A DNA stretch of 64,000 nucleotides from contig CANSLJ010000003.1 of the NCBI GenBank assembly GCA_947647735.1, positions 124,001 through 188,000 on the forward strand, read 5' to 3'. This document shows, in pieces, positions 1 to 64,000 of the stretch (position 1 is the stretch's first letter; each line of letters opens with the position of its first letter). Made by a program: the position numbers and the translations under genes. The DNA comes from an uncultured bacterium. Its GTDB lineage: Bacteria; Bacillota; Clostridia; Lachnospirales; Lachnospiraceae. The notes beneath the pieces were generated by a model. That model was not told where the DNA came from and did not search any database. It saw only the letters and a list, made by a program, of their open reading frames with translations.

Positions 1-1
1 T

Positions 2-703
2 GCCGTCCTGCATGCGGCGGCATCCATAGTATTTCAGTGTGACCAGACAGTTTCCGGCATTGCCGTGAATCTGATCGGACCGGGTGCGGCGCTGTTTATC
101 TGCAGCCTGCTGTTTGAGGGTGCCACATCCACACAGCCGGTCAGTGACAAGATTCCTAAAATTTTTGGAGATATTTCCGCGGAAGGGATTCTTGGAAATC
201 TGAATATGGATGTTACGGTTGTGATCGCTTTCCTGATGGCGGCAGGAATGTGGCTGCTGTTTTATAAGACGAAGTGGGGACTGCATCTTCAGGCGGTGGG
301 CGAGCATCCTGCTGCGGCAGATACGCTTGGAATAAAGGTCAACAGACTGCGGTTTGGATGTGTGATCGCTTCCGGCGTTCTGGCAGGATTCGGCGGAGCG
401 TCAGTAACGCTCGGGATTGTTTCGCAGTTTACGCCGATCACCATTGCAGGGCAGGGCTTTATATCGATAGCGGCGGTGATCTTCGGAAAATGGACGCCTC
501 ATGGAGCATACGGCGCATGCCTGCTGTTTGGCTTTGCACAGGCACTGACGGTCCTACTCGGAGGAGGAGAGTCGGTGATACCGTCCCAGATACTGGCGAT
601 GCTTCCCTATATATTGACGATAGTGATGCTGGTGCTTTTCGTGGGCAGGGGCGTGGCGCCGAAGGCCAGCGGGAAGCCCTATGAGAAGGGATCGAGAACC
701 TGA
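2..703 (+). CDS. Nucleoside-type ABC transporter permease, 5' truncated by window edge
   Basis: The reading frame is open from base 2, so the start lies left of the window; 233 residues are visible. The protein is hydrophobic, with alternating membrane segments and a short loop EHPAAADTLGIKV, which resembles the cytoplasmic coupling loop of YufQ/NupQ-type permeases that import nucleosides with a BmpA-type lipoprotein. It ends in a charged tail after the last membrane segment. The downstream nucleoside hydrolase and sugar kinase support nucleosides as substrate; this is inferred from context. A GTG at 65 could be mistaken for the start, but coding similarity continues upstream of it. Confidence 0.85.
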   Translation, partial: AVLHAAASIVFQCDQTVSGIAVNLIGPGAALFICSLLFEGATSTQPVSDKIPKIFGDISAEGILGNLNMDVTVVIAFLMAAGMWLLFYKTKWGLHLQAVGEHPAAADTLGIKVNRLRFGCVIASGVLAGFGGASVTLGIVSQFTPITIAGQGFISIAAVIFGKWTPHGAYGACLLFGFAQALTVLLGGGESVIPSQILAMLPYILTIVMLVLFVGRGVAPKASGKPYEKGSRT

Positions 704-723
704 TAGGAAAGGGAGATAAAGCT

Positions 724-1443
724 GTGAGTGATTTTCTTGAGGTGATGAACAGTCTGTCAGGAGAAAAGAAGGACAAACTGCAGAAAATGTTTGCGAACGT
801 ACCATATTGGATGCTGGACAGACTGCAGGTATATAATCTGCAGAAAAATACCGCATTTATCAGAAGAGGTGAACCGGCGGGCATGATCTATGTGCTGATA
901 ACAGGAAATGTGAAGGCGGCGGATGACCGGATTTTTGAACTGGTATACGACTATACATGGTTTGAGCCCATGGAGATCTTCGGGGCGATGGAATTGTATA
1001 TGGGATATGATAATTATATCACCACACTTATCACAATGACAAAGTGCAGGCTGATTGGCATACCGCGGAATCTGTATAAGGACTGTCTGATGCAGAATAC
1101 AGATATGGTGCTTGAGCAGACCCGGGATATGATGCGCACACTGAACGATCAGGCGCGCAAGGAGCGGGATTTTCAGTTTTTGAGCGGCACGGAAAGGCTG
1201 GCGTATCTGTTTCTTATGCGGTACAGGCAGCATGCGGTGGATGGAAAGCTGACGATACGGCTGACGCGGGAGGAACTGGCGAAACAGTCAGGGATCAATG
1301 TGCGTACCGTGTGGCGTTCTCTGCGGGAGATGCAGGATAGGGGACTGGTAAACAGGTCAGGAAGATATATCACGATAGAAAAAGAGCAGTACGAGAAAAT
1401 CAGGGAAGAGTTATTGAGCGAGACAGAAATAGAATTGGACTAA
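724..1443 (+). CDS. Crp/Fnr-family transcriptional regulator
   Basis: This 239-residue protein has a cyclic-nucleotide-binding-like beta-roll at about residues 15-130 and a C-terminal winged helix with the recognition region REELAKQSGINVRTVWRSL near residue 180. The GTG start follows the purine-rich ribosome site AAAGGGAG. It sits 20 nt after the permease gene and 16 nt before the nucleoside hydrolase, inside the same operon, so it probably controls the nucleoside salvage genes. I see no four-cysteine Fnr-type iron-sulfur signature, so the signal is more likely a small molecule than oxygen. The effector cannot be told from sequence. Confidence 0.88.
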   Translation: MSDFLEVMNSLSGEKKDKLQKMFANVPYWMLDRLQVYNLQKNTAFIRRGEPAGMIYVLITGNVKAADDRIFELVYDYTWFEPMEIFGAMELYMGYDNYITTLITMTKCRLIGIPRNLYKDCLMQNTDMVLEQTRDMMRTLNDQARKERDFQFLSGTERLAYLFLMRYRQHAVDGKLTIRLTREELAKQSGINVRTVWRSLREMQDRGLVNRSGRYITIEKEQYEKIREELLSETEIELD

Positions 1444-1459
1444 ATCGGAGGATATGATA

Positions 1460-2404
1460 ATGGATAAAAGAAAAATCATTCTGGACTGTGATCCGGGACA
1501 CGATGACGCGATAGCGATCATGCTTGCGGCAAAAAGCGGACTGCTTGAACTGCTTGGTATTTCGGTGGTTGCGGGGAATCAGACAGTTGAAAAAACGGTG
1601 AGAAATGCTTTGAATGTATGTCAGTACCTGAAGCTGGATGTGCCGGTCTATCAGGGGTGTAAGCAGCCCATGATCAGAGAGAAACAGATGGTTGCAGGAG
1701 ATATTCACGGTGAGAGCGGCATGGACGGCCCGGTATTTGAGCCGCTGGTAAAAACGGCAGAAAAGAAGCATGGTGTGCAGTTTATTATTGATACGCTGCT
1801 GGGATCAGAAGGGGATATCACGGTGGTTACAACGGGGCCGATGACAAACCTGGCGATGGCGATGAGGCTGTGTCCGGAGATCATCTCGAAGATAGAGGAA
1901 GTTGTATTGATGGGGGGCTGCTATCAGCTCGGCAACGTGACGCCGGCGGCTGAATTTAATATCATAGTGGACGCGGATGCGGCGCATGTAGTCTTCACAT
2001 CCGGCTGTAAGATCACGATGGTCGGCCTGGATGTGACAAGAAAGGTTTTGTGTTATCCGGAAATTGTGGAACGGATGGGAAAGCAGGACAATGCTGCGGC
2101 AAGACTGTTTGTAGATTTAATGAAATTTTTCAATAAGAGCCAGAAGGAGGTGTACGGATGGGAGGGAGGACCTCTGCATGATCCCGTGACGATCGCCTAT
2201 CTGATAGATCCTTCGGTGCTTACGATAAAAGAAATGTATACGGAGATTGATATCAGAAGCGAACAGAGCTACGGACGGACAAACTGTGATTTCTTCCATT
2301 ATTCTGGAAAAGAGCCGAACAGCAGAGTGGCGGTGGACATCGATGTGGAAAAGTTCTGGGATATCATTGAAGACGGAATCAGGCAGTATTCTCAGGGAGG
2401 CTGA
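1460..2404 (+). CDS. Nucleoside hydrolase (IunH/Rih family)
   Basis: A 314-residue protein of normal length for inosine-uridine preferring nucleoside hydrolases, which cleave the N-glycosidic bond of ribonucleosides to give base plus ribose. The family's calcium-binding N-terminus is clear: DCDPGHDDA at residues 9-17. An in-frame ATG at 1454 lies only 2 nt from the GGAGG at 1447-1451, while the ATG at 1460 has an 8-nt spacer, so I chose 1460. It is followed 2 nt later by a sugar kinase, which would phosphorylate the released ribose. Base specificity (purine or pyrimidine) cannot be decided. Confidence 0.93.
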   Translation: MDKRKIILDCDPGHDDAIAIMLAAKSGLLELLGISVVAGNQTVEKTVRNALNVCQYLKLDVPVYQGCKQPMIREKQMVAGDIHGESGMDGPVFEPLVKTAEKKHGVQFIIDTLLGSEGDITVVTTGPMTNLAMAMRLCPEIISKIEEVVLMGGCYQLGNVTPAAEFNIIVDADAAHVVFTSGCKITMVGLDVTRKVLCYPEIVERMGKQDNAAARLFVDLMKFFNKSQKEVYGWEGGPLHDPVTIAYLIDPSVLTIKEMYTEIDIRSEQSYGRTNCDFFHYSGKEPNSRVAVDIDVEKFWDIIEDGIRQYSQGG

Positions 2405-2406
2405 AA

Positions 2407-3291
2407 ATGAGAGTGTTGAATTACGGTTCACTGAATATGGACTATGTATATACGGTAGACCATATGATCAGGGAGGGAGAGACGCAGTCCTCCCTGAAGC
2501 TGGAGACATTTTGCGGTGGAAAGGGGCTGAATCAGTCTATTGCGATGGCGAGAGCAGGAGTTCCTGTATATCATGCGGGGATCGTCGGTGAAGACGGAGA
2601 TATGCTGCTGAAAGCCTGCAGAGATAACGGAGTGGATATTTCCCACGTGAAAAAACTGCCGGTAAAAGGTGGGCATACGGTCATACAGGTGGATAAAGAA
2701 GGGCAGAACAGTATCATTCTTTACGGTGGTACAAATCAGATGCAGAGCAGAGAGGATGTTGATCGGGTATTGAATGATTTTGAGGCCGGCGATTATCTGC
2801 TTTTGCAGAATGAAATAAATCTGCTGGATTACATAATCGATAAGGCCTATGCAAAAGGGATGAAGATCGTATTGAATCCATCTCCCTGTAATGAAAAGTT
2901 GTTAAGATGTGATCTGCAAAAAATATCTTTATTTTTATTAAATGAGATTGAGGGACAGCAGATGGCGGGAGATGCAGATGAGGATGCGATATTGGAGCAT
3001 CTTGCGGAAAAGTTTCCGGGGGCGGCTTTCGTACTTACGTTGGGAAAAGCAGGAGCGGTTTATTATGATGGAAAAGAAAAAATATTTCAGAATATCTTTA
3101 AGGTACAGACAGTAGATACCACGGCGGCAGGGGATACGTTTACGGGATACTTTATGGCTTCCTTTATGCGTGGAGAAGGTGTGAGGAAGGCACTCTGCAT
3201 AGCGGCAAAGGCATCCGCTATCGCGGTATCAAAGGCAGGAGCAGTGCCTTCGATTCCTACAATAGAAGAGGTGGAAAAAGCAGTGCTTTAG
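2407..3291 (+). CDS. PfkB-family carbohydrate kinase, probably ribokinase
   Basis: A 294-residue PfkB-family kinase. Substrate-binding glycines are visible as GGKG at residues 37-40, and the C-terminal signature DTTAAGDTFTGYF carries the anion hole and catalytic base D243. The start follows the nucleoside hydrolase stop by 2 nt with GGGAGG ahead of it. In this operon the likely reaction is ATP-dependent phosphorylation of ribose freed by the hydrolase, linking nucleoside uptake to the pentose phosphate pathway. A nucleoside or other pentose kinase is possible because PfkB substrate specificity is hard to read from sequence. Confidence 0.85.
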   Translation: MRVLNYGSLNMDYVYTVDHMIREGETQSSLKLETFCGGKGLNQSIAMARAGVPVYHAGIVGEDGDMLLKACRDNGVDISHVKKLPVKGGHTVIQVDKEGQNSIILYGGTNQMQSREDVDRVLNDFEAGDYLLLQNEINLLDYIIDKAYAKGMKIVLNPSPCNEKLLRCDLQKISLFLLNEIEGQQMAGDADEDAILEHLAEKFPGAAFVLTLGKAGAVYYDGKEKIFQNIFKVQTVDTTAAGDTFTGYFMASFMRGEGVRKALCIAAKASAIAVSKAGAVPSIPTIEEVEKAVL

Positions 3292-3516
3292 AGTGATGAT
3301 TTGTGGGTGGAATGTGTTTGGCCTATTGTGCGTATGGTGAAAATGGGTTATAAAAGAACAGGCTGTCATAGATTGGTACGTCTTGAAGCATTGACTTCTG
3401 ATACGCCGATAAAATATCCGGCTCCTGATATACTGTTTTTACAAAGAAACTTCTGAAATATATATTCTTTATGTTCTTTAAGAAAATCTATTCATGACAA
3501 TATTTATGAGGAAATG

Positions 3517-3551
3517 CGCCAATTATGGGGATATAGTTGGCGTATTTTTTA
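3517..3551 (+). terminator. Intrinsic terminator of the nucleoside operon
   Basis: A 10-bp stem (CGCCAATTAT with ATAGTTGGCG, one G-T pair) around a GGGGAT loop is followed by TATTTTTTAT. It lies about 225 nt after the kinase gene and is the first good terminator downstream. Confidence 0.7.
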
Positions 3552-3686
3552 TAAATGTTCGGTAGTGTAAGAGAGTGTGGTTAATTGAGATATATAAATA
3601 TAGATGTTTAATATAATAGTCATATTATTAAGGGGTTTTGATGTAAGTATTAGGGGACTGCAAAATAGTAAATTATAGATTCGCGC

Positions 3687-3720
3687 AAAAAACATTTCCT
3701 TCACAGGAAGTGTTTTTTGT
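3687..3720. terminator. Intrinsic terminator, likely bidirectional
   Basis: A 14-bp stem starting AAAAAACATTTCCT and ending AGGAAGTGTTTTTT around a TCAC loop, with A-run and T-run built into the arms. It insulates the MerR gene from upstream transcription. Confidence 0.75.
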
Positions 3721-3747
3721 TGCTCTAATCAGACTATTAAAAAACTG

Positions 3748-3777
3748 TTGACAGCACGTAACGTGCAATTTTAGGCT
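3748..3777 (+). promoter_or_regulatory. MerR-type promoter with palindromic operator
   Basis: TTGACA at 3748-3753 is followed directly by the perfect palindrome GCACGT-A-ACGTGC (3754-3766) and a weak -10 candidate TAGGCT at 3772-3777, giving an 18-bp spacer. An operator between -35 and -10 with a long spacer is the classic MerR-family layout and suggests autoregulation. The -10 match is poor, so the exact start point is uncertain. Confidence 0.5.
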
Positions 3778-3796
3778 GAAAAGGAGAAAAGCGAAT

Positions 3797-4123
3797 ATGG
3801 AGATGTTGCTGAGAGAAGTATGCAATGCGCTTGGGGTATCAAGGCGTGCCATACAGGGATATGAGAAAGCGGGATTGCTTTCGGTGTCCGGAAAAAATGA
3901 GAGAGGTTATCTGCTCTATGATGAATGCTCGCAGGAGAGGATCAGGCAGATAAAACTGTTTCAGCAAATGGGATTTACACTGAAAGAAATCGGAGGAATG
4001 ATCGACGCGCCGGATGATATTCTGAAGACCGCACTGGAGAGGCAGGCTGAAAAGCTGAAAGTGCAGAGAGAGAATATCGAAATACTGATTGAAAAAACAT
4101 ATGAGATGATAGAAAAACTTTAA
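3797..4123 (+). CDS. Small MerR-family transcriptional regulator
   Basis: A 108-residue protein with the MerR winged-helix motif near the N-terminus (REVCNALGVSRRAIQGYEKAG), the family's GYLLYDE strand, and a helical segment rich in Q, E and K that would form the antiparallel dimerisation coiled coil. There is no C-terminal effector domain and no cysteine metal site, so the inducer is unknown. It has an AAGGAG ribosome site and a palindromic operator in its own promoter. No obvious same-strand partner gene follows; the next gene downstream is on the opposite strand. Confidence 0.85.
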   Translation: MEMLLREVCNALGVSRRAIQGYEKAGLLSVSGKNERGYLLYDECSQERIRQIKLFQQMGFTLKEIGGMIDAPDDILKTALERQAEKLKVQRENIEILIEKTYEMIEKL

Positions 4124-4210
4124 TACCTGATGGTCAGCGGCAAAAAACACTTCTCACCCAAATAATGGAAATTGTATTTTCCGGGAGGAAAGGGGTGGGA
4201 CATGGCAGTT

Positions 4211-4483
4211 TTAATTTGTCTCCGATGGTTTAAAATCAAAAAGCCGGTTCATATCACAATGAAGGATATGGCAGCAGGCATACAAAAATAATACAGTCGG
4301 ATTTTGCGTACCTTTTTCTATCCTGTTATAGGAATAAATAGAAATATCTATGCCGTTTGTTTGGAGTTTTGCGACCATATCTATTTGTTTGATGTTCATG
4401 GCCTTGCGTAGTTTCGCAATATTTTTACCTATATCAATATTATTTATTTGAAGAATTCGATCAATACTTTCTTCATTTTTCAT
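4211..4483 (-). CDS. XRE-family helix-turn-helix regulator
   Basis: A 90-residue single-domain HTH_3 protein. The helix-turn-helix spans roughly residues 20-75, including IAKLRKAMNIKQIDMVAKL and YSYNRIEKGTQNPTV. The start at 4483 has a GGAGGT ribosome site on the reverse strand. It is divergent from the lipoprotein gene at 4594, and the 110-nt region between them holds several TTGCAC-like half-sites, so it probably represses itself and the lipoprotein operon. This regulatory link is inferred from position. Confidence 0.82.
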   Translation of the reverse strand: MKNEESIDRILQINNIDIGKNIAKLRKAMNIKQIDMVAKLQTNGIDISIYSYNRIEKGTQNPTVLFLYACCHILHCDMNRLFDFKPSETN

Positions 4484-4498
4484 AGTGATATACCTCCG

Positions 4499-4548
4499 TG
4501 CAATATTTTAATAGTATTTGCACAAAATAAATTGCATAATGGTGCAAT
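4499..4548. promoter_or_regulatory. Repeated TTGCAC half-sites in divergent XRE/lipoprotein region
   Basis: Four copies of one hexamer core occur in both orientations: GTGCAAT (4499-4505), TTGCAC (4518-4523), TTGCAT (4532-4537) and GTGCAAT (4542-4548). The third copy is also the -35 element of the promoter reading toward 4594. This arrangement suits binding by the adjacent XRE repressor. Confidence 0.55.
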
Positions 4549-4560
4549 TTTTGGTATAAT
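4532..4560 (+). promoter_or_regulatory. Promoter for the lipoprotein gene at 4594
   Basis: TTGCAT (4532-4537), a 17-bp spacer and a perfect TATAAT (4555-4560), placed 33 nt ahead of the start codon. The -35 coincides with one of the TTGCAC-like half-sites. Confidence 0.65.
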
Positions 4561-4593
4561 AAAAATGAATTTTACTAATTTTAGGAGGGCTTT

Positions 4594-6078
4594 ATGAAAC
4601 TAGTGTGTTTAGCGAAAATGAAAAGAGTTGTCACAATAATTTTGCTGTTGTTTTTAATGACCCTTTTAATGGGATGTGGTGATATAAAGATGAAAAAAGG
4701 AGTTGAAGAATATATAGGCGATAATTATATAAAAGTAATTGACGAATTAAAGCAATTGGGATTTAGCGATATTAAGACAATCGAAATTGCTGATCTGACA
4801 TCATATGGGGAAACGCAGGATGGAACAGTTAGCGAGGTTTCAATTGAAGGAAATACGGAGTTTTCAATAGATACTGCATTTTCTAAAGACGCAAAAGTAG
4901 TTGTTACATATCATATTGTACAAAAACTGTCATTACCAGTTACGCTTGATCAAGTATCTGGTATGGGTTCTGTGGAGATAGTAGATGCGTTTACAAATGT
5001 CGGGTTCATAAATATTCAAGTAGAGGAGGTATACGATTTAGATCCGGACGAGATAGAAGAGGCATATCAAAATGAGATAAAGATAAATGACGATATGCTA
5101 TTAGCAAGTTCAGACGTTTATCCTTTTGATGCAGAAGTCAAAGTTATTTGTCATTATCCATATGAAAAATATGATATAGAATTAAAAATAGATTTTATAG
5201 GTAACCTATTTTTTAACAAATATGATGTTACTCTTTTAGTTGATGATAGTGAACAGAGCATATTAGAGCATGGAGAAGATTGGGAAGGAACACTAAGACT
5301 TAAAGCAGGAGAACATACGATTAAGTTTGCTAAAAGGAATGCATCTTCTGTAAAAGGCGAAACAGTTTTGGATGTCACAAGTAAAATTGCTGTTGAATAT
5401 AAGATATATTGTTATGGCGATGATATAGATGTAAAAATCGTGTACTTGGATAGAGAAGTGGAACTTGCAGATAATGAAGTGAAAGTTCTGTGTACAGAGT
5501 CTAATTATCGAGGTAAGAATTACAAAACAATAAAGCAGGAATTAGTAGAACTGGGATTTGTTAATATTAGGACAAAGCCAGTGTACGATATCATTTGGGG
5601 AATTACCGAAAAAGAATCTATAAGTAATGTGATGATTGGCGGAGCGAATGATTATAAACGTGGCGACATATTTTTGAATGATGTTGAAGTTGTAATTACA
5701 TACCACATGCCTTATGAAGATGATCCGGAAAATAAGGTTGTAGAAGAGGAAAAAGATTCTGATAAAAAGACATCTGATGAGGAAAGCGAAAAAGAGAGCA
5801 GTCAGAAAAAGCCTATTTATGACAGCGATGCAGAAGTACTTGATGAATATGATGCATGGAAAGCAGTAGAAGAATATGGTGAGAGTCAGTATTCAACTTT
5901 TGATTTACATTACATGAGCGGAAAACTTTTAGCAGAGCAGAAAGATGACAATACGTGGAATTTAAAGGCACTTTGCGATGTTGATACCGGAAATGGAGTG
6001 GTTAAAAATTGTAATTGCGAAGCGACCGTTGAGGGGACGAATTTGGATAAAAGAGTAACATATTTTATTGTGTATTAG
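4594..6078 (+). CDS. Putative lipoprotein with PASTA-like repeats
   Basis: A 494-residue protein with a lipoprotein signal peptide; the lipobox is LLMGC, with Cys at about residue 28. Three diverged repeats follow the pattern LxxxGFxxI...D..xxVSxVxIxG...F..DAxVVxTYH, at about residues 45-110, 125-195 and 310-375, recalling the PASTA-like units of Gram-positive surface lipoproteins. A charged low-complexity linker (rich in E, K, D, S) precedes a C-terminal domain beginning DAWKAVEEYGESQYS. The start has a strong AGGAGG. Function is unknown; it is exported and membrane-tethered, and it heads the AT-rich accessory block containing a nuclease-toxin lipoprotein. Confidence 0.8.
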   Translation: MKLVCLAKMKRVVTIILLLFLMTLLMGCGDIKMKKGVEEYIGDNYIKVIDELKQLGFSDIKTIEIADLTSYGETQDGTVSEVSIEGNTEFSIDTAFSKDAKVVVTYHIVQKLSLPVTLDQVSGMGSVEIVDAFTNVGFINIQVEEVYDLDPDEIEEAYQNEIKINDDMLLASSDVYPFDAEVKVICHYPYEKYDIELKIDFIGNLFFNKYDVTLLVDDSEQSILEHGEDWEGTLRLKAGEHTIKFAKRNASSVKGETVLDVTSKIAVEYKIYCYGDDIDVKIVYLDREVELADNEVKVLCTESNYRGKNYKTIKQELVELGFVNIRTKPVYDIIWGITEKESISNVMIGGANDYKRGDIFLNDVEVVITYHMPYEDDPENKVVEEEKDSDKKTSDEESEKESSQKKPIYDSDAEVLDEYDAWKAVEEYGESQYSTFDLHYMSGKLLAEQKDDNTWNLKALCDVDTGNGVVKNCNCEATVEGTNLDKRVTYFIVY

Positions 6079-6405
6079 CAAAAGTTTAAGCGAAAGGATA
6101 TGTAATAATATTTGTTATATTAAATTAGTAGATTCATATTTGGAATATTTGTATGAAAATTAGAGAGAAGAGGTGATAAGATATAATTGCAAAGTGTAGT
6201 CAATATGGTAAAAGAGTTATAGTTTATCAAAAATGTAGAAGGAGTATAATAGGGAATTTGAAGATGTAGTGCTATAATGATTTTATGGAGATATGTCGTT
6301 TTATGTGATATAGTAAATTATGAAACTTTATATGCATAGGTAAGGTATCAATGACTTCCCATCCATATAATTTGAAAAAGCATTAAGTCGGAGGTTAGTG
6401 CGACT
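6079..6405. other. 327-nt AT-rich spacer
   Basis: Non-coding and strongly AT-rich. An extended -10 (TG-C-TATAAT, hexamer at 6273-6278) could start transcription of the gene at 6406, and another TATAAT lies at 6244-6249. I see no good terminator or ORF. Confidence 0.5.
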
Positions 6406-8286
6406 ATGATAAAGAGCCAAACTTTGCCGTGTTTTGTAATACATATATCTGCCTTCTTTTGCGTGATACTAATGTTCTTTGGTTTATTCCCACTTATGAC
6501 CTTGGCAACAAGTGGGAGAGTTGAGGTTGCCGGGAATGTGTATGAGTTTGATGGGGATAGTCATTATGAATTTCAGGAAGATGATACGTTTACTTCGTCT
6601 GAAGATTGTGACACATATGGGGCTTTTTCTATTAATGGCAACATTGCTAATGTAAGTGTGCGTGATGGTATACCTTCTTATGAGGTATCTGACGGAAATT
6701 TGACACTTTTCTACGATCATGGTGATGCCATACTCAATGCAGATGTTGACTCTTGGCATCTCATTGAAGATAAGAGTAAAAAAGTAGCAGACATGACAAT
6801 CAGTTCAAATATTATGAAGGGGGCAATTATTATCCAGACATCTAAAGATCGGAAAACTTGGGTAGATGTCAATACCATTACGAATGCTTTCGGCGATACG
6901 CCTGTTCGAACAAGTTCTATCTATTCTACTTCTGAAGTTCAACTTATAAATGGTTGCTTCTATCGGGTAGTTGTTGCTTATGAACTTCGTATTAGAACCA
7001 AGTCCAGATCAATTATTCCAGACAAATACGATTATAAAAAATATGCTGAGGTCTATGAGTTTTATGCGTTCACAGACTGTGGTGAAGAGGATGCCATTGA
7101 CCCTGATCAAACCTATAATCTTGGTTCAAAGGTTCGTGTTGAAAATTTTGATGGTTACTTCGGCAGTACAACGATTGACAAAAAGGATGCTCATTATGGT
7201 TGGGAACTTGGACGTTTCTTTGTGAGTGGCTATACCGATAAGGTCACAAATAGTAACGGCGATATGGTGTTCCTTAAAAATGTTGGGGATAAAGTTACTC
7301 TGTGGTTCAAGCTGAATGAAAATATTAACGTACTGAGAGGAAATGAAAAGTTATCTATTACGGCTGACACGGAAGGCTATGACCAATATTTTGAAACATC
7401 TAAAATGAACTTTGGTCGTGGAGCTCTAATTATCCGCTATACTGATCATAACAATGTTTCCATGGAACCTACAATTTATACAAACTACTTGGAAGCAAAT
7501 GCAACAGTTGGGATTGATACTAAAGTTCAGCTTTTTGAGGAGGGCGATTATGAAGTCGCACTCGACTATGAGATTACCAGTGACGAGTTGATTGACAAAA
7601 TCGGACATTACCGCATTTTCTTCAAGTTCTCAGTCAGGAATGGAAACTGCATGGTATATCCTTTTGATGTTGTTACTGGCAGCGAACTGACAAACAGCTC
7701 AATGACTGAAAATGGTTTTCGGCTTGACTTGGCAAAGTCTCGTTACTTGAAAGTCAATATCAAACGGGAGGTTTTGAAAGACAGCGCAGACGGGCTTGTT
7801 GAGGACATACGTTCTAATGGCCCTGCTAAAGATGGTGCAAAATATACAGATGAGGGTATCTATACGATTACAGTCCAAAATGAATACACGAATCAACTTA
7901 CAGTTAAGAAAATTTATGTGGGAACGAACAGTGTTCTTCGGGCTTATATGACAACAGGACTTTCTATTCCTGAAATCAATTCGCTGCTTGAGCAAGGTGC
8001 GACAATTTCCGACGATGGAAGTATTCGGTTACCTAGTAATACTCAGTCTGTCGAACAGCCCGGTGAAGTCGAAGGAACTCTTGTGCCTGCGCCAGAACAG
8101 TTGCCTACAAATGAACCACAAATGCAGCAAGTTGAAGATGATATAGGTACAGTACCTAATTTTATAATTATCATTGTAGGTGTTTGCATTATTGCTTTTG
8201 GAATAATTGCACTTATCTTTCTAAAAAAGCGAAAAACACCTGTCTCTAATGGTGGAAATGAGAACAAAAGAGGTGAAAATCAATGA
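6406..8286 (+). CDS. Membrane-anchored surface protein of unknown function
   Basis: A 626-residue protein with an N-terminal signal peptide (hydrophobic to about residue 34), a long polar ectodomain and a C-terminal membrane helix (FIIIIVGVCIIAFGIIALIF, about residues 585-605) followed by a KKRK stop-transfer. There is no LPXTG motif. A glutamine/proline/glutamate-rich stalk precedes the membrane helix. GGAGGT supports the start. The stop overlaps the start of the LHH lipoprotein gene by ATGA, so the two are translationally coupled and probably work together. I do not recognise a catalytic domain. Confidence 0.8.
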   Translation: MIKSQTLPCFVIHISAFFCVILMFFGLFPLMTLATSGRVEVAGNVYEFDGDSHYEFQEDDTFTSSEDCDTYGAFSINGNIANVSVRDGIPSYEVSDGNLTLFYDHGDAILNADVDSWHLIEDKSKKVADMTISSNIMKGAIIIQTSKDRKTWVDVNTITNAFGDTPVRTSSIYSTSEVQLINGCFYRVVVAYELRIRTKSRSIIPDKYDYKKYAEVYEFYAFTDCGEEDAIDPDQTYNLGSKVRVENFDGYFGSTTIDKKDAHYGWELGRFFVSGYTDKVTNSNGDMVFLKNVGDKVTLWFKLNENINVLRGNEKLSITADTEGYDQYFETSKMNFGRGALIIRYTDHNNVSMEPTIYTNYLEANATVGIDTKVQLFEEGDYEVALDYEITSDELIDKIGHYRIFFKFSVRNGNCMVYPFDVVTGSELTNSSMTENGFRLDLAKSRYLKVNIKREVLKDSADGLVEDIRSNGPAKDGAKYTDEGIYTITVQNEYTNQLTVKKIYVGTNSVLRAYMTTGLSIPEINSLLEQGATISDDGSIRLPSNTQSVEQPGEVEGTLVPAPEQLPTNEPQMQQVEDDIGTVPNFIIIIVGVCIIAFGIIALIFLKKRKTPVSNGGNENKRGENQ

Positions 8287-9512
8287 AACGTATAATTGCT
8301 ATCTTTGTGTGTGTGACAATGATTCTTACTGGTTGCTCACAGTCACAGCATCAAGTACCAAATGCTGTTAGTGAGTCTGAAATCGTTCCTCCCACACCTT
8401 CTTTCGAAGCGATTGAAACGGCTATGTGGGAAAATGGGGAGACGCATTATAATTCCTTGGATGATGCGTTTTTACTGGCGTACATAGAAGATTTGATTTA
8501 TACGGAGACCATTACCTCTCTCAATAGTGAGGAATATTTTGTTGAGGATGTAAATGCTGTCTACATATCGAAAGAATACCTTGAGGAAGTTGCTTATAAT
8601 TCGCAATCTAACATCTACTTTGGATATACCCTAGATGAGCTGGATTCGTTATTCCAAGGCACAAGGTATATTTTTACCTTAGATGAAAAAGGGAAGACCA
8701 CTGTTCAGGAACTTCAAGAAATAGAAGATGTCACCACTGAAACCATATTAAAAAATGTTGCCATAGGTACAGGTGTCATTCTTGTCTGTGTTACAGTTTC
8801 TGTTGTTTCGGCAGGGATCGGTGCGCCAGCCGTAAGTATGATCTTTGCTGTCTCTGCAACGACAGCAGAAACTATGGCAATTTCCTCCATAGTGTTCGGT
8901 GGCATTTCCGCTGGTATTGTCCGGGGTATTCAAACGGGGGACTTTAATGAGGCTGTCGAAGCAGCCTCTCTTGCTGGAAGTGAAGGGTTCAAATGGGGCG
9001 CGATTAGTGGTGCTGTTCTTGGTGGTACAAGTGAAGCATTTTTTCTTAAAAGGGCTACCGAGAGTGGACTAAAGATGAATGAAGCTGCAATAATTCAGAA
9101 AGACTCCAAATGGTCATTGGATGCAATAAAGAGTATTCATTCAATAGAAGAATATAATATTTATAGGGATGCTAGCCTGACTCCAACTAAACTCTCTAAT
9201 GGCGAATTCGTATTTTTAAGACAAATTGACTGGACGCTTATCGATGCTGATGGAAGAACAAATGTACAAAGGGTTGATGCAAATCTTGCACCTATTGATG
9301 CAACAGGAAAACCTTTTGAACTGCACCACATAGGACAAAGAGCGGATTCACCATTGGCGATTTTATCTTGGGATGAACATCACTCATCTGAAAATCATAG
9401 CGTTTTGCACTATGCTGAACAAGGGAAAGATATTTCAAATACCGTGTGGAACAAGCAAAAACAGGAGATTTGGAAAAGTGTTCTAAAGATGAACAAGAGC
9501 ATAGTTGAATAA
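8283..9512 (+). CDS. Lipoprotein with C-terminal LHH-family nuclease domain (polymorphic-toxin-like)
   Basis: A 409-residue protein. The signal peptide ends in the lipobox LTGC (residues 15-18). Residues about 155-245 are Gly/Ala/Val/Ser-rich and hydrophobic, like the glycine-rich segments before toxin tips. The C-terminal about 75 residues match the LHH group of HNH/endonuclease VII-fold toxins: LHH at 347-349, then a His-rich block H366, H367, H372, H376 (EHHSSENHSVLH). The ORF is intact. Its start overlaps the preceding surface-protein gene by ATGA. A decayed SUKH gene follows within 45 nt, which is the usual immunity family for such toxins. Nuclease activity and delivery route are inferred. 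Confidence 0.8.
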   Translation: MKRIIAIFVCVTMILTGCSQSQHQVPNAVSESEIVPPTPSFEAIETAMWENGETHYNSLDDAFLLAYIEDLIYTETITSLNSEEYFVEDVNAVYISKEYLEEVAYNSQSNIYFGYTLDELDSLFQGTRYIFTLDEKGKTTVQELQEIEDVTTETILKNVAIGTGVILVCVTVSVVSAGIGAPAVSMIFAVSATTAETMAISSIVFGGISAGIVRGIQTGDFNEAVEAASLAGSEGFKWGAISGAVLGGTSEAFFLKRATESGLKMNEAAIIQKDSKWSLDAIKSIHSIEEYNIYRDASLTPTKLSNGEFVFLRQIDWTLIDADGRTNVQRVDANLAPIDATGKPFELHHIGQRADSPLAILSWDEHHSSENHSVLHYAEQGKDISNTVWNKQKQEIWKSVLKMNKSIVE

Positions 9513-9556
9513 TGAACATTATTTCTGTATAAAGGGAACAACCTAGGGGTGCATTT

Positions 9557-9910
9557 TTGAACGGAGTTGATTTTTATAAAATTCAGGATGCAGAAAAAAT
9601 TCTAGAAATAATGTTTCCATAAGAGTATAGAGAATATATCTAAGAATTTGGTTTTACACCATATTATGGTCATGACTTAACCGGGATATGCAATATCACA
9701 TACTTGAATGTAGTCGATGTGATTTTTACAGAAAATTTTTAATGACAAGCTGAATTAAGTTGGTATGTCATCAAAGATACTTATTATAGATAGAATTGTA
9801 ATCTGGCAAAGGGAACCATTGTGAAATGGTAAGTGATATGAACAGACAAATGATTAAAAAGTACATTGGAGAATGAAATGAAAGAGATAAAATGGAAAAT
9901 GATAGGATAA
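9557..9910 (+). pseudogene. Decayed SUKH (SMI1/KNR4) immunity gene
   Basis: One frame, opened by a possible TTG at 9557, reads a recognisable SMI1/KNR4 protein interrupted by TAA, TAG and TGA codons. Surviving pieces in order are DFYKIQDAEKILEIMFP, EYREYI, EFGFTPYYGHDLTGICN, ITYLNVVDVIFTENF, AELSWYVIKDTYY and NLAKGTIVKW. These match the SUKH order: N-terminal helix, LP-x-x-Y-x-x-(F/Y) segment, GxxLxGI strand, NVVD strand and YVI...G.(V/I)Y hairpin. At least eight stop codons lie in frame without any frameshift, so it cannot make a full protein. It lies directly after the LHH toxin gene, where the immunity gene belongs. Confidence 0.78.
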
Positions 9911-9967
9911 TGGCTGTAGAACCGTCTTTGGGTGGAATGGTAATATCAGTCCAGTAGAGCAGAAGTT

Positions 9968-10000
9968 ACGCCGGGGAAGAGTTGAATCCCCGGCGTTTTA
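9968..10000 (+). terminator. Intrinsic terminator closing the accessory block
   Basis: A 10-bp perfect GC-rich stem (ACGCCGGGGA with TCCCCGGCGT) with a 9-nt loop is followed by TTTTA. It lies after the SUKH remnant. Confidence 0.75.
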
Positions 10001-10043
10001 CAATAATAGTAGTATGAATAGTAAAATTTTAAAAGCAATTAAA

Positions 10044-10061
10044 AAATAACGATAGTTATTT
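10044..10061 (-). terminator. Weak intrinsic terminator for asnA
   Basis: On the reverse strand AAATAAC-TATC-GTTATTT forms a 7-bp stem running into a T-run, 17 nt past the asnA stop. The stem is AT-rich and therefore weak. Confidence 0.45.
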
Positions 10062-10077
10062 ATAAGGGCTCTGTCTC

Positions 10078-11088
10078 CTACAGCAGCTTCACCCCGCGCT
10101 CCTCCATCAACTTCACCGTCTCCTCCGTCCAAATCGAACTCTGCACCTCCCCGATATGGGCTTTCCGCAGAAAGAACATACAGATACGGGACTGGCCGAT
10201 GCCGCCGCCTATCGTATAAGGAAGCTCTTTTTCCAGAATGGCTTTCTGGAAGGGAAGTTCGGCGCGTTCCTCGCAGCCTGCTTTGGCGAGCTGTGCCTTT
10301 AAGGAATCCTCATCCACACGGATACCCATGGAGGACAGCTCCAGAGCGATATCCAGCACAGGATAATAAACGATGATATCCGCATTCAGCGCCCAGTCGT
10401 CATAGTCCGGGGCCCTGCCGTCGTGGCGTTCACCGGAGGCAAGCTTATCGCCGATCTGCATCAGGCAGACAGCGCCCTTTTCCTTTGTGATATAATATTC
10501 TCTCTCCTTCGGTGTGGCATCCGGATACATATCCTCCAATTCCTGAGTTGTCAGGAAGAAAATTTCGCTGGGCAGGATCTCTGTTATGTAATCGTACTGG
10601 ATCGCCATATATTTTTCGGTCTTGCAGAGCACCCGGTACACGTCCCGCACCACGGTTTTCAGGGTATCGAGGTTACGCTCATCTTTGGCGATGATCCGCT
10701 CCCAGTCCCACTGATCCACAAAAATAGAATGGATGTTGTCGGTCTCTTCATCCCGGCGGATCGCGTTCATATCTGTGTAAAGGCCTTCACCGTAATGGAA
10801 ACCATACTTTTTCAGTGCAAACCGCTTCCATTTTGCGAGAGATTGAACAACCTCCGCTTTCCTTTCATCCTGCTCTTTTACTGTAAAGTCAACCGGGCGC
10901 TCGATGCCGTTTAAGTTATCGTTCAAACCGGACTCCGGCGTGACAAACAGCGGAGCTGATACCCTCTGCAGATGCAGCCTCTCTGTCAACAGGCTCTGAA
11001 AACAGTCTTTCACCAGCTTGATCGCAACCTGCGTGTCATGAAGGTTTAAGGCGGATTGATAGTTTTCCGGTATAAAAGTTTTGCTCAT
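10078..11088 (-). CDS. asnA: Aspartate-ammonia ligase (asparagine synthetase A)
   Basis: A 336-residue protein with the full AsnA fold, a class II aminoacyl-tRNA synthetase relative that makes asparagine from aspartate, ammonia and ATP. The N-terminus, the internal SIFVDQWDWE stretch and the C-terminal GGGIGQSR motif are typical. Length is close to E. coli AsnA. The gene is monocistronic or read with the DUF1266 gene 66 nt upstream on the same strand. I see no T-box or other leader structure in that short gap. Confidence 0.97.
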   Translation of the reverse strand: MSKTFIPENYQSALNLHDTQVAIKLVKDCFQSLLTERLHLQRVSAPLFVTPESGLNDNLNGIERPVDFTVKEQDERKAEVVQSLAKWKRFALKKYGFHYGEGLYTDMNAIRRDEETDNIHSIFVDQWDWERIIAKDERNLDTLKTVVRDVYRVLCKTEKYMAIQYDYITEILPSEIFFLTTQELEDMYPDATPKEREYYITKEKGAVCLMQIGDKLASGERHDGRAPDYDDWALNADIIVYYPVLDIALELSSMGIRVDEDSLKAQLAKAGCEERAELPFQKAILEKELPYTIGGGIGQSRICMFFLRKAHIGEVQSSIWTEETVKLMEERGVKLL

Positions 11089-11154
11089 AATGTTTTCCTT
11101 CCTTATTTAATAATGTAATGTGTTTTCTATATATTTATGTTGGAAATGGCTTTT

Positions 11155-11991
11155 TTAATCACGAGGCGGCACATACCACATACCGCTTCCCCACGCAGAA
11201 TCACTATCCAGAAGAATAGATACCAGCTTCCGGTACAGATTCAGGCCCTCGTTCAACTCAGGCAGCTTTGTGTCGTGGCGGAAATCCCAGTATAACTCGC
11301 CGCATAGCAAACTGGCGGCAAATTCCCCCCAGTTTTTAAAAACCCGCGCCTGATCCAGCCAGTATTCTGTCAGACCGTCAAATTCGTCCCGATTTAGCAG
11401 GCCGCAGGCATAGCCGCTGCGCAGGTGCCCCATGCACTCGCTGATATCCCATGCCAGATACCCACGGTGTCCTACGATGGGATAGAACTGGGCAGAGAAA
11501 TCCCGGGCTGTCTTGAAAAATGCAAGCGCCTGCTCATTCAGTTCATCCAGCGCGAAAGGAGGACGCCCTTCCCAGAAAGCCACAAAGTCCAGATACTGGC
11601 GGTTGCACAGGATTTCCTGCTGACAGAAATCAAGCAGGGATCTCTTATCTGTAATGCCGAATACCTGTTCCAAGTGTGCCCGGCAGGCGGTCTCATCCTC
11701 AGGGGAGGCACATCGGGGCAATGTGGTAAAAGAGATCCGATCAGGACCGGGAATCCCGGGCGTCCTCCGAAGAGCGCTGATACCTGCCAGCAGAGCGATA
11801 AATTCGTCTCTCCCGCAAGCCTTTTGTTCAGGGACACGGTTCTGGTACTCTTGAACCAGCGATAACACCTGTGGAGCCAGACCGGTGTCATAGGGGTGGA
11901 AATCAACCAGATCCGGATGGAATGCAGCGGCAGTTTCAGAATTGCCCTCTGCGGTTTTGCCTTGTTTTTTGAAACGGTCAAATAAAGCCAT
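11155..11991 (-). CDS. DUF1266-family protein
   Basis: A 278-residue soluble protein. The C-terminal half carries the family pattern of DUF1266: AWDISECMGHLRSGYACGLL, then a conserved FKNWGEFAASLLCGELYW at about residues 225-245. The N-terminal 30 residues are low complexity. There is no signal peptide or catalytic motif I can name. A likely promoter lies at 12093 on the reverse strand. Function is unknown; it is next to asnA but nothing shows a shared pathway. Confidence 0.75.
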   Translation of the reverse strand: MALFDRFKKQGKTAEGNSETAAAFHPDLVDFHPYDTGLAPQVLSLVQEYQNRVPEQKACGRDEFIALLAGISALRRTPGIPGPDRISFTTLPRCASPEDETACRAHLEQVFGITDKRSLLDFCQQEILCNRQYLDFVAFWEGRPPFALDELNEQALAFFKTARDFSAQFYPIVGHRGYLAWDISECMGHLRSGYACGLLNRDEFDGLTEYWLDQARVFKNWGEFAASLLCGELYWDFRHDTKLPELNEGLNLYRKLVSILLDSDSAWGSGMWYVPPRD

Positions 11992-12092
11992 AGCAGTTAT
12001 CTCCTTATAAAATACTGATTTATCAACATAAAGACGCTCGCGAAACGTGCGGCCGTCGCCTGGACATTTTTACGGAAAAAATCACATAAAGC

Positions 12093-12101
12093 ATTATAAC
12101 A
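12093..12101 (-). promoter_or_regulatory. Extended -10 promoter for DUF1266/asnA strand
   Basis: On the reverse strand TGTTATAAT contains a perfect TATAAT (plus-strand 12093-12098) preceded by the extended TGn element, about 100 nt ahead of the DUF1266 start. No good -35 is visible. Confidence 0.45.
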
Positions 12102-12169
12102 CAAAATGAACCGGTATGCACAGGAACTTTGCACTTGTTGCAAGGTCGCTTATAATCCCTCGAAAAATA

Positions 12170-12199
12170 TTGACACGGTCATTTTGGGGAGAGTAGAAT
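12170..12199 (+). promoter_or_regulatory. Sigma-A-type promoter for rnhA
   Basis: TTGACA (12170-12175), an 18-bp spacer and TAGAAT (12194-12199), about 47 nt ahead of the rnhA start. It probably also drives the AAA/M41 fusion gene, since no terminator separates the two. Confidence 0.65.
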
Positions 12200-12245
12200 G
12201 AAGATGTTGTGAGACTGAATATCGTGACAGAAGAAGGAGGTTTTT

Positions 12246-12683
12246 ATGAAGACGATTCTTATCTATACAGACGGCGCATGCTCCGGGAATCCCGGGCCGG
12301 GCGGTTGGGCGGCAATCATTCTGGACGGAGAACGCGAGGAGACATTGGCAGGCGGTGAATCCGATACCACCAACAATCGCATGGAGCTGACAGGAGTCAT
12401 CAGGGCTCTGGAGGCTCTTGAGGAGCCATGCACCGTGGAGCTGTACAGTGACTCCAAATACGTTATCGACAGCCTGAGGGAGGGCAGAGCCGAGGGATGG
12501 AAAGCACGGGGCTGGGTGAAAAGCGACGGAAAGCCCGCGCTCAATCCTGATCTGTGGGACCGGCTGCTGGAACTGTGCGGGAAGCACAGGGTCAAACCGC
12601 ACTGGGTGGAGGGACATGCCAGCAACCCCTATAACAACCGCTGTGACGAGATGGCGGTTGAGGAAAGCATAAAGTATAAATAA
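12246..12683 (+). CDS. rnhA: Ribonuclease HI
   Basis: A 145-residue type 1 RNase H, which cleaves the RNA strand of RNA-DNA hybrids. All four acidic catalytic residues are in place: D9 (YTDGACSGNPGPGG), E47 (NNRMELTGV), D69 (YSDSKYV) and D134 (CDEMA), plus H124 in EGHASN. It has no N-terminal hybrid-binding domain, but one is present at the start of the next gene, 76 nt downstream on the same strand. AGGAGG lies just before the start. Confidence 0.97.
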   Translation: MKTILIYTDGACSGNPGPGGWAAIILDGEREETLAGGESDTTNNRMELTGVIRALEALEEPCTVELYSDSKYVIDSLREGRAEGWKARGWVKSDGKPALNPDLWDRLLELCGKHRVKPHWVEGHASNPYNNRCDEMAVEESIKYK

Positions 12684-12759
12684 GCGGTATCGGACCCTGC
12701 ATGTCAGGAAATGCGGGAATATGTATTTATAAACATGAAATACTGTCGGAGGAAAGAGG

Positions 12760-15700
12760 ATGAAGAAAAAGATTTACGCGGTGAGGAAAGGGCGCAGGCC
12801 GGGAATCTACGATACATGGAAGGAAGCGGAATGTCAGGTCCGGGGATTTCGCGGCGCGCAGTACCGCGGCTTCACCTATATGACTGAGCGGGAACAGGAA
12901 GATGAGACCGTGGAATGGAGCCTTGCCAGCGCGTGGAAACTGGCGGAGGGATATCTGGTGGACATCCCGGAGGGGGAGGATCCCCGCGAGGTCGAGAAAA
13001 AGGAGTTGCAGGAGGAGATGGAATCCGGCAGGGAATTTTTCCGGCAGACAGGGCGGACGGAGGACGCCTATGGCAATTCCCCCTGGATCGGCATCCTGAT
13101 GGAATGCGCTTCCGATCCCCGCTCTTTTATCAACGACGGACTGATAAAACGGCCGCTCCGTTACTGTTGTACCTCCGTCTATACGGCGCTGGTCTATCTG
13201 GTTCTGGATGGGCACAAATTTCCTGCTCTCTGGGAGAATGGGATGGCGAACGGCTGGGATGGCGAGCTGCCGGGCGAGTGGAATGACGAGGACGACGAGC
13301 CGATGGTTTCCATGCTGGATATCTGGCATAAGTCGAAAGATTATATCCGGCTGAAAAAACTGTTTGAAGAAAATGGAATGGATAAGGAGCATCTGTCGGA
13401 GCTCATCTACCGTGCCAAAGTAAAAGCGAAAAAGGCCGGGGATGACTACCATATCTCTCTGAGCGCCCCCGAGAATTCCTATCTGGCGCTGAAGCGCTTT
13501 ATCAGGCAGGGCAGCCATACGGTCACGGGATTGTACCGGGAACTGACGGGGAATCCGGTTTACCGTCAGGAACTTCTGGAGGTATCCGGGGCCTTCCTGA
13601 ACCCGGATCTGGAAGGAGAAACCGGAGCGGAAGAAGGCGCGGCGTCGGTACAGTATATAAAAACGCAGGCGGACGCCATCGCTCAGGAATTATATGAGAA
13701 GGTTGTCGGGCAGGATGAGGTGATCGAGCAGCTTCGGAACGCCTGGTTCCATAAGGAATTGAAGGCGGACATGGACGATAAAAAGAGAGGGCCCAGACAG
13801 GCGTACCTGTTTGCGGGGCCGCCTGGCGTCGGGAAAACTTTTGTGGCGGAGATCATGGCGGACACATTGAAGATTCCCTATAAGCGTTTCGATATGTCCG
13901 CTTACTCAGGCCAGAATGATGCGTCGGGACTTGTCGGATTTGAAAAGACATGGAAAGAATCAAAAGCGGGGGTGCTGACATCCTTTGTCCATGAGAATCC
14001 CAGATGTGTACTGTTGTTTGACGAGATTGAGAAGGCTCATGCGCAGGTGATCCTGCTCTTTCTCCAGATTCTGGACGAGGGCAGCTGCATCGATAAGTTC
14101 TATAACAAGAACGTGGATTTCAGAAACACGATCATCATCCTGACCACCAACGCCGGAAAGCAGCTGTATCAGGACGCCGAAAATGAGAATCTGGCTCTGC
14201 TGCCGGGTGCTGTCATCGTGGACGCTCTGAAGAAGGACAGGAAACCGGATACAACAAGTCCTTTTTTCCCGCCGGAGATCATATCCAGAATGTCCTCCCA
14301 TACAGTCCTTATGTTCAACCATCTGCGGGCGGGGGCCATTCTGGAGATCATAAAGAAGGATCTGGGCAGACAGACGACAATGCTGCGGAAAAAATACGGG
14401 TATGATATGAGCAGCGGACAGGATATCCTTGCAAGAACCGCCCTGTACTCAATGGGAGGAAATCTGGATGCCAGAAACGCTTCCGTGCTGGTCGGAAGGC
14501 TCATTGACAGAGCGTTGCTCTCCCTCCTGACTCTGGCAGATGAGAAGATGGGACTGAACGAGCAGGAAAGCATCCGCAGGATCGTATGGGAACAGGATTT
14601 CTCCGGCGCGGCGGGTGAGATCCTCGGGCTTTATTCCGGGGAGAAGGACTGCACTGTCGCGGTCTTTGGGGAGATGGATGAGATATCCTTCGAGGGTTTC
14701 GATGAAAATAATATCCGGCTCCGAAAGACGACGGATCCGGAAGAGTTTATGAAGATCCTCTGGGAGGAGGATGTGATCCTGACAGTGATCGACTATGAGT
14801 ACGGCATGGAGCAGAAGGATGGGAACCTGAGCATTGTGGACTGCCGGACGGAAGGCGGCAGGGTGTTCTCCCGCATAAGGGAGAAATATAAGGACAGTAT
14901 CCCGGTGTATATCCTGTGCGGCGGCGGATATGCCTACTCCAGAAGTGAAAGAGGAGAGCTCTGCCGCCGCGGCGCGAAGGGGTTCATAAGGCGGGAGGCA
15001 CTTGGCGCAGAGCTCCCGGCCGCATATGTGGATGTCTGCTGTCAGCAGGCGGTGGAGACACTTTTCCTGCGGCACCAGAAGATCTCCTATGACCTGAAAC
15101 AGGAGCTGGATATGCCGCAGAAGATCGGACGCATCGTCTTTTGCAATTTCAGGCTGGAGACGGCTGTGGAAGCGGAGGACAAAGACCTTCTGCTGTCGGC
15201 GGACATGAAGCCGGATACCCACTGGGACGACATCTATGTGCCCGATGGGATAAAAAAGGAACTGAAGTTTTTTATTGATTACCTGAAGACTCCCAGGAAC
15301 TTCAGCCAGACCGGGATCAGAGCGCCGAGGGGCGTGCTGCTGGCGGGTGTGCCGGGAACAGGCAAGACGTCCCTTGCGAGAGCGGTGGCAACGGAATCCG
15401 GCGTGAGTTTTCTGGAGGTCCATGCGGATCTGCTCAAACAAAAAGGTCCTGACGAGGTGCGCCGCGTCTTTAAGACCGCAAGGAAGTACGCCCCGGCGGT
15501 GCTCTTCATTGACGAGGTGGACACGATCGGCGCAAGCCGCCAGGCCGGCGCCGATAATTCCGTGCTGAATGCGCTGCTGACGGAGATGGACGGGTTCCGG
15601 AAAAATGATGGCAGCCCTGTATTTCTGATGGCGGCGACCAATCTTGGGCAGGCGATCGACGGCGCCCTGGCAAGGCGTTTTGACAGGGTATTTATGATTC

Positions 15701-16479
15701 CCCTGCCGGACAGGGAGGGAATCAGATGGATGCTGGGACGGCTGCTGGAAAAACACGGCGACAGGTTCCGGATCCCGCCCGCCGAGATGGAAGGGCTCGT
15801 GACCCATTTTGCAGGGATATCGTTTGCGAGGCTTGAGAACATCATGGAGGCGGCGCTGCGGGAAGCCGTCCGAAGCGGCATTCCGGTCGATCATATCCGG
15901 CTGTACGAAACCTTCGATGAGATGTCGATGGGGGAGGCGAGAGGCGGCGTACCGCTGGAGGAGATGAGGCGCGTCGCATACCATGAGGCCGGCCATGCCC
16001 TGATCAGTCTGGCTCACAATATGATTCCGAACTATATGAGTATTGTGGCAAGGGGCAGTTACGGCGGCTATGTGGCGAACGGTTCTGCCGGAGACGGCAC
16101 AAAAGAATCCACGTTGAAGATGATCCGCATATCTCTCGGGGGAAGGGCGGCGGAAACCGTGTGCGGGTATGGACTGTCCTCCGGGGCGAGCTCTGACCTG
16201 AAAAAGGCGACGCAGCTGGCTGCGGGGATGGTATGCAGCCTGGGAATGTACGAGGAGGAGTTCGGGCTTGCCGTCGTCCCGAAAGAAGAATTTTATAACA
16301 ATGAAAAGGCAAGGGCTCTGGTCGGCCGGATCCTGTCAGAGCAGTCAGAGAAAGCTGTGGAGATCATCAGCGGCAACAGGGAAGCTCTGGAACGGCTGGT
16401 GGATGCAGTGATGAACAGCAGGACGCAATCCCTTACAAAGAAGGAGATCGTGGTGGCCTATGAAGGCCGGGAAGCGTAA
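12760..16479 (+). CDS. HBD-Clp AAA-receiver-like-FtsH AAA-M41 metalloprotease fusion
   Basis: A 1239-residue, apparently soluble protein (no membrane helix, unlike FtsH). Domains in order: residues 4-45, an RNase H1/viroplasmin hybrid-binding domain (YAVRKGRRPGIYDTW...GFRGAQYRGF); about 300-600, a Clp-type AAA module with Walker A GPPGVGKT (353-360) and Walker B VLLFDE (417-422); about 630-790, a segment resembling a response-regulator receiver fold, without a clear phospho-acceptor; about 815-1050, an FtsH-type AAA with GVPGTGKT (863-870), VLFIDE (914-919) and a second-region-of-homology ARRFDR; about 1065-1235, an M41 peptidase with zinc motif HEAGH (1075-1079) and probable third ligand D1146 in SGASSDLKKAT. 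It should unfold and degrade proteins, perhaps at RNA-DNA hybrids; that last step is inference. The helicase gene follows directly. Confidence 0.88.
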   Translation: MKKKIYAVRKGRRPGIYDTWKEAECQVRGFRGAQYRGFTYMTEREQEDETVEWSLASAWKLAEGYLVDIPEGEDPREVEKKELQEEMESGREFFRQTGRTEDAYGNSPWIGILMECASDPRSFINDGLIKRPLRYCCTSVYTALVYLVLDGHKFPALWENGMANGWDGELPGEWNDEDDEPMVSMLDIWHKSKDYIRLKKLFEENGMDKEHLSELIYRAKVKAKKAGDDYHISLSAPENSYLALKRFIRQGSHTVTGLYRELTGNPVYRQELLEVSGAFLNPDLEGETGAEEGAASVQYIKTQADAIAQELYEKVVGQDEVIEQLRNAWFHKELKADMDDKKRGPRQAYLFAGPPGVGKTFVAEIMADTLKIPYKRFDMSAYSGQNDASGLVGFEKTWKESKAGVLTSFVHENPRCVLLFDEIEKAHAQVILLFLQILDEGSCIDKFYNKNVDFRNTIIILTTNAGKQLYQDAENENLALLPGAVIVDALKKDRKPDTTSPFFPPEIISRMSSHTVLMFNHLRAGAILEIIKKDLGRQTTMLRKKYGYDMSSGQDILARTALYSMGGNLDARNASVLVGRLIDRALLSLLTLADEKMGLNEQESIRRIVWEQDFSGAAGEILGLYSGEKDCTVAVFGEMDEISFEGFDENNIRLRKTTDPEEFMKILWEEDVILTVIDYEYGMEQKDGNLSIVDCRTEGGRVFSRIREKYKDSIPVYILCGGGYAYSRSERGELCRRGAKGFIRREALGAELPAAYVDVCCQQAVETLFLRHQKISYDLKQELDMPQKIGRIVFCNFRLETAVEAEDKDLLLSADMKPDTHWDDIYVPDGIKKELKFFIDYLKTPRNFSQTGIRAPRGVLLAGVPGTGKTSLARAVATESGVSFLEVHADLLKQKGPDEVRRVFKTARKYAPAVLFIDEVDTIGASRQAGADNSVLNALLTEMDGFRKNDGSPVFLMAATNLGQAIDGALARRFDRVFMIPLPDREGIRWMLGRLLEKHGDRFRIPPAEMEGLVTHFAGISFARLENIMEAALREAVRSGIPVDHIRLYETFDEMSMGEARGGVPLEEMRRVAYHEAGHALISLAHNMIPNYMSIVARGSYGGYVANGSAGDGTKESTLKMIRISLGGRAAETVCGYGLSSGASSDLKKATQLAAGMVCSLGMYEEEFGLAVVPKEEFYNNEKARALVGRILSEQSEKAVEIISGNREALERLVDAVMNSRTQSLTKKEIVVAYEGREA

Positions 16480-16543
16480 GGATTTCGGCTGCAGTAGTTT
16501 TGATCCGGATAGAGTGCATCCGGCTTTTCGAAGAGGAACCCCT

Positions 16544-19033
16544 ATGGAAGTGATCACCTCCGTCCGCAATCTGGTAGAATTTATTCTCCGCAGCGGCGAT
16601 ATCGACAACAGAAGAGCATCCGCCCCGGAATCCGCGATGCAGGAGGGCGGCAGGATCCACCGCATGCTGCAGCGGCGCATGGGGGCTGATTACCATGCTG
16701 AAGTAACTTTGAAATATACTTATCATACACCAAAGTATGATATTATCGTGGAGGGCAGGGCGGACGGCATTATCGACGGACAGCTGGCAAAACGGATCCT
16801 GAAGGAAGTGCCGGTTCAGTTCAGAGAGCCGGATCAGCCCCTGATCGAAGCGGCGATTTTGCAGAAAGACTATCCTGACACAATAGGTGACACGGTTGTC
16901 ATAGATGAGATCAAAGGAACTTACGCGGATGTCAGCAGGATGAAAGCCCCGGTTTCCGTGCATCTTGCACAGGCAAAGTGCTATGCCTATATTTACGCAA
17001 AACAAAATGACCTGCCCTATATCCGGGTACGCATGACCTACTGCAATATGGAAACGGAGGAGCTGCAGTATTTTTTTCAGGACTACCGTTTTCAGGATCT
17101 GGAAAAATGGTTTGAGGGACTGATGCAGTCCTATCAGAAATGGGCGGACTACGAGGTGGACTGGAAGGAAAAACGCCAGCGCTCCATCCGGGAGACGGAT
17201 TTTCCGTTCTCCTACCGGGAGGGGCAGAGAGAGCTGGTCACCTATGTCTATCAGACCCTCTACCATAAAAAGAAACTGTTCATCGAGGCGCCCACAGGCG
17301 TGGGGAAAACCCTGTCCACCGTATTTCCGTCGGTAAAAGCGATCGGGGAGCAGATGGCGGAAAAGTTGTTCTATCTGACCGCAAAAACCATCACACGCAC
17401 GGTGGCGGAGGAGGCTTTTTCCATTTTGCGGGGGCGCGGCCTGTTATTTAAGACTGTGATCCTGACAGCGAGAGACAAGATCTGCTTTCTGGAGGAGGCG
17501 GAATGCAATCCGGTCGCCTGTCCCTATGCAAAGGGGCATTTTGACAGGATCAACGATGCGGTTTACGATATGTTGACCCATGAAGTCAGCTTTACAAGGG
17601 AGCTGATAGAGGCTTATGCAAAGAAGCATCAGGTCTGTCCCTTTGAAATGTGTCTGGATATGAGTTTGTTTGCGGACGGAGTGATCTGCGACTACAATTA
17701 TGTGTTTGATCCCCATGTCTATTTGAGAAGATTTTTTGCGGAGGGTGTCAGGCGGGACTATATCTTTTTGGTGGATGAGGCGCATAATCTGGTGGACAGA
17801 GGGCGCGAGATGTACAGCGCCGTCCTGAAGAAAGAGGACTTTCTGGAACTGAAGAAGGTGGTCAAAGGGTACGATAAAAAGATGGCATCCCTACTGGAGC
17901 GCTGCAACAGACAGCTTCTTATCTATAAAAAGGAATGTGAGAACTATCAGATCCTGGAAAGTATTGATTCTTTTATTCTGGCGGTAAATAAACTGGCGGC
18001 GCAGATGGAGCGGTTTCTGGAAGAATATGATGACAGTCCTGTCAGGAAGGCTGTGTTGGAGTTTTACTTTGAAATCTCGCACTTTCTGCTGATTTATGAC
18101 AAGCTAAATGACAAATATGTCATATATAGTGAGATGCAGAGTGACGGCAGTTTTCTGTTGAAACTCTTCTGTGTGGATCCTTCCGGAAATCTGGAGGAGT
18201 GCATGATGCGGGCGAGGAGCAGCATCCTGTTTTCCGCAACTTTTCTTCCGATTCAGTATTATAAAAATCTGCTGGGCGGAGGAAAGGAGGATTATGAGGT
18301 CTATGCGTCCTCCGTTTTTTCGCCTGAAAAACGCGGGCTTTTTATCGGCTCTGATATCACAAGTAAATATACCAGACGGGGGCCCGGGGAATATTTCCGG
18401 GCGGCTTCCTATATTAAGGAGATCACAGCGCAGAAGAGGGGAAATTATCTGATCTTTTTCCCGTCCCATGCCTTCTTAAAACAGGTGTATGAAGTATATC
18501 AGGAAGCTTTTTATGAGGAGGAAAGAGAGATATGCATTTTACAGGAAGAGCGCATGGGGGAGAAGGAGCGGGAGGAGTTTTTGCGGATGTTCTCTCAGGA
18601 CGGGGAAGATAATATAAGAGACGATCGTTCCCTGCTCGGTTTCTGTGTGCTCGGCGGCATTTTCAGCGAGGGCATTGACTTAAAGCAGGACAGGCTGATC
18701 GGTGCGATCATTGTGGGCACAGGACTTCCCCAGGTCTGCAATGAGCGGGAGATCATCCGCCGGTATTTTGACGGGCAGTCGGAAAACGGCTTTGATTATG
18801 CCTACCAGTATCCGGGCATGAATAAAGTGCTGCAGGCGGCAGGCAGAGTCATCCGCACGGTGGAGGATGTGGGCATTGTGGCGCTTCTGGACGAGCGGTT
18901 CCTGCAGCGCTCCTATCAGCGCATGTTTCCACGGGAGTGGGCGGATTATCAGGTGACGACCTGCAATCATGCGGGTTTTCATGTCAGGGAATTCTGGGAG
19001 AAGTGGCGCAGCCGTTCGATCTCCTCCTTGTAG
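16544..19033 (+). CDS. XPD/DinG-family helicase with N-terminal PD-(D/E)XK nuclease domain
   Basis: An 829-residue superfamily 2 helicase. The N-terminal 200 residues look like a Cas4/RecB-type nuclease: D74 in EGRADG, E122-x-K124 in DEIKG, and a QAKCYAY helix. The helicase has Walker A APTGVGKT (249-256), four iron-sulfur cysteines (C314, C321 or C326, C365, C370) and DEAH (411-414). XPD-type enzymes unwind DNA 5' to 3'. The frame extends back to an ATG at 16460 overlapping the AAA/M41 stop, but that has a 13-nt spacer from its ribosome site; 16544 has AGAGGA at 6 nt and starts right at the conserved [10 protein letters not shown]. The 3' end overlaps nfo by 55 nt. Confidence 0.88.
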
Positions 19034-19857
19034 GGCGGCACTTTCTTATCCGGATTTTCCGGTGATGGAATATAGGGAGTCTCCAGAATCTTCGGGATAG
19101 CGGCGAGGGCTGGGTGATGTGCCACGCGGGCAAGGGCGTCAAACCCGATACAGCCGTCCCCCAGATTTGCATGCCTGTCTTTGCGGGCTCCCTGAGGATT
19201 TTTACTGTCGTTGAGATGGATGCAGGCAATCTGCGGGATGCCCAGCAGTTTATCAAAGGCAGTTAAAATACCATCAAAATCATGTATCACATCATAACCT
19301 GCATCGTGCATATGGCAGGTGTCCATGCAGACTCTGAGTTTCTCCGAGTGCACAGTCTTATCATAGATCTCAGCGAGTTCCTCAAAATTACTTCCTATCT
19401 CAGAACCCTTCCCCGCCATAGTTTCCAGCGCTATGTATACCGGGGTGTCGGCGGTCAGGATCTGATTCAGTCCTTCTGTGATCTTTTGGATGCCGGCTTT
19501 GGTACCTTCCCCTACATGAGAGCCCGGATGCAGTACCAGAACATGGCTGCCCATACCGGCGCTCCGTGTGATCTCTTTTTCCAGAAATTCCACTGCCAGT
19601 TCGAATGTGGAAGGATTGATCGTGTTGGCAAGGTTGATGATGTAAGGGGCATGTACGATAAACTGTTCGATGCCTGCTTCTTTCATAAGTGCGTGTGCCT
19701 CCGGTATCTTCAGTTCTGATAATTCTTTCCTTCTTGTGTTCTGGGGCGCGCCTGTATAGACCATAAAGGTGTCTGCCTGATAGGACAGCGCTTCTTTTAC
19801 GGAGCCTGCAAACATTTCTTTTCCGCTCATTCCTACATGAGAACCTATTAACAACAT
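18979..19857 (-). CDS. nfo: Endonuclease IV (AP endonuclease)
   Basis: A 292-residue class II AP endonuclease, which nicks DNA 5' to abasic sites in base-excision repair using a trinuclear zinc site. Visible family motifs are GSHVGMSG at the N-terminus, [41 protein letters not shown] and [10 protein letters not shown]. The frame runs back to 19968, but the ATG at 19857 with AAAGGA upstream begins exactly where homology begins. It converges on the helicase gene and overlaps its 3' end by 55 nt. Confidence 0.95.
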
Positions 19858-20152
19858 GGGATACCATCCTTTCTTTTCGGCTTCTTTTAATAAAATATAA
19901 AAAATCAATTTTACTATATAAACATCACATGACAGACTGAAGCAGTCAATATAATGAAGACACAACATATTGTAGCATACATCTTAAAACAACGCCAGAG
20001 CAGGGTGAAAAAAGTGCTGAAATTGTATGAAAAAAGAGATTTTATGTCTGTAAAATCTGAAAGAAGAACAAAAATTTATCTAAAGAAATACTTGATTTTT
20101 GGAATATGACATGGGTGATTTTTTTCTAAAATAGAGTTGACAGATGTGTATA

Positions 20153-20435
20153 TGTGGATAAATATGTGGAAAAGTGGTCATTCCGTGGAAAAAATGACAG
20201 GGATTCCATAAAATCAGAGGGAAAAATGTGGATTACTTTTTTGGGAAAAGGAAAACAGTACCGAAACAGTCAATTTAATGTGGATAAGAATTATGTAAAC
20301 ACAAGAGGCGGAGAAGGGCAGAGGAAATTGATTCTGTATAAAAAACAGTCGTTCTTTTCACATAAAATAATATATAAATTATATAAATGATGATGGAATA
20401 AACAATTCGGCGAAAGAGAAGGGCAGCTATCCACA
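20153..20435. promoter_or_regulatory. Cluster of DnaA-box-like sites
   Basis: Two perfect DnaA boxes TGTGGATAA (20153-20161 and 20279-20287, reverse complement of TTATCCACA) are joined by single-mismatch copies TGTGGAAAA (20165-20173), TGTGGATTA (20227-20235) and CTATCCACA (20427-20435), and a poorer CGTGGAAAA (20184-20192). An AT-rich tract lies at about 20363-20390. dnaA, dnaN and rpmH are not nearby, so a DnaA-titration or regulatory site is more likely than the chromosomal origin. Confidence 0.5.
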
Positions 20436-20754
20436 ACCAGTTGATCTGTAATATTATAGAATGGAGAATGAAAAGCGCAGGAAGAAGACAGTGCAGGAGG
20501 AAAACAGTGCGGGTAAAATTGAAAAAGATTTGGATAGAATCAACCGGAAAAATGTGGTATACTGTTCAAGGCGGTGAGGAGCGGCGGCAGAAGTGATGAA
20601 TATAAATATATGAATTATTAAGGAAATGTCTTTCTGGATTTGAGAAGGGAATTTTATTTATCATTCAGGCGTTAAATCAGATCCGCTTCAAATAAATGGA
20701 ACGCCGCAAAGAAAAGAGGTGAATTACCCAGTAGAATCTGGGAGAAAGGAAAAA

Positions 20755-20780
20755 TCCAATCACTTTCTAATATGATTGGA
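20755..20780. repeat. 8-bp inverted repeat just before the amylase gene
   Basis: TCCAATCA (20755-20762) and TGATTGGA (20773-20780) are perfect inverted copies separated by 10 nt, 14 nt ahead of the amylase start. It could be an operator or an RNA hairpin limiting translation. Confidence 0.4.
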
Positions 20781-20793
20781 TTATACGAGTATT

Positions 20794-22116
20794 ATGGAAA
20801 ATAAAAAATGGTATTTTGAGAGTGTATTTTATCAGATATACCCGTTGGGATTCTGTGGAGCACCGTTTGAGAACGACGGGGTTTTGACAGACCGGATCAA
20901 AAAGGTGGAGGAGTGGATTCCCCATATCAAAGAAGTGGGGGCAAACGCGATCTATTTTTCGCCGGTATTTGAGTCTGATACCCACGGCTACAATACCAGA
21001 GATTATAAGATGATCGACAAGCGCCTTGGCACCAATGAGGATTTCAGGGAAGTCTGCACAAAGCTGCACGAGGCGGGCATTAAAGTTGTGCTGGACGGCG
21101 TGTTCAATCATGTGGGACGGGGATTCTGGGCATTTCAGGATGTGGTGAGAAACCGGGAGCGTTCCCCCTATCTGCACTGGTTCCATATCAGTCTGGAGGG
21201 AAATTCCAATTATAATGATGGGCTCTGGTATGAGGGCTGGGAAGGCAACTATGATCTTGTGAAACTGAACCTTCAGAATGAGGAGGTGATCCAGCATATC
21301 TTTGACGCGGTAAACTGTTGGATCGATGAGTTTGATATTGACGGGCTGAGGCTGGATGTGGCTTACTGTCTTGACCATAATTTTGTAAGGCGGCTCAGAA
21401 GTTTCTGTGATCAGAAAAAGCAGGACTTCTATCTGCTCGGCGAGATGCTTCATGGAGACTACAATCAGATGGTAAACGACGGGATGCTGCATTCCGCGAC
21501 CAACTATGAATGTTACAAGGGGCTGCACTCCAGCTTCAACAGCATGAATATGTTTGAGATCAATCATTCCCTGCTGCGGCAGTTCGGACCGGAAAACTGG
21601 ACTTTATATAAAGGAAAGCATATGCTGTCCTTTGTGGATAACCACGATGTGACGAGGGTGGCGAGCATTCTCGCGAACGAGAAGCATCTGCCCCTGATCT
21701 ATGCGCTGATGTTCGGTATGCCGGGGATTCCCTGTGTCTATTACGGAAGCGAATGGGGCGCAAAGGCGCACAAGAGCGAGGGCGATCCGGCGCTCAGGGC
21801 CTGTTTTGATAAGCCCCAGTGGAATGAACTGACGGATAAGATAGCAAAGATGGCTGAGGCAAAGAAAAATTCGGAGGCTCTCAACTACGGCGCGTTCCGT
21901 TCCGTTGTGCTGACCAACAAGCAGTGCATTTTCGAGAGAAAGTCGGAGAACGAGAGGGTGCTCGTGGCGATCAATGCGGACGGGGAAAGCTATACGGCAC
22001 ATTTTGACGCGGGCTGCGGCCAGGCGGTGGATCTGCTGACCGGGGAGCTCCATGATTTTGGCGGCGGGAGCGAGATGCCTCCTTACAGCGCGGCGTTCTG
22101 GAAGATGGAGCGGTAA
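20794..22116 (+). CDS. GH13 alpha-amylase-family glycosidase
   Basis: A 440-residue cytoplasmic glycoside hydrolase family 13 protein (no signal peptide). Catalytic residues are visible: nucleophile D188 in GLRLDVA, acid/base E217 in LLGE, and transition-state stabiliser D285 in FVDNHD. It begins with the usual (beta/alpha)8 barrel strand FYQIYPLGF, with no N-terminal starch-binding domain. It is probably a maltodextrin- or oligosaccharide-hydrolysing enzyme. A TTG at 20776 opens the same frame, but homology starts at the ATG 20794; neither has a strong ribosome site. It stands alone. Confidence 0.9.
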   Translation: MENKKWYFESVFYQIYPLGFCGAPFENDGVLTDRIKKVEEWIPHIKEVGANAIYFSPVFESDTHGYNTRDYKMIDKRLGTNEDFREVCTKLHEAGIKVVLDGVFNHVGRGFWAFQDVVRNRERSPYLHWFHISLEGNSNYNDGLWYEGWEGNYDLVKLNLQNEEVIQHIFDAVNCWIDEFDIDGLRLDVAYCLDHNFVRRLRSFCDQKKQDFYLLGEMLHGDYNQMVNDGMLHSATNYECYKGLHSSFNSMNMFEINHSLLRQFGPENWTLYKGKHMLSFVDNHDVTRVASILANEKHLPLIYALMFGMPGIPCVYYGSEWGAKAHKSEGDPALRACFDKPQWNELTDKIAKMAEAKKNSEALNYGAFRSVVLTNKQCIFERKSENERVLVAINADGESYTAHFDAGCGQAVDLLTGELHDFGGGSEMPPYSAAFWKMER

Positions 22117-22152
22117 AAAAGAAAATTTTGTATTGAGCGAAGAATGAAAAAT

Positions 22153-22207
22153 GAGGGTATCTGACGGGGTGTTATCGAAGTGGAATGATACTATTGCAGA
22201 TGCCCTC
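22153..22207 (+). terminator. Terminator-like hairpin after amylase
   Basis: GAGGGTATCTG (22153-22163) pairs with CAGATGCCCTC (22197-22207) over 11 bp with one wobble, then GTTTTG. The loop is long (33 nt), so efficiency is uncertain. Confidence 0.4.
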
Positions 22208-22242
22208 GTTTTGCGGGAAGTAACATTGTTTTGTTTGTTCTA

Positions 22243-23328
22243 TCATTCTTCAGCGGACAGTCGGATGGCGCTATATAAAACGATAGCATCATGGAAGCTG
22301 CGGGGATTGTAACCACATTTTTCATAAATACGATTCAGTTTATATTGCAGGGAATTTTTGTGTATATATAACTGCTCACAGGTTTTTTGCAGGGACATAT
22401 CTGTTTCATAATAAGTTTTCAGAACGATGATATCTGCTTCTGAAAGATTTTTAATCGTTTTGTCTAAATACTGTTTTTTTAGAGTATCTGAAACACTGCC
22501 TAACAGCAGATCATAATCCAAATCGTCATAGAACATCAGAGCCTGATTTTTTCTTGCGGCATGAATCGACAGCATGGCGCAATGATAAGAAGTGTATATG
22601 TTTTCTATTTTCACTTTATTTCCGATACCGATCGTCAGAATATTTTGATAAGCGGCAACAAGGCGTTTTAAAAAATGCATATGGCAATGCAGTACTTCGG
22701 CATCCGCTATTAAAATATATTCATTGGGATAGTTATAAGTATAAAAGGAAGATTCCATCTGTTCAAATGCCTGTGTGATAGAATTCTGGATCATAAACAG
22801 ATTGTTTGGATTGTATTTTGAATTCAACTGGATCAGGACGATACGACACAGAGTGGATTCAGTAATTTTATTTTCCTGCAAGGTGTCGAGAAAGTACTGA
22901 TGGTTTATGGGCTCCTGATGGATAAGAGAGCGGATGATATAGTTCTGCCGGTTCTTTTTCTGATTGCCAAGGGAGTCGAGGTCGCGTTCTTTCAAAAGAA
23001 TGGAGGTGATCTTCTGGGCCAGATAAGCGTATTTTCTGACTTCCTCAACATTTCCGGAAATGCCAATGGCGGCAACGATATTTCCGTTATGCATGACAGG
23101 GATGTTGATTCCTTTTTTGGTTCCGAAGAAAGAATCATCATCAGAAACTTCCAGCGTACATCCGGTGGTAACAGCTTTATAGCCTATCTCATGGAAAGTG
23201 CCGATACGGTTGGGGTCGGTACTGGCAATGATGGATCCTTTCTCATTGATGAAGTTGATATTTTTTCCGCTGACATCTTTTACGGTATCTACGATCTGCT
23301 GGGCTGTTGTCTGGCTGATGATCCCCAT
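22243..23328 (-). CDS. CdaR-family transcriptional regulator (sugar diacid regulator)
   Basis: A 361-residue protein. Residues about 5-135 form the sugar-diacid recognition domain (starting SQTTAQQIVDTVKDVSGKN), and the C-terminus has the PucR/CdaR-type helix-turn-helix (TYYETDMSLQKTCEQLYIHKNSLQYKL). CdaR proteins activate glycerate, galactarate or glucarate use. The frame opens earlier, but the ATG at 23328 has AGGAGGTG and begins at the conserved MGIISQ. It is divergent from glycerate kinase, its probable target; the 160-nt gap would hold the operator. Confidence 0.93.
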   Translation of the reverse strand: MGIISQTTAQQIVDTVKDVSGKNINFINEKGSIIASTDPNRIGTFHEIGYKAVTTGCTLEVSDDDSFFGTKKGINIPVMHNGNIVAAIGISGNVEEVRKYAYLAQKITSILLKERDLDSLGNQKKNRQNYIIRSLIHQEPINHQYFLDTLQENKITESTLCRIVLIQLNSKYNPNNLFMIQNSITQAFEQMESSFYTYNYPNEYILIADAEVLHCHMHFLKRLVAAYQNILTIGIGNKVKIENIYTSYHCAMLSIHAARKNQALMFYDDLDYDLLLGSVSDTLKKQYLDKTIKNLSEADIIVLKTYYETDMSLQKTCEQLYIHKNSLQYKLNRIYEKCGYNPRSFHDAIVLYSAIRLSAEE

Positions 23329-23430
23329 ATGGCACCTCCTGTTGATTTCAATATATGTTAAAGATACCATATAAATGATTAAAAATCAATGAAAATACAG
23401 TATGTATAACATATTATTATAAATGAAAAC

Positions 23431-23439
23431 TGATATAAT
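23431..23439 (+). promoter_or_regulatory. Extended -10 promoter for glycerate kinase
   Basis: TGATATAAT contains TATAAT (23434-23439) preceded by TGn, about 50 nt ahead of the GTG start. No convincing -35 is seen, which fits a promoter needing an activator such as the adjacent CdaR protein. Confidence 0.5.
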
Positions 23440-23488
23440 GAGGTGAGAAAGGCAGTAATACATAATAAAATGGAAAGGAGGAGACGGC

Positions 23489-24646
23489 GTGAGAGTAGTT
23501 ATTGCGATAGATTCCTTTAAGGGCAGCATGACTTCCATGGAGGCGGGAGACAGCGCGGCAAAAGGAATCAAAAGAGTATTTCCGGATGCAGATGTTTCAG
23601 TCAGGCCTCTTGCTGATGGCGGGGAAGGCACTGTGGAAGCTCTGACTTTGGGATGCGGAGGCGAGCTCTGTGATGTGACAGTGACAGGCCCGACCGGTGT
23701 ACCGGTGAGATGTCAGTATGGCATTGTCAGGAGTACCAAAACAGCGATCATAGAAATGTCCGGGGCGGCGGGCATAACGTTGGTAGCCGAAAAGGATCGC
23801 AATCCACTGTATACCACATCCTATGGGGTGGGCGAGGTGATCGCGGATGCCATAGGGAAAGGCTGCAGGCACTTTTTGTTGGGAATAGGAGGCAGTGCGA
23901 CCAATGACGGCGGCATTGGTATGCTGCAGGCGCTTGGATTTAGCCTGTTGAACGAAAATGGCATTCCTGTAAGATTCGGGGCACTTGGTCTGGAAGAGCT
24001 GACAATTATTGGAGAGGAACATATGATTCCTGCTTTAAAGGAATGTGATTTCAGAGTGATATGCGATGTGACAAACCCGTTGTGCGGAAAACAGGGATGC
24101 AGTGCCATTTACGGTCCGCAAAAAGGGGCAGATCCATCGATGATCATTCAAATGGATAAATGGTTGGCGGATTACGCCGGACTTGCCGGGAAAAAATATC
24201 CGAATGCCAGAGCTGACCAGGCAGGAGCAGGTGCGGCAGGGGGGCTTGGTTTCGCGCTGGTGACATTTTTGAATGCATCTCTGGAATCGGGGATCAAACT
24301 GGTACTGGAAGAGACCAGGCTGCGAAATTATGTAAAAGATGCGGATATTGTCATCACAGGGGAAGGCAGGCTCGATGGGCAGACGGTTATGGGGAAAGCT
24401 CCCATCGGCGTGGCGGAAATTGCAAAAGAGTACGGAAAGCCGGTACTTGCATTTTCAGGCTGCGTGACGAGAGAGGCAGTTTTATGTAATGAAAAAGGCA
24501 TTGATGCATTTTTTCCGATACTTCGGGGCGTTACCAGTCTGGAAGATGCAATGGACGCGGAGAATGCCAGAGCAAATATGGAAGATACTGTAGAACAGGC
24601 CTTCCGGGTGATAAAAACTTTTCTAAAAGGAGGAAAATATGAGTAA
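23489..24646 (+). CDS. Glycerate kinase (GarK/GlxK type)
   Basis: A 385-residue type I glycerate kinase, which phosphorylates D-glycerate with ATP so it can enter glycolysis. Family motifs include the N-terminal IAIDSFKGSMTS, PLADGGEGTVEA, GIGGSATNDGG and TGEGRLDGQT. The GTG start follows AAGGAGGAGA. The 3' end overlaps the membrane hydrolase gene by 8 nt. It is divergent from the CdaR regulator, a standard arrangement. Confidence 0.96.
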   Translation: MRVVIAIDSFKGSMTSMEAGDSAAKGIKRVFPDADVSVRPLADGGEGTVEALTLGCGGELCDVTVTGPTGVPVRCQYGIVRSTKTAIIEMSGAAGITLVAEKDRNPLYTTSYGVGEVIADAIGKGCRHFLLGIGGSATNDGGIGMLQALGFSLLNENGIPVRFGALGLEELTIIGEEHMIPALKECDFRVICDVTNPLCGKQGCSAIYGPQKGADPSMIIQMDKWLADYAGLAGKKYPNARADQAGAGAAGGLGFALVTFLNASLESGIKLVLEETRLRNYVKDADIVITGEGRLDGQTVMGKAPIGVAEIAKEYGKPVLAFSGCVTREAVLCNEKGIDAFFPILRGVTSLEDAMDAENARANMEDTVEQAFRVIKTFLKGGKYE

Positions 24647-26456
24647 CATAAATTATGACGGGAAACGGTTGAAAAAAGCAGCAATAGTTACAGCGGTCAT
24701 TTTTGCGGTGATGGTGGCGTTTACGATTCTACAGTGGGGCATTGCGTCTGACTGGGGAAATATTTCTATCAGCAGAGTCACTTTTATCAGTGAGGGCGGT
24801 GCGGAACAGTCAGGAGTAATGTTCGTACCGAAGGGAGTGAGTGCGCAGAATCCGGCACCTGCGATCATTAACTATCATGGACGTAACAATTCCAGCTACA
24901 ATATGATAAACTGGGCGATCGAGGAAGCCAGAAGAGGTTACATTGTGTTAAATGCAGATCTGGCGGGAACATTGGAAACAAAAGTGCATGCGGATAGTTC
25001 AACAGATAATCTGGCGGTTGGCCCGGTTGAATATCTGGAAGCGATGGATATGGTTTCAGAGATTTCTGTGACCGGGCATTCGATGGCTAATTTATCGCTG
25101 CAGGTAATTGAACTGCGGGAATCTGAATTTAAACCTAAATTGAGGTCTATTGTAGGTGTGGGCGGTGCATTTTTCTATTCTGTAACTGGTAATCCGTTTC
25201 CCAGAGAAACTAACTATTGCATTATTGAAGCGGGTGCAGATTTATATGAAATGGCGGTTATGGGCGGCACAGCAAATGCCCGTGCCATGATTACAGAATT
25301 GAGCGGTTTAGGCGATGCAATGGAAAATGGCGTTCTCTATGGGGATATTGCAGAAAATAATGCTTTTCAATATGTAGAAGTGCCGGGACTTTCCCATCAG
25401 GGGATGCTGTACACAAAGGATGTGATCACACCGATTCTGGATTTTATAGAATTATCCAGTCCGGCACCAAATCCGATTGATAATAGTAATATGATATTCT
25501 GGACGTATTTGATCTGTTCAGCGATCGCGTTCCTTTCATTTTTGCTGTTTATACCGGCGCTTACATATCTGTTCACAAGCCTGCCGCTTGTTTACGATAT
25601 AGTGAATATACCGTTAGCACCGTCGCAGGGAAAATCAGGAAAGAAATGGAGTACACATCTGATTACGGATCTTTTAATTCCGTTAGCGCTGTTTCCGCCG
25701 GTAACGATGTGGGCAACGAAATTTCCTACCAATTTCTTCGGCTCACTTTGGGTAAACCAGATCTTTTTCTGGCTGGTTGCAAATTCGCTGGTTGGAATTT
25801 TACTGTTAGTGATACGTTATTATAAAAAGAGCCGTGAAACAAAATTGACGGCGGCGGATTTTGGATTCGGCAATAAAAACGAGAAAATGTTTGACGGAAA
25901 GCGGATTGCAACGGCATTTGGAATTGCCATAGCAGTTACAACGGTCTGTTATTTATGGCTGGATATTGTTATGGGAACAACAGGACTTGATTATCAGTTC
26001 TGCTCCATGCCGGGACAGCTTGTTCGTATGACACCGCAAAGACTTATTTATACGATACGTTATTTGTTGCTGATGATACCGGTTTATTTTATGATCAATG
26101 TGAATGTTGCTACAACCAGACGGCTGAAATCCACAGGAAATGAAACAAAAGATACTGTCAGGGCGGTACTGGTGAATATCCTGTTGTCGGCTGGGCTGCT
26201 TACTGCTTTAGTAGTGATACAGTTTGTTGGGGTCCGCATTATTGGTACCGGAGCAACGCCGTTCAATCAGAAGTATTGGGATTCGATTTCCTTTGGGTGG
26301 ACGTTCCCGTTTATGATGTCAACAGCATCCGGTGTTAGTGCATTTATCCACAGGAAAACAGGAAATGTCTGGGTTGGCATGATTACGACATGGATTATAG
26401 TAATCTGTATGACGATTATGCAGTGCTGTCTTGTTCCGGCGGCGAATGTGGCATAA
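24639..26456 (+). CDS. Polytopic membrane protein with alpha/beta-hydrolase-like domain
   Basis: A 605-residue protein. One membrane helix at about residues 15-32 leads to an extracytoplasmic hydrolase-like domain with the NYHGRNNSSYN region (possible oxyanion site) and a nucleophile-elbow-like GHSMA (S148). From about residue 285 there are roughly eight hydrophobic segments. AGGAGG precedes the start, which overlaps the glycerate kinase stop (ATGAGTAA). It could release a glycerate- or sugar-acid-containing product for the kinase, but that is only suggested by the operon. Confidence 0.75.
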   Translation: MSNINYDGKRLKKAAIVTAVIFAVMVAFTILQWGIASDWGNISISRVTFISEGGAEQSGVMFVPKGVSAQNPAPAIINYHGRNNSSYNMINWAIEEARRGYIVLNADLAGTLETKVHADSSTDNLAVGPVEYLEAMDMVSEISVTGHSMANLSLQVIELRESEFKPKLRSIVGVGGAFFYSVTGNPFPRETNYCIIEAGADLYEMAVMGGTANARAMITELSGLGDAMENGVLYGDIAENNAFQYVEVPGLSHQGMLYTKDVITPILDFIELSSPAPNPIDNSNMIFWTYLICSAIAFLSFLLFIPALTYLFTSLPLVYDIVNIPLAPSQGKSGKKWSTHLITDLLIPLALFPPVTMWATKFPTNFFGSLWVNQIFFWLVANSLVGILLLVIRYYKKSRETKLTAADFGFGNKNEKMFDGKRIATAFGIAIAVTTVCYLWLDIVMGTTGLDYQFCSMPGQLVRMTPQRLIYTIRYLLLMIPVYFMINVNVATTRRLKSTGNETKDTVRAVLVNILLSAGLLTALVVIQFVGVRIIGTGATPFNQKYWDSISFGWTFPFMMSTASGVSAFIHRKTGNVWVGMITTWIIVICMTIMQCCLVPAANVA

Positions 26457-26473
26457 ATTGGGTATTTAAGAAA

Positions 26474-26512
26474 AAATCTGAGAACCAGATCTTGTATTCG
26501 GTTCTCAGATTT
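26474..26512. terminator. Bidirectional terminator between convergent genes
   Basis: A perfect 13-bp stem (AAATCTGAGAACC with GGTTCTCAGATTT) with flanking A and T runs. The right arm overlaps the stop codon of the reverse-strand ATPase gene. Confidence 0.75.
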
Positions 26513-28061
26513 CTTCAATTCTGCACATATGCTCTTTGGTTTCTGTACTGTAGCTTATTCCTACGGCAAGAATACGTTCGATATGTTCTTTTTTTAATTT
26601 CTCTCCGTATTTCTTTTTTCGGATCTGTTCGATGGCCGCTTCTGGCGGAGCATCGGCTTTCAGTTCAATGATGATTCCGGGCAGATTTTTCCGGCGCGGA
26701 TAGAACAGAAAGTCTGCAAATCCCTTTCCGCTTTTTTCTTCTCTTTCTATCTTATATTTATTTCTGGCCGACAGATAGGCAAGAGTTACTACGCAGGATA
26801 AACTGTTTTCGTCATTGTATTTTAAGACTGGCAGCTCACTGTTATGGATATCATGAAGATATGATGCGACTGATGTCCCATTTTTATTTAACGTGGCATC
26901 CAGTATTTCATGGGAATTTTTTACAAGTTCCGCCACATAACCAAACTCATCATCCTCCAGAGCATTCTCAAATTCTATCATAAGCTCTTTATTCGGAATG
27001 CACAGCTCTCCATCATGATAGGAGAGTAAGCCGTAGATGATCATGGCGGAATATATTTCTTTCCGGTTAACCGGGCTTTTCTGGCCGGCAGAATATTCTT
27101 TTTTGATTTCTATTTTGACCGGTGTGTTTCCCACCATTTTTACAACGTCATCTCTGACTTCCGCCAGATTATATTTCAAAAAGAACAACACTTCATCCAT
27201 TTTACCGGTTTTTGTCCAGTAGCTTTGACAGTATTCATCTTCTAAAGCGCACACAACGGAACGGGGATTGTAGATTTTTATGCCGTCCGTCGTGAGATAT
27301 CCGTTGTACCATTCGGAAATTTCGGAAAATGTCAGAGCGTTCTGCCTGTCGCACAGCATCTTTATATCATCCTCTGTAAAGCCAAAGTATTCGCCGAAAC
27401 TGGTGTCATTGAGCATAGTATACTCTTTAAACATGTTAAGAGCGGAACCCGTGCTGTATTTCTGGATGGGAAGAACCCCTGTCATATAGGCAAGAGCAAC
27501 ATAAGGTTTATCTTTCAGCAGGTCGCGCAGAAATTCGAGAAAATTGTTTTGATCTTCCGGATACAGATTATGGCTGAAAATATAATCCCACTCGTCGATG
27601 ATGAAAATAAACTTATCACCTGTGGCGGCAAAGAGCTTGGAGAGGGAGACGGTGTCGTCTGCCCTTATATCAGGATATTTTTCGATAATATCATGATATA
27701 ATAAATCTTTAAATTGATTGATATAATCTTCGTAACTGTTCCCTCTGCCGGGCAGATCATTTAAAGATAATGTCACTACGTTATATTGATTCAGATGAAG
27801 GGCGTAGTTTTCTCTTTGGCTGATCTTTAATCTGTCAAAGATATGCTTTGTGTCATATGCCTTTCCATAGTAGGCTCCAAGCATGTTAAGTACGGATGTT
27901 TTTCCAAAGCGGCGGGGCTTGGTGATGCACAGATATCGGTTTTTTGTATTGATCCGTCTGCTGACTTTTTCAATGATATCCGATTTGTCCACAAAAAACT
28001 CATCGCTGCTGAGCATTCGGAAATCTTCATATGCAGAATTTGTATTTAAATAGACTGCCAT
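26505..28061 (-). CDS. AAA-ATPase-like protein with C-terminal PDDEXK_9 domain
   Basis: A 518-residue member of the lineage-expanded AAA-ATPase_like/PDDEXK_9 family, common in Lachnospiraceae and Bacteroidetes. The P-loop is PRRFGKTS near residue 50, Walker B is FIFIIDEWD at about residue 150, and the C-terminal nuclease-like core reads GFADFLFYP...IIIELK. AAGGAG precedes the start at 28061. The biological role of the family is unknown; copies are often scattered singly as here. It is divergent from the microcompartment genes. Confidence 0.87.
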   Translation of the reverse strand: MAVYLNTNSAYEDFRMLSSDEFFVDKSDIIEKVSRRINTKNRYLCITKPRRFGKTSVLNMLGAYYGKAYDTKHIFDRLKISQRENYALHLNQYNVVTLSLNDLPGRGNSYEDYINQFKDLLYHDIIEKYPDIRADDTVSLSKLFAATGDKFIFIIDEWDYIFSHNLYPEDQNNFLEFLRDLLKDKPYVALAYMTGVLPIQKYSTGSALNMFKEYTMLNDTSFGEYFGFTEDDIKMLCDRQNALTFSEISEWYNGYLTTDGIKIYNPRSVVCALEDEYCQSYWTKTGKMDEVLFFLKYNLAEVRDDVVKMVGNTPVKIEIKKEYSAGQKSPVNRKEIYSAMIIYGLLSYHDGELCIPNKELMIEFENALEDDEFGYVAELVKNSHEILDATLNKNGTSVASYLHDIHNSELPVLKYNDENSLSCVVTLAYLSARNKYKIEREEKSGKGFADFLFYPRRKNLPGIIIELKADAPPEAAIEQIRKKKYGEKLKKEHIERILAVGISYSTETKEHMCRIEEI

Positions 28062-28193
28062 ATAGCGGGCTCCTTCTTAAACTGTTATAACAATAATCAG
28101 GAAACGATAAAAGCTGTTTCATACACTTTACCATAAAAAAATAAATACAGCAAATAAATAAAATTTAAGGTTCCAACAAAACAGGAAATAGTG

Positions 28194-28199
28194 TATACT
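28194..28199 (+). promoter_or_regulatory. Candidate -10 for the BMC/TA cluster
   Basis: TATACT at 28194-28199 lies 35 nt ahead of the first BMC gene; the -35 (TTCCAA at about 28171) is weak. Confidence 0.35.
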
Positions 28200-28234
28200 G
28201 TTCTTATGAATGAAAGAAAGGCAAGGGTACCGGC

Positions 28235-28537
28235 ATGGCGGAGGGGTTTGAGAGACAGGCGATAGGCGTGTTTGAACTGGACAGTTATCTATCCTGTTTT
28301 GTAGCGTTGGATGCGGCGGCGAAGGCGGCGGCGGTGAAGATTCAGGGCGTGGAGAGGAACCGTTTAAAGAGCGGTGCCTGTGTGAAGATGCGGGGCAGCT
28401 TGTCGGATGTGCGGGCGGCAATGGAAGCAGCGCTGGAGACGGCAAAGGAAATGGATTCGGAAGTGTATTCCCACACGATCATCGCGTCTCCGTCCGAGGA
28501 TTCCGAACTGGCGATTAAGATGACGATCAACAGATAG
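28235..28537 (+). CDS. BMC-domain microcompartment shell protein
   Basis: A 100-residue single BMC-domain protein. It keeps the family opening AIGVFELDSYLSCFVALDAAAKAA, the mid-domain VKMRGSLSDVRAAMEAA and a short C-terminal strand. Such proteins form hexagonal tiles of bacterial microcompartment shells. The pore region is diverged. A second BMC gene follows 14 nt later, but no shell vertex protein, aldehyde dehydrogenase or signature enzyme lies in the window, so this is an orphan shell locus. Confidence 0.85.
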   Translation: MAEGFERQAIGVFELDSYLSCFVALDAAAKAAAVKIQGVERNRLKSGACVKMRGSLSDVRAAMEAALETAKEMDSEVYSHTIIASPSEDSELAIKMTINR

Positions 28538-28551
28538 GGGAGGAAGGAAAG

Positions 28552-28863
28552 ATGAATGTATTTAAAGCCCTTGGCCTTGTGGAAGTGCTCGGCAGCGCGG
28601 ATGCGATTCAGGCAGTGGACGTGATGTTAAAGACGTCGGAGGTGGAGTTTCAGACCTGGCATACGAAATGCGGCGGACATACAACGGTATTTGTCAGCGG
28701 TGATGTGGCGGCGGTGACGGAAGCCGTGGAGCGGGTGAAAACGAATCCGCCCTGTGAGATCATAAAGACAGCGGTGATCTCCAACCCTTCCGAGGAGGCG
28801 GAACGCCTTGTGCTGGAAAACAGGGAGGGCAGCAGGTTTGCGAGAGCGGCGTTTGAGAAGTGA
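28552..28863 (+). CDS. Second BMC-domain shell protein
   Basis: A 103-residue single BMC-domain protein with a better match to the family consensus: ALGLVEVLGSADAIQAVDVM, the central CGGHTTVFVSGDVAAVTEA and the C-terminal ISNPSEEA. GGAGGAAGGAAAG precedes the start. With the preceding gene it makes a two-tile pair. Next comes the MNT antitoxin 4 nt later, so transcription is probably shared. Confidence 0.87.
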   Translation: MNVFKALGLVEVLGSADAIQAVDVMLKTSEVEFQTWHTKCGGHTTVFVSGDVAAVTEAVERVKTNPPCEIIKTAVISNPSEEAERLVLENREGSRFARAAFEK

Positions 28864-28867
28864 AGAT

Positions 28868-29167
28868 ATGTCTGTGAGAGAAAACGGTATCAGAGCGGAG
28901 GTTTGTGAAGAGATCAGGAAGCTGGCAAAAGGACATGGTATGGAAAGGGTTATTTTGTTCGGTTCCCGTGCAAGAGGCGATTTTCGCAGAACCAGCGATA
29001 TTGATCTGGCAGTACAGGGAGGCGATTATGCTGCCTTTGCGCTGGATCTGGAGGAGGAAGTGTCCACACTGCTGAAGTTTGATGTTGTAAATCTGGACGG
29101 GGCGGTGCAGGATGAACTGTTGGAATCCATTGTCAGGGAAGGTGTGGTTTTCTATGAAAAAGTATGA
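28868..29167 (+). CDS. mntA: MNT-domain nucleotidyltransferase antitoxin (type VII TA)
   Basis: A 99-residue minimal nucleotidyltransferase. The polymerase-beta-type motif is complete: G32-S33 in LFGSRARGDF and D44/D46 in SDIDLAV. In HEPN/MNT (type VII) systems this protein AMPylates the HEPN toxin and thereby neutralises it. The frame opens earlier inside the BMC gene, but the ATG at 28868 begins at homology. It overlaps the HEPN gene by 14 nt. Confidence 0.88.
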   Translation: MSVRENGIRAEVCEEIRKLAKGHGMERVILFGSRARGDFRRTSDIDLAVQGGDYAAFALDLEEEVSTLLKFDVVNLDGAVQDELLESIVREGVVFYEKV

Positions 29168-29546
29168 AAATTTTTGTGCAGCCCTGGAAAATCTGAAGGA
29201 CATTTATGGATACGCCGAGCCCTATGACAATGTGGTGTTGACCGGTCTGGTCGGGCTCTATGAGATCTGCTTTGAACAGTCCTGGAAGATGATGAAGGAG
29301 ATTCTGGAGAATCACGGTTATGAGGAAGGGGCGACCGGTTCGCCCAAACTGATCCTGAAAACAGCTTACAGGGCAGGGATGATAAAGGAGGAGGAACTCT
29401 GGCTGAAAGCGCTGGCGGCACGGAACAATGTGGCGCACGCCTATAATCAGAAAGTGGCCCTGGATATTGTCCGGGAGACAAAGGGAGAGTTTTATGATAT
29501 GTTCTGCAGATTAAAAAAAGAGGCGGAAGAATGGATAAAAGAGTGA
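29154..29546 (+). CDS. hepT: HEPN-domain toxin (HepT-like, type VII TA)
   Basis: A 130-residue all-helical HEPN protein of the HI0074/nucleotidyltransferase-substrate family. The ribonuclease motif Rx4HxY is intact: R90, H95 and Y97 in RNNVAHAY; Y97 is the residue that the partner MNT protein modifies in studied systems. The start at 29154 overlaps the MNT gene by 14 nt, which couples their translation. Together with the MNT gene it forms a complete toxin-antitoxin pair. Confidence 0.88.
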   Translation: MKKYENFCAALENLKDIYGYAEPYDNVVLTGLVGLYEICFEQSWKMMKEILENHGYEEGATGSPKLILKTAYRAGMIKEEELWLKALAARNNVAHAYNQKVALDIVRETKGEFYDMFCRLKKEAEEWIKE

Positions 29547-29608
29547 ATTTTTTCACAAAATAGTCACAATCGCATCACAATTTTAACATAAATGGAGACT
29601 AAGATAGA

Positions 29609-29647
29609 AGCATCTGATGAGGAGAAGATCCTCTCAGGTGCTTTTTT
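29609..29647 (+). terminator. Terminator after the HEPN/MNT pair
   Basis: AGCATCTGATGAGGA pairs with TCCTCTCAGGTGCT (one bulge), followed by six Ts, 63 nt after the HEPN stop. Confidence 0.65.
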
Positions 29648-29743
29648 ATAAAAAATCTCATGTGATCTGGTTTCGTGCCGGAAAATATATCAGCTGAGCG
29701 GGCGGGACAGATCGCATAAAAATAAGCAGATGAAGGAGTGACG

Positions 29744-31237
29744 ATGATGGAATACCAATACGGACAAAACAACGAGAACAACAATTATCAGGGACACAAC
29801 GACTATATTTACTATCATAATCAGCCGGCAGGAAATATTCCGCCGGAACCGGCGCATAAAAAGAAAGAAAAAAAGAGCGGAAAAGGGATCATCCCTCTCT
29901 GCCTTGTGTTATCCCTTATGATGGGAACCGCGGGGGGAGCCCTCGGCAGCGGACTTGTGATGCAGCAATATAATAAGAAGGAAGTACAGTCGGAGGAGGC
30001 GCCGCAGCAGGCGCCGGCGGCCCTCCCCCAGACAACGGAGCAGGCGGCCATCACGCCTACGGCGGCAACGGCGGCGACAGGTTTGTCCATCGAGCAGATA
30101 TCAGAAATGTGTCTGCCCTCCGTTGTGGCGATCACCAATATCACGGAATCCGAGATACGAAGCTTCTGGGGCACCACTTACACACAGGAGATCCCGAGTT
30201 CCGGTTCCGGTGTTATCATCGGTAAGACGGATGACGAACTGCTGATCGTCACCAACTACCATGTGGTGTCCGGCAACAAGGAACTGAATGTGCTGTTCAG
30301 CTATCAGGAAAGCCAGGACACTTCGGACGCCGAGATCGTGCAGGCTGAAGTGAAAGACTACAATTCCAGCAAGGACCTTGCCGTGATCGCAGTACCCTTG
30401 AGCAGCCTTACGGAAGAAGTTATGAATAATATAAAAGTGGCGGCCATCGGGGATTCCAATGAGCTGGCTCTGGGAGAACAGGTTGTGGCGATCGGTAATG
30501 CGCTGGGTTATGGGCAGTCTGTGACCACGGGTATCATCAGCGCCCTGAACCGCAATATCAACGAGGGCAGCGAGACGGATACGGTCGGCAACGCAAACCA
30601 GTATATCCAGACCGATGCGGCAATCAATCCGGGCAACAGCGGCGGCGCCCTTTTTAATATGAAGGGCGAGCTGGTGGGGATCAACTCCGCAAAGATGGCA
30701 GATACAAAGGTGGAAGGCATGGGCTATGCGATCCCCATCTCCGATATCAAGGCGGATATGGAAAATATGATGCAGCGTGAGACAAGGATGCTTGTGGAGG
30801 AACCCGACAGGGGGTATCTCGGCATCAGCGGCTCCAACGTGACGGAAGAGATCAATCAGTCCTACGACATCCCGATCGGCGCACACATCAGCAGCGTGAC
30901 AGCCGGCTCCCCCGCGGAGAAGGCAGGCCTTGAGCGGGGCATGGTCATCACCGAGATCGACGGAAAATCCGTGCGGACCATCGAGGAACTGAAAGAATAC
31001 CTCGCCTACTACAGAGCAGGGGAGACCATCGATATCACCGTATCCGTCAGAACCGACAGCGGCTACGAGGACAGAACCTATTCGGTTACCCTCTGTACAG
31101 CCGAGGAAGCCGGCATAACCATTGAAAATACACAGACACAGGACCAGGATCAGTCCTCCGGTTCCCAGTACGGCCAGACCAGCCCCTACGACCAGACGAA
31201 CCCCTTCGGCGGCTTCTTCCCGTTCTTCGGGAACTGA
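29744..31237 (+). CDS. htrA: HtrA/DegP-type membrane-anchored serine protease
   Basis: A 497-residue protein: a cytoplasmic N-terminal tail rich in N, Q and Y, one membrane helix at about 50-72, a linker rich in Q, A and T, a trypsin-like domain and one PDZ domain (about 365-455). The catalytic triad is H173 (TNYHVV), D211 (SKDLAV) and S299 (GNSGGAL). It would degrade misfolded proteins at the cell surface. AAGGAG at 29733 fits the ATG at 29744; a GTG at 29738 overlaps that site. The tail ends in a Q/S/P/G-rich segment. Confidence 0.93.
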   Translation: MMEYQYGQNNENNNYQGHNDYIYYHNQPAGNIPPEPAHKKKEKKSGKGIIPLCLVLSLMMGTAGGALGSGLVMQQYNKKEVQSEEAPQQAPAALPQTTEQAAITPTAATAATGLSIEQISEMCLPSVVAITNITESEIRSFWGTTYTQEIPSSGSGVIIGKTDDELLIVTNYHVVSGNKELNVLFSYQESQDTSDAEIVQAEVKDYNSSKDLAVIAVPLSSLTEEVMNNIKVAAIGDSNELALGEQVVAIGNALGYGQSVTTGIISALNRNINEGSETDTVGNANQYIQTDAAINPGNSGGALFNMKGELVGINSAKMADTKVEGMGYAIPISDIKADMENMMQRETRMLVEEPDRGYLGISGSNVTEEINQSYDIPIGAHISSVTAGSPAEKAGLERGMVITEIDGKSVRTIEELKEYLAYYRAGETIDITVSVRTDSGYEDRTYSVTLCTAEEAGITIENTQTQDQDQSSGSQYGQTSPYDQTNPFGGFFPFFGN

Positions 31238-31245
31238 CAAAACAC

Positions 31246-31275
31246 TTGACAAAGCCCCCCATTATCCACTATGAT
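31246..31275 (+). promoter_or_regulatory. Promoter for valS
   Basis: TTGACA (31246-31251), an 18-bp spacer and TATGAT (31270-31275). Transcription from here would produce a leader of about 100 nt containing the hairpin at 31307. Confidence 0.65.
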
Positions 31276-31295
31276 TCTCTTTAGGAAAAGAGGAC

Positions 31296-31342
31296 AAAGG
31301 CACTTCGCCCTTTGCCGGCAGATCGGCAGAGGGCTTTTGCTT
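31296..31342 (+). promoter_or_regulatory. Attenuator-like leader hairpins ahead of valS
   Basis: GCCCTTTGCCG (31307-31317) pairs with CGGCAGAGGGC (31324-31334) over 11 bp, followed by TTTTGCTTTT, a credible intrinsic terminator placed between the promoter and valS. The upstream CAAAGG (about 31295) can pair instead with CCTTTG inside the left arm, giving a mutually exclusive fold. The leader is too short for a standard T-box, and I see no T-box consensus. Confidence 0.5.
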
Positions 31343-31381
31343 TTAAAGATTGATAGAAATGGACCAAAGGAGGAGAACGTT

Positions 31382-34060
31382 ATGAGCGGCACAGCAAAGA
31401 GAGAGCTGGCAAAAACCTACGATCCCAAAGGCATTGAGGACAGAATTTATCAAAAATGGTTGGAAAAGAAATACTTTCATGCGGAAGTGGACAAGTCAAA
31501 GAAACCTTTCACGATCGTGATCCCGCCCCCAAATATTACAGGACAGCTTCATATGGGACATGCATTGGACAACACCATGCAGGATATCCTGATCCGCTAT
31601 AAACGGATGCAGGGCTATAATGCGTTATGGCAGCCGGGCACGGACCATGCGAGCATTTCAACGGAAGTAAAGATCATAGAGGCATTAAAAAAGGAAGGCG
31701 TTGATAAGCATGATCTCGGCAGGGAAAAGTTTCTGGAACGCGCCTGGGACTGGAGAAAAGAGTACGGCGGACGGATCGTTTCCCAGCTCAAGAAACTGGG
31801 CTCCTCCTGTGACTGGGACAGAGAACGTTTCACGATGGATGAGGGCTGTAACAAGGCTGTCACGGAAGTGTTCTGCAAGATGCATGAGAAGGGATGGATC
31901 TACAAAGGAGCAAAGATCATCAACTGGTGTCCGGTCTGCAATACTTCCATCTCCGATGCGGAGGTAGAGTACAAGGAACAGGAAGGCCATTTCTGGCATA
32001 TCAAATATCCGCTGGTGGATGAGAACGGAGCGCCCAGCAAAACGGAATTTCTGGAGTTCGCGACCACCCGTCCGGAGACCATGCTGGGCGATACGGCGGT
32101 TGCGGTCAATCCGAAGGATGAGCGCTACACTTATCTGAAGGGCAGATACGTGTGGCTGCCGATCGTGAACAAGGCGATACCGGTTGTGGAAGATGAATAT
32201 GTAGATATGGAATTCGGGACAGGCGTTGTGAAGATCACGCCGGGCCATGACCCGAATGACTTTGAGGTGGGCAAACGGCATAACCTGCCTATCGTGAATA
32301 TCATGAACGATGATGCCACCATCAATGAGAACGGCGGCAAATATGCGGGACTGGACCGCTATGAGGCGAGAAAACAGATTCTGGAGGAATTAAAACAGGA
32401 GGGGCTGCTGGGCAAGATCGAGGATTACAGCCACAACGTAGGAACCCATGACCGCTGCAGTACGACCATCGAGCCTCTTGTGAAGGAACAGTGGTTCGTG
32501 AAGATGGATGAACTGATAAAGCCCGCCGTGGAAGCGGTGAAGAACGGGGAAGTAAAACTGATCCCGGAGAGAATGGAGAAGATCTATTTTAACTGGACAG
32601 ACAATATCCGCGACTGGTGCATCAGCCGTCAGCTCTGGTGGGGGCACCGGATCCCGGCTTACTATTGTGACAAGTGCGGTGAAGTGGTGGTGGCGAGACA
32701 GACACCGGAGGTTTGTCCGAAGTGCGGGGAAACTCATTTCACACAGGATGAAGATGTGCTGGATACCTGGTTTTCCTCTGCACTCTGGCCTTTCTCCACA
32801 TTGGGATGGCCGGAAATGACGGAGGATCTGAAATACTTCTATCCCACGGACGTGCTGGTGACCGGTTATGATATCATTTTCTTCTGGGTGATCCGTATGA
32901 TCTTCTCCGGTTATGAGCAGATGGGCGAGAGGCCCTTTAAGACAGTGCTGTTCCACGGCTTGGTGCGGGATTCCCAGGGACGGAAGATGTCGAAGTCTCT
33001 GGGCAACGGTATCGATCCGCTGGAGATCATCGACCAGTACGGCGCGGATGCGCTGCGCCTGATGCTGATCACCGGCAACGCGCCGGGGAATGATATGCGC
33101 TTCTACTATGAAAGGGTGGAGGCTGCGAGGAATTTTGCCAATAAGGTGTGGAATGCCTCCCGGTTCATTATGATGAACATGGACGGGTTTACGGAGAAGG
33201 GAAAGGCCATCACAAAACCGGAGAGTTTTGAGCCTGCGGACAAGTGGATCATCTCCAAATTAAACCATCTTGTCAGAGAAGTGACCGACAATATGGACAG
33301 CTTTGAGCTGGGTATCGCGGTACAGAAGGTGTATGATTTTATCTGGGATGAGTTCTGTGACTGGTACATTGAGATGGTGAAGCCCCGTCTGTATAATTCC
33401 GACGACGAGGCAAGCCAGAACGCGGCGCTCTGGACTCTGCAGAATGTGCTGATAGATGCGTTAAAGCTTTTGCATCCCTATATGCCGTTTATCACGGAGG
33501 AGATATTCTGTTCCCTGCAGTCTGCGGAGGAGACGATCATGATCTCCAGATGGCCGGAGTATCAGGAGGAGCGGAACTTCCCCGTGGAGGAAAAAGCCAT
33601 CGAAACGATCAAGGAGGCGGTGAGAGGCATCCGCAATGTGAGAACCTCCATGAACGTTGCGCCTTCCCGGAAAGCGGCGGTTTACGTGGTGACGGAGAAG
33701 GAGGATGTGCAGGCGGCGTTTGAGGAAGGAAAGCTGTTCTTTGCCTCCCTTGCATACGCTTCCGAGGTGATGGTGCAGAAGGACAGAAGCGGCATTGCGG
33801 ATGACGCGGTATCTGTGGTGATCCCGGGTGCGGTACTGTATATGCCCTTTGCGGAGCTGGTGGACTTAAAACAGGAGAAAGAGCGCCTTCAGAAGGAGGA
33901 AAAGAGACTGCAGGGCGAGCTTGCCAGAGTAAACGGCATGCTGAAAAATGAGAAGTTCCTGGCGAAGGCACCGGAAGCGAAGGTGGCGGAAGAGAAGGCG
34001 AAGCTGGAGAAATATACCCAGATGATGCAGCAGGTGCAGGAGAGGCTGTCGCAGTTATGA
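31382..34060 (+). CDS. valS: Valyl-tRNA synthetase
   Basis: An 892-residue class I synthetase charging tRNA-Val. HIGH-type motif HMGH lies in [17 protein letters not shown] near residue 45, and KMSKS appears as [11 protein letters not shown]. The editing domain ([16 protein letters not shown]) and C-terminal coiled coil are present. The open frame begins at 31271, but the ATG at 31382 has AAAGGAGGA and matches the normal N-terminus. The stop overlaps folC by ATGA, so the two are coupled. Confidence 0.98.
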
Positions 34061-35349
34061 CGCAGGCTTTTTTGGAAGCACAGGAATATATCAACCATAT
34101 TCCGAAGTTTGTGAAAAAAAATACGATGCAGGATACGAGGGCTTTTTATGGGAGGCTTTCGTGTCCCTGCAAAGATAATAAGGTGATTCATGTGGCAGGC
34201 ACGAACGGAAAGGGCTCCGTCTGTGCCTATCTGCAGTCTGTGCTGATGGAGGCGGGGTACAGCGTCGGGATGTTCACTTCGCCTCATCTTGTGGATATCC
34301 GGGAGCGGATCAGGGTGGATCGGGAACTGATCCCGGAGGAGGATTTTGTCGCGGTTTTTGAACAGGTGAGAGGGAGCTGTGGCAAAAATGCGGGGGAAAA
34401 TGACTACCATCCCAGCTATTTTGAGTTTCTGTATTTTATGGCGATGCTCTATTTTGATAAAAGGCATCCGGACTTTATTATTCTGGAGACAGGACTGGGC
34501 GGAAGACTCGATGCCACAAACTCTTTTCACTCCCCCTGCATCAGTATTATTACGGAGATCGGACTGGATCATACGGAGTATCTGGGGGAGACACTGGAGG
34601 AGATCGCGGCGGAAAAAGCGGGAATTGTCAAAAAAGGAATACCGCTTGTCTATTTTGCGAAGAATAAAATTGTCTCGGAGAGAATAGAAAAAAGTGTGAA
34701 AAGGGCGGAATCTAAGGCTTTTTCGGTAAAAGCGGAGGATATTGGCCTGAAAAATTGTGATAAGAAAGGCATTGATTTTTCTTATTACTCTGGGTATTAT
34801 AAATATAGCACGTTTCATCTTTCCACAAAGGCGCTTTACCAGCAGGAAAATGCCGCGCTTTGTATCAGGGCGCTGGAGGTGCTGGGGGAGATGGGAAAGG
34901 TGACGGTTTCTGAACAATGCCTGCGAAAGGGGCTGGCGGATGCCCGCTGGGAGGGCAGGATGGAAGAAATCCTGCCGGAGGTTTATCTGGACGGTGCTCA
35001 TAATCCGGACGGGATGGAGGCGTTTCTGAAAAGCGTGCGGGTGGACGGCGCTGCGGCAGGGCGTATATTGCTGTATTCTTCGCTGGCGGAGAAAGCCTGC
35101 GGGGAGATGGTGCGGAAAATAGCGGATGCGGGATTGTTTCAGGAAATCATCGTCACGAAGATAGACAGCCCGCGGGCGGCGGGAGCGCAGGAACTGGCGG
35201 AGCTGTTTGGCAAAAAGAGCGTGACGATAATAGAGGATTTGAAAGAAGCTTTCGAATACTGCCTGCATAAAAAAGCGGCAGGCATGAAAGTTTATATAAC
35301 AGGCTCTTTGTATCTGATCGGTCAGGTAAAGGAACTGAGTGGAAGATAA
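34057..35349 (+). CDS. folC: Folylpolyglutamate synthase / dihydrofolate synthase
   Basis: A 430-residue Mur-ligase-family enzyme that adds glutamate to folates. The P-loop is [11 protein letters not shown] at about residues 46-56; other family signatures are [18 protein letters not shown] and [11 protein letters not shown]. It overlaps valS by 4 nt (ATGA), a conserved Firmicute arrangement. Confidence 0.96.
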
Positions 35350-35442
35350 AAAGAGCGGAAATCAGTTATCTTGCAGAGAGAAAGAGTACTCCGTCAGCAG
35401 GTTTGTCAGGGCAAATTTGCCGGCTGTGAAAAGGAGACCAGA

Positions 35443-35601
35443 ATGATCAATTTTGAGGAAGAAATCAAGAAGTTCCATCCGAGCCTGGAAGTGGAGGACG
35501 CGGAGGATGCGATCTATAATCAGGATATGACAGATATGTCAGATTTAGTGGTGAAAGTGGTTAAGGAAGCTAAAAGTTTAGTAGTGGAAGAGGAAGAATA
35601 A
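35443..35601 (+). CDS. Small acidic protein of unknown function
   Basis: A 52-residue, strongly acidic protein ending EEEE. The ATG at 35443 has AAAAGGAG at the right distance; the frame opens earlier without a ribosome site. It sits between folC and the TPR gene with 15 nt to the next start, so it is likely co-transcribed. I do not recognise a family. Confidence 0.65.
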   Translation: MINFEEEIKKFHPSLEVEDAEDAIYNQDMTDMSDLVVKVVKEAKSLVVEEEE

Positions 35602-35616
35602 ACAGGAGTTTATTGG

Positions 35617-37044
35617 ATGATATGTTATAATTGCGGCTGCACTTTGTCGGAGCATGATTTCTGTACAGGCTACGGCGCGGATGTTTCCATATATAAAAAG
35701 GTCTTAAGGATATCCAACAATTTTTATAACGAGGGGCTGGAGAAGGCGGGCGTCAGGGATCTGACGGGTGCTATTCAGAGCCTCCGTCAGAGTCTGAAGT
35801 TTAATAAGAACAATGTGGAGGCAAGAAACCTTTTAGGGCTTGTATATTTTGAAACCGGCGAAGTGGTTGCGGCTTTAAGCGAGTGGGTGATCAGCAAGAA
35901 CCTGAAGCCCAAGAAGAACATTGCGGACGACTATATCGATATGGTGCAGAGCAATCCCACAAGGCTTGACACCATCAATAAGACCATAAAAAAGTATAAT
36001 CAGGCGCTTCTGTACTGCCATCAGGATTCCAAGGATCTGGCGATCATACAGCTCAAGAAAGTATTGTCCCTGAATCCGAAGTACATCAGGGCGCATCAGC
36101 TCCTGGCTCTTTTGTATATCGATGCGGAGGACTGGCAGAGGGCGGAGAGGGAGCTTCTGCGCTGTGAGCAGATCGATGCGGGAAATACCACCACAAAGCG
36201 GTATTTAAAAGAAGTGAACCTGATGCTCCACCATGAGGAGACGGAGGACGGCAAGGCGCCGAAGAAGAAGAAAAAAGAGGCTTCGGAGGAAGTGTTCCGC
36301 TACCAGAGCGGGAATGAGACGATCATTCAGCCGCTGGATGTGAAGGAGCCAAAGGGCGTGAGTTTTTCCGCTATTGTCTATCTGCTGATCGGACTGGCGA
36401 TCGGCGTGGCGATGACGGTATTTCTGATCCTGCCGGCGAGGATCCAGGCAGTCCGGGACAGTGTCAGCGAACAGTTAAAAACGGTCAGTGAACAGCTTTC
36501 CGCGGAGTCGGCGACGACCAATGAACTGCAGCAGAGGCTGGATACGCTACAGAGAGAGAACAATGACCTTCGCACCGAGATGGAAGCCTATGTGGGGACG
36601 GACGGGACCATTGAGACGATGGATAATATGCTGACTGCTGTCTATAATTATCTGGAGAATCCCGAGGATGTGGAGCAGGTTGCTTCCTATCTGGAGAGCA
36701 TTCAGAACGATGTGGTGCTTACAGATACATCGGAATCGTTTCAGGCGGTTTACAAGAGCCTTCTGGAGGCGGTGGGCCCGAGCGTGGCGAAGACCTATTA
36801 TGATGATGGTATGGCATCTTACCGGCAGGAGGTTTATGCAGACGCCGTACAGAATCTGGAGAAAGCATATATCTACGATTCTGAAAACGTGGATGTGGTT
36901 TACAATCTTGCAAATGCCTACTATCGGAGCGGGGATTTTGAGAATGCGGCGGTTTATTATCAGCTTGTGATCGATAATTTCCCGGATACAGAAAGGGCAA
37001 GGCGCAGTGCGGATTATCTGGAGGAGATAGACAGCGCACAGTAG
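35617..37044 (+). CDS. Zinc-ribbon/TPR membrane protein
   Basis: A 475-residue protein. It opens with cysteines C3, C6, C8 and C16 plus H13, a likely small zinc site. TPR-like helical pairs span about 45-200, then a Lys-rich linker, one membrane helix at about 250-272, a coiled coil (280-325) and two or more C-terminal TPRs ending in NLANAYYRSGDFENAAVYYQ. So an intracellular TPR domain and an extracellular TPR domain are joined across the membrane. AGGAG precedes the start. Probably a scaffold; partners unknown. Confidence 0.8.
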   Translation: MICYNCGCTLSEHDFCTGYGADVSIYKKVLRISNNFYNEGLEKAGVRDLTGAIQSLRQSLKFNKNNVEARNLLGLVYFETGEVVAALSEWVISKNLKPKKNIADDYIDMVQSNPTRLDTINKTIKKYNQALLYCHQDSKDLAIIQLKKVLSLNPKYIRAHQLLALLYIDAEDWQRAERELLRCEQIDAGNTTTKRYLKEVNLMLHHEETEDGKAPKKKKKEASEEVFRYQSGNETIIQPLDVKEPKGVSFSAIVYLLIGLAIGVAMTVFLILPARIQAVRDSVSEQLKTVSEQLSAESATTNELQQRLDTLQRENNDLRTEMEAYVGTDGTIETMDNMLTAVYNYLENPEDVEQVASYLESIQNDVVLTDTSESFQAVYKSLLEAVGPSVAKTYYDDGMASYRQEVYADAVQNLEKAYIYDSENVDVVYNLANAYYRSGDFENAAVYYQLVIDNFPDTERARRSADYLEEIDSAQ

Positions 37045-37141
37045 GAAGTATCCGGAAAAGATGCACAGTGAACAGGGAGGATCATCTGAGAGCGGCAGGC
37101 AGTGTGCGGTGAAATAAAAAAGTAAATAAATTATAGTATAC

Positions 37142-37177
37142 AAAAGAGAATGCTTCATGAGGGGCGTTCTCTTTTTT
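37142..37177 (+). terminator. Terminator between TPR gene and spoIIA operon
   Basis: AAAAGAGAATGC pairs with GCGTTCTCTTTT over 12 bp (one wobble) around a 10-nt loop, then more Ts. It ends 24 nt before spoIIAA, so any spoIIA promoter upstream of it would have to read through. Confidence 0.65.
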
Positions 37178-37200
37178 GTAATATGAAAGGGGAATTTTAT

Positions 37201-37509
37201 ATGGAGGCAGATTTTAAGGTGATTGACAACTACCTGATGGTGAAGATGCCGGCTGAGATCGACCATCACCAGTCGGGTGCCATCAGCAGAAAAGCGGATG
37301 CATTCCTGATGCAGGATGCGATCCAGGGGATCGTGTTTGATTTTGAGGACACGAAGTTTATGGACAGCTCCGGCATCGGTATCATCATGGGCAGGTACAA
37401 AAAGATATCCTGTGTCGGCGGGCGTGTCTATGCCATTCATGCGGACAGGCAGATACGGAGGATCCTGTACATATCGGGATTGTCGAAGATCATGGAAATC
37501 ATGGAATAG
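37201..37509 (+). CDS. spoIIAA: Anti-sigma F factor antagonist
   Basis: A 102-residue STAS-domain protein. The phosphorylatable serine is S57 in KFMDSSGIGI. Dephosphorylated SpoIIAA binds SpoIIAB and frees sigma F in the forespore. AAGGGG lies 8 nt before the start. First gene of the conserved three-gene spoIIA operon. I could not find a convincing sigma-H promoter in the short spacer. Confidence 0.96.
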   Translation: MEADFKVIDNYLMVKMPAEIDHHQSGAISRKADAFLMQDAIQGIVFDFEDTKFMDSSGIGIIMGRYKKISCVGGRVYAIHADRQIRRILYISGLSKIMEIME

Positions 37510-37527
37510 GAGAAGGGGGAAATACAG

Positions 37528-38049
37528 ATGAAACAGGAAGAAAAAAAGATCAGGAAAGGGTATGACAATGAGCTTCGGATGGAGTTTGACGCCATTTCCT
37601 GCAATGAAGGGTTTGCTAGGATGGCGGTGTCGGCGTTTATCGCGCCGCTGAATCCGACGATGGAGGAGATGGCAGATGTGAAGACCGCCGTCTCGGAGGC
37701 GGTGACAAATGCGATCATCCATGGCTACGGCAATGTGCAGGGGTACATTCCGGGAAGGATGCAGTGCCCCCGGGAGATCAGCAGCGGGAAGGTGAAGATG
37801 TACTGCCGGATCGAGGGGGATGTGCTGTCTGTGGAGATAGAGGATGAGGGGCGGGGAATCGACAATGTGGATCAGGCGTTGGAACCTCTCTTTACGACAA
37901 AACCGGAGTATGAACGCTCCGGCATGGGATTTGCTTTTATGGAAGCGTTTATGGATGATCTGGAGGTGCTCTCGGCGCCCGGCAGAGGATGTAAGGTGGT
38001 GATGGAGAAGAAGCTGGGCAGCATACCGTGGCTGGAGGAACTGGAGTAG
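37528..38049 (+). CDS. spoIIAB: Anti-sigma F factor, serine kinase
   Basis: A 173-residue GHKL-type kinase that holds sigma F inactive and phosphorylates SpoIIAA. N-box EAVTNAIIHGY, G1 DEGRGI and GMGF are intact, and the PLFTTKPEYERSGMG lid matches B. subtilis SpoIIAB. It is longer than the usual roughly 145 residues because of a short N-terminal extension, a roughly 15-residue insertion (GYIPGRMQCPREISSG) after the N-box and a longer tail. Confidence 0.95.
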   Translation: MKQEEKKIRKGYDNELRMEFDAISCNEGFARMAVSAFIAPLNPTMEEMADVKTAVSEAVTNAIIHGYGNVQGYIPGRMQCPREISSGKVKMYCRIEGDVLSVEIEDEGRGIDNVDQALEPLFTTKPEYERSGMGFAFMEAFMDDLEVLSAPGRGCKVVMEKKLGSIPWLEELE

Positions 38050-38051
38050 CT

Positions 38052-38771
38052 ATGGAAGAGATGTCAGTGCTGATCGAAAAATCCCATGCAGGAGATAAGG
38101 AAGCAAGAGAGGTACTGATCGAGAAAAATCTGGGGCTGGTGCATCATATCGTGAAGCGGTTTTTAAACCGGGGCGTGGATGCGGAGGACCTGTTCCAGAT
38201 CGGCTGTATCGGGCTGATGAAAGCCATAGACAAGTTTGACCTCGCTTTTGATGTGAAGTTTTCCACCTATGCCGTGCCGATGATCTCCGGCGAGATCAAG
38301 CGGTTTCTGCGGGACGACGGGATGGTGAAGGTGAGCAGGAGCCTGAAGGAGAACGGCTGGAAGATCACCAGGGCGAGGGAGCAGTTTCAGCATGAGAAGG
38401 GGCGTGAGCCCACGCTGGAGGAGGTGGCGGATATGACAGGGCTGTCAACAGAGGAGGTGGTGATGGCGATGGATGCCGGGGCGGAGGTGGAGTCGATCTA
38501 TAAGTCCATCTATCAGAGCGACGGCAATGAGATCTATCTGGTGGACCAGATCGCCAGCAGGAGCAATGAGAAGGAAAAGCTGTTGAATCACATGCTGTTG
38601 GGACAGCTCCTCGCGGAGCTGGAGGGGGAGGAGAAGGAGCTGATCCGGCTGCGGTATTTTCAGGGGAAGACACAGACGCAGGTGGCGGGGTATCTGGGGA
38701 TCAGTCAGGTGCAGGTGAGCAGGCTGGAGAAGAAGATATTGCGCAGGCTCAGGGAGAAGGCGCTGCTTTAA
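38052..38771 (+). CDS. sigF: RNA polymerase sigma-F factor
   Basis: A 239-residue sigma-70-family factor, the first forespore-specific sigma. Region 2 (EDLFQIGCIGLMKAIDKFD...FSTYAVPMI) and region 4 (TQTQVAGYLGISQVQVSRLEKKIL) are clear, with region 3 between. The ATG at 38052 follows the spoIIAB stop by 2 nt with GGAG before it; an earlier in-frame ATG at 38028 is inside spoIIAB. Confidence 0.97.
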   Translation: MEEMSVLIEKSHAGDKEAREVLIEKNLGLVHHIVKRFLNRGVDAEDLFQIGCIGLMKAIDKFDLAFDVKFSTYAVPMISGEIKRFLRDDGMVKVSRSLKENGWKITRAREQFQHEKGREPTLEEVADMTGLSTEEVVMAMDAGAEVESIYKSIYQSDGNEIYLVDQIASRSNEKEKLLNHMLLGQLLAELEGEEKELIRLRYFQGKTQTQVAGYLGISQVQVSRLEKKILRRLREKALL

Positions 38772-38784
38772 TGGCAGTCAGGAC

Positions 38785-38863
38785 GAGCACCGGAAAAATA
38801 AATAACAACGGGGCTCCGGCGTGGTTACAGTCGCCCCTTTTGTTATTTATTTTTCCGGTGCTC
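38785..38863. terminator. Exceptionally long terminator-like inverted repeat after sigF
   Basis: A perfect 24-bp inverted repeat: arm one 38785-38808 starts GAGCACCGGAAAAATAAATA, arm two 38840-38863 ends TTTTTCCGGTGCTC. Inside it GGGGC and GCCCC extend the stem, leaving an 18-nt loop. The inner GC stem followed by TTTTGTTATTTATTTTT is a terminator on both strands. Confidence 0.7.
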
Positions 38864-38958
38864 TGAGTGTTGATAAGATTTATGTGAAGAAGGAATTGGC
38901 AGGAATATGTATAAATAAATTCCGTCTGTACATAATAAACGGGAAAAGGAGTTTTGGT

Positions 38959-39588
38959 ATGGCACAGGTGACGGTTTATGTGAAGGCGGAGCGGAATACG
39001 GAGATGCTGGCGGACGAGGTTTTTTTGAAGGATATCGCCAGTCTGTATTGCGAGGATAAGGCGGTTCTGGCTAAGGTGAAGGCGATCAAACTGCATACCT
39101 TTCAGGAGAATGAGAGGAAGCGGTTTTTTATCAGCATGACGGAGGTGGTCAGGCTGATCAAGGAGACGGTCTCCGGGGCGGAGGTGGAGAGCATCGGGGA
39201 GCCGGATATGATCGTGGAGCGGGTTTATGTGGAGAAAAAGAAGGGCGCGGTAGAGTTTTTCAAGATCCTTCTGGTGAGCCTTGTGTGTTTTTTCGGGGCG
39301 TCTTTTACGATCATGGCGTTTCATAACGACATCGGGATCGTGGATGTCTTCGGGAAGTATTATGAGCTTGTGATGGGGCAGGAGTCCAGCGGGTTTACCG
39401 TGCTGGAGGTCAGTTACAGTATCGGGCTGGCGGCAGGCATCATCATCTTCTTTAATCATATCGGGGGCAGGAGGCTCACGAAAGATCCGACGCCCATCGA
39501 GGTGGAGATGTCCATCTACGAGGAGGATGTGGAGAAGGCGCTGATCAAAACGGCGAGCAGGGAGGGAAAGGAAGTTGATACAAAATAG
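38959..39588 (+). CDS. spoVAA: Stage V sporulation protein AA
   Basis: A 209-residue protein with a soluble N-terminal domain starting AQVTVYVKAERN and two C-terminal membrane helices (about 95-115 and 150-170). SpoVA proteins move dipicolinic acid into the forming spore and release it in germination. The ATG at 38959 has AAAAGGAG at 7 nt; the frame opens earlier inside the long inverted repeat. Confidence 0.93.
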   Translation: MAQVTVYVKAERNTEMLADEVFLKDIASLYCEDKAVLAKVKAIKLHTFQENERKRFFISMTEVVRLIKETVSGAEVESIGEPDMIVERVYVEKKKGAVEFFKILLVSLVCFFGASFTIMAFHNDIGIVDVFGKYYELVMGQESSGFTVLEVSYSIGLAAGIIIFFNHIGGRRLTKDPTPIEVEMSIYEEDVEKALIKTASREGKEVDTK

Positions 39589-40090
39589 CGGGATCTGGAT
39601 TTTTCTGGCTGTCTATGGCGTTTCGGCAGGGCTTTTGGTTTCGGCGGGTGTTTTTACCGTGCTTCTGGCGGTGGGGCTGACGCCGAGGTTCGTGGGAGCG
39701 ACGCATACGGCGAAAAAGATATTTTTGTATGAAGGCTGTATTATGAGCGGGGCGATCATTGGCACGCTGTTCAGTGCGATACCGGCGATGGAGCATGCGG
39801 GGGGATGGCTGCGGGAGCGGTTCGCGTCAGGAGGAGCCGAGGGAAGCAGTTCTTTTTTGGCGGTGATGGATGCAGGCGGGGAAATATTTCTCGGGATCGC
39901 GGGCGTTTTTATGGGGATGTTTGTGGGGTGCCTTGCGCTGGCGATCGCGGAGATGCTGAACAGTATTCCTATTTTTGCAAGGAGGGCTTCCTACCGGCAC
40001 GGATTGGGGATCGCAGTGCTGGCAGTAGCGATCGGGAAACTGTTGGGGAGTCTGTACTATTTCTGGCAGGGGGGAATCTATCCGGGGTAG
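39575..40090 (+). CDS. spoVAB: Stage V sporulation protein AB
   Basis: A 171-residue membrane protein with about four hydrophobic segments. The order after spoVAA and the ARRASYRHGLG loop fit SpoVAB. It starts at TTG 39575 with GGAAGG upstream and overlaps spoVAA by 14 nt. It is longer than B. subtilis SpoVAB because of a Gly/Ser-rich loop (ERFASGGAEGSSSF). Confidence 0.88.
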   Translation: MIQNSGIWIFLAVYGVSAGLLVSAGVFTVLLAVGLTPRFVGATHTAKKIFLYEGCIMSGAIIGTLFSAIPAMEHAGGWLRERFASGGAEGSSSFLAVMDAGGEIFLGIAGVFMGMFVGCLALAIAEMLNSIPIFARRASYRHGLGIAVLAVAIGKLLGSLYYFWQGGIYPG

Positions 40091-40270
40091 GTGTTTCTTC
40101 GAGGAAGGTATTTTTCCCGGGTAAGTATGGAAGCAAAAAGTTATGCGGATGCAGGAAGCGGATGAAAATCTGCTGAAGGTAAACATGGGGCGATTCTGGC
40201 AGGGATGAAGAGTGACAAGTACTATAGATGCAGGAAATAACAATAAAAATAAAAGTGGAGAGAGATAAAA

Positions 40271-40747
40271 ATGGACGAGCAGAAAAAACAGGAAGAACAG
40301 AAAAAACAGGAGTATGCGGAGTATGTGAAGGAGGTCACGCCGAAAAACAATCTGTTTCTCCAGATGGCGAAGGCTTTTCTGGTGGGCGGCATCATCTGTA
40401 TGATCGGGCAGGCTATATTGAATACGGCACAGCAGAAGTACGGGCTGGACAAGGATACGGCGGGAAGCTGGTGCTCCATGCTGCTGGTGCTGACCAGTGC
40501 TGTCCTGACAGGCTTTAATTTATATCAGAGGCTGGTGAAGTTCGGCGGAGCCGGGGCGCTGGTGCCGATCACGGGATTTGCCAACTCGGTTGCGTCCACG
40601 GCGATAGAGTATCAGAAGGAGGGGCAGGTCTACGGGATCGGCTGTAAGATCTTTACGATCGCAGGACCGGTGATCTTGTATGGAATCTTTACGAGCTGGG
40701 TGCTGGGGGTGATCTATTGGATCGGGAAGATGGCAGGGGTTTTGTAG
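40271..40747 (+). CDS. spoVAC: Stage V sporulation protein AC
   Basis: A 158-residue membrane protein with a charged, K/E/Q-rich N-terminus, then helices starting LFLQMAKAFLVGGIICMIGQ. SpoVAC acts as a mechanosensitive-type channel component for dipicolinic acid. The 180-nt gap before it is larger than usual and holds no gene. A terminator follows immediately, so spoVAD and spoVAE, normally next, are transcribed separately. Confidence 0.95.
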   Translation: MDEQKKQEEQKKQEYAEYVKEVTPKNNLFLQMAKAFLVGGIICMIGQAILNTAQQKYGLDKDTAGSWCSMLLVLTSAVLTGFNLYQRLVKFGGAGALVPITGFANSVASTAIEYQKEGQVYGIGCKIFTIAGPVILYGIFTSWVLGVIYWIGKMAGVL

Positions 40748-40781
40748 GAAATTGCAAAAATTGAATACACATTATTGGTAT

Positions 40782-40823
40782 ACAGAGTAACGGGCATAGA
40801 GGGTGTGCGGTTACTCTGTTTTT
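40782..40823 (+). terminator. Terminator after spoVAC
   Basis: ACAGAGTAAC (40782-40791) pairs perfectly with GTTACTCTGT (40810-40819), followed by TTTTTG. Confidence 0.75.
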
Positions 40824-40923
40824 GTGTGAGGAAAGAAGATATGAAAAGAGCAGTACAGATATTTGAGATTAGAAATTATGTTCTGGAAAATTTGTATTTC
40901 AAGTAAAATTGGCATGATTAAAA

Positions 40924-41040
40924 GTGCGCACTGCAGGAAAAAATGGGATAAATTTAAATGCGTATTGTAGGAAAAAGTATAGAAATGAATGTGCGTATTA
41001 CAGGGAAAATGAATAAAACAAACTTGCGTATTCCAGAAAA
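40924..41040 (+). repeat. Four 17-nt direct repeats at about 33-nt spacing
   Basis: Copies start at 40924 (TGCGCACTGCAGGAAAA), 40959 (TGCGTATTGTAGGAAAA), 40992 (TGCGTATTACAGGGAAAA) and 41024 (TGCGTATTCCAGAAAAT), spaced 35, 33 and 32 nt. That is close to three DNA turns, so bound proteins would lie on one face. They end 36 nt before the DUF4143 ATPase start. Confidence 0.65.
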
Positions 41041-41075
41041 TGGTGCTATGCTGGTGTTATAAAGGGGGGAATAAA

Positions 41076-42434
41076 ATGATTTTTAAGAGAAAGATATATG
41101 AAAGGCTGGTAAATTGGAAAACAGATACAAAAGGCACGAAGGCATTGTTCATTGAAGGCGCCAGACGTATAGGGAAATCAACGATCGTAGAAGAGTTTGC
41201 CAAAAAAGAATATAAAAGTTATATTGTGATCGATTTTAATGATGCCAGTGAAGTGGTAAAGGATGCGTTTCTGAATTATTTACAGGATCTCGATACATTT
41301 TTTATGATTTTGTCAACAGAATACAGAACGGTTTTGTATCCGGGAGAATCTGTGCTGATATTTGATGAGATACAACAGTTTCCCAAAGCGAGACAGTCAA
41401 TTAAGAGACTGGTAAAAGACGGAAGGTTTGACTATATAGAGACAGGTTCACTGGTCTCTATAAGAGAAAATGTACAGGATATTACGATACCGTCGGAAGA
41501 GCGGAAAATACAGATGTATCCTATGGATTTTGAAGAATTCTGTCTGGCGATGGGAGAGGAGGAGATGGTCCATTATATCAGGAAATGTTTTGAGGAGGGA
41601 GTGCCTCTTGCAGAAAAGCTTCATCACAGCGCCATGCTTTTGTACAGGCAGTATCTTGTGGTGGGTGGAATGCCGCAAAGTGTTGCGGCGTATTTGAAAA
41701 ACGGTAGAAGTTTTCAGAAGGCAGACGAAGAAAAAAGAGATATTCTGGCTTTGTACAGGGACGATATCATGAAGATTGAAGCTAAATATCAGTCAAAGGT
41801 TTTGAGCATATTTGATCAGATCCCGGCATTTTTGTCACAGCATGAAAAGAGGGTGGTTCTGTCGGATATTGAACAGGGTGCGTCTTTTTCAAAATTTAAT
41901 GATACCTTTTTCTGGCTGGATAATTCCATGATAGCAAATGAATGTTTTAATTGCAGGGAGCCTAATGTGGGACTTTCCATGAATGAGGACAGGACATATC
42001 TGAAATGCTACATGGGTGATACAGGGCTTTTGGTCAGTCATGCGTTTACAGAAGCAGAGATAGAGACAGAGGATCTGTACCGTCAGTTAATACTTGGACG
42101 CCTTTCTGTAAATGAAGGGATGATATTTGAAAATGCTGTTATGCAGGCGTTGGTATGTAATGGATATAAACCTTTTTTCTATACACATTACAATACAGAG
42201 AAGCACAGGAACGACATAGAGATTGATTTCTTGATTTCTAATAAGAGCAAGATGCGATACAGGATATATCCGATTGAGGTAAAGTCTTCAGAGAAGTACA
42301 GTATCACTTCCCTCAAACGGTTTATTGATAAGTTTGAGGCGCGGATCGGGCAGGCGTATGTGATCGATACAAAGAATTTCCGAAAAAAGGAGGGAATCGT
42401 GTATATTCCGGCTTATATGGCGATGTGCTTGTAG
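41076..42434 (+). CDS. ATPase of the AAA_14/DUF4143 family
   Basis: A 452-residue protein. The P-loop is EGARRIGKST near residue 25 and Walker B is VLIFDEIQQFP at about residue 92. The DUF4143 C-terminal domain ends with a PD-(D/E)XK-like core (DIEIDFLIS...YPIEVKSS). The ATG at 41076 has a GGGGGG-type ribosome site; an in-frame ATG lies 36 nt earlier within the repeat region. The family role is unknown; it is often found as single mobile-looking genes. It begins the segment that splits spoVAC from spoVAD. Confidence 0.87.
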   Translation: MIFKRKIYERLVNWKTDTKGTKALFIEGARRIGKSTIVEEFAKKEYKSYIVIDFNDASEVVKDAFLNYLQDLDTFFMILSTEYRTVLYPGESVLIFDEIQQFPKARQSIKRLVKDGRFDYIETGSLVSIRENVQDITIPSEERKIQMYPMDFEEFCLAMGEEEMVHYIRKCFEEGVPLAEKLHHSAMLLYRQYLVVGGMPQSVAAYLKNGRSFQKADEEKRDILALYRDDIMKIEAKYQSKVLSIFDQIPAFLSQHEKRVVLSDIEQGASFSKFNDTFFWLDNSMIANECFNCREPNVGLSMNEDRTYLKCYMGDTGLLVSHAFTEAEIETEDLYRQLILGRLSVNEGMIFENAVMQALVCNGYKPFFYTHYNTEKHRNDIEIDFLISNKSKMRYRIYPIEVKSSEKYSITSLKRFIDKFEARIGQAYVIDTKNFRKKEGIVYIPAYMAMCL

Positions 42435-42496
42435 AATACTAACGATTATGCTAAACTGATAAAAGTTGCACATTTTGAAATACAGGAGAAAATACC

Positions 42497-43591
42497 ATGA
42501 AGATCATGCCAAACCGTATGGACTACGGGTTTTTAAAATATCAGCAGGAGTTTGAGGCGAAGGCGCTTGAGGTTCTGCGCTCCGGCTGGTACGTGCTGGG
42601 AAAGGAAGTCGAAACTTTTGAGGAGCGTTTCGCGGCCTACACGGGAGGAAAATATTGTGTGGGGCTGGCAAACGGCCTGGAGGCGCTGCAGATAGCCGTA
42701 CATCTTCTGGGGATCGGCGCCGGTGATGAGGTGATCGTGCAGGGCAATACCTATATTGCCAGTGTGATGGGCATCACGATGAACGGGGCGACGCCCGTGT
42801 TTGTGGAGCCGGATGCCTATTATCAGATCGACGCGGACAAGATAGAGGCGTGCATTACGGAAAGGACCAAAGCGGTCATGGTGGTGCATTTATACGGCCA
42901 TGTGGCGGATATGGACAGGATCACCGCCATCTGCAAAAAGCATCATCTGAAGCTGATCGAAGACTGCGCTCAGTCTCATGGAGCAACATATAAGGGGAAA
43001 ATGACAGGAACCTTTGGGGATATAGGCTGTTTTTCGTTCTATCCGTCCAAGAATCTGGGAGCCTTCGGCGATGCGGGGGCCATCGTCACAAATGACGAGG
43101 AGCTGGCGAAGGAAGCGAAGATATACCGGAATTACGGCAGTGAAAAACGGTATTACAATAAAGTGGTGGGGATGAACTCACGGCTGGATGAACTGCAGGC
43201 GGGGCTTTTGAACGTGCGCCTGCCTCATATGGATGAGATCACGAAGGAGCGGCAGGAGATAGCCCGTCGGTATCGGGAAAATATCAGACAGGAGCTGATC
43301 ACGCTTCCTGCGGAGCGGGAAGATACGGAAACCGTCTGGCATCAGTATGTGATCCGGTGTGAGCGGCGGCAGGAACTGATTGACTATTTAAGTCAAAAGG
43401 AGATCGGGACGATCATCCACTATCCGATCCCGCCGCATTTATCGGAAGCCTATGCCTATCTCGGACATAAAAAGGGAGATTTCCCGATCACGGAAAACTA
43501 TGCGGACACGGTGCTTTCTATACCGATGTATACCGGCATGACAAGGCAGGAGCAGGATTATGTGATCGAGGCACTGAATGAGTTCGCGTAA
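42497..43591 (+). CDS. DegT/DnrJ/EryC1-family sugar aminotransferase
   Basis: A 364-residue PLP-dependent transaminase. The PLP lysine is K185 in FYPSKNLGAFGDAGA; DCAQSHGA and the N-terminal SGWYVLGKEVE are family signatures. It resembles enzymes of the FdtB/QdtB group that aminate a 3-keto-6-deoxy sugar nucleotide. The ketoisomerase that would supply this substrate is encoded at 45959. The 3' end overlaps the GLUG/LysM gene by 14 nt. Confidence 0.9.
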   Translation: MKIMPNRMDYGFLKYQQEFEAKALEVLRSGWYVLGKEVETFEERFAAYTGGKYCVGLANGLEALQIAVHLLGIGAGDEVIVQGNTYIASVMGITMNGATPVFVEPDAYYQIDADKIEACITERTKAVMVVHLYGHVADMDRITAICKKHHLKLIEDCAQSHGATYKGKMTGTFGDIGCFSFYPSKNLGAFGDAGAIVTNDEELAKEAKIYRNYGSEKRYYNKVVGMNSRLDELQAGLLNVRLPHMDEITKERQEIARRYRENIRQELITLPAEREDTETVWHQYVIRCERRQELIDYLSQKEIGTIIHYPIPPHLSEAYAYLGHKKGDFPITENYADTVLSIPMYTGMTRQEQDYVIEALNEFA

Positions 43592-45851
43592 ATCAAAAAA
43601 GAGGAAGAGATCTAAACAACAGAAAATATGGAAATGGATCGTTCTGGGAGTTATCCTGGGAGCTGTGCTGTTCCCGGTAGTTTTGCTTCTCGTGATCCAC
43701 ATCATTATGATGTGGATGCCGGATCAGACACGGGATGAGAATCTATCGAAGGAGCCTTCCGCATACGACACAGTAGATGAGAAAGGCGTATTTCATATTT
43801 ATAATGAAGGAGACTGGATGGCATTTTTATCTTATGTAAATAAGGGCTATGAGTCTCTGGATGCCGTACTGGAAGAGGATGTTGTTGTTGAAAGAAGTAA
43901 ATATGCGGTGCGTGATCATTCCTATGCGGGGCACTTCGACGGGCAGGGGCATAAAATGAAACTTTCTGCCAGAAGGTGTTCCATGTTTTCCATCCTTGAA
44001 GTGGAGGGCGTGATAGAAAATCTGACGCTGGAAGTAACGGTATCTTCGATCCAAGGGGAAGGATCAGGAGGGATCGTCCGGTATAACTACGGGACGATCC
44101 GGAACTGTAATGTGTATGGCACAGTTGTCAGTTATGATTATGTGGGCGGTATCGCGGAAGCCAATCTGGGACTGATAGAGAACTGCAGTAATCATGCCGA
44201 CGTTACTTCTCTGGAGACGGGCGAGACATGGAAGGATGAGGATTATCTGATATGCGGTTATGGAGCGGGCGGCATAGCCGGGCTCAGCGCCAGCAGTGTG
44301 CGGGAGGATGATGTTCCGGAAAACTGCGCGATCGTAAACTGCAGTAATTACGGGGATGTGACAGCGGAAGTTTACGCAGGGGGGATTACTGCGCGGGTGG
44401 AGGATCGGACAAACGGAGGGGCCCCGGTAAGTTCTGTGCAGGAGCTGGTTCAATACGAAGATTTTATCACGCCTTCCGAGGCGGCACTGCCGGAGGATGA
44501 GGAGAGTGCATTGCAGAGGGAGGAAGATGCGGATCAGCATTATTCGCTTTCAGGCTGTACAAACTATGGCACGGTGACGGTAAATCAGAGAAAAGATCCC
44601 AGAACATTATGGTATACACAGGCGGCAGGAATATGTGCCGACCTGCACCGGGGAGATATTTACAGGTGCGTAAACAGGGGAAAGGTACAGTTTGCGGAAA
44701 GTGTTCCCAGATATACGGAAAGTGGTGCCGGCCATACAAGCCGTCCTGTGGCGATCGTTCCCAATATGGGTTTTGCGCCCACAGCGGAACATCACATCAT
44801 AGAGTGTGCATCCCTGAAGGGGACTATTGAGGGAACGATGCGCTTTGAAAATATTCTGGAACTTTCGGAGGAGGAGCTTTCGGCATGGGAGGCCGGAACT
44901 TACACTGAGGAGTATATCAGTAACAACTGGGAGTTTGACCTGGAGGAAGCGGTGGATGTCAGCAGGCTGGAACCTCTTGGAGTAAGGGAGAGCGCTGTTT
45001 CAGCGGGAAGAAAAAATTATTATTTGTGTGAAGAGTTTGCGCTTTTTCTTCCTGATTTTCTGGAGATACAGGAAGTCTGTCTGCCCTCTCAGGAGGGGAG
45101 TGCCTGCTATGCTCTGCATATTCAGGTGTGCGGCGGGATAGAGGAAGAGACTTTCCCGGGGATCGACGAGGAGGAAGAGTGCTGGATACTCTGTAAAAGT
45201 GCGGATGTGGAGGAAGCGCTGAGAGAGGCGAAGGAATCCAATACCCGGGACGAATGGCGTGTGAGATATTTTATGGAGGAGCTGTATCGCACGATCACGC
45301 CCTATTATAACCTGAAGATCAGCTCTATGAGCCTGCCCTTTCATGACAGTTTTCAGGACCGGTATATGGATGGAAAACGGATATTCATGGAAAGTGTTAT
45401 GCCGGGGAAAAACTATATGAAAGAGGGAGATCATGTACTGGGCAATATGATCGCCATGCCCTTGCAGGGTGCGTCAAAACAGTGGGAGGAAGGGGATATC
45501 TCCGCAAAATGGATATTTGTTTTTACAAGGAGAGAAACAAACATTCATCCGTCTATGGCATTTATCAATCTGATAGAGGAAAGTTTTTATCCGTTTGATC
45601 GTGGAGAGGAAGTTTATACAGTGAGAGAAGGGGATTCGCTCTGGGAACTGGCGGGGGAGCGCACCGGGGATGCCGGGAACTGGAAACTGCTGGCCGATAT
45701 CAACGGCATGGAGGAGCCGGATCTTGTCTTTGCGGGGGATACCCTGATCCTTCCGTCGCGGGAGAGATGGGAGGAGAGAGTGGAAGTGCTGACATCGGAA
45801 TGGATATGTGCTTATGGGGAGACGGCAAAAGAGGATGGATTCGAAGAGTGA
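43578..45851 (+). CDS. Membrane-anchored protein with GLUG-type repeats and C-terminal LysM
   Basis: A 757-residue protein: a basic N-terminus, one membrane helix at about 20-45, then repeated strands of the GLUG/Ig-less adhesin type (GGIVRYNYGTIRNC, GGIAEANLGLIENCSN, GGIAGLSASSV, GGITARVEDRTNG) at about 155-280, a middle domain I do not recognise, and a LysM domain at about 678-730 (VYTVREGDSLWELAGERTG). It is exported and probably wall-bound. It overlaps the aminotransferase gene, tying it to surface-sugar synthesis. Confidence 0.82.
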   Translation: MSSRKSKKRKRSKQQKIWKWIVLGVILGAVLFPVVLLLVIHIIMMWMPDQTRDENLSKEPSAYDTVDEKGVFHIYNEGDWMAFLSYVNKGYESLDAVLEEDVVVERSKYAVRDHSYAGHFDGQGHKMKLSARRCSMFSILEVEGVIENLTLEVTVSSIQGEGSGGIVRYNYGTIRNCNVYGTVVSYDYVGGIAEANLGLIENCSNHADVTSLETGETWKDEDYLICGYGAGGIAGLSASSVREDDVPENCAIVNCSNYGDVTAEVYAGGITARVEDRTNGGAPVSSVQELVQYEDFITPSEAALPEDEESALQREEDADQHYSLSGCTNYGTVTVNQRKDPRTLWYTQAAGICADLHRGDIYRCVNRGKVQFAESVPRYTESGAGHTSRPVAIVPNMGFAPTAEHHIIECASLKGTIEGTMRFENILELSEEELSAWEAGTYTEEYISNNWEFDLEEAVDVSRLEPLGVRESAVSAGRKNYYLCEEFALFLPDFLEIQEVCLPSQEGSACYALHIQVCGGIEEETFPGIDEEEECWILCKSADVEEALREAKESNTRDEWRVRYFMEELYRTITPYYNLKISSMSLPFHDSFQDRYMDGKRIFMESVMPGKNYMKEGDHVLGNMIAMPLQGASKQWEEGDISAKWIFVFTRRETNIHPSMAFINLIEESFYPFDRGEEVYTVREGDSLWELAGERTGDAGNWKLLADINGMEEPDLVFAGDTLILPSRERWEERVEVLTSEWICAYGETAKEDGFEE

Positions 45852-45861
45852 TAATAAAAAC

Positions 45862-45890
45862 TTGACACAAAAAGCAATGACATACATAAT
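45862..45890 (+). promoter_or_regulatory. Promoter for the ketoisomerase-glycosyltransferase genes
   Basis: TTGACA (45862-45867), a 17-bp spacer and CATAAT (45885-45890). The predicted start near 45897 lies almost on a GTG at 45899, which supports translation starting instead at 45959. Confidence 0.6.
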
Positions 45891-45958
45891 GGAGAGGAGT
45901 GGAAAAGGCTTTTCCGCATTTTGGAAACGGAAAGGACTGCCGATGGCAGCAGGGATAT

Positions 45959-46378
45959 ATGAGTAAACTGGATGAGCAGATCAGACTGCTGGAATGGAAA
46001 GATTTGGGAGATGAGCGGGGAAACCTCGTGGTGGTAGAAGGGAATATGGATATTCCTTTTGAGATAAAACGGATTTTTTATATTTACGGTTCAGATGACA
46101 CAGTTGTCAGAGGACAGCATGCAAACAGGCTGTCCGAGTTTGTGATGATCAATGTCTGCGGGACAAGCAAGGTGAAGGTGGACAACGGGACAGAGAGCCG
46201 CGTTATAGAGCTGAACAGGCCGAGGATGGGGCTGTATCTGAAAAATAATATCTGGAAGGATATGTATGATTTTTCGGCGGATTCCATTTTGCTCGTGCTT
46301 GCCAGCGAGCATTATGACGAAACGGAATATATCCGTGATTATCAGGAATATTTAAAGTATATGAAGGAAATGGAGTAA
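45959..46378 (+). CDS. Sugar 3,4-ketoisomerase (FdtA/QdtA family cupin)
   Basis: A 139-residue single-domain cupin of the WxcM/FdtA type, which converts dTDP-4-keto-6-deoxyglucose to the 3-keto form. Family motifs are DERGNLVVVEG, PFEIKRIFYIYG, RGQHANR and NRPRMGLYLKNNIWKDMY. With the DegT aminotransferase at 42497 it makes a two-step route to a dTDP-3-amino-3,6-dideoxyhexose. The ribosome site is weak (AGGGAT); an upstream GTG at 45899 is rejected because it coincides with the transcription start. Confidence 0.87.
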   Translation: MSKLDEQIRLLEWKDLGDERGNLVVVEGNMDIPFEIKRIFYIYGSDDTVVRGQHANRLSEFVMINVCGTSKVKVDNGTESRVIELNRPRMGLYLKNNIWKDMYDFSADSILLVLASEHYDETEYIRDYQEYLKYMKEME

Positions 46379-46380
46379 GC

Positions 46381-47322
46381 GTGAGTAAATTATCGATAGT
46401 GGTACCGGTTTATTATAATGCGGATACACTGGAACTTTTATATGAGGATATGCGGAAAAAGGTTCTGGATAAGCTGGAGGAGTACGAGATCGTCTTTGTG
46501 GACGACGGTTCCGGGGACGATTCCTGGGAAGTGATGAATCGGCTGAGGGACAGGGACGAGCATATCAAGTGCGTGAAGCTCTCCCGTAATTTCGGGGAAC
46601 ATGCAGCGCTCCTTGCGGGCCTTTCTGCCAGCACCGGCGACTGCGCCGTGACGAAGCAGGCGGATCTGCAGGAGGATTCCGCGCTGATTTTAGAAATGTA
46701 TGACAGTTGGAAGCGTGGAAACAAGGTGGTGCTGGCTGTCCGGAAGGAGCGGAAGGAAAACCCTGTAAAGGTATTTTTTGCCAATCTGTACTATAAGATC
46801 ATCCGCAGCATGGTCAATAAAAACATGCCTGCCGGCGGCTGTGACTGTTATCTGGTGGACAGGAAGGTCATCGAGGTGCTGGAGCGGCTGGATGAAAAGA
46901 ATTCTTCTTTGACGCTGCAGGTTATGTGGGTAGGTTTTAAAACAGATATGATCTATTTTGTGCGGCAGGACCGGGAGATCGGGAAATCCCGCTGGACGCT
47001 GTCGAAAAAGGTGAAACTGGTGATGGATTCGGTTATGAGTTTTTCCTATTTCCCGCTGCGTTTTATGTCCGGACTGGGGATCGTATTCAATATTCTTGCG
47101 GTGATATTGCTGATCAGCGTGTTTGTGGAGAAATTCACGAACGGAACACCGATCGCGGGCTGGGCGTCTCTGATGTGCGTGATGCTCTGTGCTTCCGGAA
47201 TCTTGATGCTGATGATGGGAATTCTGGGGGAATATATCTGGCGTACGCTGGATGCGGCAAGGACGCGGCCGCCTTATATCGTGGATGAAGTGAAAGAAGT
47301 AAGGGATAAAGAAAAGCATTGA
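46381..47322 (+). CDS. GT2 glycosyltransferase, polyprenyl-phosphate type
   Basis: A 313-residue family 2 glycosyltransferase with the nucleotide-sugar site VDDGSGDDSW and QADLQED, then two C-terminal membrane helices (about 230-250 and 265-285). This is the layout of GtrB/DPM-like enzymes that load a sugar onto undecaprenyl phosphate. The GTG start lies 2 nt after the ketoisomerase stop. The sugar could be the amino sugar made by the neighbours; that is inferred. Confidence 0.9.
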   Translation: MSKLSIVVPVYYNADTLELLYEDMRKKVLDKLEEYEIVFVDDGSGDDSWEVMNRLRDRDEHIKCVKLSRNFGEHAALLAGLSASTGDCAVTKQADLQEDSALILEMYDSWKRGNKVVLAVRKERKENPVKVFFANLYYKIIRSMVNKNMPAGGCDCYLVDRKVIEVLERLDEKNSSLTLQVMWVGFKTDMIYFVRQDREIGKSRWTLSKKVKLVMDSVMSFSYFPLRFMSGLGIVFNILAVILLISVFVEKFTNGTPIAGWASLMCVMLCASGILMLMMGILGEYIWRTLDAARTRPPYIVDEVKEVRDKEKH

Positions 47323-49316
47323 ACAACAAAAAAGATATTGGCGATCATTTTGGAAAGTGGAAAATCATACTGGTTGTCTTAAGCATTTTTGCGGCTGTGA
47401 AAATGCTTTTTTTTGCATTCGGGCTGGACGAGGAGTATCAGCTTGTGATGGCTTACCGCAATGTAAAGGGCGATAAACTGTTTTTGGATATGTGGGAGCC
47501 TCATCAGTCTTCGGCTTTTCTGTGTGTATTGCTGATGCGCCCGTATCTGGCATTTTTCGGGGAAACGGGCGTTGTGATCTGGCTGCGGCTTTGCGGAACG
47601 TTGATCCATCTCGGGGTGAGTTTTTATCTGAGTAGGGTTTTACGCAGGATGGTCAGCAGAGACAGCGCTTTTTTGCTGGGACTGATCTACTTTAATACGA
47701 TCCCGAAGCAAATCATGCTGCCGGAGTTCGGGATCATGCAGGTGTGGTTTCTTACGTTGCTGTCGCTTTTTTTGATACAATACTATGACAGTGGTGTCAG
47801 TGGGGATAACACGGATGCCGGCGAAGCTGCGGGGAATGTCATTGCCGGCGGGAATATCAAAAAGAGAAAATATTTGGTCTTTTCGGCGTTTGCATTGGTT
47901 CTGGAAGTACTTTCCTATCCGTCCTGTCTGTTGCTGTATCTGCCTGCGGTGTGGATCATATGGCGTCGTTCCGGGAAAAACAGACTTGTGGATACAGGGA
48001 TTTTTACGGGTGTCTGCGCCGTCTGTGGTATGGTTTATCTGGGGCTGCTCCTGCGGAATAATACGTTGGAGGGGCTGTTCACTACACTTTCTTTTATTGT
48101 AAACGGCGATATTACGCATTCTCTGTCCTTTGCGGATAAACTGGTCTCGCTGGGGAAGGATATTTTGATGCCGCTTGTGCTGTGTCTGGGTATTTTTGTG
48201 CTGGCTTTTGTTTTGGCGAACGCCGGCGTGAAGATTGGCGTAAAGGGGAAAGAAAAAGAAACGGGTGAGGGTGAAAGAGGGGAAGATGCAAAAGAAGGCG
48301 GTGTGCCTGAGAGAGACGAAGAAAAGTTTTTCAGGCTGCAGTTGATCTGGGTGACGGCGCTTTCCTGTCTGGTGGAGCTGTGGTACTGGGTGGTGCTGAA
48401 TGCCGGGTATGAGGGGCTGCAGATTCATCTGGTGGTGTTTGCCGTTTCAGGGGTGTTGTACTATATTCAGGCGGTAAAAAGGCGGGGAATACGGGGAAAT
48501 GTGAAGGCGGCAGATGACAGAGGAGAACGGGAAGAGCGGACAGGGGATAAAAGCCGGAGAGCAGTCAGTATAGCGGATCGTGAGGACAGCAATGAGGAAG
48601 ACAGAAGTTTTCAGCAAAAGAGCTTATTGCTGGACAACATCATTCTGGCAGGAGGGGCTTTGCTGGCGGTATTGTATTTAACGGATCTCGGGCTGATGGA
48701 TTCCCTGCCCCATGCCATGACAGCGGCGTTTTTTGGAATGACGCTTGTGGTGATGCACTGGGAAGAGAGGAGAGGGATAGACGGTGTAATAGAAAAAGGT
48801 TCTGCCTGCGTCTGCATCGTGTTGCTGCTCTGGGCATTTACCGCCGTGTTCGGAAAGGGCTACACGCTGCGTTCCGGAACGGGGTATCACAATGTATTGC
48901 AGAGCGGCGGCATCTTAAAACACGGCCCTGCCATCGGAACGATCTCGGATTATATGTGTGCCTATATCTATAATTGTGACTACGAGGACTGGCAGGGCAT
49001 GGTACAGGACGGGGACAGGGTGCTGATCATGGTGGATCAGGTGATGAATCTGGGAACGATCCAGTATCTGTTTAAGGACGTGGAAGTTTCTCATTATTCC
49101 ATCGTAAACCCTACCGCCTATGATGAGAGGCTGCTGGACTACTGGGAACAGTTTCCGGAGAAGGAGCCGAATGTCATTATTGTAGATGACTGGTATGGTC
49201 AATTGATGACAGATCCGGAGGGTTGGCTGATGCGCTATGCGGAGGGTGAGTTCGGATATACCTCCGTGGAGCAGGGGCGTTATATACGGATCTACAGAAA
49301 AGACTCAGTTTCATAA
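47319..49316 (+). CDS. Polytopic membrane protein, probable lipid-linked sugar transferase
   Basis: A 665-residue protein with about ten hydrophobic segments and an early DEEYQLVMAYRNVKGD loop whose acidic residues and position resemble the first periplasmic loop of GT-C (ArnT/PMT-like) enzymes. A charged hydrophilic insertion lies at about 305-335 and another at about 395-430. The C-terminal domain is soluble. It starts at TTG 47319, overlapping the GT2 stop. It probably transfers the sugar loaded by the GT2 enzyme to a surface acceptor. The GT-C assignment is tentative. Confidence 0.78.
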   Translation: MNNKKDIGDHFGKWKIILVVLSIFAAVKMLFFAFGLDEEYQLVMAYRNVKGDKLFLDMWEPHQSSAFLCVLLMRPYLAFFGETGVVIWLRLCGTLIHLGVSFYLSRVLRRMVSRDSAFLLGLIYFNTIPKQIMLPEFGIMQVWFLTLLSLFLIQYYDSGVSGDNTDAGEAAGNVIAGGNIKKRKYLVFSAFALVLEVLSYPSCLLLYLPAVWIIWRRSGKNRLVDTGIFTGVCAVCGMVYLGLLLRNNTLEGLFTTLSFIVNGDITHSLSFADKLVSLGKDILMPLVLCLGIFVLAFVLANAGVKIGVKGKEKETGEGERGEDAKEGGVPERDEEKFFRLQLIWVTALSCLVELWYWVVLNAGYEGLQIHLVVFAVSGVLYYIQAVKRRGIRGNVKAADDRGEREERTGDKSRRAVSIADREDSNEEDRSFQQKSLLLDNIILAGGALLAVLYLTDLGLMDSLPHAMTAAFFGMTLVVMHWEERRGIDGVIEKGSACVCIVLLLWAFTAVFGKGYTLRSGTGYHNVLQSGGILKHGPAIGTISDYMCAYIYNCDYEDWQGMVQDGDRVLIMVDQVMNLGTIQYLFKDVEVSHYSIVNPTAYDERLLDYWEQFPEKEPNVIIVDDWYGQLMTDPEGWLMRYAEGEFGYTSVEQGRYIRIYRKDSVS

Positions 49317-49329
49317 GAATAAAAACAGG

Positions 49330-49373
49330 CCTCTCCGCACATCTTAAAATAAAAAATGTGCAGGGAGGTTTTT
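49330..49373 (+). promoter_or_regulatory. Hairpin sequestering the spoVAD ribosome site
   Basis: CCTCTCCGCACAT (49330-49342) pairs with ATGTGCAGGGAGG (49356-49368), 12 of 13 positions including one wobble, then TTTTT runs straight to the spoVAD ATG. The GGGAGG ribosome site lies in the 3' arm. The element therefore looks both like an intrinsic terminator for the sugar genes and like a translation block for spoVAD. Confidence 0.7.
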
Positions 49374-50435
49374 ATGGGACAGCAGAGTAAGAAGACGGGT
49401 TCAAACGGAAACGGCATCACGGTGGGAAGCCAGAGTTTTGTGCCGGAGAGAGATGTCTATATCAGGCAGAGTGCCTGTGTGGCGGGAACAAAGGAAAGCG
49501 AAGGCCCTCTGGGGGAACTGATCGATATGGTGGGGAAGGATGATCTGTTCGGGTGTAATACCTGGGAGGAGGCGGAGAGTACGCTGCAGAAGGAGGCGGT
49601 GACGCTGGCGCTGGGAAAGGCAGGCATGAAAGCGGAGGAGGTCCGCTATCTGTTTGCGGGTGACCTGCTTGGTCAATCTACGGCTTCGTCCTTCGGGGTA
49701 TCCTCCTTCGGGATTCCCCATATGGGTGTATACGGCGCCTGCTCCACCTGCGGGGAAACGCTGGGGCTCGGTGCAATGGTGATCTCGGGGGGGATGGCGG
49801 AAGATGTCGTATGTGTCACATCCAGTCATTTCGCCAGTGCGGAGAAAGAATTCCGGTATCCTCTGGCATACGGGAATCAGAGGCCGCCTTCAGCGACCTG
49901 GACTGTGACAGGCAGCGCGGCTTTTTTATTGAGCTCCAAGGCCGGCAAGCGGAACCGTGCCAAGATCACAGGCGTGACAAACGGAAAGATCGTGGATTAC
50001 GGCATCAAGGATTCCATGAACATGGGATGTTGCATGGCGCCCGCCGCCTGCGACCTGATCGCCGCAAATCTGCAGGATTTTGGCAGAAAGCCGGAGGATT
50101 ATGACAAGATCATCACCGGCGATCTGGGGCTTGTGGGGCAGAGGGCTCTGATCGATCTGCTGAAGGAGAAGAATATTGACATCGAAAGCCAGCATATGGA
50201 CTGCGGTATTGAAATCTATGACAGCAACGTACAGGATGTGGGAAGCGGCGGTTCGGGCTGTGGCTGCAGCGCAGTAACGCTCTCCGCTTATATTTTGAAG
50301 ATGCTGGAGGAGGGCGTCTGGAAGAGGGTGTTGTTTGTGCCCACCGGAGCGCTTTTGTCGAAGACAAGTTTTAATGAGGGCATGACGGTTCCGGGTATCG
50401 CCCACGGGGTTGTGCTGGAGAGTGTCGCTGGATGA
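49374..50435 (+). CDS. spoVAD: Stage V sporulation protein AD
   Basis: A 353-residue thiolase-fold protein that binds dipicolinic acid during its transfer into the spore. Family stretches include LFAGDLLGQ, YGACSTCGE, SSHFASAEKEFRYPL, and GDLGLVGQ. The ATG at 49374 has GGGAGG at 5 nt, inside a hairpin. It is cut off from spoVAABC by about 8.6 kb and from spoVAE by about 6.2 kb, although these are normally one operon. Confidence 0.97.
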   Translation: MGQQSKKTGSNGNGITVGSQSFVPERDVYIRQSACVAGTKESEGPLGELIDMVGKDDLFGCNTWEEAESTLQKEAVTLALGKAGMKAEEVRYLFAGDLLGQSTASSFGVSSFGIPHMGVYGACSTCGETLGLGAMVISGGMAEDVVCVTSSHFASAEKEFRYPLAYGNQRPPSATWTVTGSAAFLLSSKAGKRNRAKITGVTNGKIVDYGIKDSMNMGCCMAPAACDLIAANLQDFGRKPEDYDKIITGDLGLVGQRALIDLLKEKNIDIESQHMDCGIEIYDSNVQDVGSGGSGCGCSAVTLSAYILKMLEEGVWKRVLFVPTGALLSKTSFNEGMTVPGIAHGVVLESVAG

Positions 50436-50495
50436 TGTGATCATTTATAGTTGATAGTACCGGCGGCCGCATAAATGTTGGAGGAAAATAATGCC

Positions 50496-53400
50496 ATGGC
50501 TGGAATTGAAAGCATAAAACAGAAGATACTTCAGTTGGATGCAGGCTCTTTTCAAAATCTCTGTGACGCTTATCTGTGTAAGAGCGGATATTCGAATATC
50601 GTTTCTCTCGGTGGAGAGGCAGGGACGCGAAAAACTACACGCGGTACGCCGGATACTTATTTTTATACATCAGATGGAAAATATATTTTTGTGGAGTATA
50701 CGACACAAAAGGAGGGACTGGCTGCCAAAATAAAGGGTGATGTTGAAAAGTGCATGGATACGGCTAAGACAGGTATTTCCCATGACAAAATATCGGAGAT
50801 CATTTATTGCCATACGTCCTCTAACATTACACCGGCACAGGACCATGAAGTACGTATGTTATGTGAAAAGGCAGGGATAAAGTTTACGATGATCGGCATT
50901 GATCAGCTTGCCGAAGATCTGTATCTTATTCATCATAGCATCGCACGGGACTTTCTGGGTATTTCGGTCAGCACGGATCAGATTCAGAGCTGCGATGATT
51001 TTGTGAAAGATTATAATGCTAACAGGATGGCGGCGCCGCTGGACTATCAGTTTTTATTTCGAAAAGAAGAAATGGATCAGATAGACGCCGCTTTTCAGGA
51101 GGTTGATATTGTAGTGCTCAGCGGCGCATCGGGAGCAGGAAAGACCCGGCTGGCATTACATTACGCAAAGTGTTATTCAGAGGTACACCATGCAAAATTT
51201 TATTGCATTCACAGTAATGCGCTGCCTATCTATGAGGACTTAAAATTTTTTGTGGATAAGCCGGGAGATTATATTCTCTTTATTGATGATGCTAACCAGT
51301 TGTCGGGCCTGCAGTATGTTCTGCATTATGTGACGATGAAGGCGGAAAAGTATCATGTGAAGATTCTGATCACAGTGCGGGATTATGCACTGCAGAAGGT
51401 GATAAATGATATTTGTGCGGTGAGTCTGTATAGGGTGATCAATATCGATACGTTTACGAATGAGGAGATCAAAGAGCTAGTTGAAACTACTTTGGGGATT
51501 CTAAATGCTGAATATCAGGAGAGGATTGCCGGAATTGCGCAGGGAAATGCGCGGCTGGCAATCCTTGCTGGAAGGATTGCCTGTGAGTCAAACCGTCTGG
51601 ATTCCATCAGTGATGTGTCTCAGCTTTATGATGATTATTATGGTTCTTTTTTGGAGAAGGATCATCTGCTTACAGATAAAATGACCTGTGTTACAGCGGG
51701 TATAGCTGCTTTTTTAGAGGCAATACATCTGGACCATTTGGATGTATTTATGCCGATTCTGCAGGAGGGAGGCCTGAATAGAGATCAGTTTATTGAAAAT
51801 ATCCGTAAACTTCATGAAAAGGAGATTGTTGATATTTATCATGATAAGGCTGTTCGCTTTTCTGATCAATGCCTGTCAAATTATCTGGTGAAATATGTTT
51901 TTTATGATAAGAAACTGCTCAGTCTGTCGGCGGTGATCGATGTATGTTTTCAGGCGCACAGAGAAAGAACGATCGGGGCTGTCAATACATTATTGAATAT
52001 TTTCAGAAATGAAGAGCTTATTGCGTTTGTCGAGAGAGAAGTTAAAATATTGTGGGAGAAGCTGGCAAAGGAAGATGCGCCGTATTTTTCTGATTTTATC
52101 CGGGCATTTTTCAGAGTAGATCCTACGGAAACGCTTCTGCTCCTGCAACAGGAAATAGAACGAGAAAAAGATGTGATCATGGAAGCGTCAAAGATCGATA
52201 CGGAAAGCGGGAAGAACGATCAGTTTATAAATAATGCTGTGATCGAGATTTTGGGAGGCTTTGCGTATATGGAGGATCTTCCGGCGGCGCTTGATCTGTT
52301 TTTTGCCTATTATCAGAAACGCCCGGATCTGTATATGAAATTTTATCATGCGCTAAACCGGTATTTTGGCATAAATAAGAATTCCATTGAGTATGGGTTT
52401 TATGCACAGATACATTTGTTGAAAAAGATAACGGAATATGCGGATAACTGGGAACATGAGCCAGTGATCATCCTCTTTTTGGAGGCGGCAGAGGAATTGT
52501 TGAAGCTGCATTTTTCGCCTGCGGAGGGTGGTGAGAAAAATACGATCAGGATATATCAGATCCCACTGGAATTATCAGATGGTGTCAGGGAATATCGGAA
52601 GCTGGTCTGGGAATCAATGATGGGCCTCTGTCGGAGAGAGAACTACAAAGAAAAGGTTAGAAAAGTGCTGAAATCTTATGGTGGTATGGTGGAGGAAGTT
52701 AGTATTCCGGTTATGGAATATGATCTGTCTTATATCAGGGCGATCATGGAAACCTGTTTTTTGCCAGGCGAATTGCCAAACAGCTTTTTGGCGGATCACT
52801 TATTACAGGTATTCACCAGAATGGGCATTTCCTGTGAAGGATTGTTTGAAGAATATTTTCAGGAAAAAAGCTTTCAGTTGTATTCCCTGCTGAAAGGACC
52901 GGGGTATGGGGAAGAGAAGGATTACACTGTGCGGGAAAATGAAAAACGCCGGAAGATTGGAGAACTTGTCATAGAGGGCGGCTTGGCAATACTGAAACAA
53001 ATGATTGACGTACTTTGCGGCATAGATGGATCCGATCATGAAAAATGGGAGGTTACAGATGGATTGGGAATGGCTTTTGAGGCACTTACCGGCAATGCAG
53101 AAGAGTATGTTGGGGCAATAAAATATTATATTGAAAAAAATACGCCAGGGAATCTGTATTCGACCGTGTTGGTAAAAAGCCTTTTTTCCATGCTGCCTGA
53201 TTCGGAAGTGTATCTTTTGATCAGTGAAAGTGAATATGATCAGAAAAATGCATGGCTGTATGCCTATTATCATGAGTTGCCGGAAGGATTTGTCACCGAA
53301 AAACACCTGCAGTGCCTCTATGAATATCTGGCGGATGATTCGGATCGTATGATTACATCGTCTTCTCTGCGGGATGTGGATTTTTTGATGAAGTACAAAG

Positions 53401-54236
53401 CGATAGAGAAAGATGCCTATATAAAGGGATGTCGGATTATTTTGGAAAAAGCAAAGAGTTCACCTTTTATGGTACATATTTATTTTGACCTGTTGTTTAA
53501 TCATGTATACAATAAGCCGGAAGAACTTATCGCGAAATTTGCAGGGCATTTGGAACTGCTGGAGGAAATTTATGATCTGATGCTGTTGCATGATAGTAAT
53601 CATGACTATCATGGCGTGTTTTTATCAGCGATCTGTTCAGAGCATTCTTCTATGACAGAGCGGTATATAGAGTACTTGACAAGTAAAGCTGATGGGGCAT
53701 ACAGAAGGAACCAGAGGCGGAACAGTTGTTTTTGGGCACTGGATGACTGCATGGATATTTACGATAGAATGTTTGAGCGACTGATAATGCATGTTCAATT
53801 TCCGAGAATTTCCGTACCGTATTTTCTGGAAAGTATTTTGCTGCAGACTTACGGCAATGAGGATTGGAAGCGGAAACAAGATGAGTGGATCAGGCGGTGT
53901 ATACGGCAGAACGCCAATGATAAAATAAAGATGTACTGTTTATTTGCAGTGATAGCTAAACTTGAAACTGATAGAAAGATGGAGTATATCAGGCTGTTCC
54001 TTGAGAATGATGAGGTACTTGAGGATTTTGAGAATATCCCTTTGACGCCTGTATCATGGGGATATTCAGGGAGCGTAGTGCCTGTTTATTCCTCTTGGAT
54101 AGATTTTTTGGAATCGCTGCTGCCGGAGTTTACCGGTTTAAAATGGATCAGGCATAAAAAATATGTGGAGACTAAAATAAGCAATCTGAAAAAATGGATA
54201 GAGACAGAGGAAATTGAAGAGATTTTGAGGGGATGA
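50496..54236 (+). CDS. PD-(D/E)XK nuclease-STAND NTPase, candidate anti-phage protein
   Basis: A 1246-residue protein. The N-terminus (about 15-130) looks like an Mrr-type PD-(D/E)XK domain: P52-D53 in RGTPDTYF and E67 in FVEYTTQ. From about 175 a STAND-type P-loop NTPase follows (nSTAND3-like): Walker A GASGAGKT (210-217), Walker B YILFIDDANQL, then a winged-helix region. The remaining 700 residues are helical and repeat-like, typical of a sensor domain. Nuclease-NTPase-repeat order is that of Avs-like defence proteins. The ATG at 50496 uses GGAGG at 11 nt; an in-frame ATG at 50475 would place that GGAGG inside the gene. It lies alone between spoVAD and spoVAE. Confidence 0.82.
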   Translation: MAGIESIKQKILQLDAGSFQNLCDAYLCKSGYSNIVSLGGEAGTRKTTRGTPDTYFYTSDGKYIFVEYTTQKEGLAAKIKGDVEKCMDTAKTGISHDKISEIIYCHTSSNITPAQDHEVRMLCEKAGIKFTMIGIDQLAEDLYLIHHSIARDFLGISVSTDQIQSCDDFVKDYNANRMAAPLDYQFLFRKEEMDQIDAAFQEVDIVVLSGASGAGKTRLALHYAKCYSEVHHAKFYCIHSNALPIYEDLKFFVDKPGDYILFIDDANQLSGLQYVLHYVTMKAEKYHVKILITVRDYALQKVINDICAVSLYRVINIDTFTNEEIKELVETTLGILNAEYQERIAGIAQGNARLAILAGRIACESNRLDSISDVSQLYDDYYGSFLEKDHLLTDKMTCVTAGIAAFLEAIHLDHLDVFMPILQEGGLNRDQFIENIRKLHEKEIVDIYHDKAVRFSDQCLSNYLVKYVFYDKKLLSLSAVIDVCFQAHRERTIGAVNTLLNIFRNEELIAFVEREVKILWEKLAKEDAPYFSDFIRAFFRVDPTETLLLLQQEIEREKDVIMEASKIDTESGKNDQFINNAVIEILGGFAYMEDLPAALDLFFAYYQKRPDLYMKFYHALNRYFGINKNSIEYGFYAQIHLLKKITEYADNWEHEPVIILFLEAAEELLKLHFSPAEGGEKNTIRIYQIPLELSDGVREYRKLVWESMMGLCRRENYKEKVRKVLKSYGGMVEEVSIPVMEYDLSYIRAIMETCFLPGELPNSFLADHLLQVFTRMGISCEGLFEEYFQEKSFQLYSLLKGPGYGEEKDYTVRENEKRRKIGELVIEGGLAILKQMIDVLCGIDGSDHEKWEVTDGLGMAFEALTGNAEEYVGAIKYYIEKNTPGNLYSTVLVKSLFSMLPDSEVYLLISESEYDQKNAWLYAYYHELPEGFVTEKHLQCLYEYLADDSDRMITSSSLRDVDFLMKYKAIEKDAYIKGCRIILEKAKSSPFMVHIYFDLLFNHVYNKPEELIAKFAGHLELLEEIYDLMLLHDSNHDYHGVFLSAICSEHSSMTERYIEYLTSKADGAYRRNQRRNSCFWALDDCMDIYDRMFERLIMHVQFPRISVPYFLESILLQTYGNEDWKRKQDEWIRRCIRQNANDKIKMYCLFAVIAKLETDRKMEYIRLFLENDEVLEDFENIPLTPVSWGYSGSVVPVYSSWIDFLESLLPEFTGLKWIRHKKYVETKISNLKKWIETEEIEEILRG

Positions 54237-54338
54237 AGGTTGGAGATGCAGAATTTTCATATACTGGAAAATCCTGTTATGAGAAGATTAAAATTTCCTT
54301 AAATTTGTGGTGTTCACCGCTTTTCCGGCAAAAAAGAG

Positions 54339-54367
54339 TTGACACAATTTCCGGGCGTGCGTATGAT
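54339..54367 (+). promoter_or_regulatory. Promoter for the secreted protein gene
   Basis: TTGACA (54339-54344), a 17-bp spacer and TATGAT (54362-54367), 43 nt ahead of the start at 54411. Confidence 0.7.
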
Positions 54368-54410
54368 GAAAGTAGTAACATTTTCGAAGCACTGGAATAG
54401 GAGGACAACC

Positions 54411-55175
54411 ATGAAAGTATGGAAAAAAATGACGGCGCTTGTTCTGGCGGCAGCAGTGACTGTGGGCACACCTTTAGTTGCCTGCGCGGAGCCGAATGCC
54501 TGGATTGACGGAAATACACCGGAAGAATATACGAACAGGGTAACCACCACGGCGGGAGATATTATATGGCCGTCTGTTGTAACGGATTTTCATGCATCGG
54601 ATTTAGCAGCGCTGGTGCCGATCACTCCGATGAATGTATTTGATGCGGAGACTGGGGCAAATATCAGTTATTATCCGGATGCGTCTACCCATGTTTATAT
54701 TGCGAACAACAGAGAATACGGTCAGCTTGCGAAAGGTGCACTGGATAGCGCCAGATATGCGGTGGGTGCACAGATGGGCCCTTCCTTCACAATGAACCTG
54801 TTCTTATATGAGGGCGGTGTTTATAAGCCGAGGGAAAGCACAGTACAGGAAATGGATTTTGTGATGGAGATTCCCAAGTCTCTCAGGGATAATGCAAGGG
54901 ATTATGCAGTGCTTAGACTGAATGTAGACGGAACAGTATCATATTTGACAGATTTAGATACGGATCCCAAAACAGTCACATTCCGGACGAATTATTTCGG
55001 AACATACAGCGTATACTGCCTTGTTTATGGTGGACATGGATGCTTCGATGCGTTTAAACCGGTTCAGCTTCAGATAGTAGATCAGGCAACGCTTGCAATG
55101 TGGAAAGCCATGGGGATTCCGACAGATCCGGTAACTCTGGCAGCGTTAGGATTTCAGGCTGCTCCTGTGCAGTAA
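54411..55175 (+). CDS. Secreted or lipid-anchored protein of unknown function
   Basis: A 254-residue protein with a signal peptide (KVWKKMTALVLAAAVTVG). The cleavage region TPLVACAEPN could be read as a lipobox LVAC or as a signal peptidase I site after ACA. The mature part has no motif I recognise; the segment EIPKSLRDNARDYAVLRLNVDG followed by TVTFRTNYFGTYSVYCL resembles a beta-sandwich used in many Lachnospiraceae surface proteins. AGGAGG fits the ATG at 54411. It has its own promoter and terminator. Confidence 0.8.
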   Translation: MKVWKKMTALVLAAAVTVGTPLVACAEPNAWIDGNTPEEYTNRVTTTAGDIIWPSVVTDFHASDLAALVPITPMNVFDAETGANISYYPDASTHVYIANNREYGQLAKGALDSARYAVGAQMGPSFTMNLFLYEGGVYKPRESTVQEMDFVMEIPKSLRDNARDYAVLRLNVDGTVSYLTDLDTDPKTVTFRTNYFGTYSVYCLVYGGHGCFDAFKPVQLQIVDQATLAMWKAMGIPTDPVTLAALGFQAAPVQ

Positions 55176-55188
55176 AGAGGGAAGGTAT

Positions 55189-55219
55189 ATCCCCGTAGCC
55201 TTTTGCTGCGGGGATTTTT
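55189..55219 (+). terminator. Terminator after secreted protein gene
   Basis: ATCCCCGTAGC pairs with GCTGCGGGGAT (11 bp, one wobble) around CTTTT, followed by five Ts. Confidence 0.8.
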
Positions 55220-55243
55220 AACGTCTGAAGGAAGGACAGCAAA

Positions 55244-55474
55244 GTGAGAAAAATGGAATTTAAGATGGAGCGCTCCGGGCTGTTAGAAAAGGGCGATAAG
55301 GTTACTGTAACAGAGGGGGTACTTCCCAGTAACTACTATTATACGATAGATCCGTCCCTTGCGATGTCTGGCAATTTTCCGTTTTCGGAGCGGATGACGG
55401 CTAGGGAAGGGATTGTGATCAGCGTGGAGGAGCGTTCTGCTGGATTTTATGTGACAGCGGAGTTTGAAGAATAG
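55244..55474 (+). CDS. Small protein of unknown function
   Basis: A 76-residue protein starting at GTG 55244 with AAGGA upstream; an ATG at 55253 is the alternative. The sequence (LLEKGDKVTVTEGVLPSN, IVISVEER, FYVTAEFEE) suggests a small all-beta domain. No signal peptide or membrane helix. It lies between a terminator and ridA. No function can be assigned. Confidence 0.6.
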   Translation: MRKMEFKMERSGLLEKGDKVTVTEGVLPSNYYYTIDPSLAMSGNFPFSERMTAREGIVISVEERSAGFYVTAEFEE

Positions 55475-55564
55475 ATCAGCGACAAAATCAGCAGATGTGT
55501 ATTAGAAGAAGGCAAATGCATTGAATAATACGATGCATGGCGGAACTGGAATGGAGGACATACT

Positions 55565-55939
55565 ATGTTAAAAAAAGTGGCAACAGACAAGGCACCAGCG
55601 GCAATCGGACCATACTCTCAGGGGATCATTGCGAATGGATTTTTATTTGCTTCCGGGCAGATTCCGATCAATCCTGCAACAGGGGAGATTGAGGGGGAGG
55701 ATATTACGGAACAGGCAGAACTTGTGATGAAAAATATCGGTGAGATTCTGAAAGAAGCAGGTATCACTTATGAAAATGTGGTAAAGACTACCTGTTTTTT
55801 GGCAGATATGGCTGACTTTGGGGTGTTCAATGCTGTTTATGAGAAATACTTTACCGGGAAGCCGGCAAGAAGCTGTGTGGCGGTGAAGCAACTGCCGAAA
55901 AATGTGCTCTGTGAAGTGGAAGTGATCGGTGTGATCTGA
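55565..55939 (+). CDS. ridA: RidA-family enamine/imine deaminase
   Basis: A 124-residue RidA/YjgF protein, which hydrolyses reactive enamines and imines made by PLP enzymes. The N-terminal AIGPYSQGI, the central ASGQIPINPATG and the C-terminal RSCVAVKQLPKN (with the substrate-binding arginine) are intact. GGAGG precedes the start. Confidence 0.95.
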   Translation: MLKKVATDKAPAAIGPYSQGIIANGFLFASGQIPINPATGEIEGEDITEQAELVMKNIGEILKEAGITYENVVKTTCFLADMADFGVFNAVYEKYFTGKPARSCVAVKQLPKNVLCEVEVIGVI

Positions 55940-56041
55940 GAGGTATTCTACGGAAAAGCGGTTTTTGGCCCGGTTGGAAGAAAGGGATAAGATAGGGAAA
56001 GGATAGATCAGGTATTTTTGGTGAAGACCTGAAAAACGATA

Positions 56042-56542
56042 ATGGCGGATAAAAATAATATCATTCTCATCGGTATGCCTGGTGCGGGGAAAAGTACGGT
56101 GGGAGTTGTTCTTGCAAAGAAGAGAGGCTGTCGTTTTGTGGACAGCGACCTTTTGATTCAGGAAAAATATGACGCCCTGTTGCATGAATTGATCTCAAAA
56201 TACGGAACAGAGGGTTTCTGGAAAATAGAGGAGGAAGTGAATGCCTCGATTGAGGCACAGCGTACGATCATAGCCACAGGAGGCAGCGTGATATACGGAC
56301 CTGCCGCAATGGAGCATTTCAGGGAAATCGGTACAGTAGTTTATCTGAAGCTGTCCTGTGAAACGATCAGGGAACGACTGGGGAATCTGAATGAACGGGG
56401 TGTGACGCTTCGGGAGGGACAGACACTTCAGGATCTGTACGAAGAGAGAGTGCCCCTCTATGAAAAGTATGCAGATATCATACTGGACTGTGAAAAAAAG
56501 AGAATCCGTGAAATCGCAGCGGAACTCTGTAAAATAGGATAG
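56042..56542 (+). CDS. aroK: Shikimate kinase
   Basis: A 166-residue P-loop kinase for the fifth step of the chorismate pathway. Walker A is GMPGAGKST at residues 11-19; the shikimate-binding DSD and ATGGSV, and an RGV lid segment, are present. No strong ribosome site precedes the ATG. It stands apart from other aro genes. Confidence 0.9.
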   Translation: MADKNNIILIGMPGAGKSTVGVVLAKKRGCRFVDSDLLIQEKYDALLHELISKYGTEGFWKIEEEVNASIEAQRTIIATGGSVIYGPAAMEHFREIGTVVYLKLSCETIRERLGNLNERGVTLREGQTLQDLYEERVPLYEKYADIILDCEKKRIREIAAELCKIG

Positions 56543-56597
56543 CGGAAGCTTTCTGCTTTTATGAAGTGAAAAGTAAACGGAACAGTATAAAAAGTGA

Positions 56598-56640
56598 AAA
56601 CCTCCACATACTAAAATCCAAAGGTATGTGGAGGTTTATT
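56598..56640 (+). promoter_or_regulatory. Hairpin sequestering the spoVAE ribosome site
   Basis: AAACCTCCACATAC (56598-56611) pairs perfectly over 14 bp with GTATGTGGAGGTTT (56624-56637) around a 12-nt loop. The GGAGG at 56630-56634 is the spoVAE ribosome site, 6 nt before ATG. Sequence and position resemble the spoVAD hairpin at 49330. Confidence 0.75.
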
Positions 56641-56997
56641 ATGGATTATTTTCATGCATTTTGGGTAGGCGGATTAATCTGTGCTCTGGCACAGATATTA
56701 TTGGAAAGAACAAAGATGCTGCCAGGGAGGATCATGGTGCTTTTAGTATGTATTGGAGCGGTGCTCAGCTTCATCGGACTTTACGATCCTCTGGCAGAAT
56801 TTGCTGGCGCAGGCGTCACAGTTCCCTTAATGGGCTTTGGACACAACTTAATGAAAGGTGTCCGGGAAGCAGTGGATGAAAACGGCTTTATCGGCCTGTT
56901 CATGGGAGGCTTCAAAGCTGCCGCCGTAGGAACCGGCGCCGCCCTCATTTTCGGTTATTTAGCCAGTCTGATCTTTCAGCCAAAAATGAAGAAGTAA
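56641..56997 (+). CDS. spoVAE: Stage V sporulation protein AE
   Basis: A 118-residue membrane protein of the SpoVAC/SpoVAEb family: FWVGGLICALAQILL, GLYDPLAEFAGAGVTVPLMGFG and about four hydrophobic segments. It completes the dipicolinic-acid channel set. The ATG at 56641 follows the hairpin; the frame opens earlier without homology. It is separated from spoVAD by about 6.2 kb of unrelated genes. Confidence 0.95.
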   Translation: MDYFHAFWVGGLICALAQILLERTKMLPGRIMVLLVCIGAVLSFIGLYDPLAEFAGAGVTVPLMGFGHNLMKGVREAVDENGFIGLFMGGFKAAAVGTGAALIFGYLASLIFQPKMKK

Positions 56998-57133
56998 AGC
57001 AAATATTAAATAAAGGAACAAATTTCCAATGATACAAAAGTTAAGATTCTGTGAAATCTATTGCGGGAAAAGAAAAGGAATGGTATCGTAAAAATAAGCG
57101 TATATTAATAGAGAAAGCGCAGTAAGGATACCT

Positions 57134-58273
57134 ATGGATAACAGAGAAATAATGAGGCGGAGAGGCTCAAGGAGCAGACTGCAAAGACGTGTTCGTGTAC
57201 TGGCGGTCATTACCAGCCTTTCCGTTATTATAACATTCACAACAATTGTAACGAGCATTGGCGTGTGCTTTTATTTTAAGAAGCAGAGTGAGGAAAGGGA
57301 AGTCTTTGCCGAGGAGACATCCAGAGAAGAAGAGGACGATCAGGCGGTAGAGGCCATTTCAGATGAGGTGATTTATACCCAGGAGGAGGTGGACTCACTA
57401 GTGACTACAGCAGTCACTAATGCCATTGACAATGCGGATTCGGAACTTTTACAGATTTTGCGGGGGCGGCTTGAGAATGGAGATGGTACCATGACGATCC
57501 TGCGGGATCTGTATCCGGAGCATGTGGTGATGCTGGATTCTGGCCAGTATTATTTTCTGCCGTTGCAGGAAGATCTGGCGATGAATACATATATCGATGA
57601 GAACTTTATCTCTGAGGAAAATGGATTTGTGTCCTACCAGAACGACGGTGAGGTACTGACCAGAAAAGGGATCGATGTCTCAAAGTATCAGGGTGAGATA
57701 GACTGGGAAGCGGTCAAAAATGACGGGATAGATTATGCAATCATCAGAGTAGGCATTCGCGGTTACAGCGAGGGCGGCATTGTGGAAGATGAATTTTTCC
57801 GTCAGAATATAGAAGGAGCGATTGCTAACAATATTCCTGTGGGGGTCTATTTCTTTACGCAGGCGGTCAATGAAGCAGAAGCGTTAGAGGAAGCCGACTT
57901 TGTGATCGAGATGCTGCAGGGATATCAATTGACTTATCCGGTCTATCTGGATATCGAGGACGTTAAGAAGGAAAGCTGCCGGACCAACGGCCTGACGGTG
58001 GAAGAGCGGACAAACAATGCAAAGGTGTTTCTGGAGCGGATCAGGGAGGCAGGATATCAACCGGCACTGTACGGCAACATGAAATCTTTCCTGTTGATGG
58101 TGGATCTGGCATCACTGGAACAGTATGATAAATGGTTCGCCGGATATACCCTGCCGATCTATTATCCCTATGAATATAAAATGCTTCAGTATTCTGAAAA
58201 GGGGAGGGTTGCCGGTGTTCCGGCGCAGGTGGATGTGAATATCTGCTTTAAAGATTACGAAGGAGAAAACTGA
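57134..58273 (+). CDS. GH25 muramidase with N-terminal membrane anchor
   Basis: A 379-residue protein: a basic N-terminus, a membrane helix at about 22-48, an acidic linker, then a glycoside hydrolase family 25 lysozyme domain from about 175 (KGIDVSKYQGEIDWEAVK, YFFTQAVNEAEA, YPVYLDIED). GH25 enzymes cleave the peptidoglycan glycan strand using the paired Asp/Glu of the DIE motif. The start at 57134 is preceded only by a weak GGAT. It is followed after 1 nt by the DUF1294 gene. Confidence 0.9.
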   Translation: MDNREIMRRRGSRSRLQRRVRVLAVITSLSVIITFTTIVTSIGVCFYFKKQSEEREVFAEETSREEEDDQAVEAISDEVIYTQEEVDSLVTTAVTNAIDNADSELLQILRGRLENGDGTMTILRDLYPEHVVMLDSGQYYFLPLQEDLAMNTYIDENFISEENGFVSYQNDGEVLTRKGIDVSKYQGEIDWEAVKNDGIDYAIIRVGIRGYSEGGIVEDEFFRQNIEGAIANNIPVGVYFFTQAVNEAEALEEADFVIEMLQGYQLTYPVYLDIEDVKKESCRTNGLTVEERTNNAKVFLERIREAGYQPALYGNMKSFLLMVDLASLEQYDKWFAGYTLPIYYPYEYKMLQYSEKGRVAGVPAQVDVNICFKDYEGEN

Positions 58274-58274
58274 T

Positions 58275-58568
58275 ATGACAGTATTTCAGGTTATCATATA
58301 TTATCTGATCACAATAAATCTGCTGGGGTTTTTGTTTATGGGACTGGATAAATGGAAAGCAAAAAAGCGCGCCTGGAGGATACCCGAGGCAACGCTTCTT
58401 CTGATCTCCGCGCTCGGCGGCGCGGTGGGTTCCATGATCGGCATGCACCTGTTCCGCCATAAGACAAGACACTGGTATTTTCTGTACGGCATTCCGGCAA
58501 TGCTGGCGGTACATATCCTGATCGCCCTTTTTATCTGGAAGGGGCCAGTGCAGTTTATCTTACTATAA
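58275..58568 (+). CDS. DUF1294 membrane protein
   Basis: A 97-residue protein with about three membrane helices and the family signature FLFMGLDKWKAKKRAWRIPE followed by HKTRHWYF. Function unknown. AAGGAG lies inside the end of the muramidase gene, so the two are coupled. Confidence 0.9.
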   Translation: MTVFQVIIYYLITINLLGFLFMGLDKWKAKKRAWRIPEATLLLISALGGAVGSMIGMHLFRHKTRHWYFLYGIPAMLAVHILIALFIWKGPVQFILL

Positions 58569-58581
58569 AATAGTGAGCTCT

Positions 58582-58617
58582 GCTCACATTACGAGCTTCG
58601 CTCACATTGCGAGATTC
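58582..58617. repeat. Short tandem repeat between DUF1294 and degV
   Basis: Two adjacent 18-nt units, GCTCACATTACGAGCTTC (58582-58599) and GCTCACATTGCGAGATTC (58600-58617), differ at two positions; a partial unit precedes them. Each carries small GAGC/GCTC inverted repeats. Confidence 0.6.
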
Positions 58618-58623
58618 GCAAAC

Positions 58624-59463
58624 TCAGATCGCAACGATCACACCGCCCTCGTTGGCGTACATGGAACTGACGCCGGCGGTATCGAGTATCTTCACCATCT
58701 TAAATGTTGCCCGCGCAAGCAGCAGGTCCCTCACCATATTTGCCCTGGAGGGACAGTTGCAGTGGGAGATATAGAGCGCCTTTGTGTTCAGGTTTTTCCC
58801 TTCGCTGACGATCGTGTCAGCCATTTTGGCAAGTGCCTTGTTTATGCCGACAGCCTGGCCTTTCTGGATTATGACACCTCTGTCAGCTCCCATCACGGGC
58901 TTGATGCTGAGGGTGGAAGCGATCAGCGCCTTCACGCCGGTGAGCCTGCCGTTTTTTCGCAGAGTGTCCAGATTATCCAGCACAAAGTAGGTACTCATGG
59001 CGCCGCGGAAGGCCTCCAGTTTTTTGACGATCTGATCGAAGGACATTGTGCCTTCCTCCTCCCATTCCATGACCTTCATGGCAAGCTGTGTTTCGCCGAT
59101 GCTGGCAGACTCAGAATCACATATATAGATATCTTTTTTTCCGAATTCTTCTTCATAAAGATTTTTTCCCAGCACGGCGCTGTTGTAGCTGCCGCTCAGG
59201 TGGGAGGAGAGGGTAATGCAGTAAACGTGTTCCGCATCGCATCTGTAAGCCTCTTTGTAGCGCTCCGGAGAAGGACAGGCGGATTTCGGGCACTTCGGAT
59301 AGGCAGCCACTTTATCCAGAAAATCCCGCTGGTCAAAGCTTTCGTCGTCCGGGATCTGACAGTCCCCCACTTCCAGTGTCAGCGGAATACGTTCGAAGCG
59401 GGAATCATTTTTATATTCATCAGGAAGTTCACAGCAACTGTCCACAACAATCTTATAACGCAT
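58624..59463 (-). CDS. DegV-family fatty-acid-binding protein
   Basis: A 279-residue DegV protein. DegV/FakB proteins hold a fatty acid for phosphorylation by FakA. Family features: VDSCCELP at the N-terminus, SACPSPERY, ITLSSHLSGSYNSA and the C-terminal HCNCPSRA. The reverse-strand start at 59463 has GGAG upstream. No fakA is nearby. Confidence 0.93.
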   Translation of the reverse strand: MRYKIVVDSCCELPDEYKNDSRFERIPLTLEVGDCQIPDDESFDQRDFLDKVAAYPKCPKSACPSPERYKEAYRCDAEHVYCITLSSHLSGSYNSAVLGKNLYEEEFGKKDIYICDSESASIGETQLAMKVMEWEEEGTMSFDQIVKKLEAFRGAMSTYFVLDNLDTLRKNGRLTGVKALIASTLSIKPVMGADRGVIIQKGQAVGINKALAKMADTIVSEGKNLNTKALYISHCNCPSRANMVRDLLLARATFKMVKILDTAGVSSMYANEGGVIVAI

Positions 59464-59572
59464 TTACTTTCTCCATTTCTTTTTTTAAAAATAACTTTAT
59501 CATCTAGTTTTTATTACTACATGATGATATCATAAGAAACCTGTTATTGCAATAGTCTCAAGAAAAATTTTG

Positions 59573-59581
59573 TGCTATACT
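59573..59581 (+). promoter_or_regulatory. Extended -10 promoter for the epimerase-like gene
   Basis: TGCTATACT gives the hexamer TATACT (59576-59581) with an extended TGn, about 34 nt ahead of the start. No clear -35. Confidence 0.45.
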
Positions 59582-59614
59582 TGACATATTAATACAGGAA
59601 AGGGGATGAAAAAT

Positions 59615-60496
59615 ATGGAATTTTTCTTAAGGAATGAAAAACTGGAGGCAAAAATCTGCTCAAAGGGGGCGGAGCTTGTTTCGCTGAAAAGGAACGGCAC
59701 GGAGTATATGTGGCAGGCTGATCCGGTGTACTGGGGCAGAACGGCGCCGATCCTGTTTCCCTTTGTGGGGAGTCTCAGGGGGAAACAGTATCGTTACGAG
59801 GGAAAGGTTTACGAGATGGGACAGCACGGCTTTGCCCGGGATATGGAGTTTGTGCCCGTATCTCAGACGGAGAGTAAGCTTGTGATGCGGCTTTCGGAGA
59901 CGGAAGAGACGATGAAAAAGTATCCTTTCCGGTTTTCGCTGGAACTTTCCTATGAACTGAGGGATGAGGAACTGGTTGCGGGCTGGCGCGTAAAAAATAC
60001 GGGTGATAAAATGCTGTATTTTTCCATCGGCGGCCATCCGGCGTTCAACTGTCCGATCGAGGGAAAGGGAAACCAGAGCGAGTATATGCTTCGTTTTATG
60101 AAGGAGGGGAAACCTTTGCAGGAGATCATTTCAGCGGTGATCGGGGAAGGCGGCCTTGTGACGGAAGGGACAATAGAATTCGGGCTGGAGGATGGTTATC
60201 TGCCGGTGACGCCGGATCTGTTTGAGACGGATACGATCGTCCTGGAGGGAGGACAGACGGATGAGGTATCGCTCTGTGATCCGGATGGAAAAGAATATCT
60301 GAGCGTAAGCTTTTCCATGCCGCTTGTGGGAATCTGGACGCCGGTTCAGAAAAATGCGCCGTTTCTCTGTATTGAACCCTGGTATGGCAGATGCGATGAC
60401 GCGGACTTTACAGGGGAACTGCCGGAGAAGCGGTGGGGCAATGCGCTGAAGCCGGCGGAGGAATTTGCGGCTTCCTACAGGATTTCGGTAAAATAA
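59615..60496 (+). CDS. Aldose 1-epimerase-family protein
   Basis: A 293-residue galactose-mutarotase-fold protein. Catalytic-type residues are visible in GQHGFARD and GGHPAFNCP, and the C-terminal CIEPWYGRCDD is the LacX/aldose-epimerase subgroup signature. It interconverts sugar anomers; the exact sugar is unknown. I chose ATG 59615 because AGGGG sits 9 nt away; ATG 59606 immediately adjoins that site. Confidence 0.9.
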   Translation: MEFFLRNEKLEAKICSKGAELVSLKRNGTEYMWQADPVYWGRTAPILFPFVGSLRGKQYRYEGKVYEMGQHGFARDMEFVPVSQTESKLVMRLSETEETMKKYPFRFSLELSYELRDEELVAGWRVKNTGDKMLYFSIGGHPAFNCPIEGKGNQSEYMLRFMKEGKPLQEIISAVIGEGGLVTEGTIEFGLEDGYLPVTPDLFETDTIVLEGGQTDEVSLCDPDGKEYLSVSFSMPLVGIWTPVQKNAPFLCIEPWYGRCDDADFTGELPEKRWGNALKPAEEFAASYRISVK

Positions 60497-60565
60497 CAGG
60501 TTTTAGGACGTACCCTGCTCACATAATCATATACAGAGAGATGTTTTATGTAAGCGGGGTAATCT

Positions 60566-61504
60566 ATGGATAAGAAACAGGGTACGATAAACAGTAAAAA
60601 GCTGCTGAAAACAGTTTTCTGGGCACTGATACTGGTGCTGGTCGTGTTTTTCGGAAAGAAGCTTTTGCCGGGGGAAGATGCGGGCGGTGAGAGCGGAAAC
60701 GATGTGTCAGGCAACGACGCTGCAGTGAGCTACCGGGAGAACGATGGAGACGAGATACAAAGAGGCGTGACCGTTGTGTCCTACGGCGGGGAACAGTATG
60801 TGGAAACCTCGGCTTCCGGGAGCTGGGGGCTGGGTTTCGGGGCGGACGGCAGTGAGATGCAGCCCACCGGCAGCCTGTCCAGGGAGGAACTGGCAAAATA
60901 TGATGCCTGGTTTCTGGGGGATGACGGGGAGAAGATACTCTATCTGACTTTTGACTGCGGTTATGAAAACGGCAATACGGAAAATATTCTGGACGCGCTG
61001 AAAAAGCATGATGTGAAAGCCACGTTTTTTGTGGTGGGACATTTTCTGGAGAGCGCGCCGGATCTGGTAAAAAGGATGCAGGAGGAAGGACATATGGTGG
61101 GAAACCATACCTGGCACCATCCCGATATGGATACGATCGCCTCGGAGGATAAATTCCGCGAGGAACTGGAGCTGGTGGCGGATAAATATCAGGAGATCAC
61201 CGGGCAGGAGCTGAACCGCTTCTATCGGCCGCCCCAGGGGAAATATAATCTGAACAATCTGGCGATGGCGCAGAAGCTGGGCTATAAAACAATATTCTGG
61301 AGCCTTGCCTATGTGGACTGGAACGTGGATGCGCAGCCATCGAAGGAGGAGGCTTTTGCAAAACTGACCGGCAGGGTTCACCCCGGGGCCGTTGTGCTGC
61401 TGCACAACACGTCCAAAACCAACGGTGAGATTCTGGATGAACTGTTAACAAAATGGGAAGGAATGGGGTACCGTTTCGGTACTTTAGAGGATCTGACGAA
61501 ATGA
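60566..61504 (+). CDS. pdaA: Polysaccharide deacetylase, PdaA-type
   Basis: A 312-residue protein with a membrane anchor at about 13-32, a G/E/D/N-rich linker and a NodB deacetylase domain from about 125 (LTFDCGYENGNTENIL, ATFFVVGHFL, HTWHHPDM, RFYRPPQGKYN). The FDCGYENG variant of the metal motif and the C-terminal EEAFAKLTGRVHPGAVVLLH are those of PdaA, which makes muramic-delta-lactam in spore cortex. Its 3' end overlaps the GTPase gene by ATGA. Confidence 0.9.
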   Translation: MDKKQGTINSKKLLKTVFWALILVLVVFFGKKLLPGEDAGGESGNDVSGNDAAVSYRENDGDEIQRGVTVVSYGGEQYVETSASGSWGLGFGADGSEMQPTGSLSREELAKYDAWFLGDDGEKILYLTFDCGYENGNTENILDALKKHDVKATFFVVGHFLESAPDLVKRMQEEGHMVGNHTWHHPDMDTIASEDKFREELELVADKYQEITGQELNRFYRPPQGKYNLNNLAMAQKLGYKTIFWSLAYVDWNVDAQPSKEEAFAKLTGRVHPGAVVLLHNTSKTNGEILDELLTKWEGMGYRFGTLEDLTK

Positions 61505-64000
61505 AAAAACTCATAACAGGCATTTTGGCCCATGTGGATGCGGGTAAGACCACGCTCTCCGAGGGGCTGCTCTATCACTGCGGCATGATACGGAAATTGG
61601 GGCGGGTGGATAACCGGGATGCCTTTTTGGATACGGAGGAACTGGAGAGAAAGCGGGGGATCACGATATTTTCCAAGCAGGCTCTTCTGCGCTATGAAGA
61701 TATGGAGATCACCCTGCTCGATACGCCGGGGCATGTGGATTTTTCGGCGGAGATGGAGCGTACCCTGCAGGTGCTGGACTATGCGGTGCTGCTGATCAGC
61801 GGCGCCGACGGCGTACAGGGCCACACAAAGACGTTATGGCGGCTTTTAAAAAAGTATGAGATCCCCGTCTTCCTGTTTTTTAACAAGATGGATCAGCCGG
61901 GGACGATGAAGGAGGCTCTGCTCTCCGAGTGCAGGGAGAAGCTGGGGGAAGGGATAGTTGACTTTTCCGGTCAAAATACGGAGGCGTTTTACGAGAACAT
62001 AGCGGTCTGTGAGGAGGCGCTTCTGGAGCGGTTTCTGGAGACGGGTAAGATCGCTCATGACGAGATCGTCAGACTGGTCGCGGAGAGAAAATTGTTTCCC
62101 TGTTTTTTCGGCTCCGCCCTTCGGATGGAAGGCGTGGAGGAACTGCTCCGGGGACTGCAGGACTATACAGCGGAGCCGTCTTATACAAAGGACGGCGTAT
62201 TTGCGGCAAGGGTCTATAAGATTTCCCGTGATAAGCAGGGAAACCGATTGACTTTTTTGAAAGTGACAGGGGGAGAGCTGAAAGTCCGGGAGGAGCTGAA
62301 AGGGCAGATGCCGGGGGAGGAGAACGGTATCTGGCAGGAGAAGGTGACACAGATACGATGTTACTCAGGAGAGAAATATGATACCGTTGACGCCGCTGAG
62401 ACCGGCAGTATTTATGCGGTGACAGGCCTGTCGTATACGATGCCGGGAGACGGGCTGGGGGCGGAAAAGACATCCCTGCAGCCCGTGCTGGAACCGGTAC
62501 TGACTTACCGGGTCTATCTGCCGGAGGATATGCAGGCGGCCGTGGCGCTGCCGAAACTGAGGCAGCTTGAGGAGGAGGAGCCCCAGCTCCATATTCTGTG
62601 GGAAGAAAAGCTGCAGGAGATCCATGTACAGCTGATGGGGCAGGTACAGCTCGAGGTGTTGCAGAGCATGATCATGGAGCGGTTTCAGATGGCTGTCACA
62701 TTCGGGCCGGGCAACATTGTCTATAAGGAGACCATCGCGGGAGCGGTGGAGGGCGTGGGGCATTTTGAACCCCTGCGCCACTATGCGGAGGTGCAGCTTC
62801 TTCTGGAACCGGGGGAGAGAGGCAGCGGCGTTCAGACAGCCGCGGACTGCAGTGAGGATATTCTGGATAAAAACTGGCAGAGGCTGGTGCTCACCCATCT
62901 GGAGGAGAGAGAACACAGGGGTGTGTTGACCGGATCGGTCATAACGGATATCCGGATCACGCTGACCGGCGGGAGGGCACATTTAAAGCACACGGAGGGC
63001 GGAGATTTCCGGCAGGCGACATACCGGGCGGTCCGGCAGGGACTGATGGGGGCGGAATCTGTGCTGCTTGAGCCCTGGTATGAGTTTGTGCTGGAAGTGC
63101 CGGCACAGATGGCGGGCAGAGCCATGACGGATATAGAACGCAGATACGGCAGGATAACAGCGCCGGAGATCAGGGAGGATACGGCCGTTCTGCGGGGACG
63201 GGCTCCGGTGGCCTGCCTGCAGGACTATCAGATGGAAGTGACGGCCTACACAAAGGGACAGGGACATTTAAGCTGCCTGCCCGGCGGCTATGATCTCTGC
63301 CATAACACGGAGGAAGTGCTGGAGCGGACAGGCTATGACCCGGAAGCGGATCTGAATAACCCGTCTTCTTCCGTATTCTGCGCCCACGGCGCCGGGTTTT
63401 TGGTGCCCTGGTATGAGGCTCCTTCCTATATGCATGTGGAGAGCAGCAGAAAGGAACAGGAGGCGCTCTGGCAGGAGGCGGCGCGACGGCAGGAGGAGAG
63501 AAATGCCGGGCGTACATCAGGCGGGCTCAGTATAGGAACTGAGGAGGTCGACGCCATCATCGCGGGCGCCTCCCATGCAAACAGCCGTCCGGACGCCGGA
63601 AGGCGGAAGTGGAACGCGAAGAAAAAAAGTGATGCCCGGGGAAAGGGCGTTTCCGCAAAGACGCTGGAATACAGCAGGGATACAGGGCAGAAAGCAGGAA
63701 AACCGAAGCAGGAGAAGAAGGAATATCTGTTGGTGGACGGCTATAATATCATTTTTGCGTGGGACGAGCTGAAGGAGCTGTCGGAAGTGAACATTGACGG
63801 GGCGAGGGGACGGCTTCTGGATATTCTCTGTAATTATCAGGGCATGCGGCAGTGCGAGGTGATCGTGGTATTCGACGCCTACCGGGTAAAGGGGCACGAC
63901 ACGGAGATGATGGATCATCACAATATTCATGTGGTCTACACAAAAGAGGCGGAGACGGCGGACCAGTATATCGAACGTTTTTCACATGAAAACGGCAGGA
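61501..64000 (+). CDS. TetM-like translational GTPase fused to NYN (YacP/Rae1-like) domain, 3' truncated by window edge
   Basis: The frame is open from ATG 61501 to the window end (833 residues so far). Residues 1 to about 640 are an EF-G-like ribosomal-protection GTPase: G1 AHVDAGKTT (10-18), RGIT switch I, G3 DTPGH (74-78), G4 NKMD (128-131), then domains II-V ending near LPGGYD. A basic, low-complexity linker (about 650-738) leads to an NYN/PIN-like nuclease domain from about 740: LLVDGYNIIFAW, then VIVVFDAYRVKGHD and VVYTKEAETADQYIE, the acidic layout of YacP/Rae1, the B. subtilis A-site ribonuclease. The start overlaps pdaA by ATGA. It may act on stalled or drug-bound ribosomes; this is inferred. 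Drug resistance is not shown. Confidence 0.88.
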   Translation, partial: MKKLITGILAHVDAGKTTLSEGLLYHCGMIRKLGRVDNRDAFLDTEELERKRGITIFSKQALLRYEDMEITLLDTPGHVDFSAEMERTLQVLDYAVLLISGADGVQGHTKTLWRLLKKYEIPVFLFFNKMDQPGTMKEALLSECREKLGEGIVDFSGQNTEAFYENIAVCEEALLERFLETGKIAHDEIVRLVAERKLFPCFFGSALRMEGVEELLRGLQDYTAEPSYTKDGVFAARVYKISRDKQGNRLTFLKVTGGELKVREELKGQMPGEENGIWQEKVTQIRCYSGEKYDTVDAAETGSIYAVTGLSYTMPGDGLGAEKTSLQPVLEPVLTYRVYLPEDMQAAVALPKLRQLEEEEPQLHILWEEKLQEIHVQLMGQVQLEVLQSMIMERFQMAVTFGPGNIVYKETIAGAVEGVGHFEPLRHYAEVQLLLEPGERGSGVQTAADCSEDILDKNWQRLVLTHLEEREHRGVLTGSVITDIRITLTGGRAHLKHTEGGDFRQATYRAVRQGLMGAESVLLEPWYEFVLEVPAQMAGRAMTDIERRYGRITAPEIREDTAVLRGRAPVACLQDYQMEVTAYTKGQGHLSCLPGGYDLCHNTEEVLERTGYDPEADLNNPSSSVFCAHGAGFLVPWYEAPSYMHVESSRKEQEALWQEAARRQEERNAGRTSGGLSIGTEEVDAIIAGASHANSRPDAGRRKWNAKKKSDARGKGVSAKTLEYSRDTGQKAGKPKQEKKEYLLVDGYNIIFAWDELKELSEVNIDGARGRLLDILCNYQGMRQCEVIVVFDAYRVKGHDTEMMDHHNIHVVYTKEAETADQYIERFSHENGR

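Follow-up and report, generated by a model that had tools for sequence, protein, structure and literature searches.

An RNase H1 hybrid-binding domain fused to an AAA-AAA-M41 protein in an accessory insertion of an uncultured Lachnospiraceae bacterium

Comparison with described proteases and hybrid-binding proteins

FtsH, the Clp ATPases and the RNases H1 that carry an N-terminal hybrid-binding domain (HBD) are the described proteins with which the fusion protein reported here can be compared. The fusion is encoded in the window, which is the whole stretch of 64,000 nucleotides that was analysed. The fusion is similar to FtsH in that an FtsH-type AAA domain is followed by an M41 peptidase with HExGH and a conserved Asp. 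Unlike FtsH, it has no N-terminal membrane anchor in a hydropathy scan, it adds a Clp-type AAA domain, a receiver-like segment and an HBD, and it scores 268.4 bits against the 600-bit cut-off of NCBIfam FtsH_fam. Residues 303-588 of the fusion match residues 447-717 of ClpA, which is the second AAA region of ClpA. Unlike ClpA, ClpB and ClpV, the fusion has one Clp domain (one AAA_2 stretch) and carries a fused M41 peptidase in place of a separate ClpP, and its scores against the ClpA and ClpB equivalogs are 160.6 bits (cut-off 993) and 117.9 bits (cut-off 1232). The HBD is N-terminal and belongs to the same Pfam family as that of the RNase H1 proteins, whereas a protease and not an RNase H catalytic domain lies behind it.

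Two further systems bear a resemblance to this locus. FtsH-like AAA proteins also occur in the MoxR-vWA FtsH ternary systems, which are candidate conflict systems; the excerpted text of that source describes two FtsH-type AAA copies with MoxR/vWA partners and mentions neither M41 nor HBD (PMC7159879). An HBD outside RNase H near defence-type genes was also identified in genome G1090 (locus L111), where it follows ZorA/B/E-like genes. Unlike the fusion, the L111 chain is not a protease and is weakly UvrD-helicase-like (19.5 bits against a cut-off of 23).

The reading that we prefer, with middling confidence, is that the fusion is a cytosolic AAA+ protease with two rings that targets RNA-DNA hybrids, and that its role is accessory, perhaps in conflict or defence, rather than housekeeping R-loop repair. 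We infer that the two rings would stack. One chain would then do the job that ClpAP divides between two proteins, with the Clp-type ring as the unfoldase, the receiver-like segment as a spacer before the FtsH-type ring, and M41 as the peptidase chamber. Through its N-terminal HBD this protease would be brought to RNA-DNA hybrids or to dsRNA, where it would unfold and then degrade the bound proteins. The linked RNase H, where present, would strip the RNA strand from the same structures.

The hybrid-binding domain and its conservation

The features of the locus are listed in Table 1. The stretch 12246..16479 to which the earlier note drew attention comprises the RNase H gene (rnhA2) and the fusion gene together. 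The domains of the fusion are arranged in the order HBD, helical region, Clp-type AAA, receiver-like segment, FtsH-type AAA and M41 peptidase.

Table 1: Positions of the features of the locus in the window.
Feature	Position	Strand	Residues	Basis or remark
Accessory insertion, approximate (DUF1266 gene, rnhA2, fusion)	11128..16532	.		asnA/helicase junction comparison
DUF1266 gene in insertion	11155..11991	-		Pfam
Sigma-70-like promoter before rnhA2	12170..12199	+		11/12 consensus positions
Accessory RNase HI gene (rnhA2) without HBD	12246..12683	+		Pfam RNase_H, 140 bits
HBD-protease fusion ORF	12760..16479	+	1239 aa	ORF, Pfam and alignment
RNase H1 HBD (Cauli_VI) of fusion	12769..12888	+	4-43	
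Region of fusion without Pfam match	13075..13659	+	106-300	
Clp-type AAA (AAA_2) region of fusion	13660..14529	+	about 301-590	
Receiver-like segment of fusion	14641..15087	+	628-776	weak basis
FtsH-type AAA region of fusion	15250..15951	+	about 831-1064	
M41 zinc peptidase of fusion	15952..16476	+	about 1065-1239	HEAGH 1075-1079, D1146
Rad3/DinG-like helicase gene after fusion	16460-19033			

The earlier note had read an HBD (viroplasmin domain) at the start of the 1239-residue protein, and the profile searches bear this out. Cauli_VI (PF01693) matches the fusion with 54.9 bits against a cut-off of 21 (E 1.1e-14) and with 60.5 bits against the same cut-off in a second profile run. Residues 5-41 align to three solved RNase H HBDs (1qhk, 7.1e-9; 3bsu, 5.7e-6; 6vrd, 1.5e-4), which are the sole PDB sequences at E<=0.1 for these residues. 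The fusion also provides the single PF01693 match in the source genome, the assembly of which is 86.6% complete in 63 contigs. Residues 46-307 match zero Pfam families at E<=10, and the single-sequence structure model of residues 1-301 has a mean pLDDT of 38, which is too low for use.

Three more HBD-proteases were identified, and all four form one clade. The closest to the window fusion is that of G154 (79% identical). The HBD ranks first in conservation among nine segments of the fusion in all three pairwise comparisons, a per-segment measure that is rough since it rests on 45 codons. The HBD is 93.3% identical to that of G154 (remaining segments 65.0-85.2%), 80.0% to that of G306 (46.7-68.5%) and 55.6% to that of G013 (37.0-55.2%), with a near tie with the Clp-type AAA in the last comparison. 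The HBD dN/dS against G154 is 0.055, the lowest of the nine segments and likewise rough at 45 codons. Because the HBD is the best-conserved segment in each comparison, it is hardly an evolutionary relic, judging from sequence, and a real targeting role is favoured. Among the four fusions, 19 of the first 38 HBD residues are invariant, including Y6 and W20.

Excerpts of two papers on human RNase H1 state that joint mutation of W43, K59 and K60 abolishes hybrid binding (PMC8677849, PMC6868509). The W43 position is W20 in the window fusion and is W in all four fusions. The K59 position is R in three fusions and C in the fourth (G013). The K60 position is G in three fusions and S in one; these two residues also occupy it in 10 of 11 ordinary HBD-RNases H.

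These substitutions bear on a rather unlikely alternative in which the HBD is a protein-docking domain that binds a partner (RNase H, or an RNase H-binding protein), delivers it as substrate or regulator, and makes no nucleic-acid contact. The K59 and K60 positions are non-lysine in all four fusions, and the human RNase H1 HBD binds the protein P32, according to an excerpt of the source (PMC3750045). Two YbjN-family genes lie just upstream of the relative at L062, which has no HBD, and one sub-threshold YbjN match lies by L064, so the family may use protein adaptors. The invariance of Y6 and W20 in all four fusions argues against docking, as do three different HBD proteins encoded side by side in G013, which are easiest explained by a common ligand.

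A C-terminal HBD was considered for the 1409-aa relatives L041 and L042. Their tail is HBD-like by eye only, with no Cauli_VI match at E<=10 in Pfam, and L041 scores -0.0 bits against a home-built HBD profile. This candidate was dropped.

The protease core and the receiver-like segment

The Clp-type AAA, FtsH-type AAA and M41 domains that had been read from motifs are recovered by Pfam as AAA_2 (residues 349-512, 112 bits), AAA (residues 859-982, 152 bits) and Peptidase_M41 (residues 1067-1222, 87 bits). Both AAA domains have invariant key Walker residues in all 11 aligned chains, and Walker A and B are intact in the Clp-type AAA of the fusion. What we take, from Clp motifs, to be the pore-loop position of this domain is aromatic in 11/11 chains. 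In the window fusion and most relatives the FtsH-type ring has lost its pore-loop aromatic, which counts against the preferred reading. The M41 motif of the window fusion is HEAGH, intact as proposed earlier; HExGH and D1146, presumably the conserved Asp ligand of M41, are invariant in the 11 chains. The proposed absence of a membrane anchor also holds, as the hydropathy scan of the fusion found 0 membrane-like 19-residue stretches (the highest mean is 1.47; one membrane-protein control reaches 2.66). By hydropathy the fusion is apparently a soluble protein.

The receiver-like segment stands only in part. It matches receivers with an hhalign probability of 74% (E 2.7e-5; 9 of the 11 chains, the two most divergent omitted), and its top PDB matches are response regulators at a weak E of 0.022. 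A Pfam receiver match is absent in 9/9 segments, and three of the nine have a weak OKR_DC_1_N match. The segment is thus a weakly supported receiver-like one. D678 and G738 within it are invariant in 11/11 chains and the relative at L116 sits downstream of a protein-kinase gene. Both observations would suit a cytosolic protease of stress or signalling that is switched mainly by this segment, with the HBD merely sensing stalled transcription or replication. We consider this improbable in view of the weak receiver assignment and of the absence of a two-component gene among the immediate neighbours of the fusion that the profile searches named.

The accessory insertion, its RNase H gene and its distribution

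The insertion is about 5.4 kb, and its edges vary by comparison (11106-11128 and 16532-16559). The asnA-helicase junction is empty in four congeners, where the helicase gene lies directly beside asnA, so rnhA2 and the fusion apparently lie in an acquired cassette. The G+C content of the insertion is 0.542 compared with 0.466 for the rest, while values of up to 0.563 occur among single genes in other parts of the window. Neither repeats nor an integrase are on record at the insertion ends, which was counted against the accessory-module reading. The window contains no tRNA genes, and zero Rfam matches at gathering scores were found in 9500-20500. In a PADLOC scan of two proteins, the matches of the fusion are confined to its AAA regions and the DUF1266 protein has none. 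The helicase was rejected as a third module partner: it is found in 9/9 genus genomes and adjoins asnA without the module in four, and it is a resident gene outside the module.

The rnhA2 product scores 183 bits against a cut-off of 160 for NCBIfam ribonuclease HI and has no Cauli_VI match at E<=0.1 in Pfam, in agreement with the earlier reading of a bare RNase HI. A separate core rnhA is present in the source genome (G000:C2), and a close copy of rnhA2 is found in the source genome alone among nine genus genomes. Of the rnhA copies in this genome, rnhA2 is the second and accessory one. The promoter before rnhA2 is no more than suggestive, as 11000-16800 contains five sigma-70-like sites and shuffled sequences average 3.6.

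The conservation of the gene pair, on which the earlier note had called for a survey, is partial. An adjacent co-directional RNase H gene is present at two of the four HBD-protease loci, where the genes are of different types and on opposite sides, and at none of eight non-HBD loci (12-18 kb stretches read), so RNase H does not adjoin most homologues. The other two HBD loci, including that of the nearest relative G154, have none beside the fusion. The neighbour scan was made on six frames, and two further matches, at E 0.077 and E 0.59, were attributed to chance. A crude chance figure for the adjacency at HBD loci is 7e-6.

An HBD in a frame of >1000 aa occurs in three of 397 sampled family genomes, and an HBD-protease in two of nine genus genomes. 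The AAA-AAA-M41 core without the HBD is common to a wider family of patchy occurrence, of which eight loci were read; G1140 (749-aa frame, E 8.7e-34) is barely past the threshold and was excluded from this family. A scan of named genome contigs found 16 loci in Deltaproteobacteria, Myxococcales and Nitrospirae, with best segments within residues 770-1237. Phage or plasmid carriage was also considered and rejected. Zero plasmid matches were found at 1e-60. The fusion matches 24 phage records at 1e-30, and the 20 listed align from residue 805 on only (FtsH/M41 part). Six stretches of viral contigs fit the search pattern, which detects close relatives only, and none encodes a relative.

The earlier note had suggested that the protease may clear R-loop proteins while RNase HI removes the RNA. 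Core R-loop maintenance, in which a housekeeping protease strips R-loop proteins so that RNase HI can act, would suit the window gene order of rnhA, fusion and helicase, yet it is very improbable because of the patchiness, the empty junction in four congeners, the helicase that is general to the genus and the spare nature of the linked rnhA. The accessory reading, as conflict, defence or element control, is preferred because the module is patchy and lies within an insertion; the target would then be hybrids formed by invading replicons.

We put forward more tentatively that this is a new form of nucleic-acid-guided protein destruction, in which an HBD-guided two-ring protease with a dedicated RNase H would act against hybrids of invading replicons or retroelements, as a branch of a broader clostridial family with a swapped N-terminal aiming part. 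If true, the protease would be aimed by nucleic-acid structure and not by a peptide tag, and a Clp-type unfoldase and an FtsH/M41 chamber would be united in a single chain. The RNase H HBD occurs outside RNase H in bacteria, in one case beside ZorA/B/E-like genes, and a role for hybrid sensing in bacterial conflicts can therefore be tested directly.

Domain composition and conserved core of the HBD-protease

The HBD-protease is real, unusual, and conserved; its partner and target we infer. It is a variant of the AAA+ protease kind, and its domains are listed in the table below. The hybrid-binding domain of RNase H1 (HBD; Pfam Cauli_VI, PF01693) that the earlier note had placed at the N-terminus was borne out by Pfam and by the solved RNase H HBDs matched by residues 1-57, namely 1qhk (7.1e-9), 3bsu (5.7e-6), and 6vrd (1.5e-4). 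No other PDB sequence matched the first 57 residues at E<=0.1. The Clp-type AAA, FtsH-type AAA, and M41 peptidase claimed for the same chain were confirmed by Pfam, and the adjacent RNase HI (rnhA2, 12246-12683) indeed has no Cauli_VI match while passing the NCBIfam ribonuclease HI cut-off. In the source genome (assembly 86.6% complete), PF01693 matches the fusion alone. It is neither FtsH nor ClpA because the NCBIfam equivalog cut-offs of both were missed (268 of 600 bits and 161 of 993 bits, respectively). No HBD-protease or chain of Clp-AAA, FtsH-AAA, and M41 was found among the titles and abstracts listed in searches of the open PMC literature.

Features of the HBD-protease, its insertion, and related loci
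Feature	Position	Strand	Remarks
HBD-protease fusion	12760-16479	+	1239-aa open reading frame
Cauli_VI (HBD)	residues 4-43		Pfam, 54.9 bits vs cut-off 21
AAA_2	residues 349-512		Pfam
AAA	residues 859-982		Pfam
Peptidase_M41	residues 1067-1222		Pfam
Insertion, ~5.4 kb			DUF1266 gene, rnhA, fusion; absent at junction in four congeners
HBD-only protein, 224 aa	L043 (G013) 7436-8110		directly upstream of 1613-aa HBD-protease; no other Pfam domain
Small-gene pair upstream of non-HBD relative	L062 6072-6988		both YbjN over cut-off
Small-gene pair upstream of non-HBD relative	L064 1374-2315		one of the two with a sub-cut-off YbjN match, 17.3 bits vs cut-off 22
Gene for a protein kinase with WD40-like repeats, upstream of non-HBD relative	L116 (G1211) 1021-8301		
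ZorA-, ZorB-, ZorE-like genes, then 1505-aa HBD protein	L111 (G1090) 2157-10251	same strand	
RNase H, 400 aa	L112 (G1090) 4268-5470		two tandem HBDs

The core was aligned in 11 chains (L116 left out). The key Walker A and Walker B residues of both AAA regions are invariant, as are H1075, E1076, G1078, and H1079 of M41 and D1146, the counterpart of the third zinc ligand of FtsH. The middle segment keeps D678 and G738 in all 11 chains. At the pore-loop positions, which we assigned by known motifs, the Clp-type ring has an aromatic residue in all 11 chains, and the FtsH-type ring has lost it in the window protein and most other aligned chains. The FtsH-type AAA is duplicated in the G013 protein. 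Hydropathy means exhibit no membrane-like stretch in the fusion, in agreement with the claimed lack of a membrane anchor, or in the ten other chains (top mean 1.72 vs 2.66 in one membrane control).

The receiver-like segment of the earlier note stands in part. The middle segment resembles three response regulators (hhalign probability 74%; nine chains, all of the 11 but the divergent L041 and L042) and its best PDB matches are response regulators (E 0.022), but Pfam gave no receiver match in any of the nine chains and a weak OKR_DC_1_N match in three. The segment is receiver-like, a candidate rather than a proven receiver.

The probable accessory insertion and the distribution of relatives

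The insertion lies between asnA and a Rad3/DinG-like helicase gene. Homology of the congeners to the window ends at 11106-11128 and restarts at 16532-16559. Both flanking genes are directly adjacent in G153, G154, G155, and G157, where ~250-370 unrelated bases fill the junction. For the other four congeners, asnA was outside the stretch fetched beside the helicase, and whole-genome searches found neither an HBD-protease nor a close rnhA2 copy. The helicase is present in all nine genus genomes. Each of them, source included, also has an RNase HI that shares 44-50% identity with the window copy; a close copy of rnhA2 occurs in the source genome only (several assemblies are 85-87% complete). The simplest reading of these comparisons is that the insertion was gained in the source lineage. 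No mobile element or its ends were found for the insertion. Its G+C content (0.542 vs 0.466 for the rest) is a weak signal because values up to 0.563 occur in single genes in other parts of the window. The listed start of the helicase (16460-19033) is 28 codons ahead of that of its congeners (equivalent of 16544).

Within the genus, G154 has an orthologue of the fusion (79% identical), and G150 and G157 carry a 1409-aa relative without the HBD. Relatives at E<=1e-33 were identified in 6/397 family genomes and 3/391 class genomes, source counted in both, and in 7/275 genomes of the 'relatives' sample, which include the source, four already counted, and G1140 with a 749-aa frame barely past the threshold, which is left out of the family described here. 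The samples overlap, so their counts are not additive. PF01693 is present in 108/397 family genomes, with a frame >1000 aa in only three (source, G013, and G306), and in 42/348 phylum genomes, with such a frame in the source and G1090, whose protein differs in kind. The four HBD-proteases (window, G154, G306, and G013) form one clade with support of 1.000 (FastTree, 12 chains).

The non-HBD relatives (L041, L042, L061-L065, and L116) belong to a broader patchy family that has the Clp-type AAA, FtsH-type AAA, and M41 in one chain behind differing N-termini. Pfam identified all three domains in five of these eight (L041, L063, L064, L065, and L116); the core of L042, L061, and L062 was judged from the alignment instead. 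Their neighbours differ from those of the HBD-proteases: besides the genes listed in the table, a type IV coupling-protein-like gene lies in L041, two genes downstream of the relative.

Linkage to RNase H and maintenance of the HBD

The window rnhA lies 76 bp upstream of the fusion on the same strand. In G013, the gene for a 254-aa HBD-RNase H, with D-E-D-D residues seemingly intact by eye, shares 11 bp with the 3' end of the protease gene on the same strand. In G154 and G306, PF00075 searches placed RNase H genes elsewhere. On the refuting outcome named in the earlier note, homologues mostly away from rnhA, the count is a tie. A six-frame scan of twelve loci placed RNase H beside 2/4 HBD-proteases vs 0/8 others (non-HBD stretches of 12-18 kb). 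The crude chance of 2/4 adjacency is 7e-6 for a genome of 3,700 genes with two for RNase H, if loci are treated as independent, which those of one clade are not.

The fusion was cut into nine segments for comparison with the other HBD-proteases. The HBD is the most conserved segment against G154 (93.3%, rest 65.0-85.2%), G306 (80.0%, rest 46.7-68.5%), and G013 (55.6%, rest 37.0-55.2%, a near tie with the Clp AAA). Its dN/dS against G154 is the lowest of the nine (0.055; Nei-Gojobori, a rough value from 45 codons); dS is saturated in many segments of the more distant pairs. The four fusions are identical at 19 of their first 38 positions, including Y6 and W20.

On the 3bsu alignment, human W43, K59, and K60 correspond to W20, R36, and G37 of the fusion. 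Hybrid binding is described as absent in the human W43A/K59A/K60A triple mutant in two papers (PMC8677849, PMC6868509). The four fusions all have W at the W43 position, R, R, R, and C at K59, and G, G, S, and G at K60. Of 12 ordinary HBD proteins, all with an RNase H domain according to a home-built profile, 11 were aligned (one was missed by the search pattern); K59 is K in all 11, and the K60 position carries S or G in 10. The HBD is thus maintained, with one key lysine conservatively changed in three of the four fusions, and hybrid binding is likely, not certain.

HBDs in a possible conflict context

Two further window proteins were observed. The 409-aa protein at 8283-9512 has a lipoprotein-like start (by eye), an LHH (HNH/Endo VII) nuclease domain at its C-terminus, and a toxin-like look. 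The 1253-aa protein at 50475-54236 exhibits weak sub-cut-off nSTAND and AAA_16 matches and is possibly another conflict protein.

HBDs are found in other proteins than RNase H beyond the proteases too: the 1505-aa chain of L111 is weakly UvrD-like (19.5 bits vs cut-off 23) and has one clear and one weak HBD. L111 is possibly an HBD-bearing variant of a Zorya-type locus. Its HBD chain follows ZorA-, ZorB-, and ZorE-like genes. This locus supports, without proving, the view that conflict systems can use HBDs for aiming or sensing.
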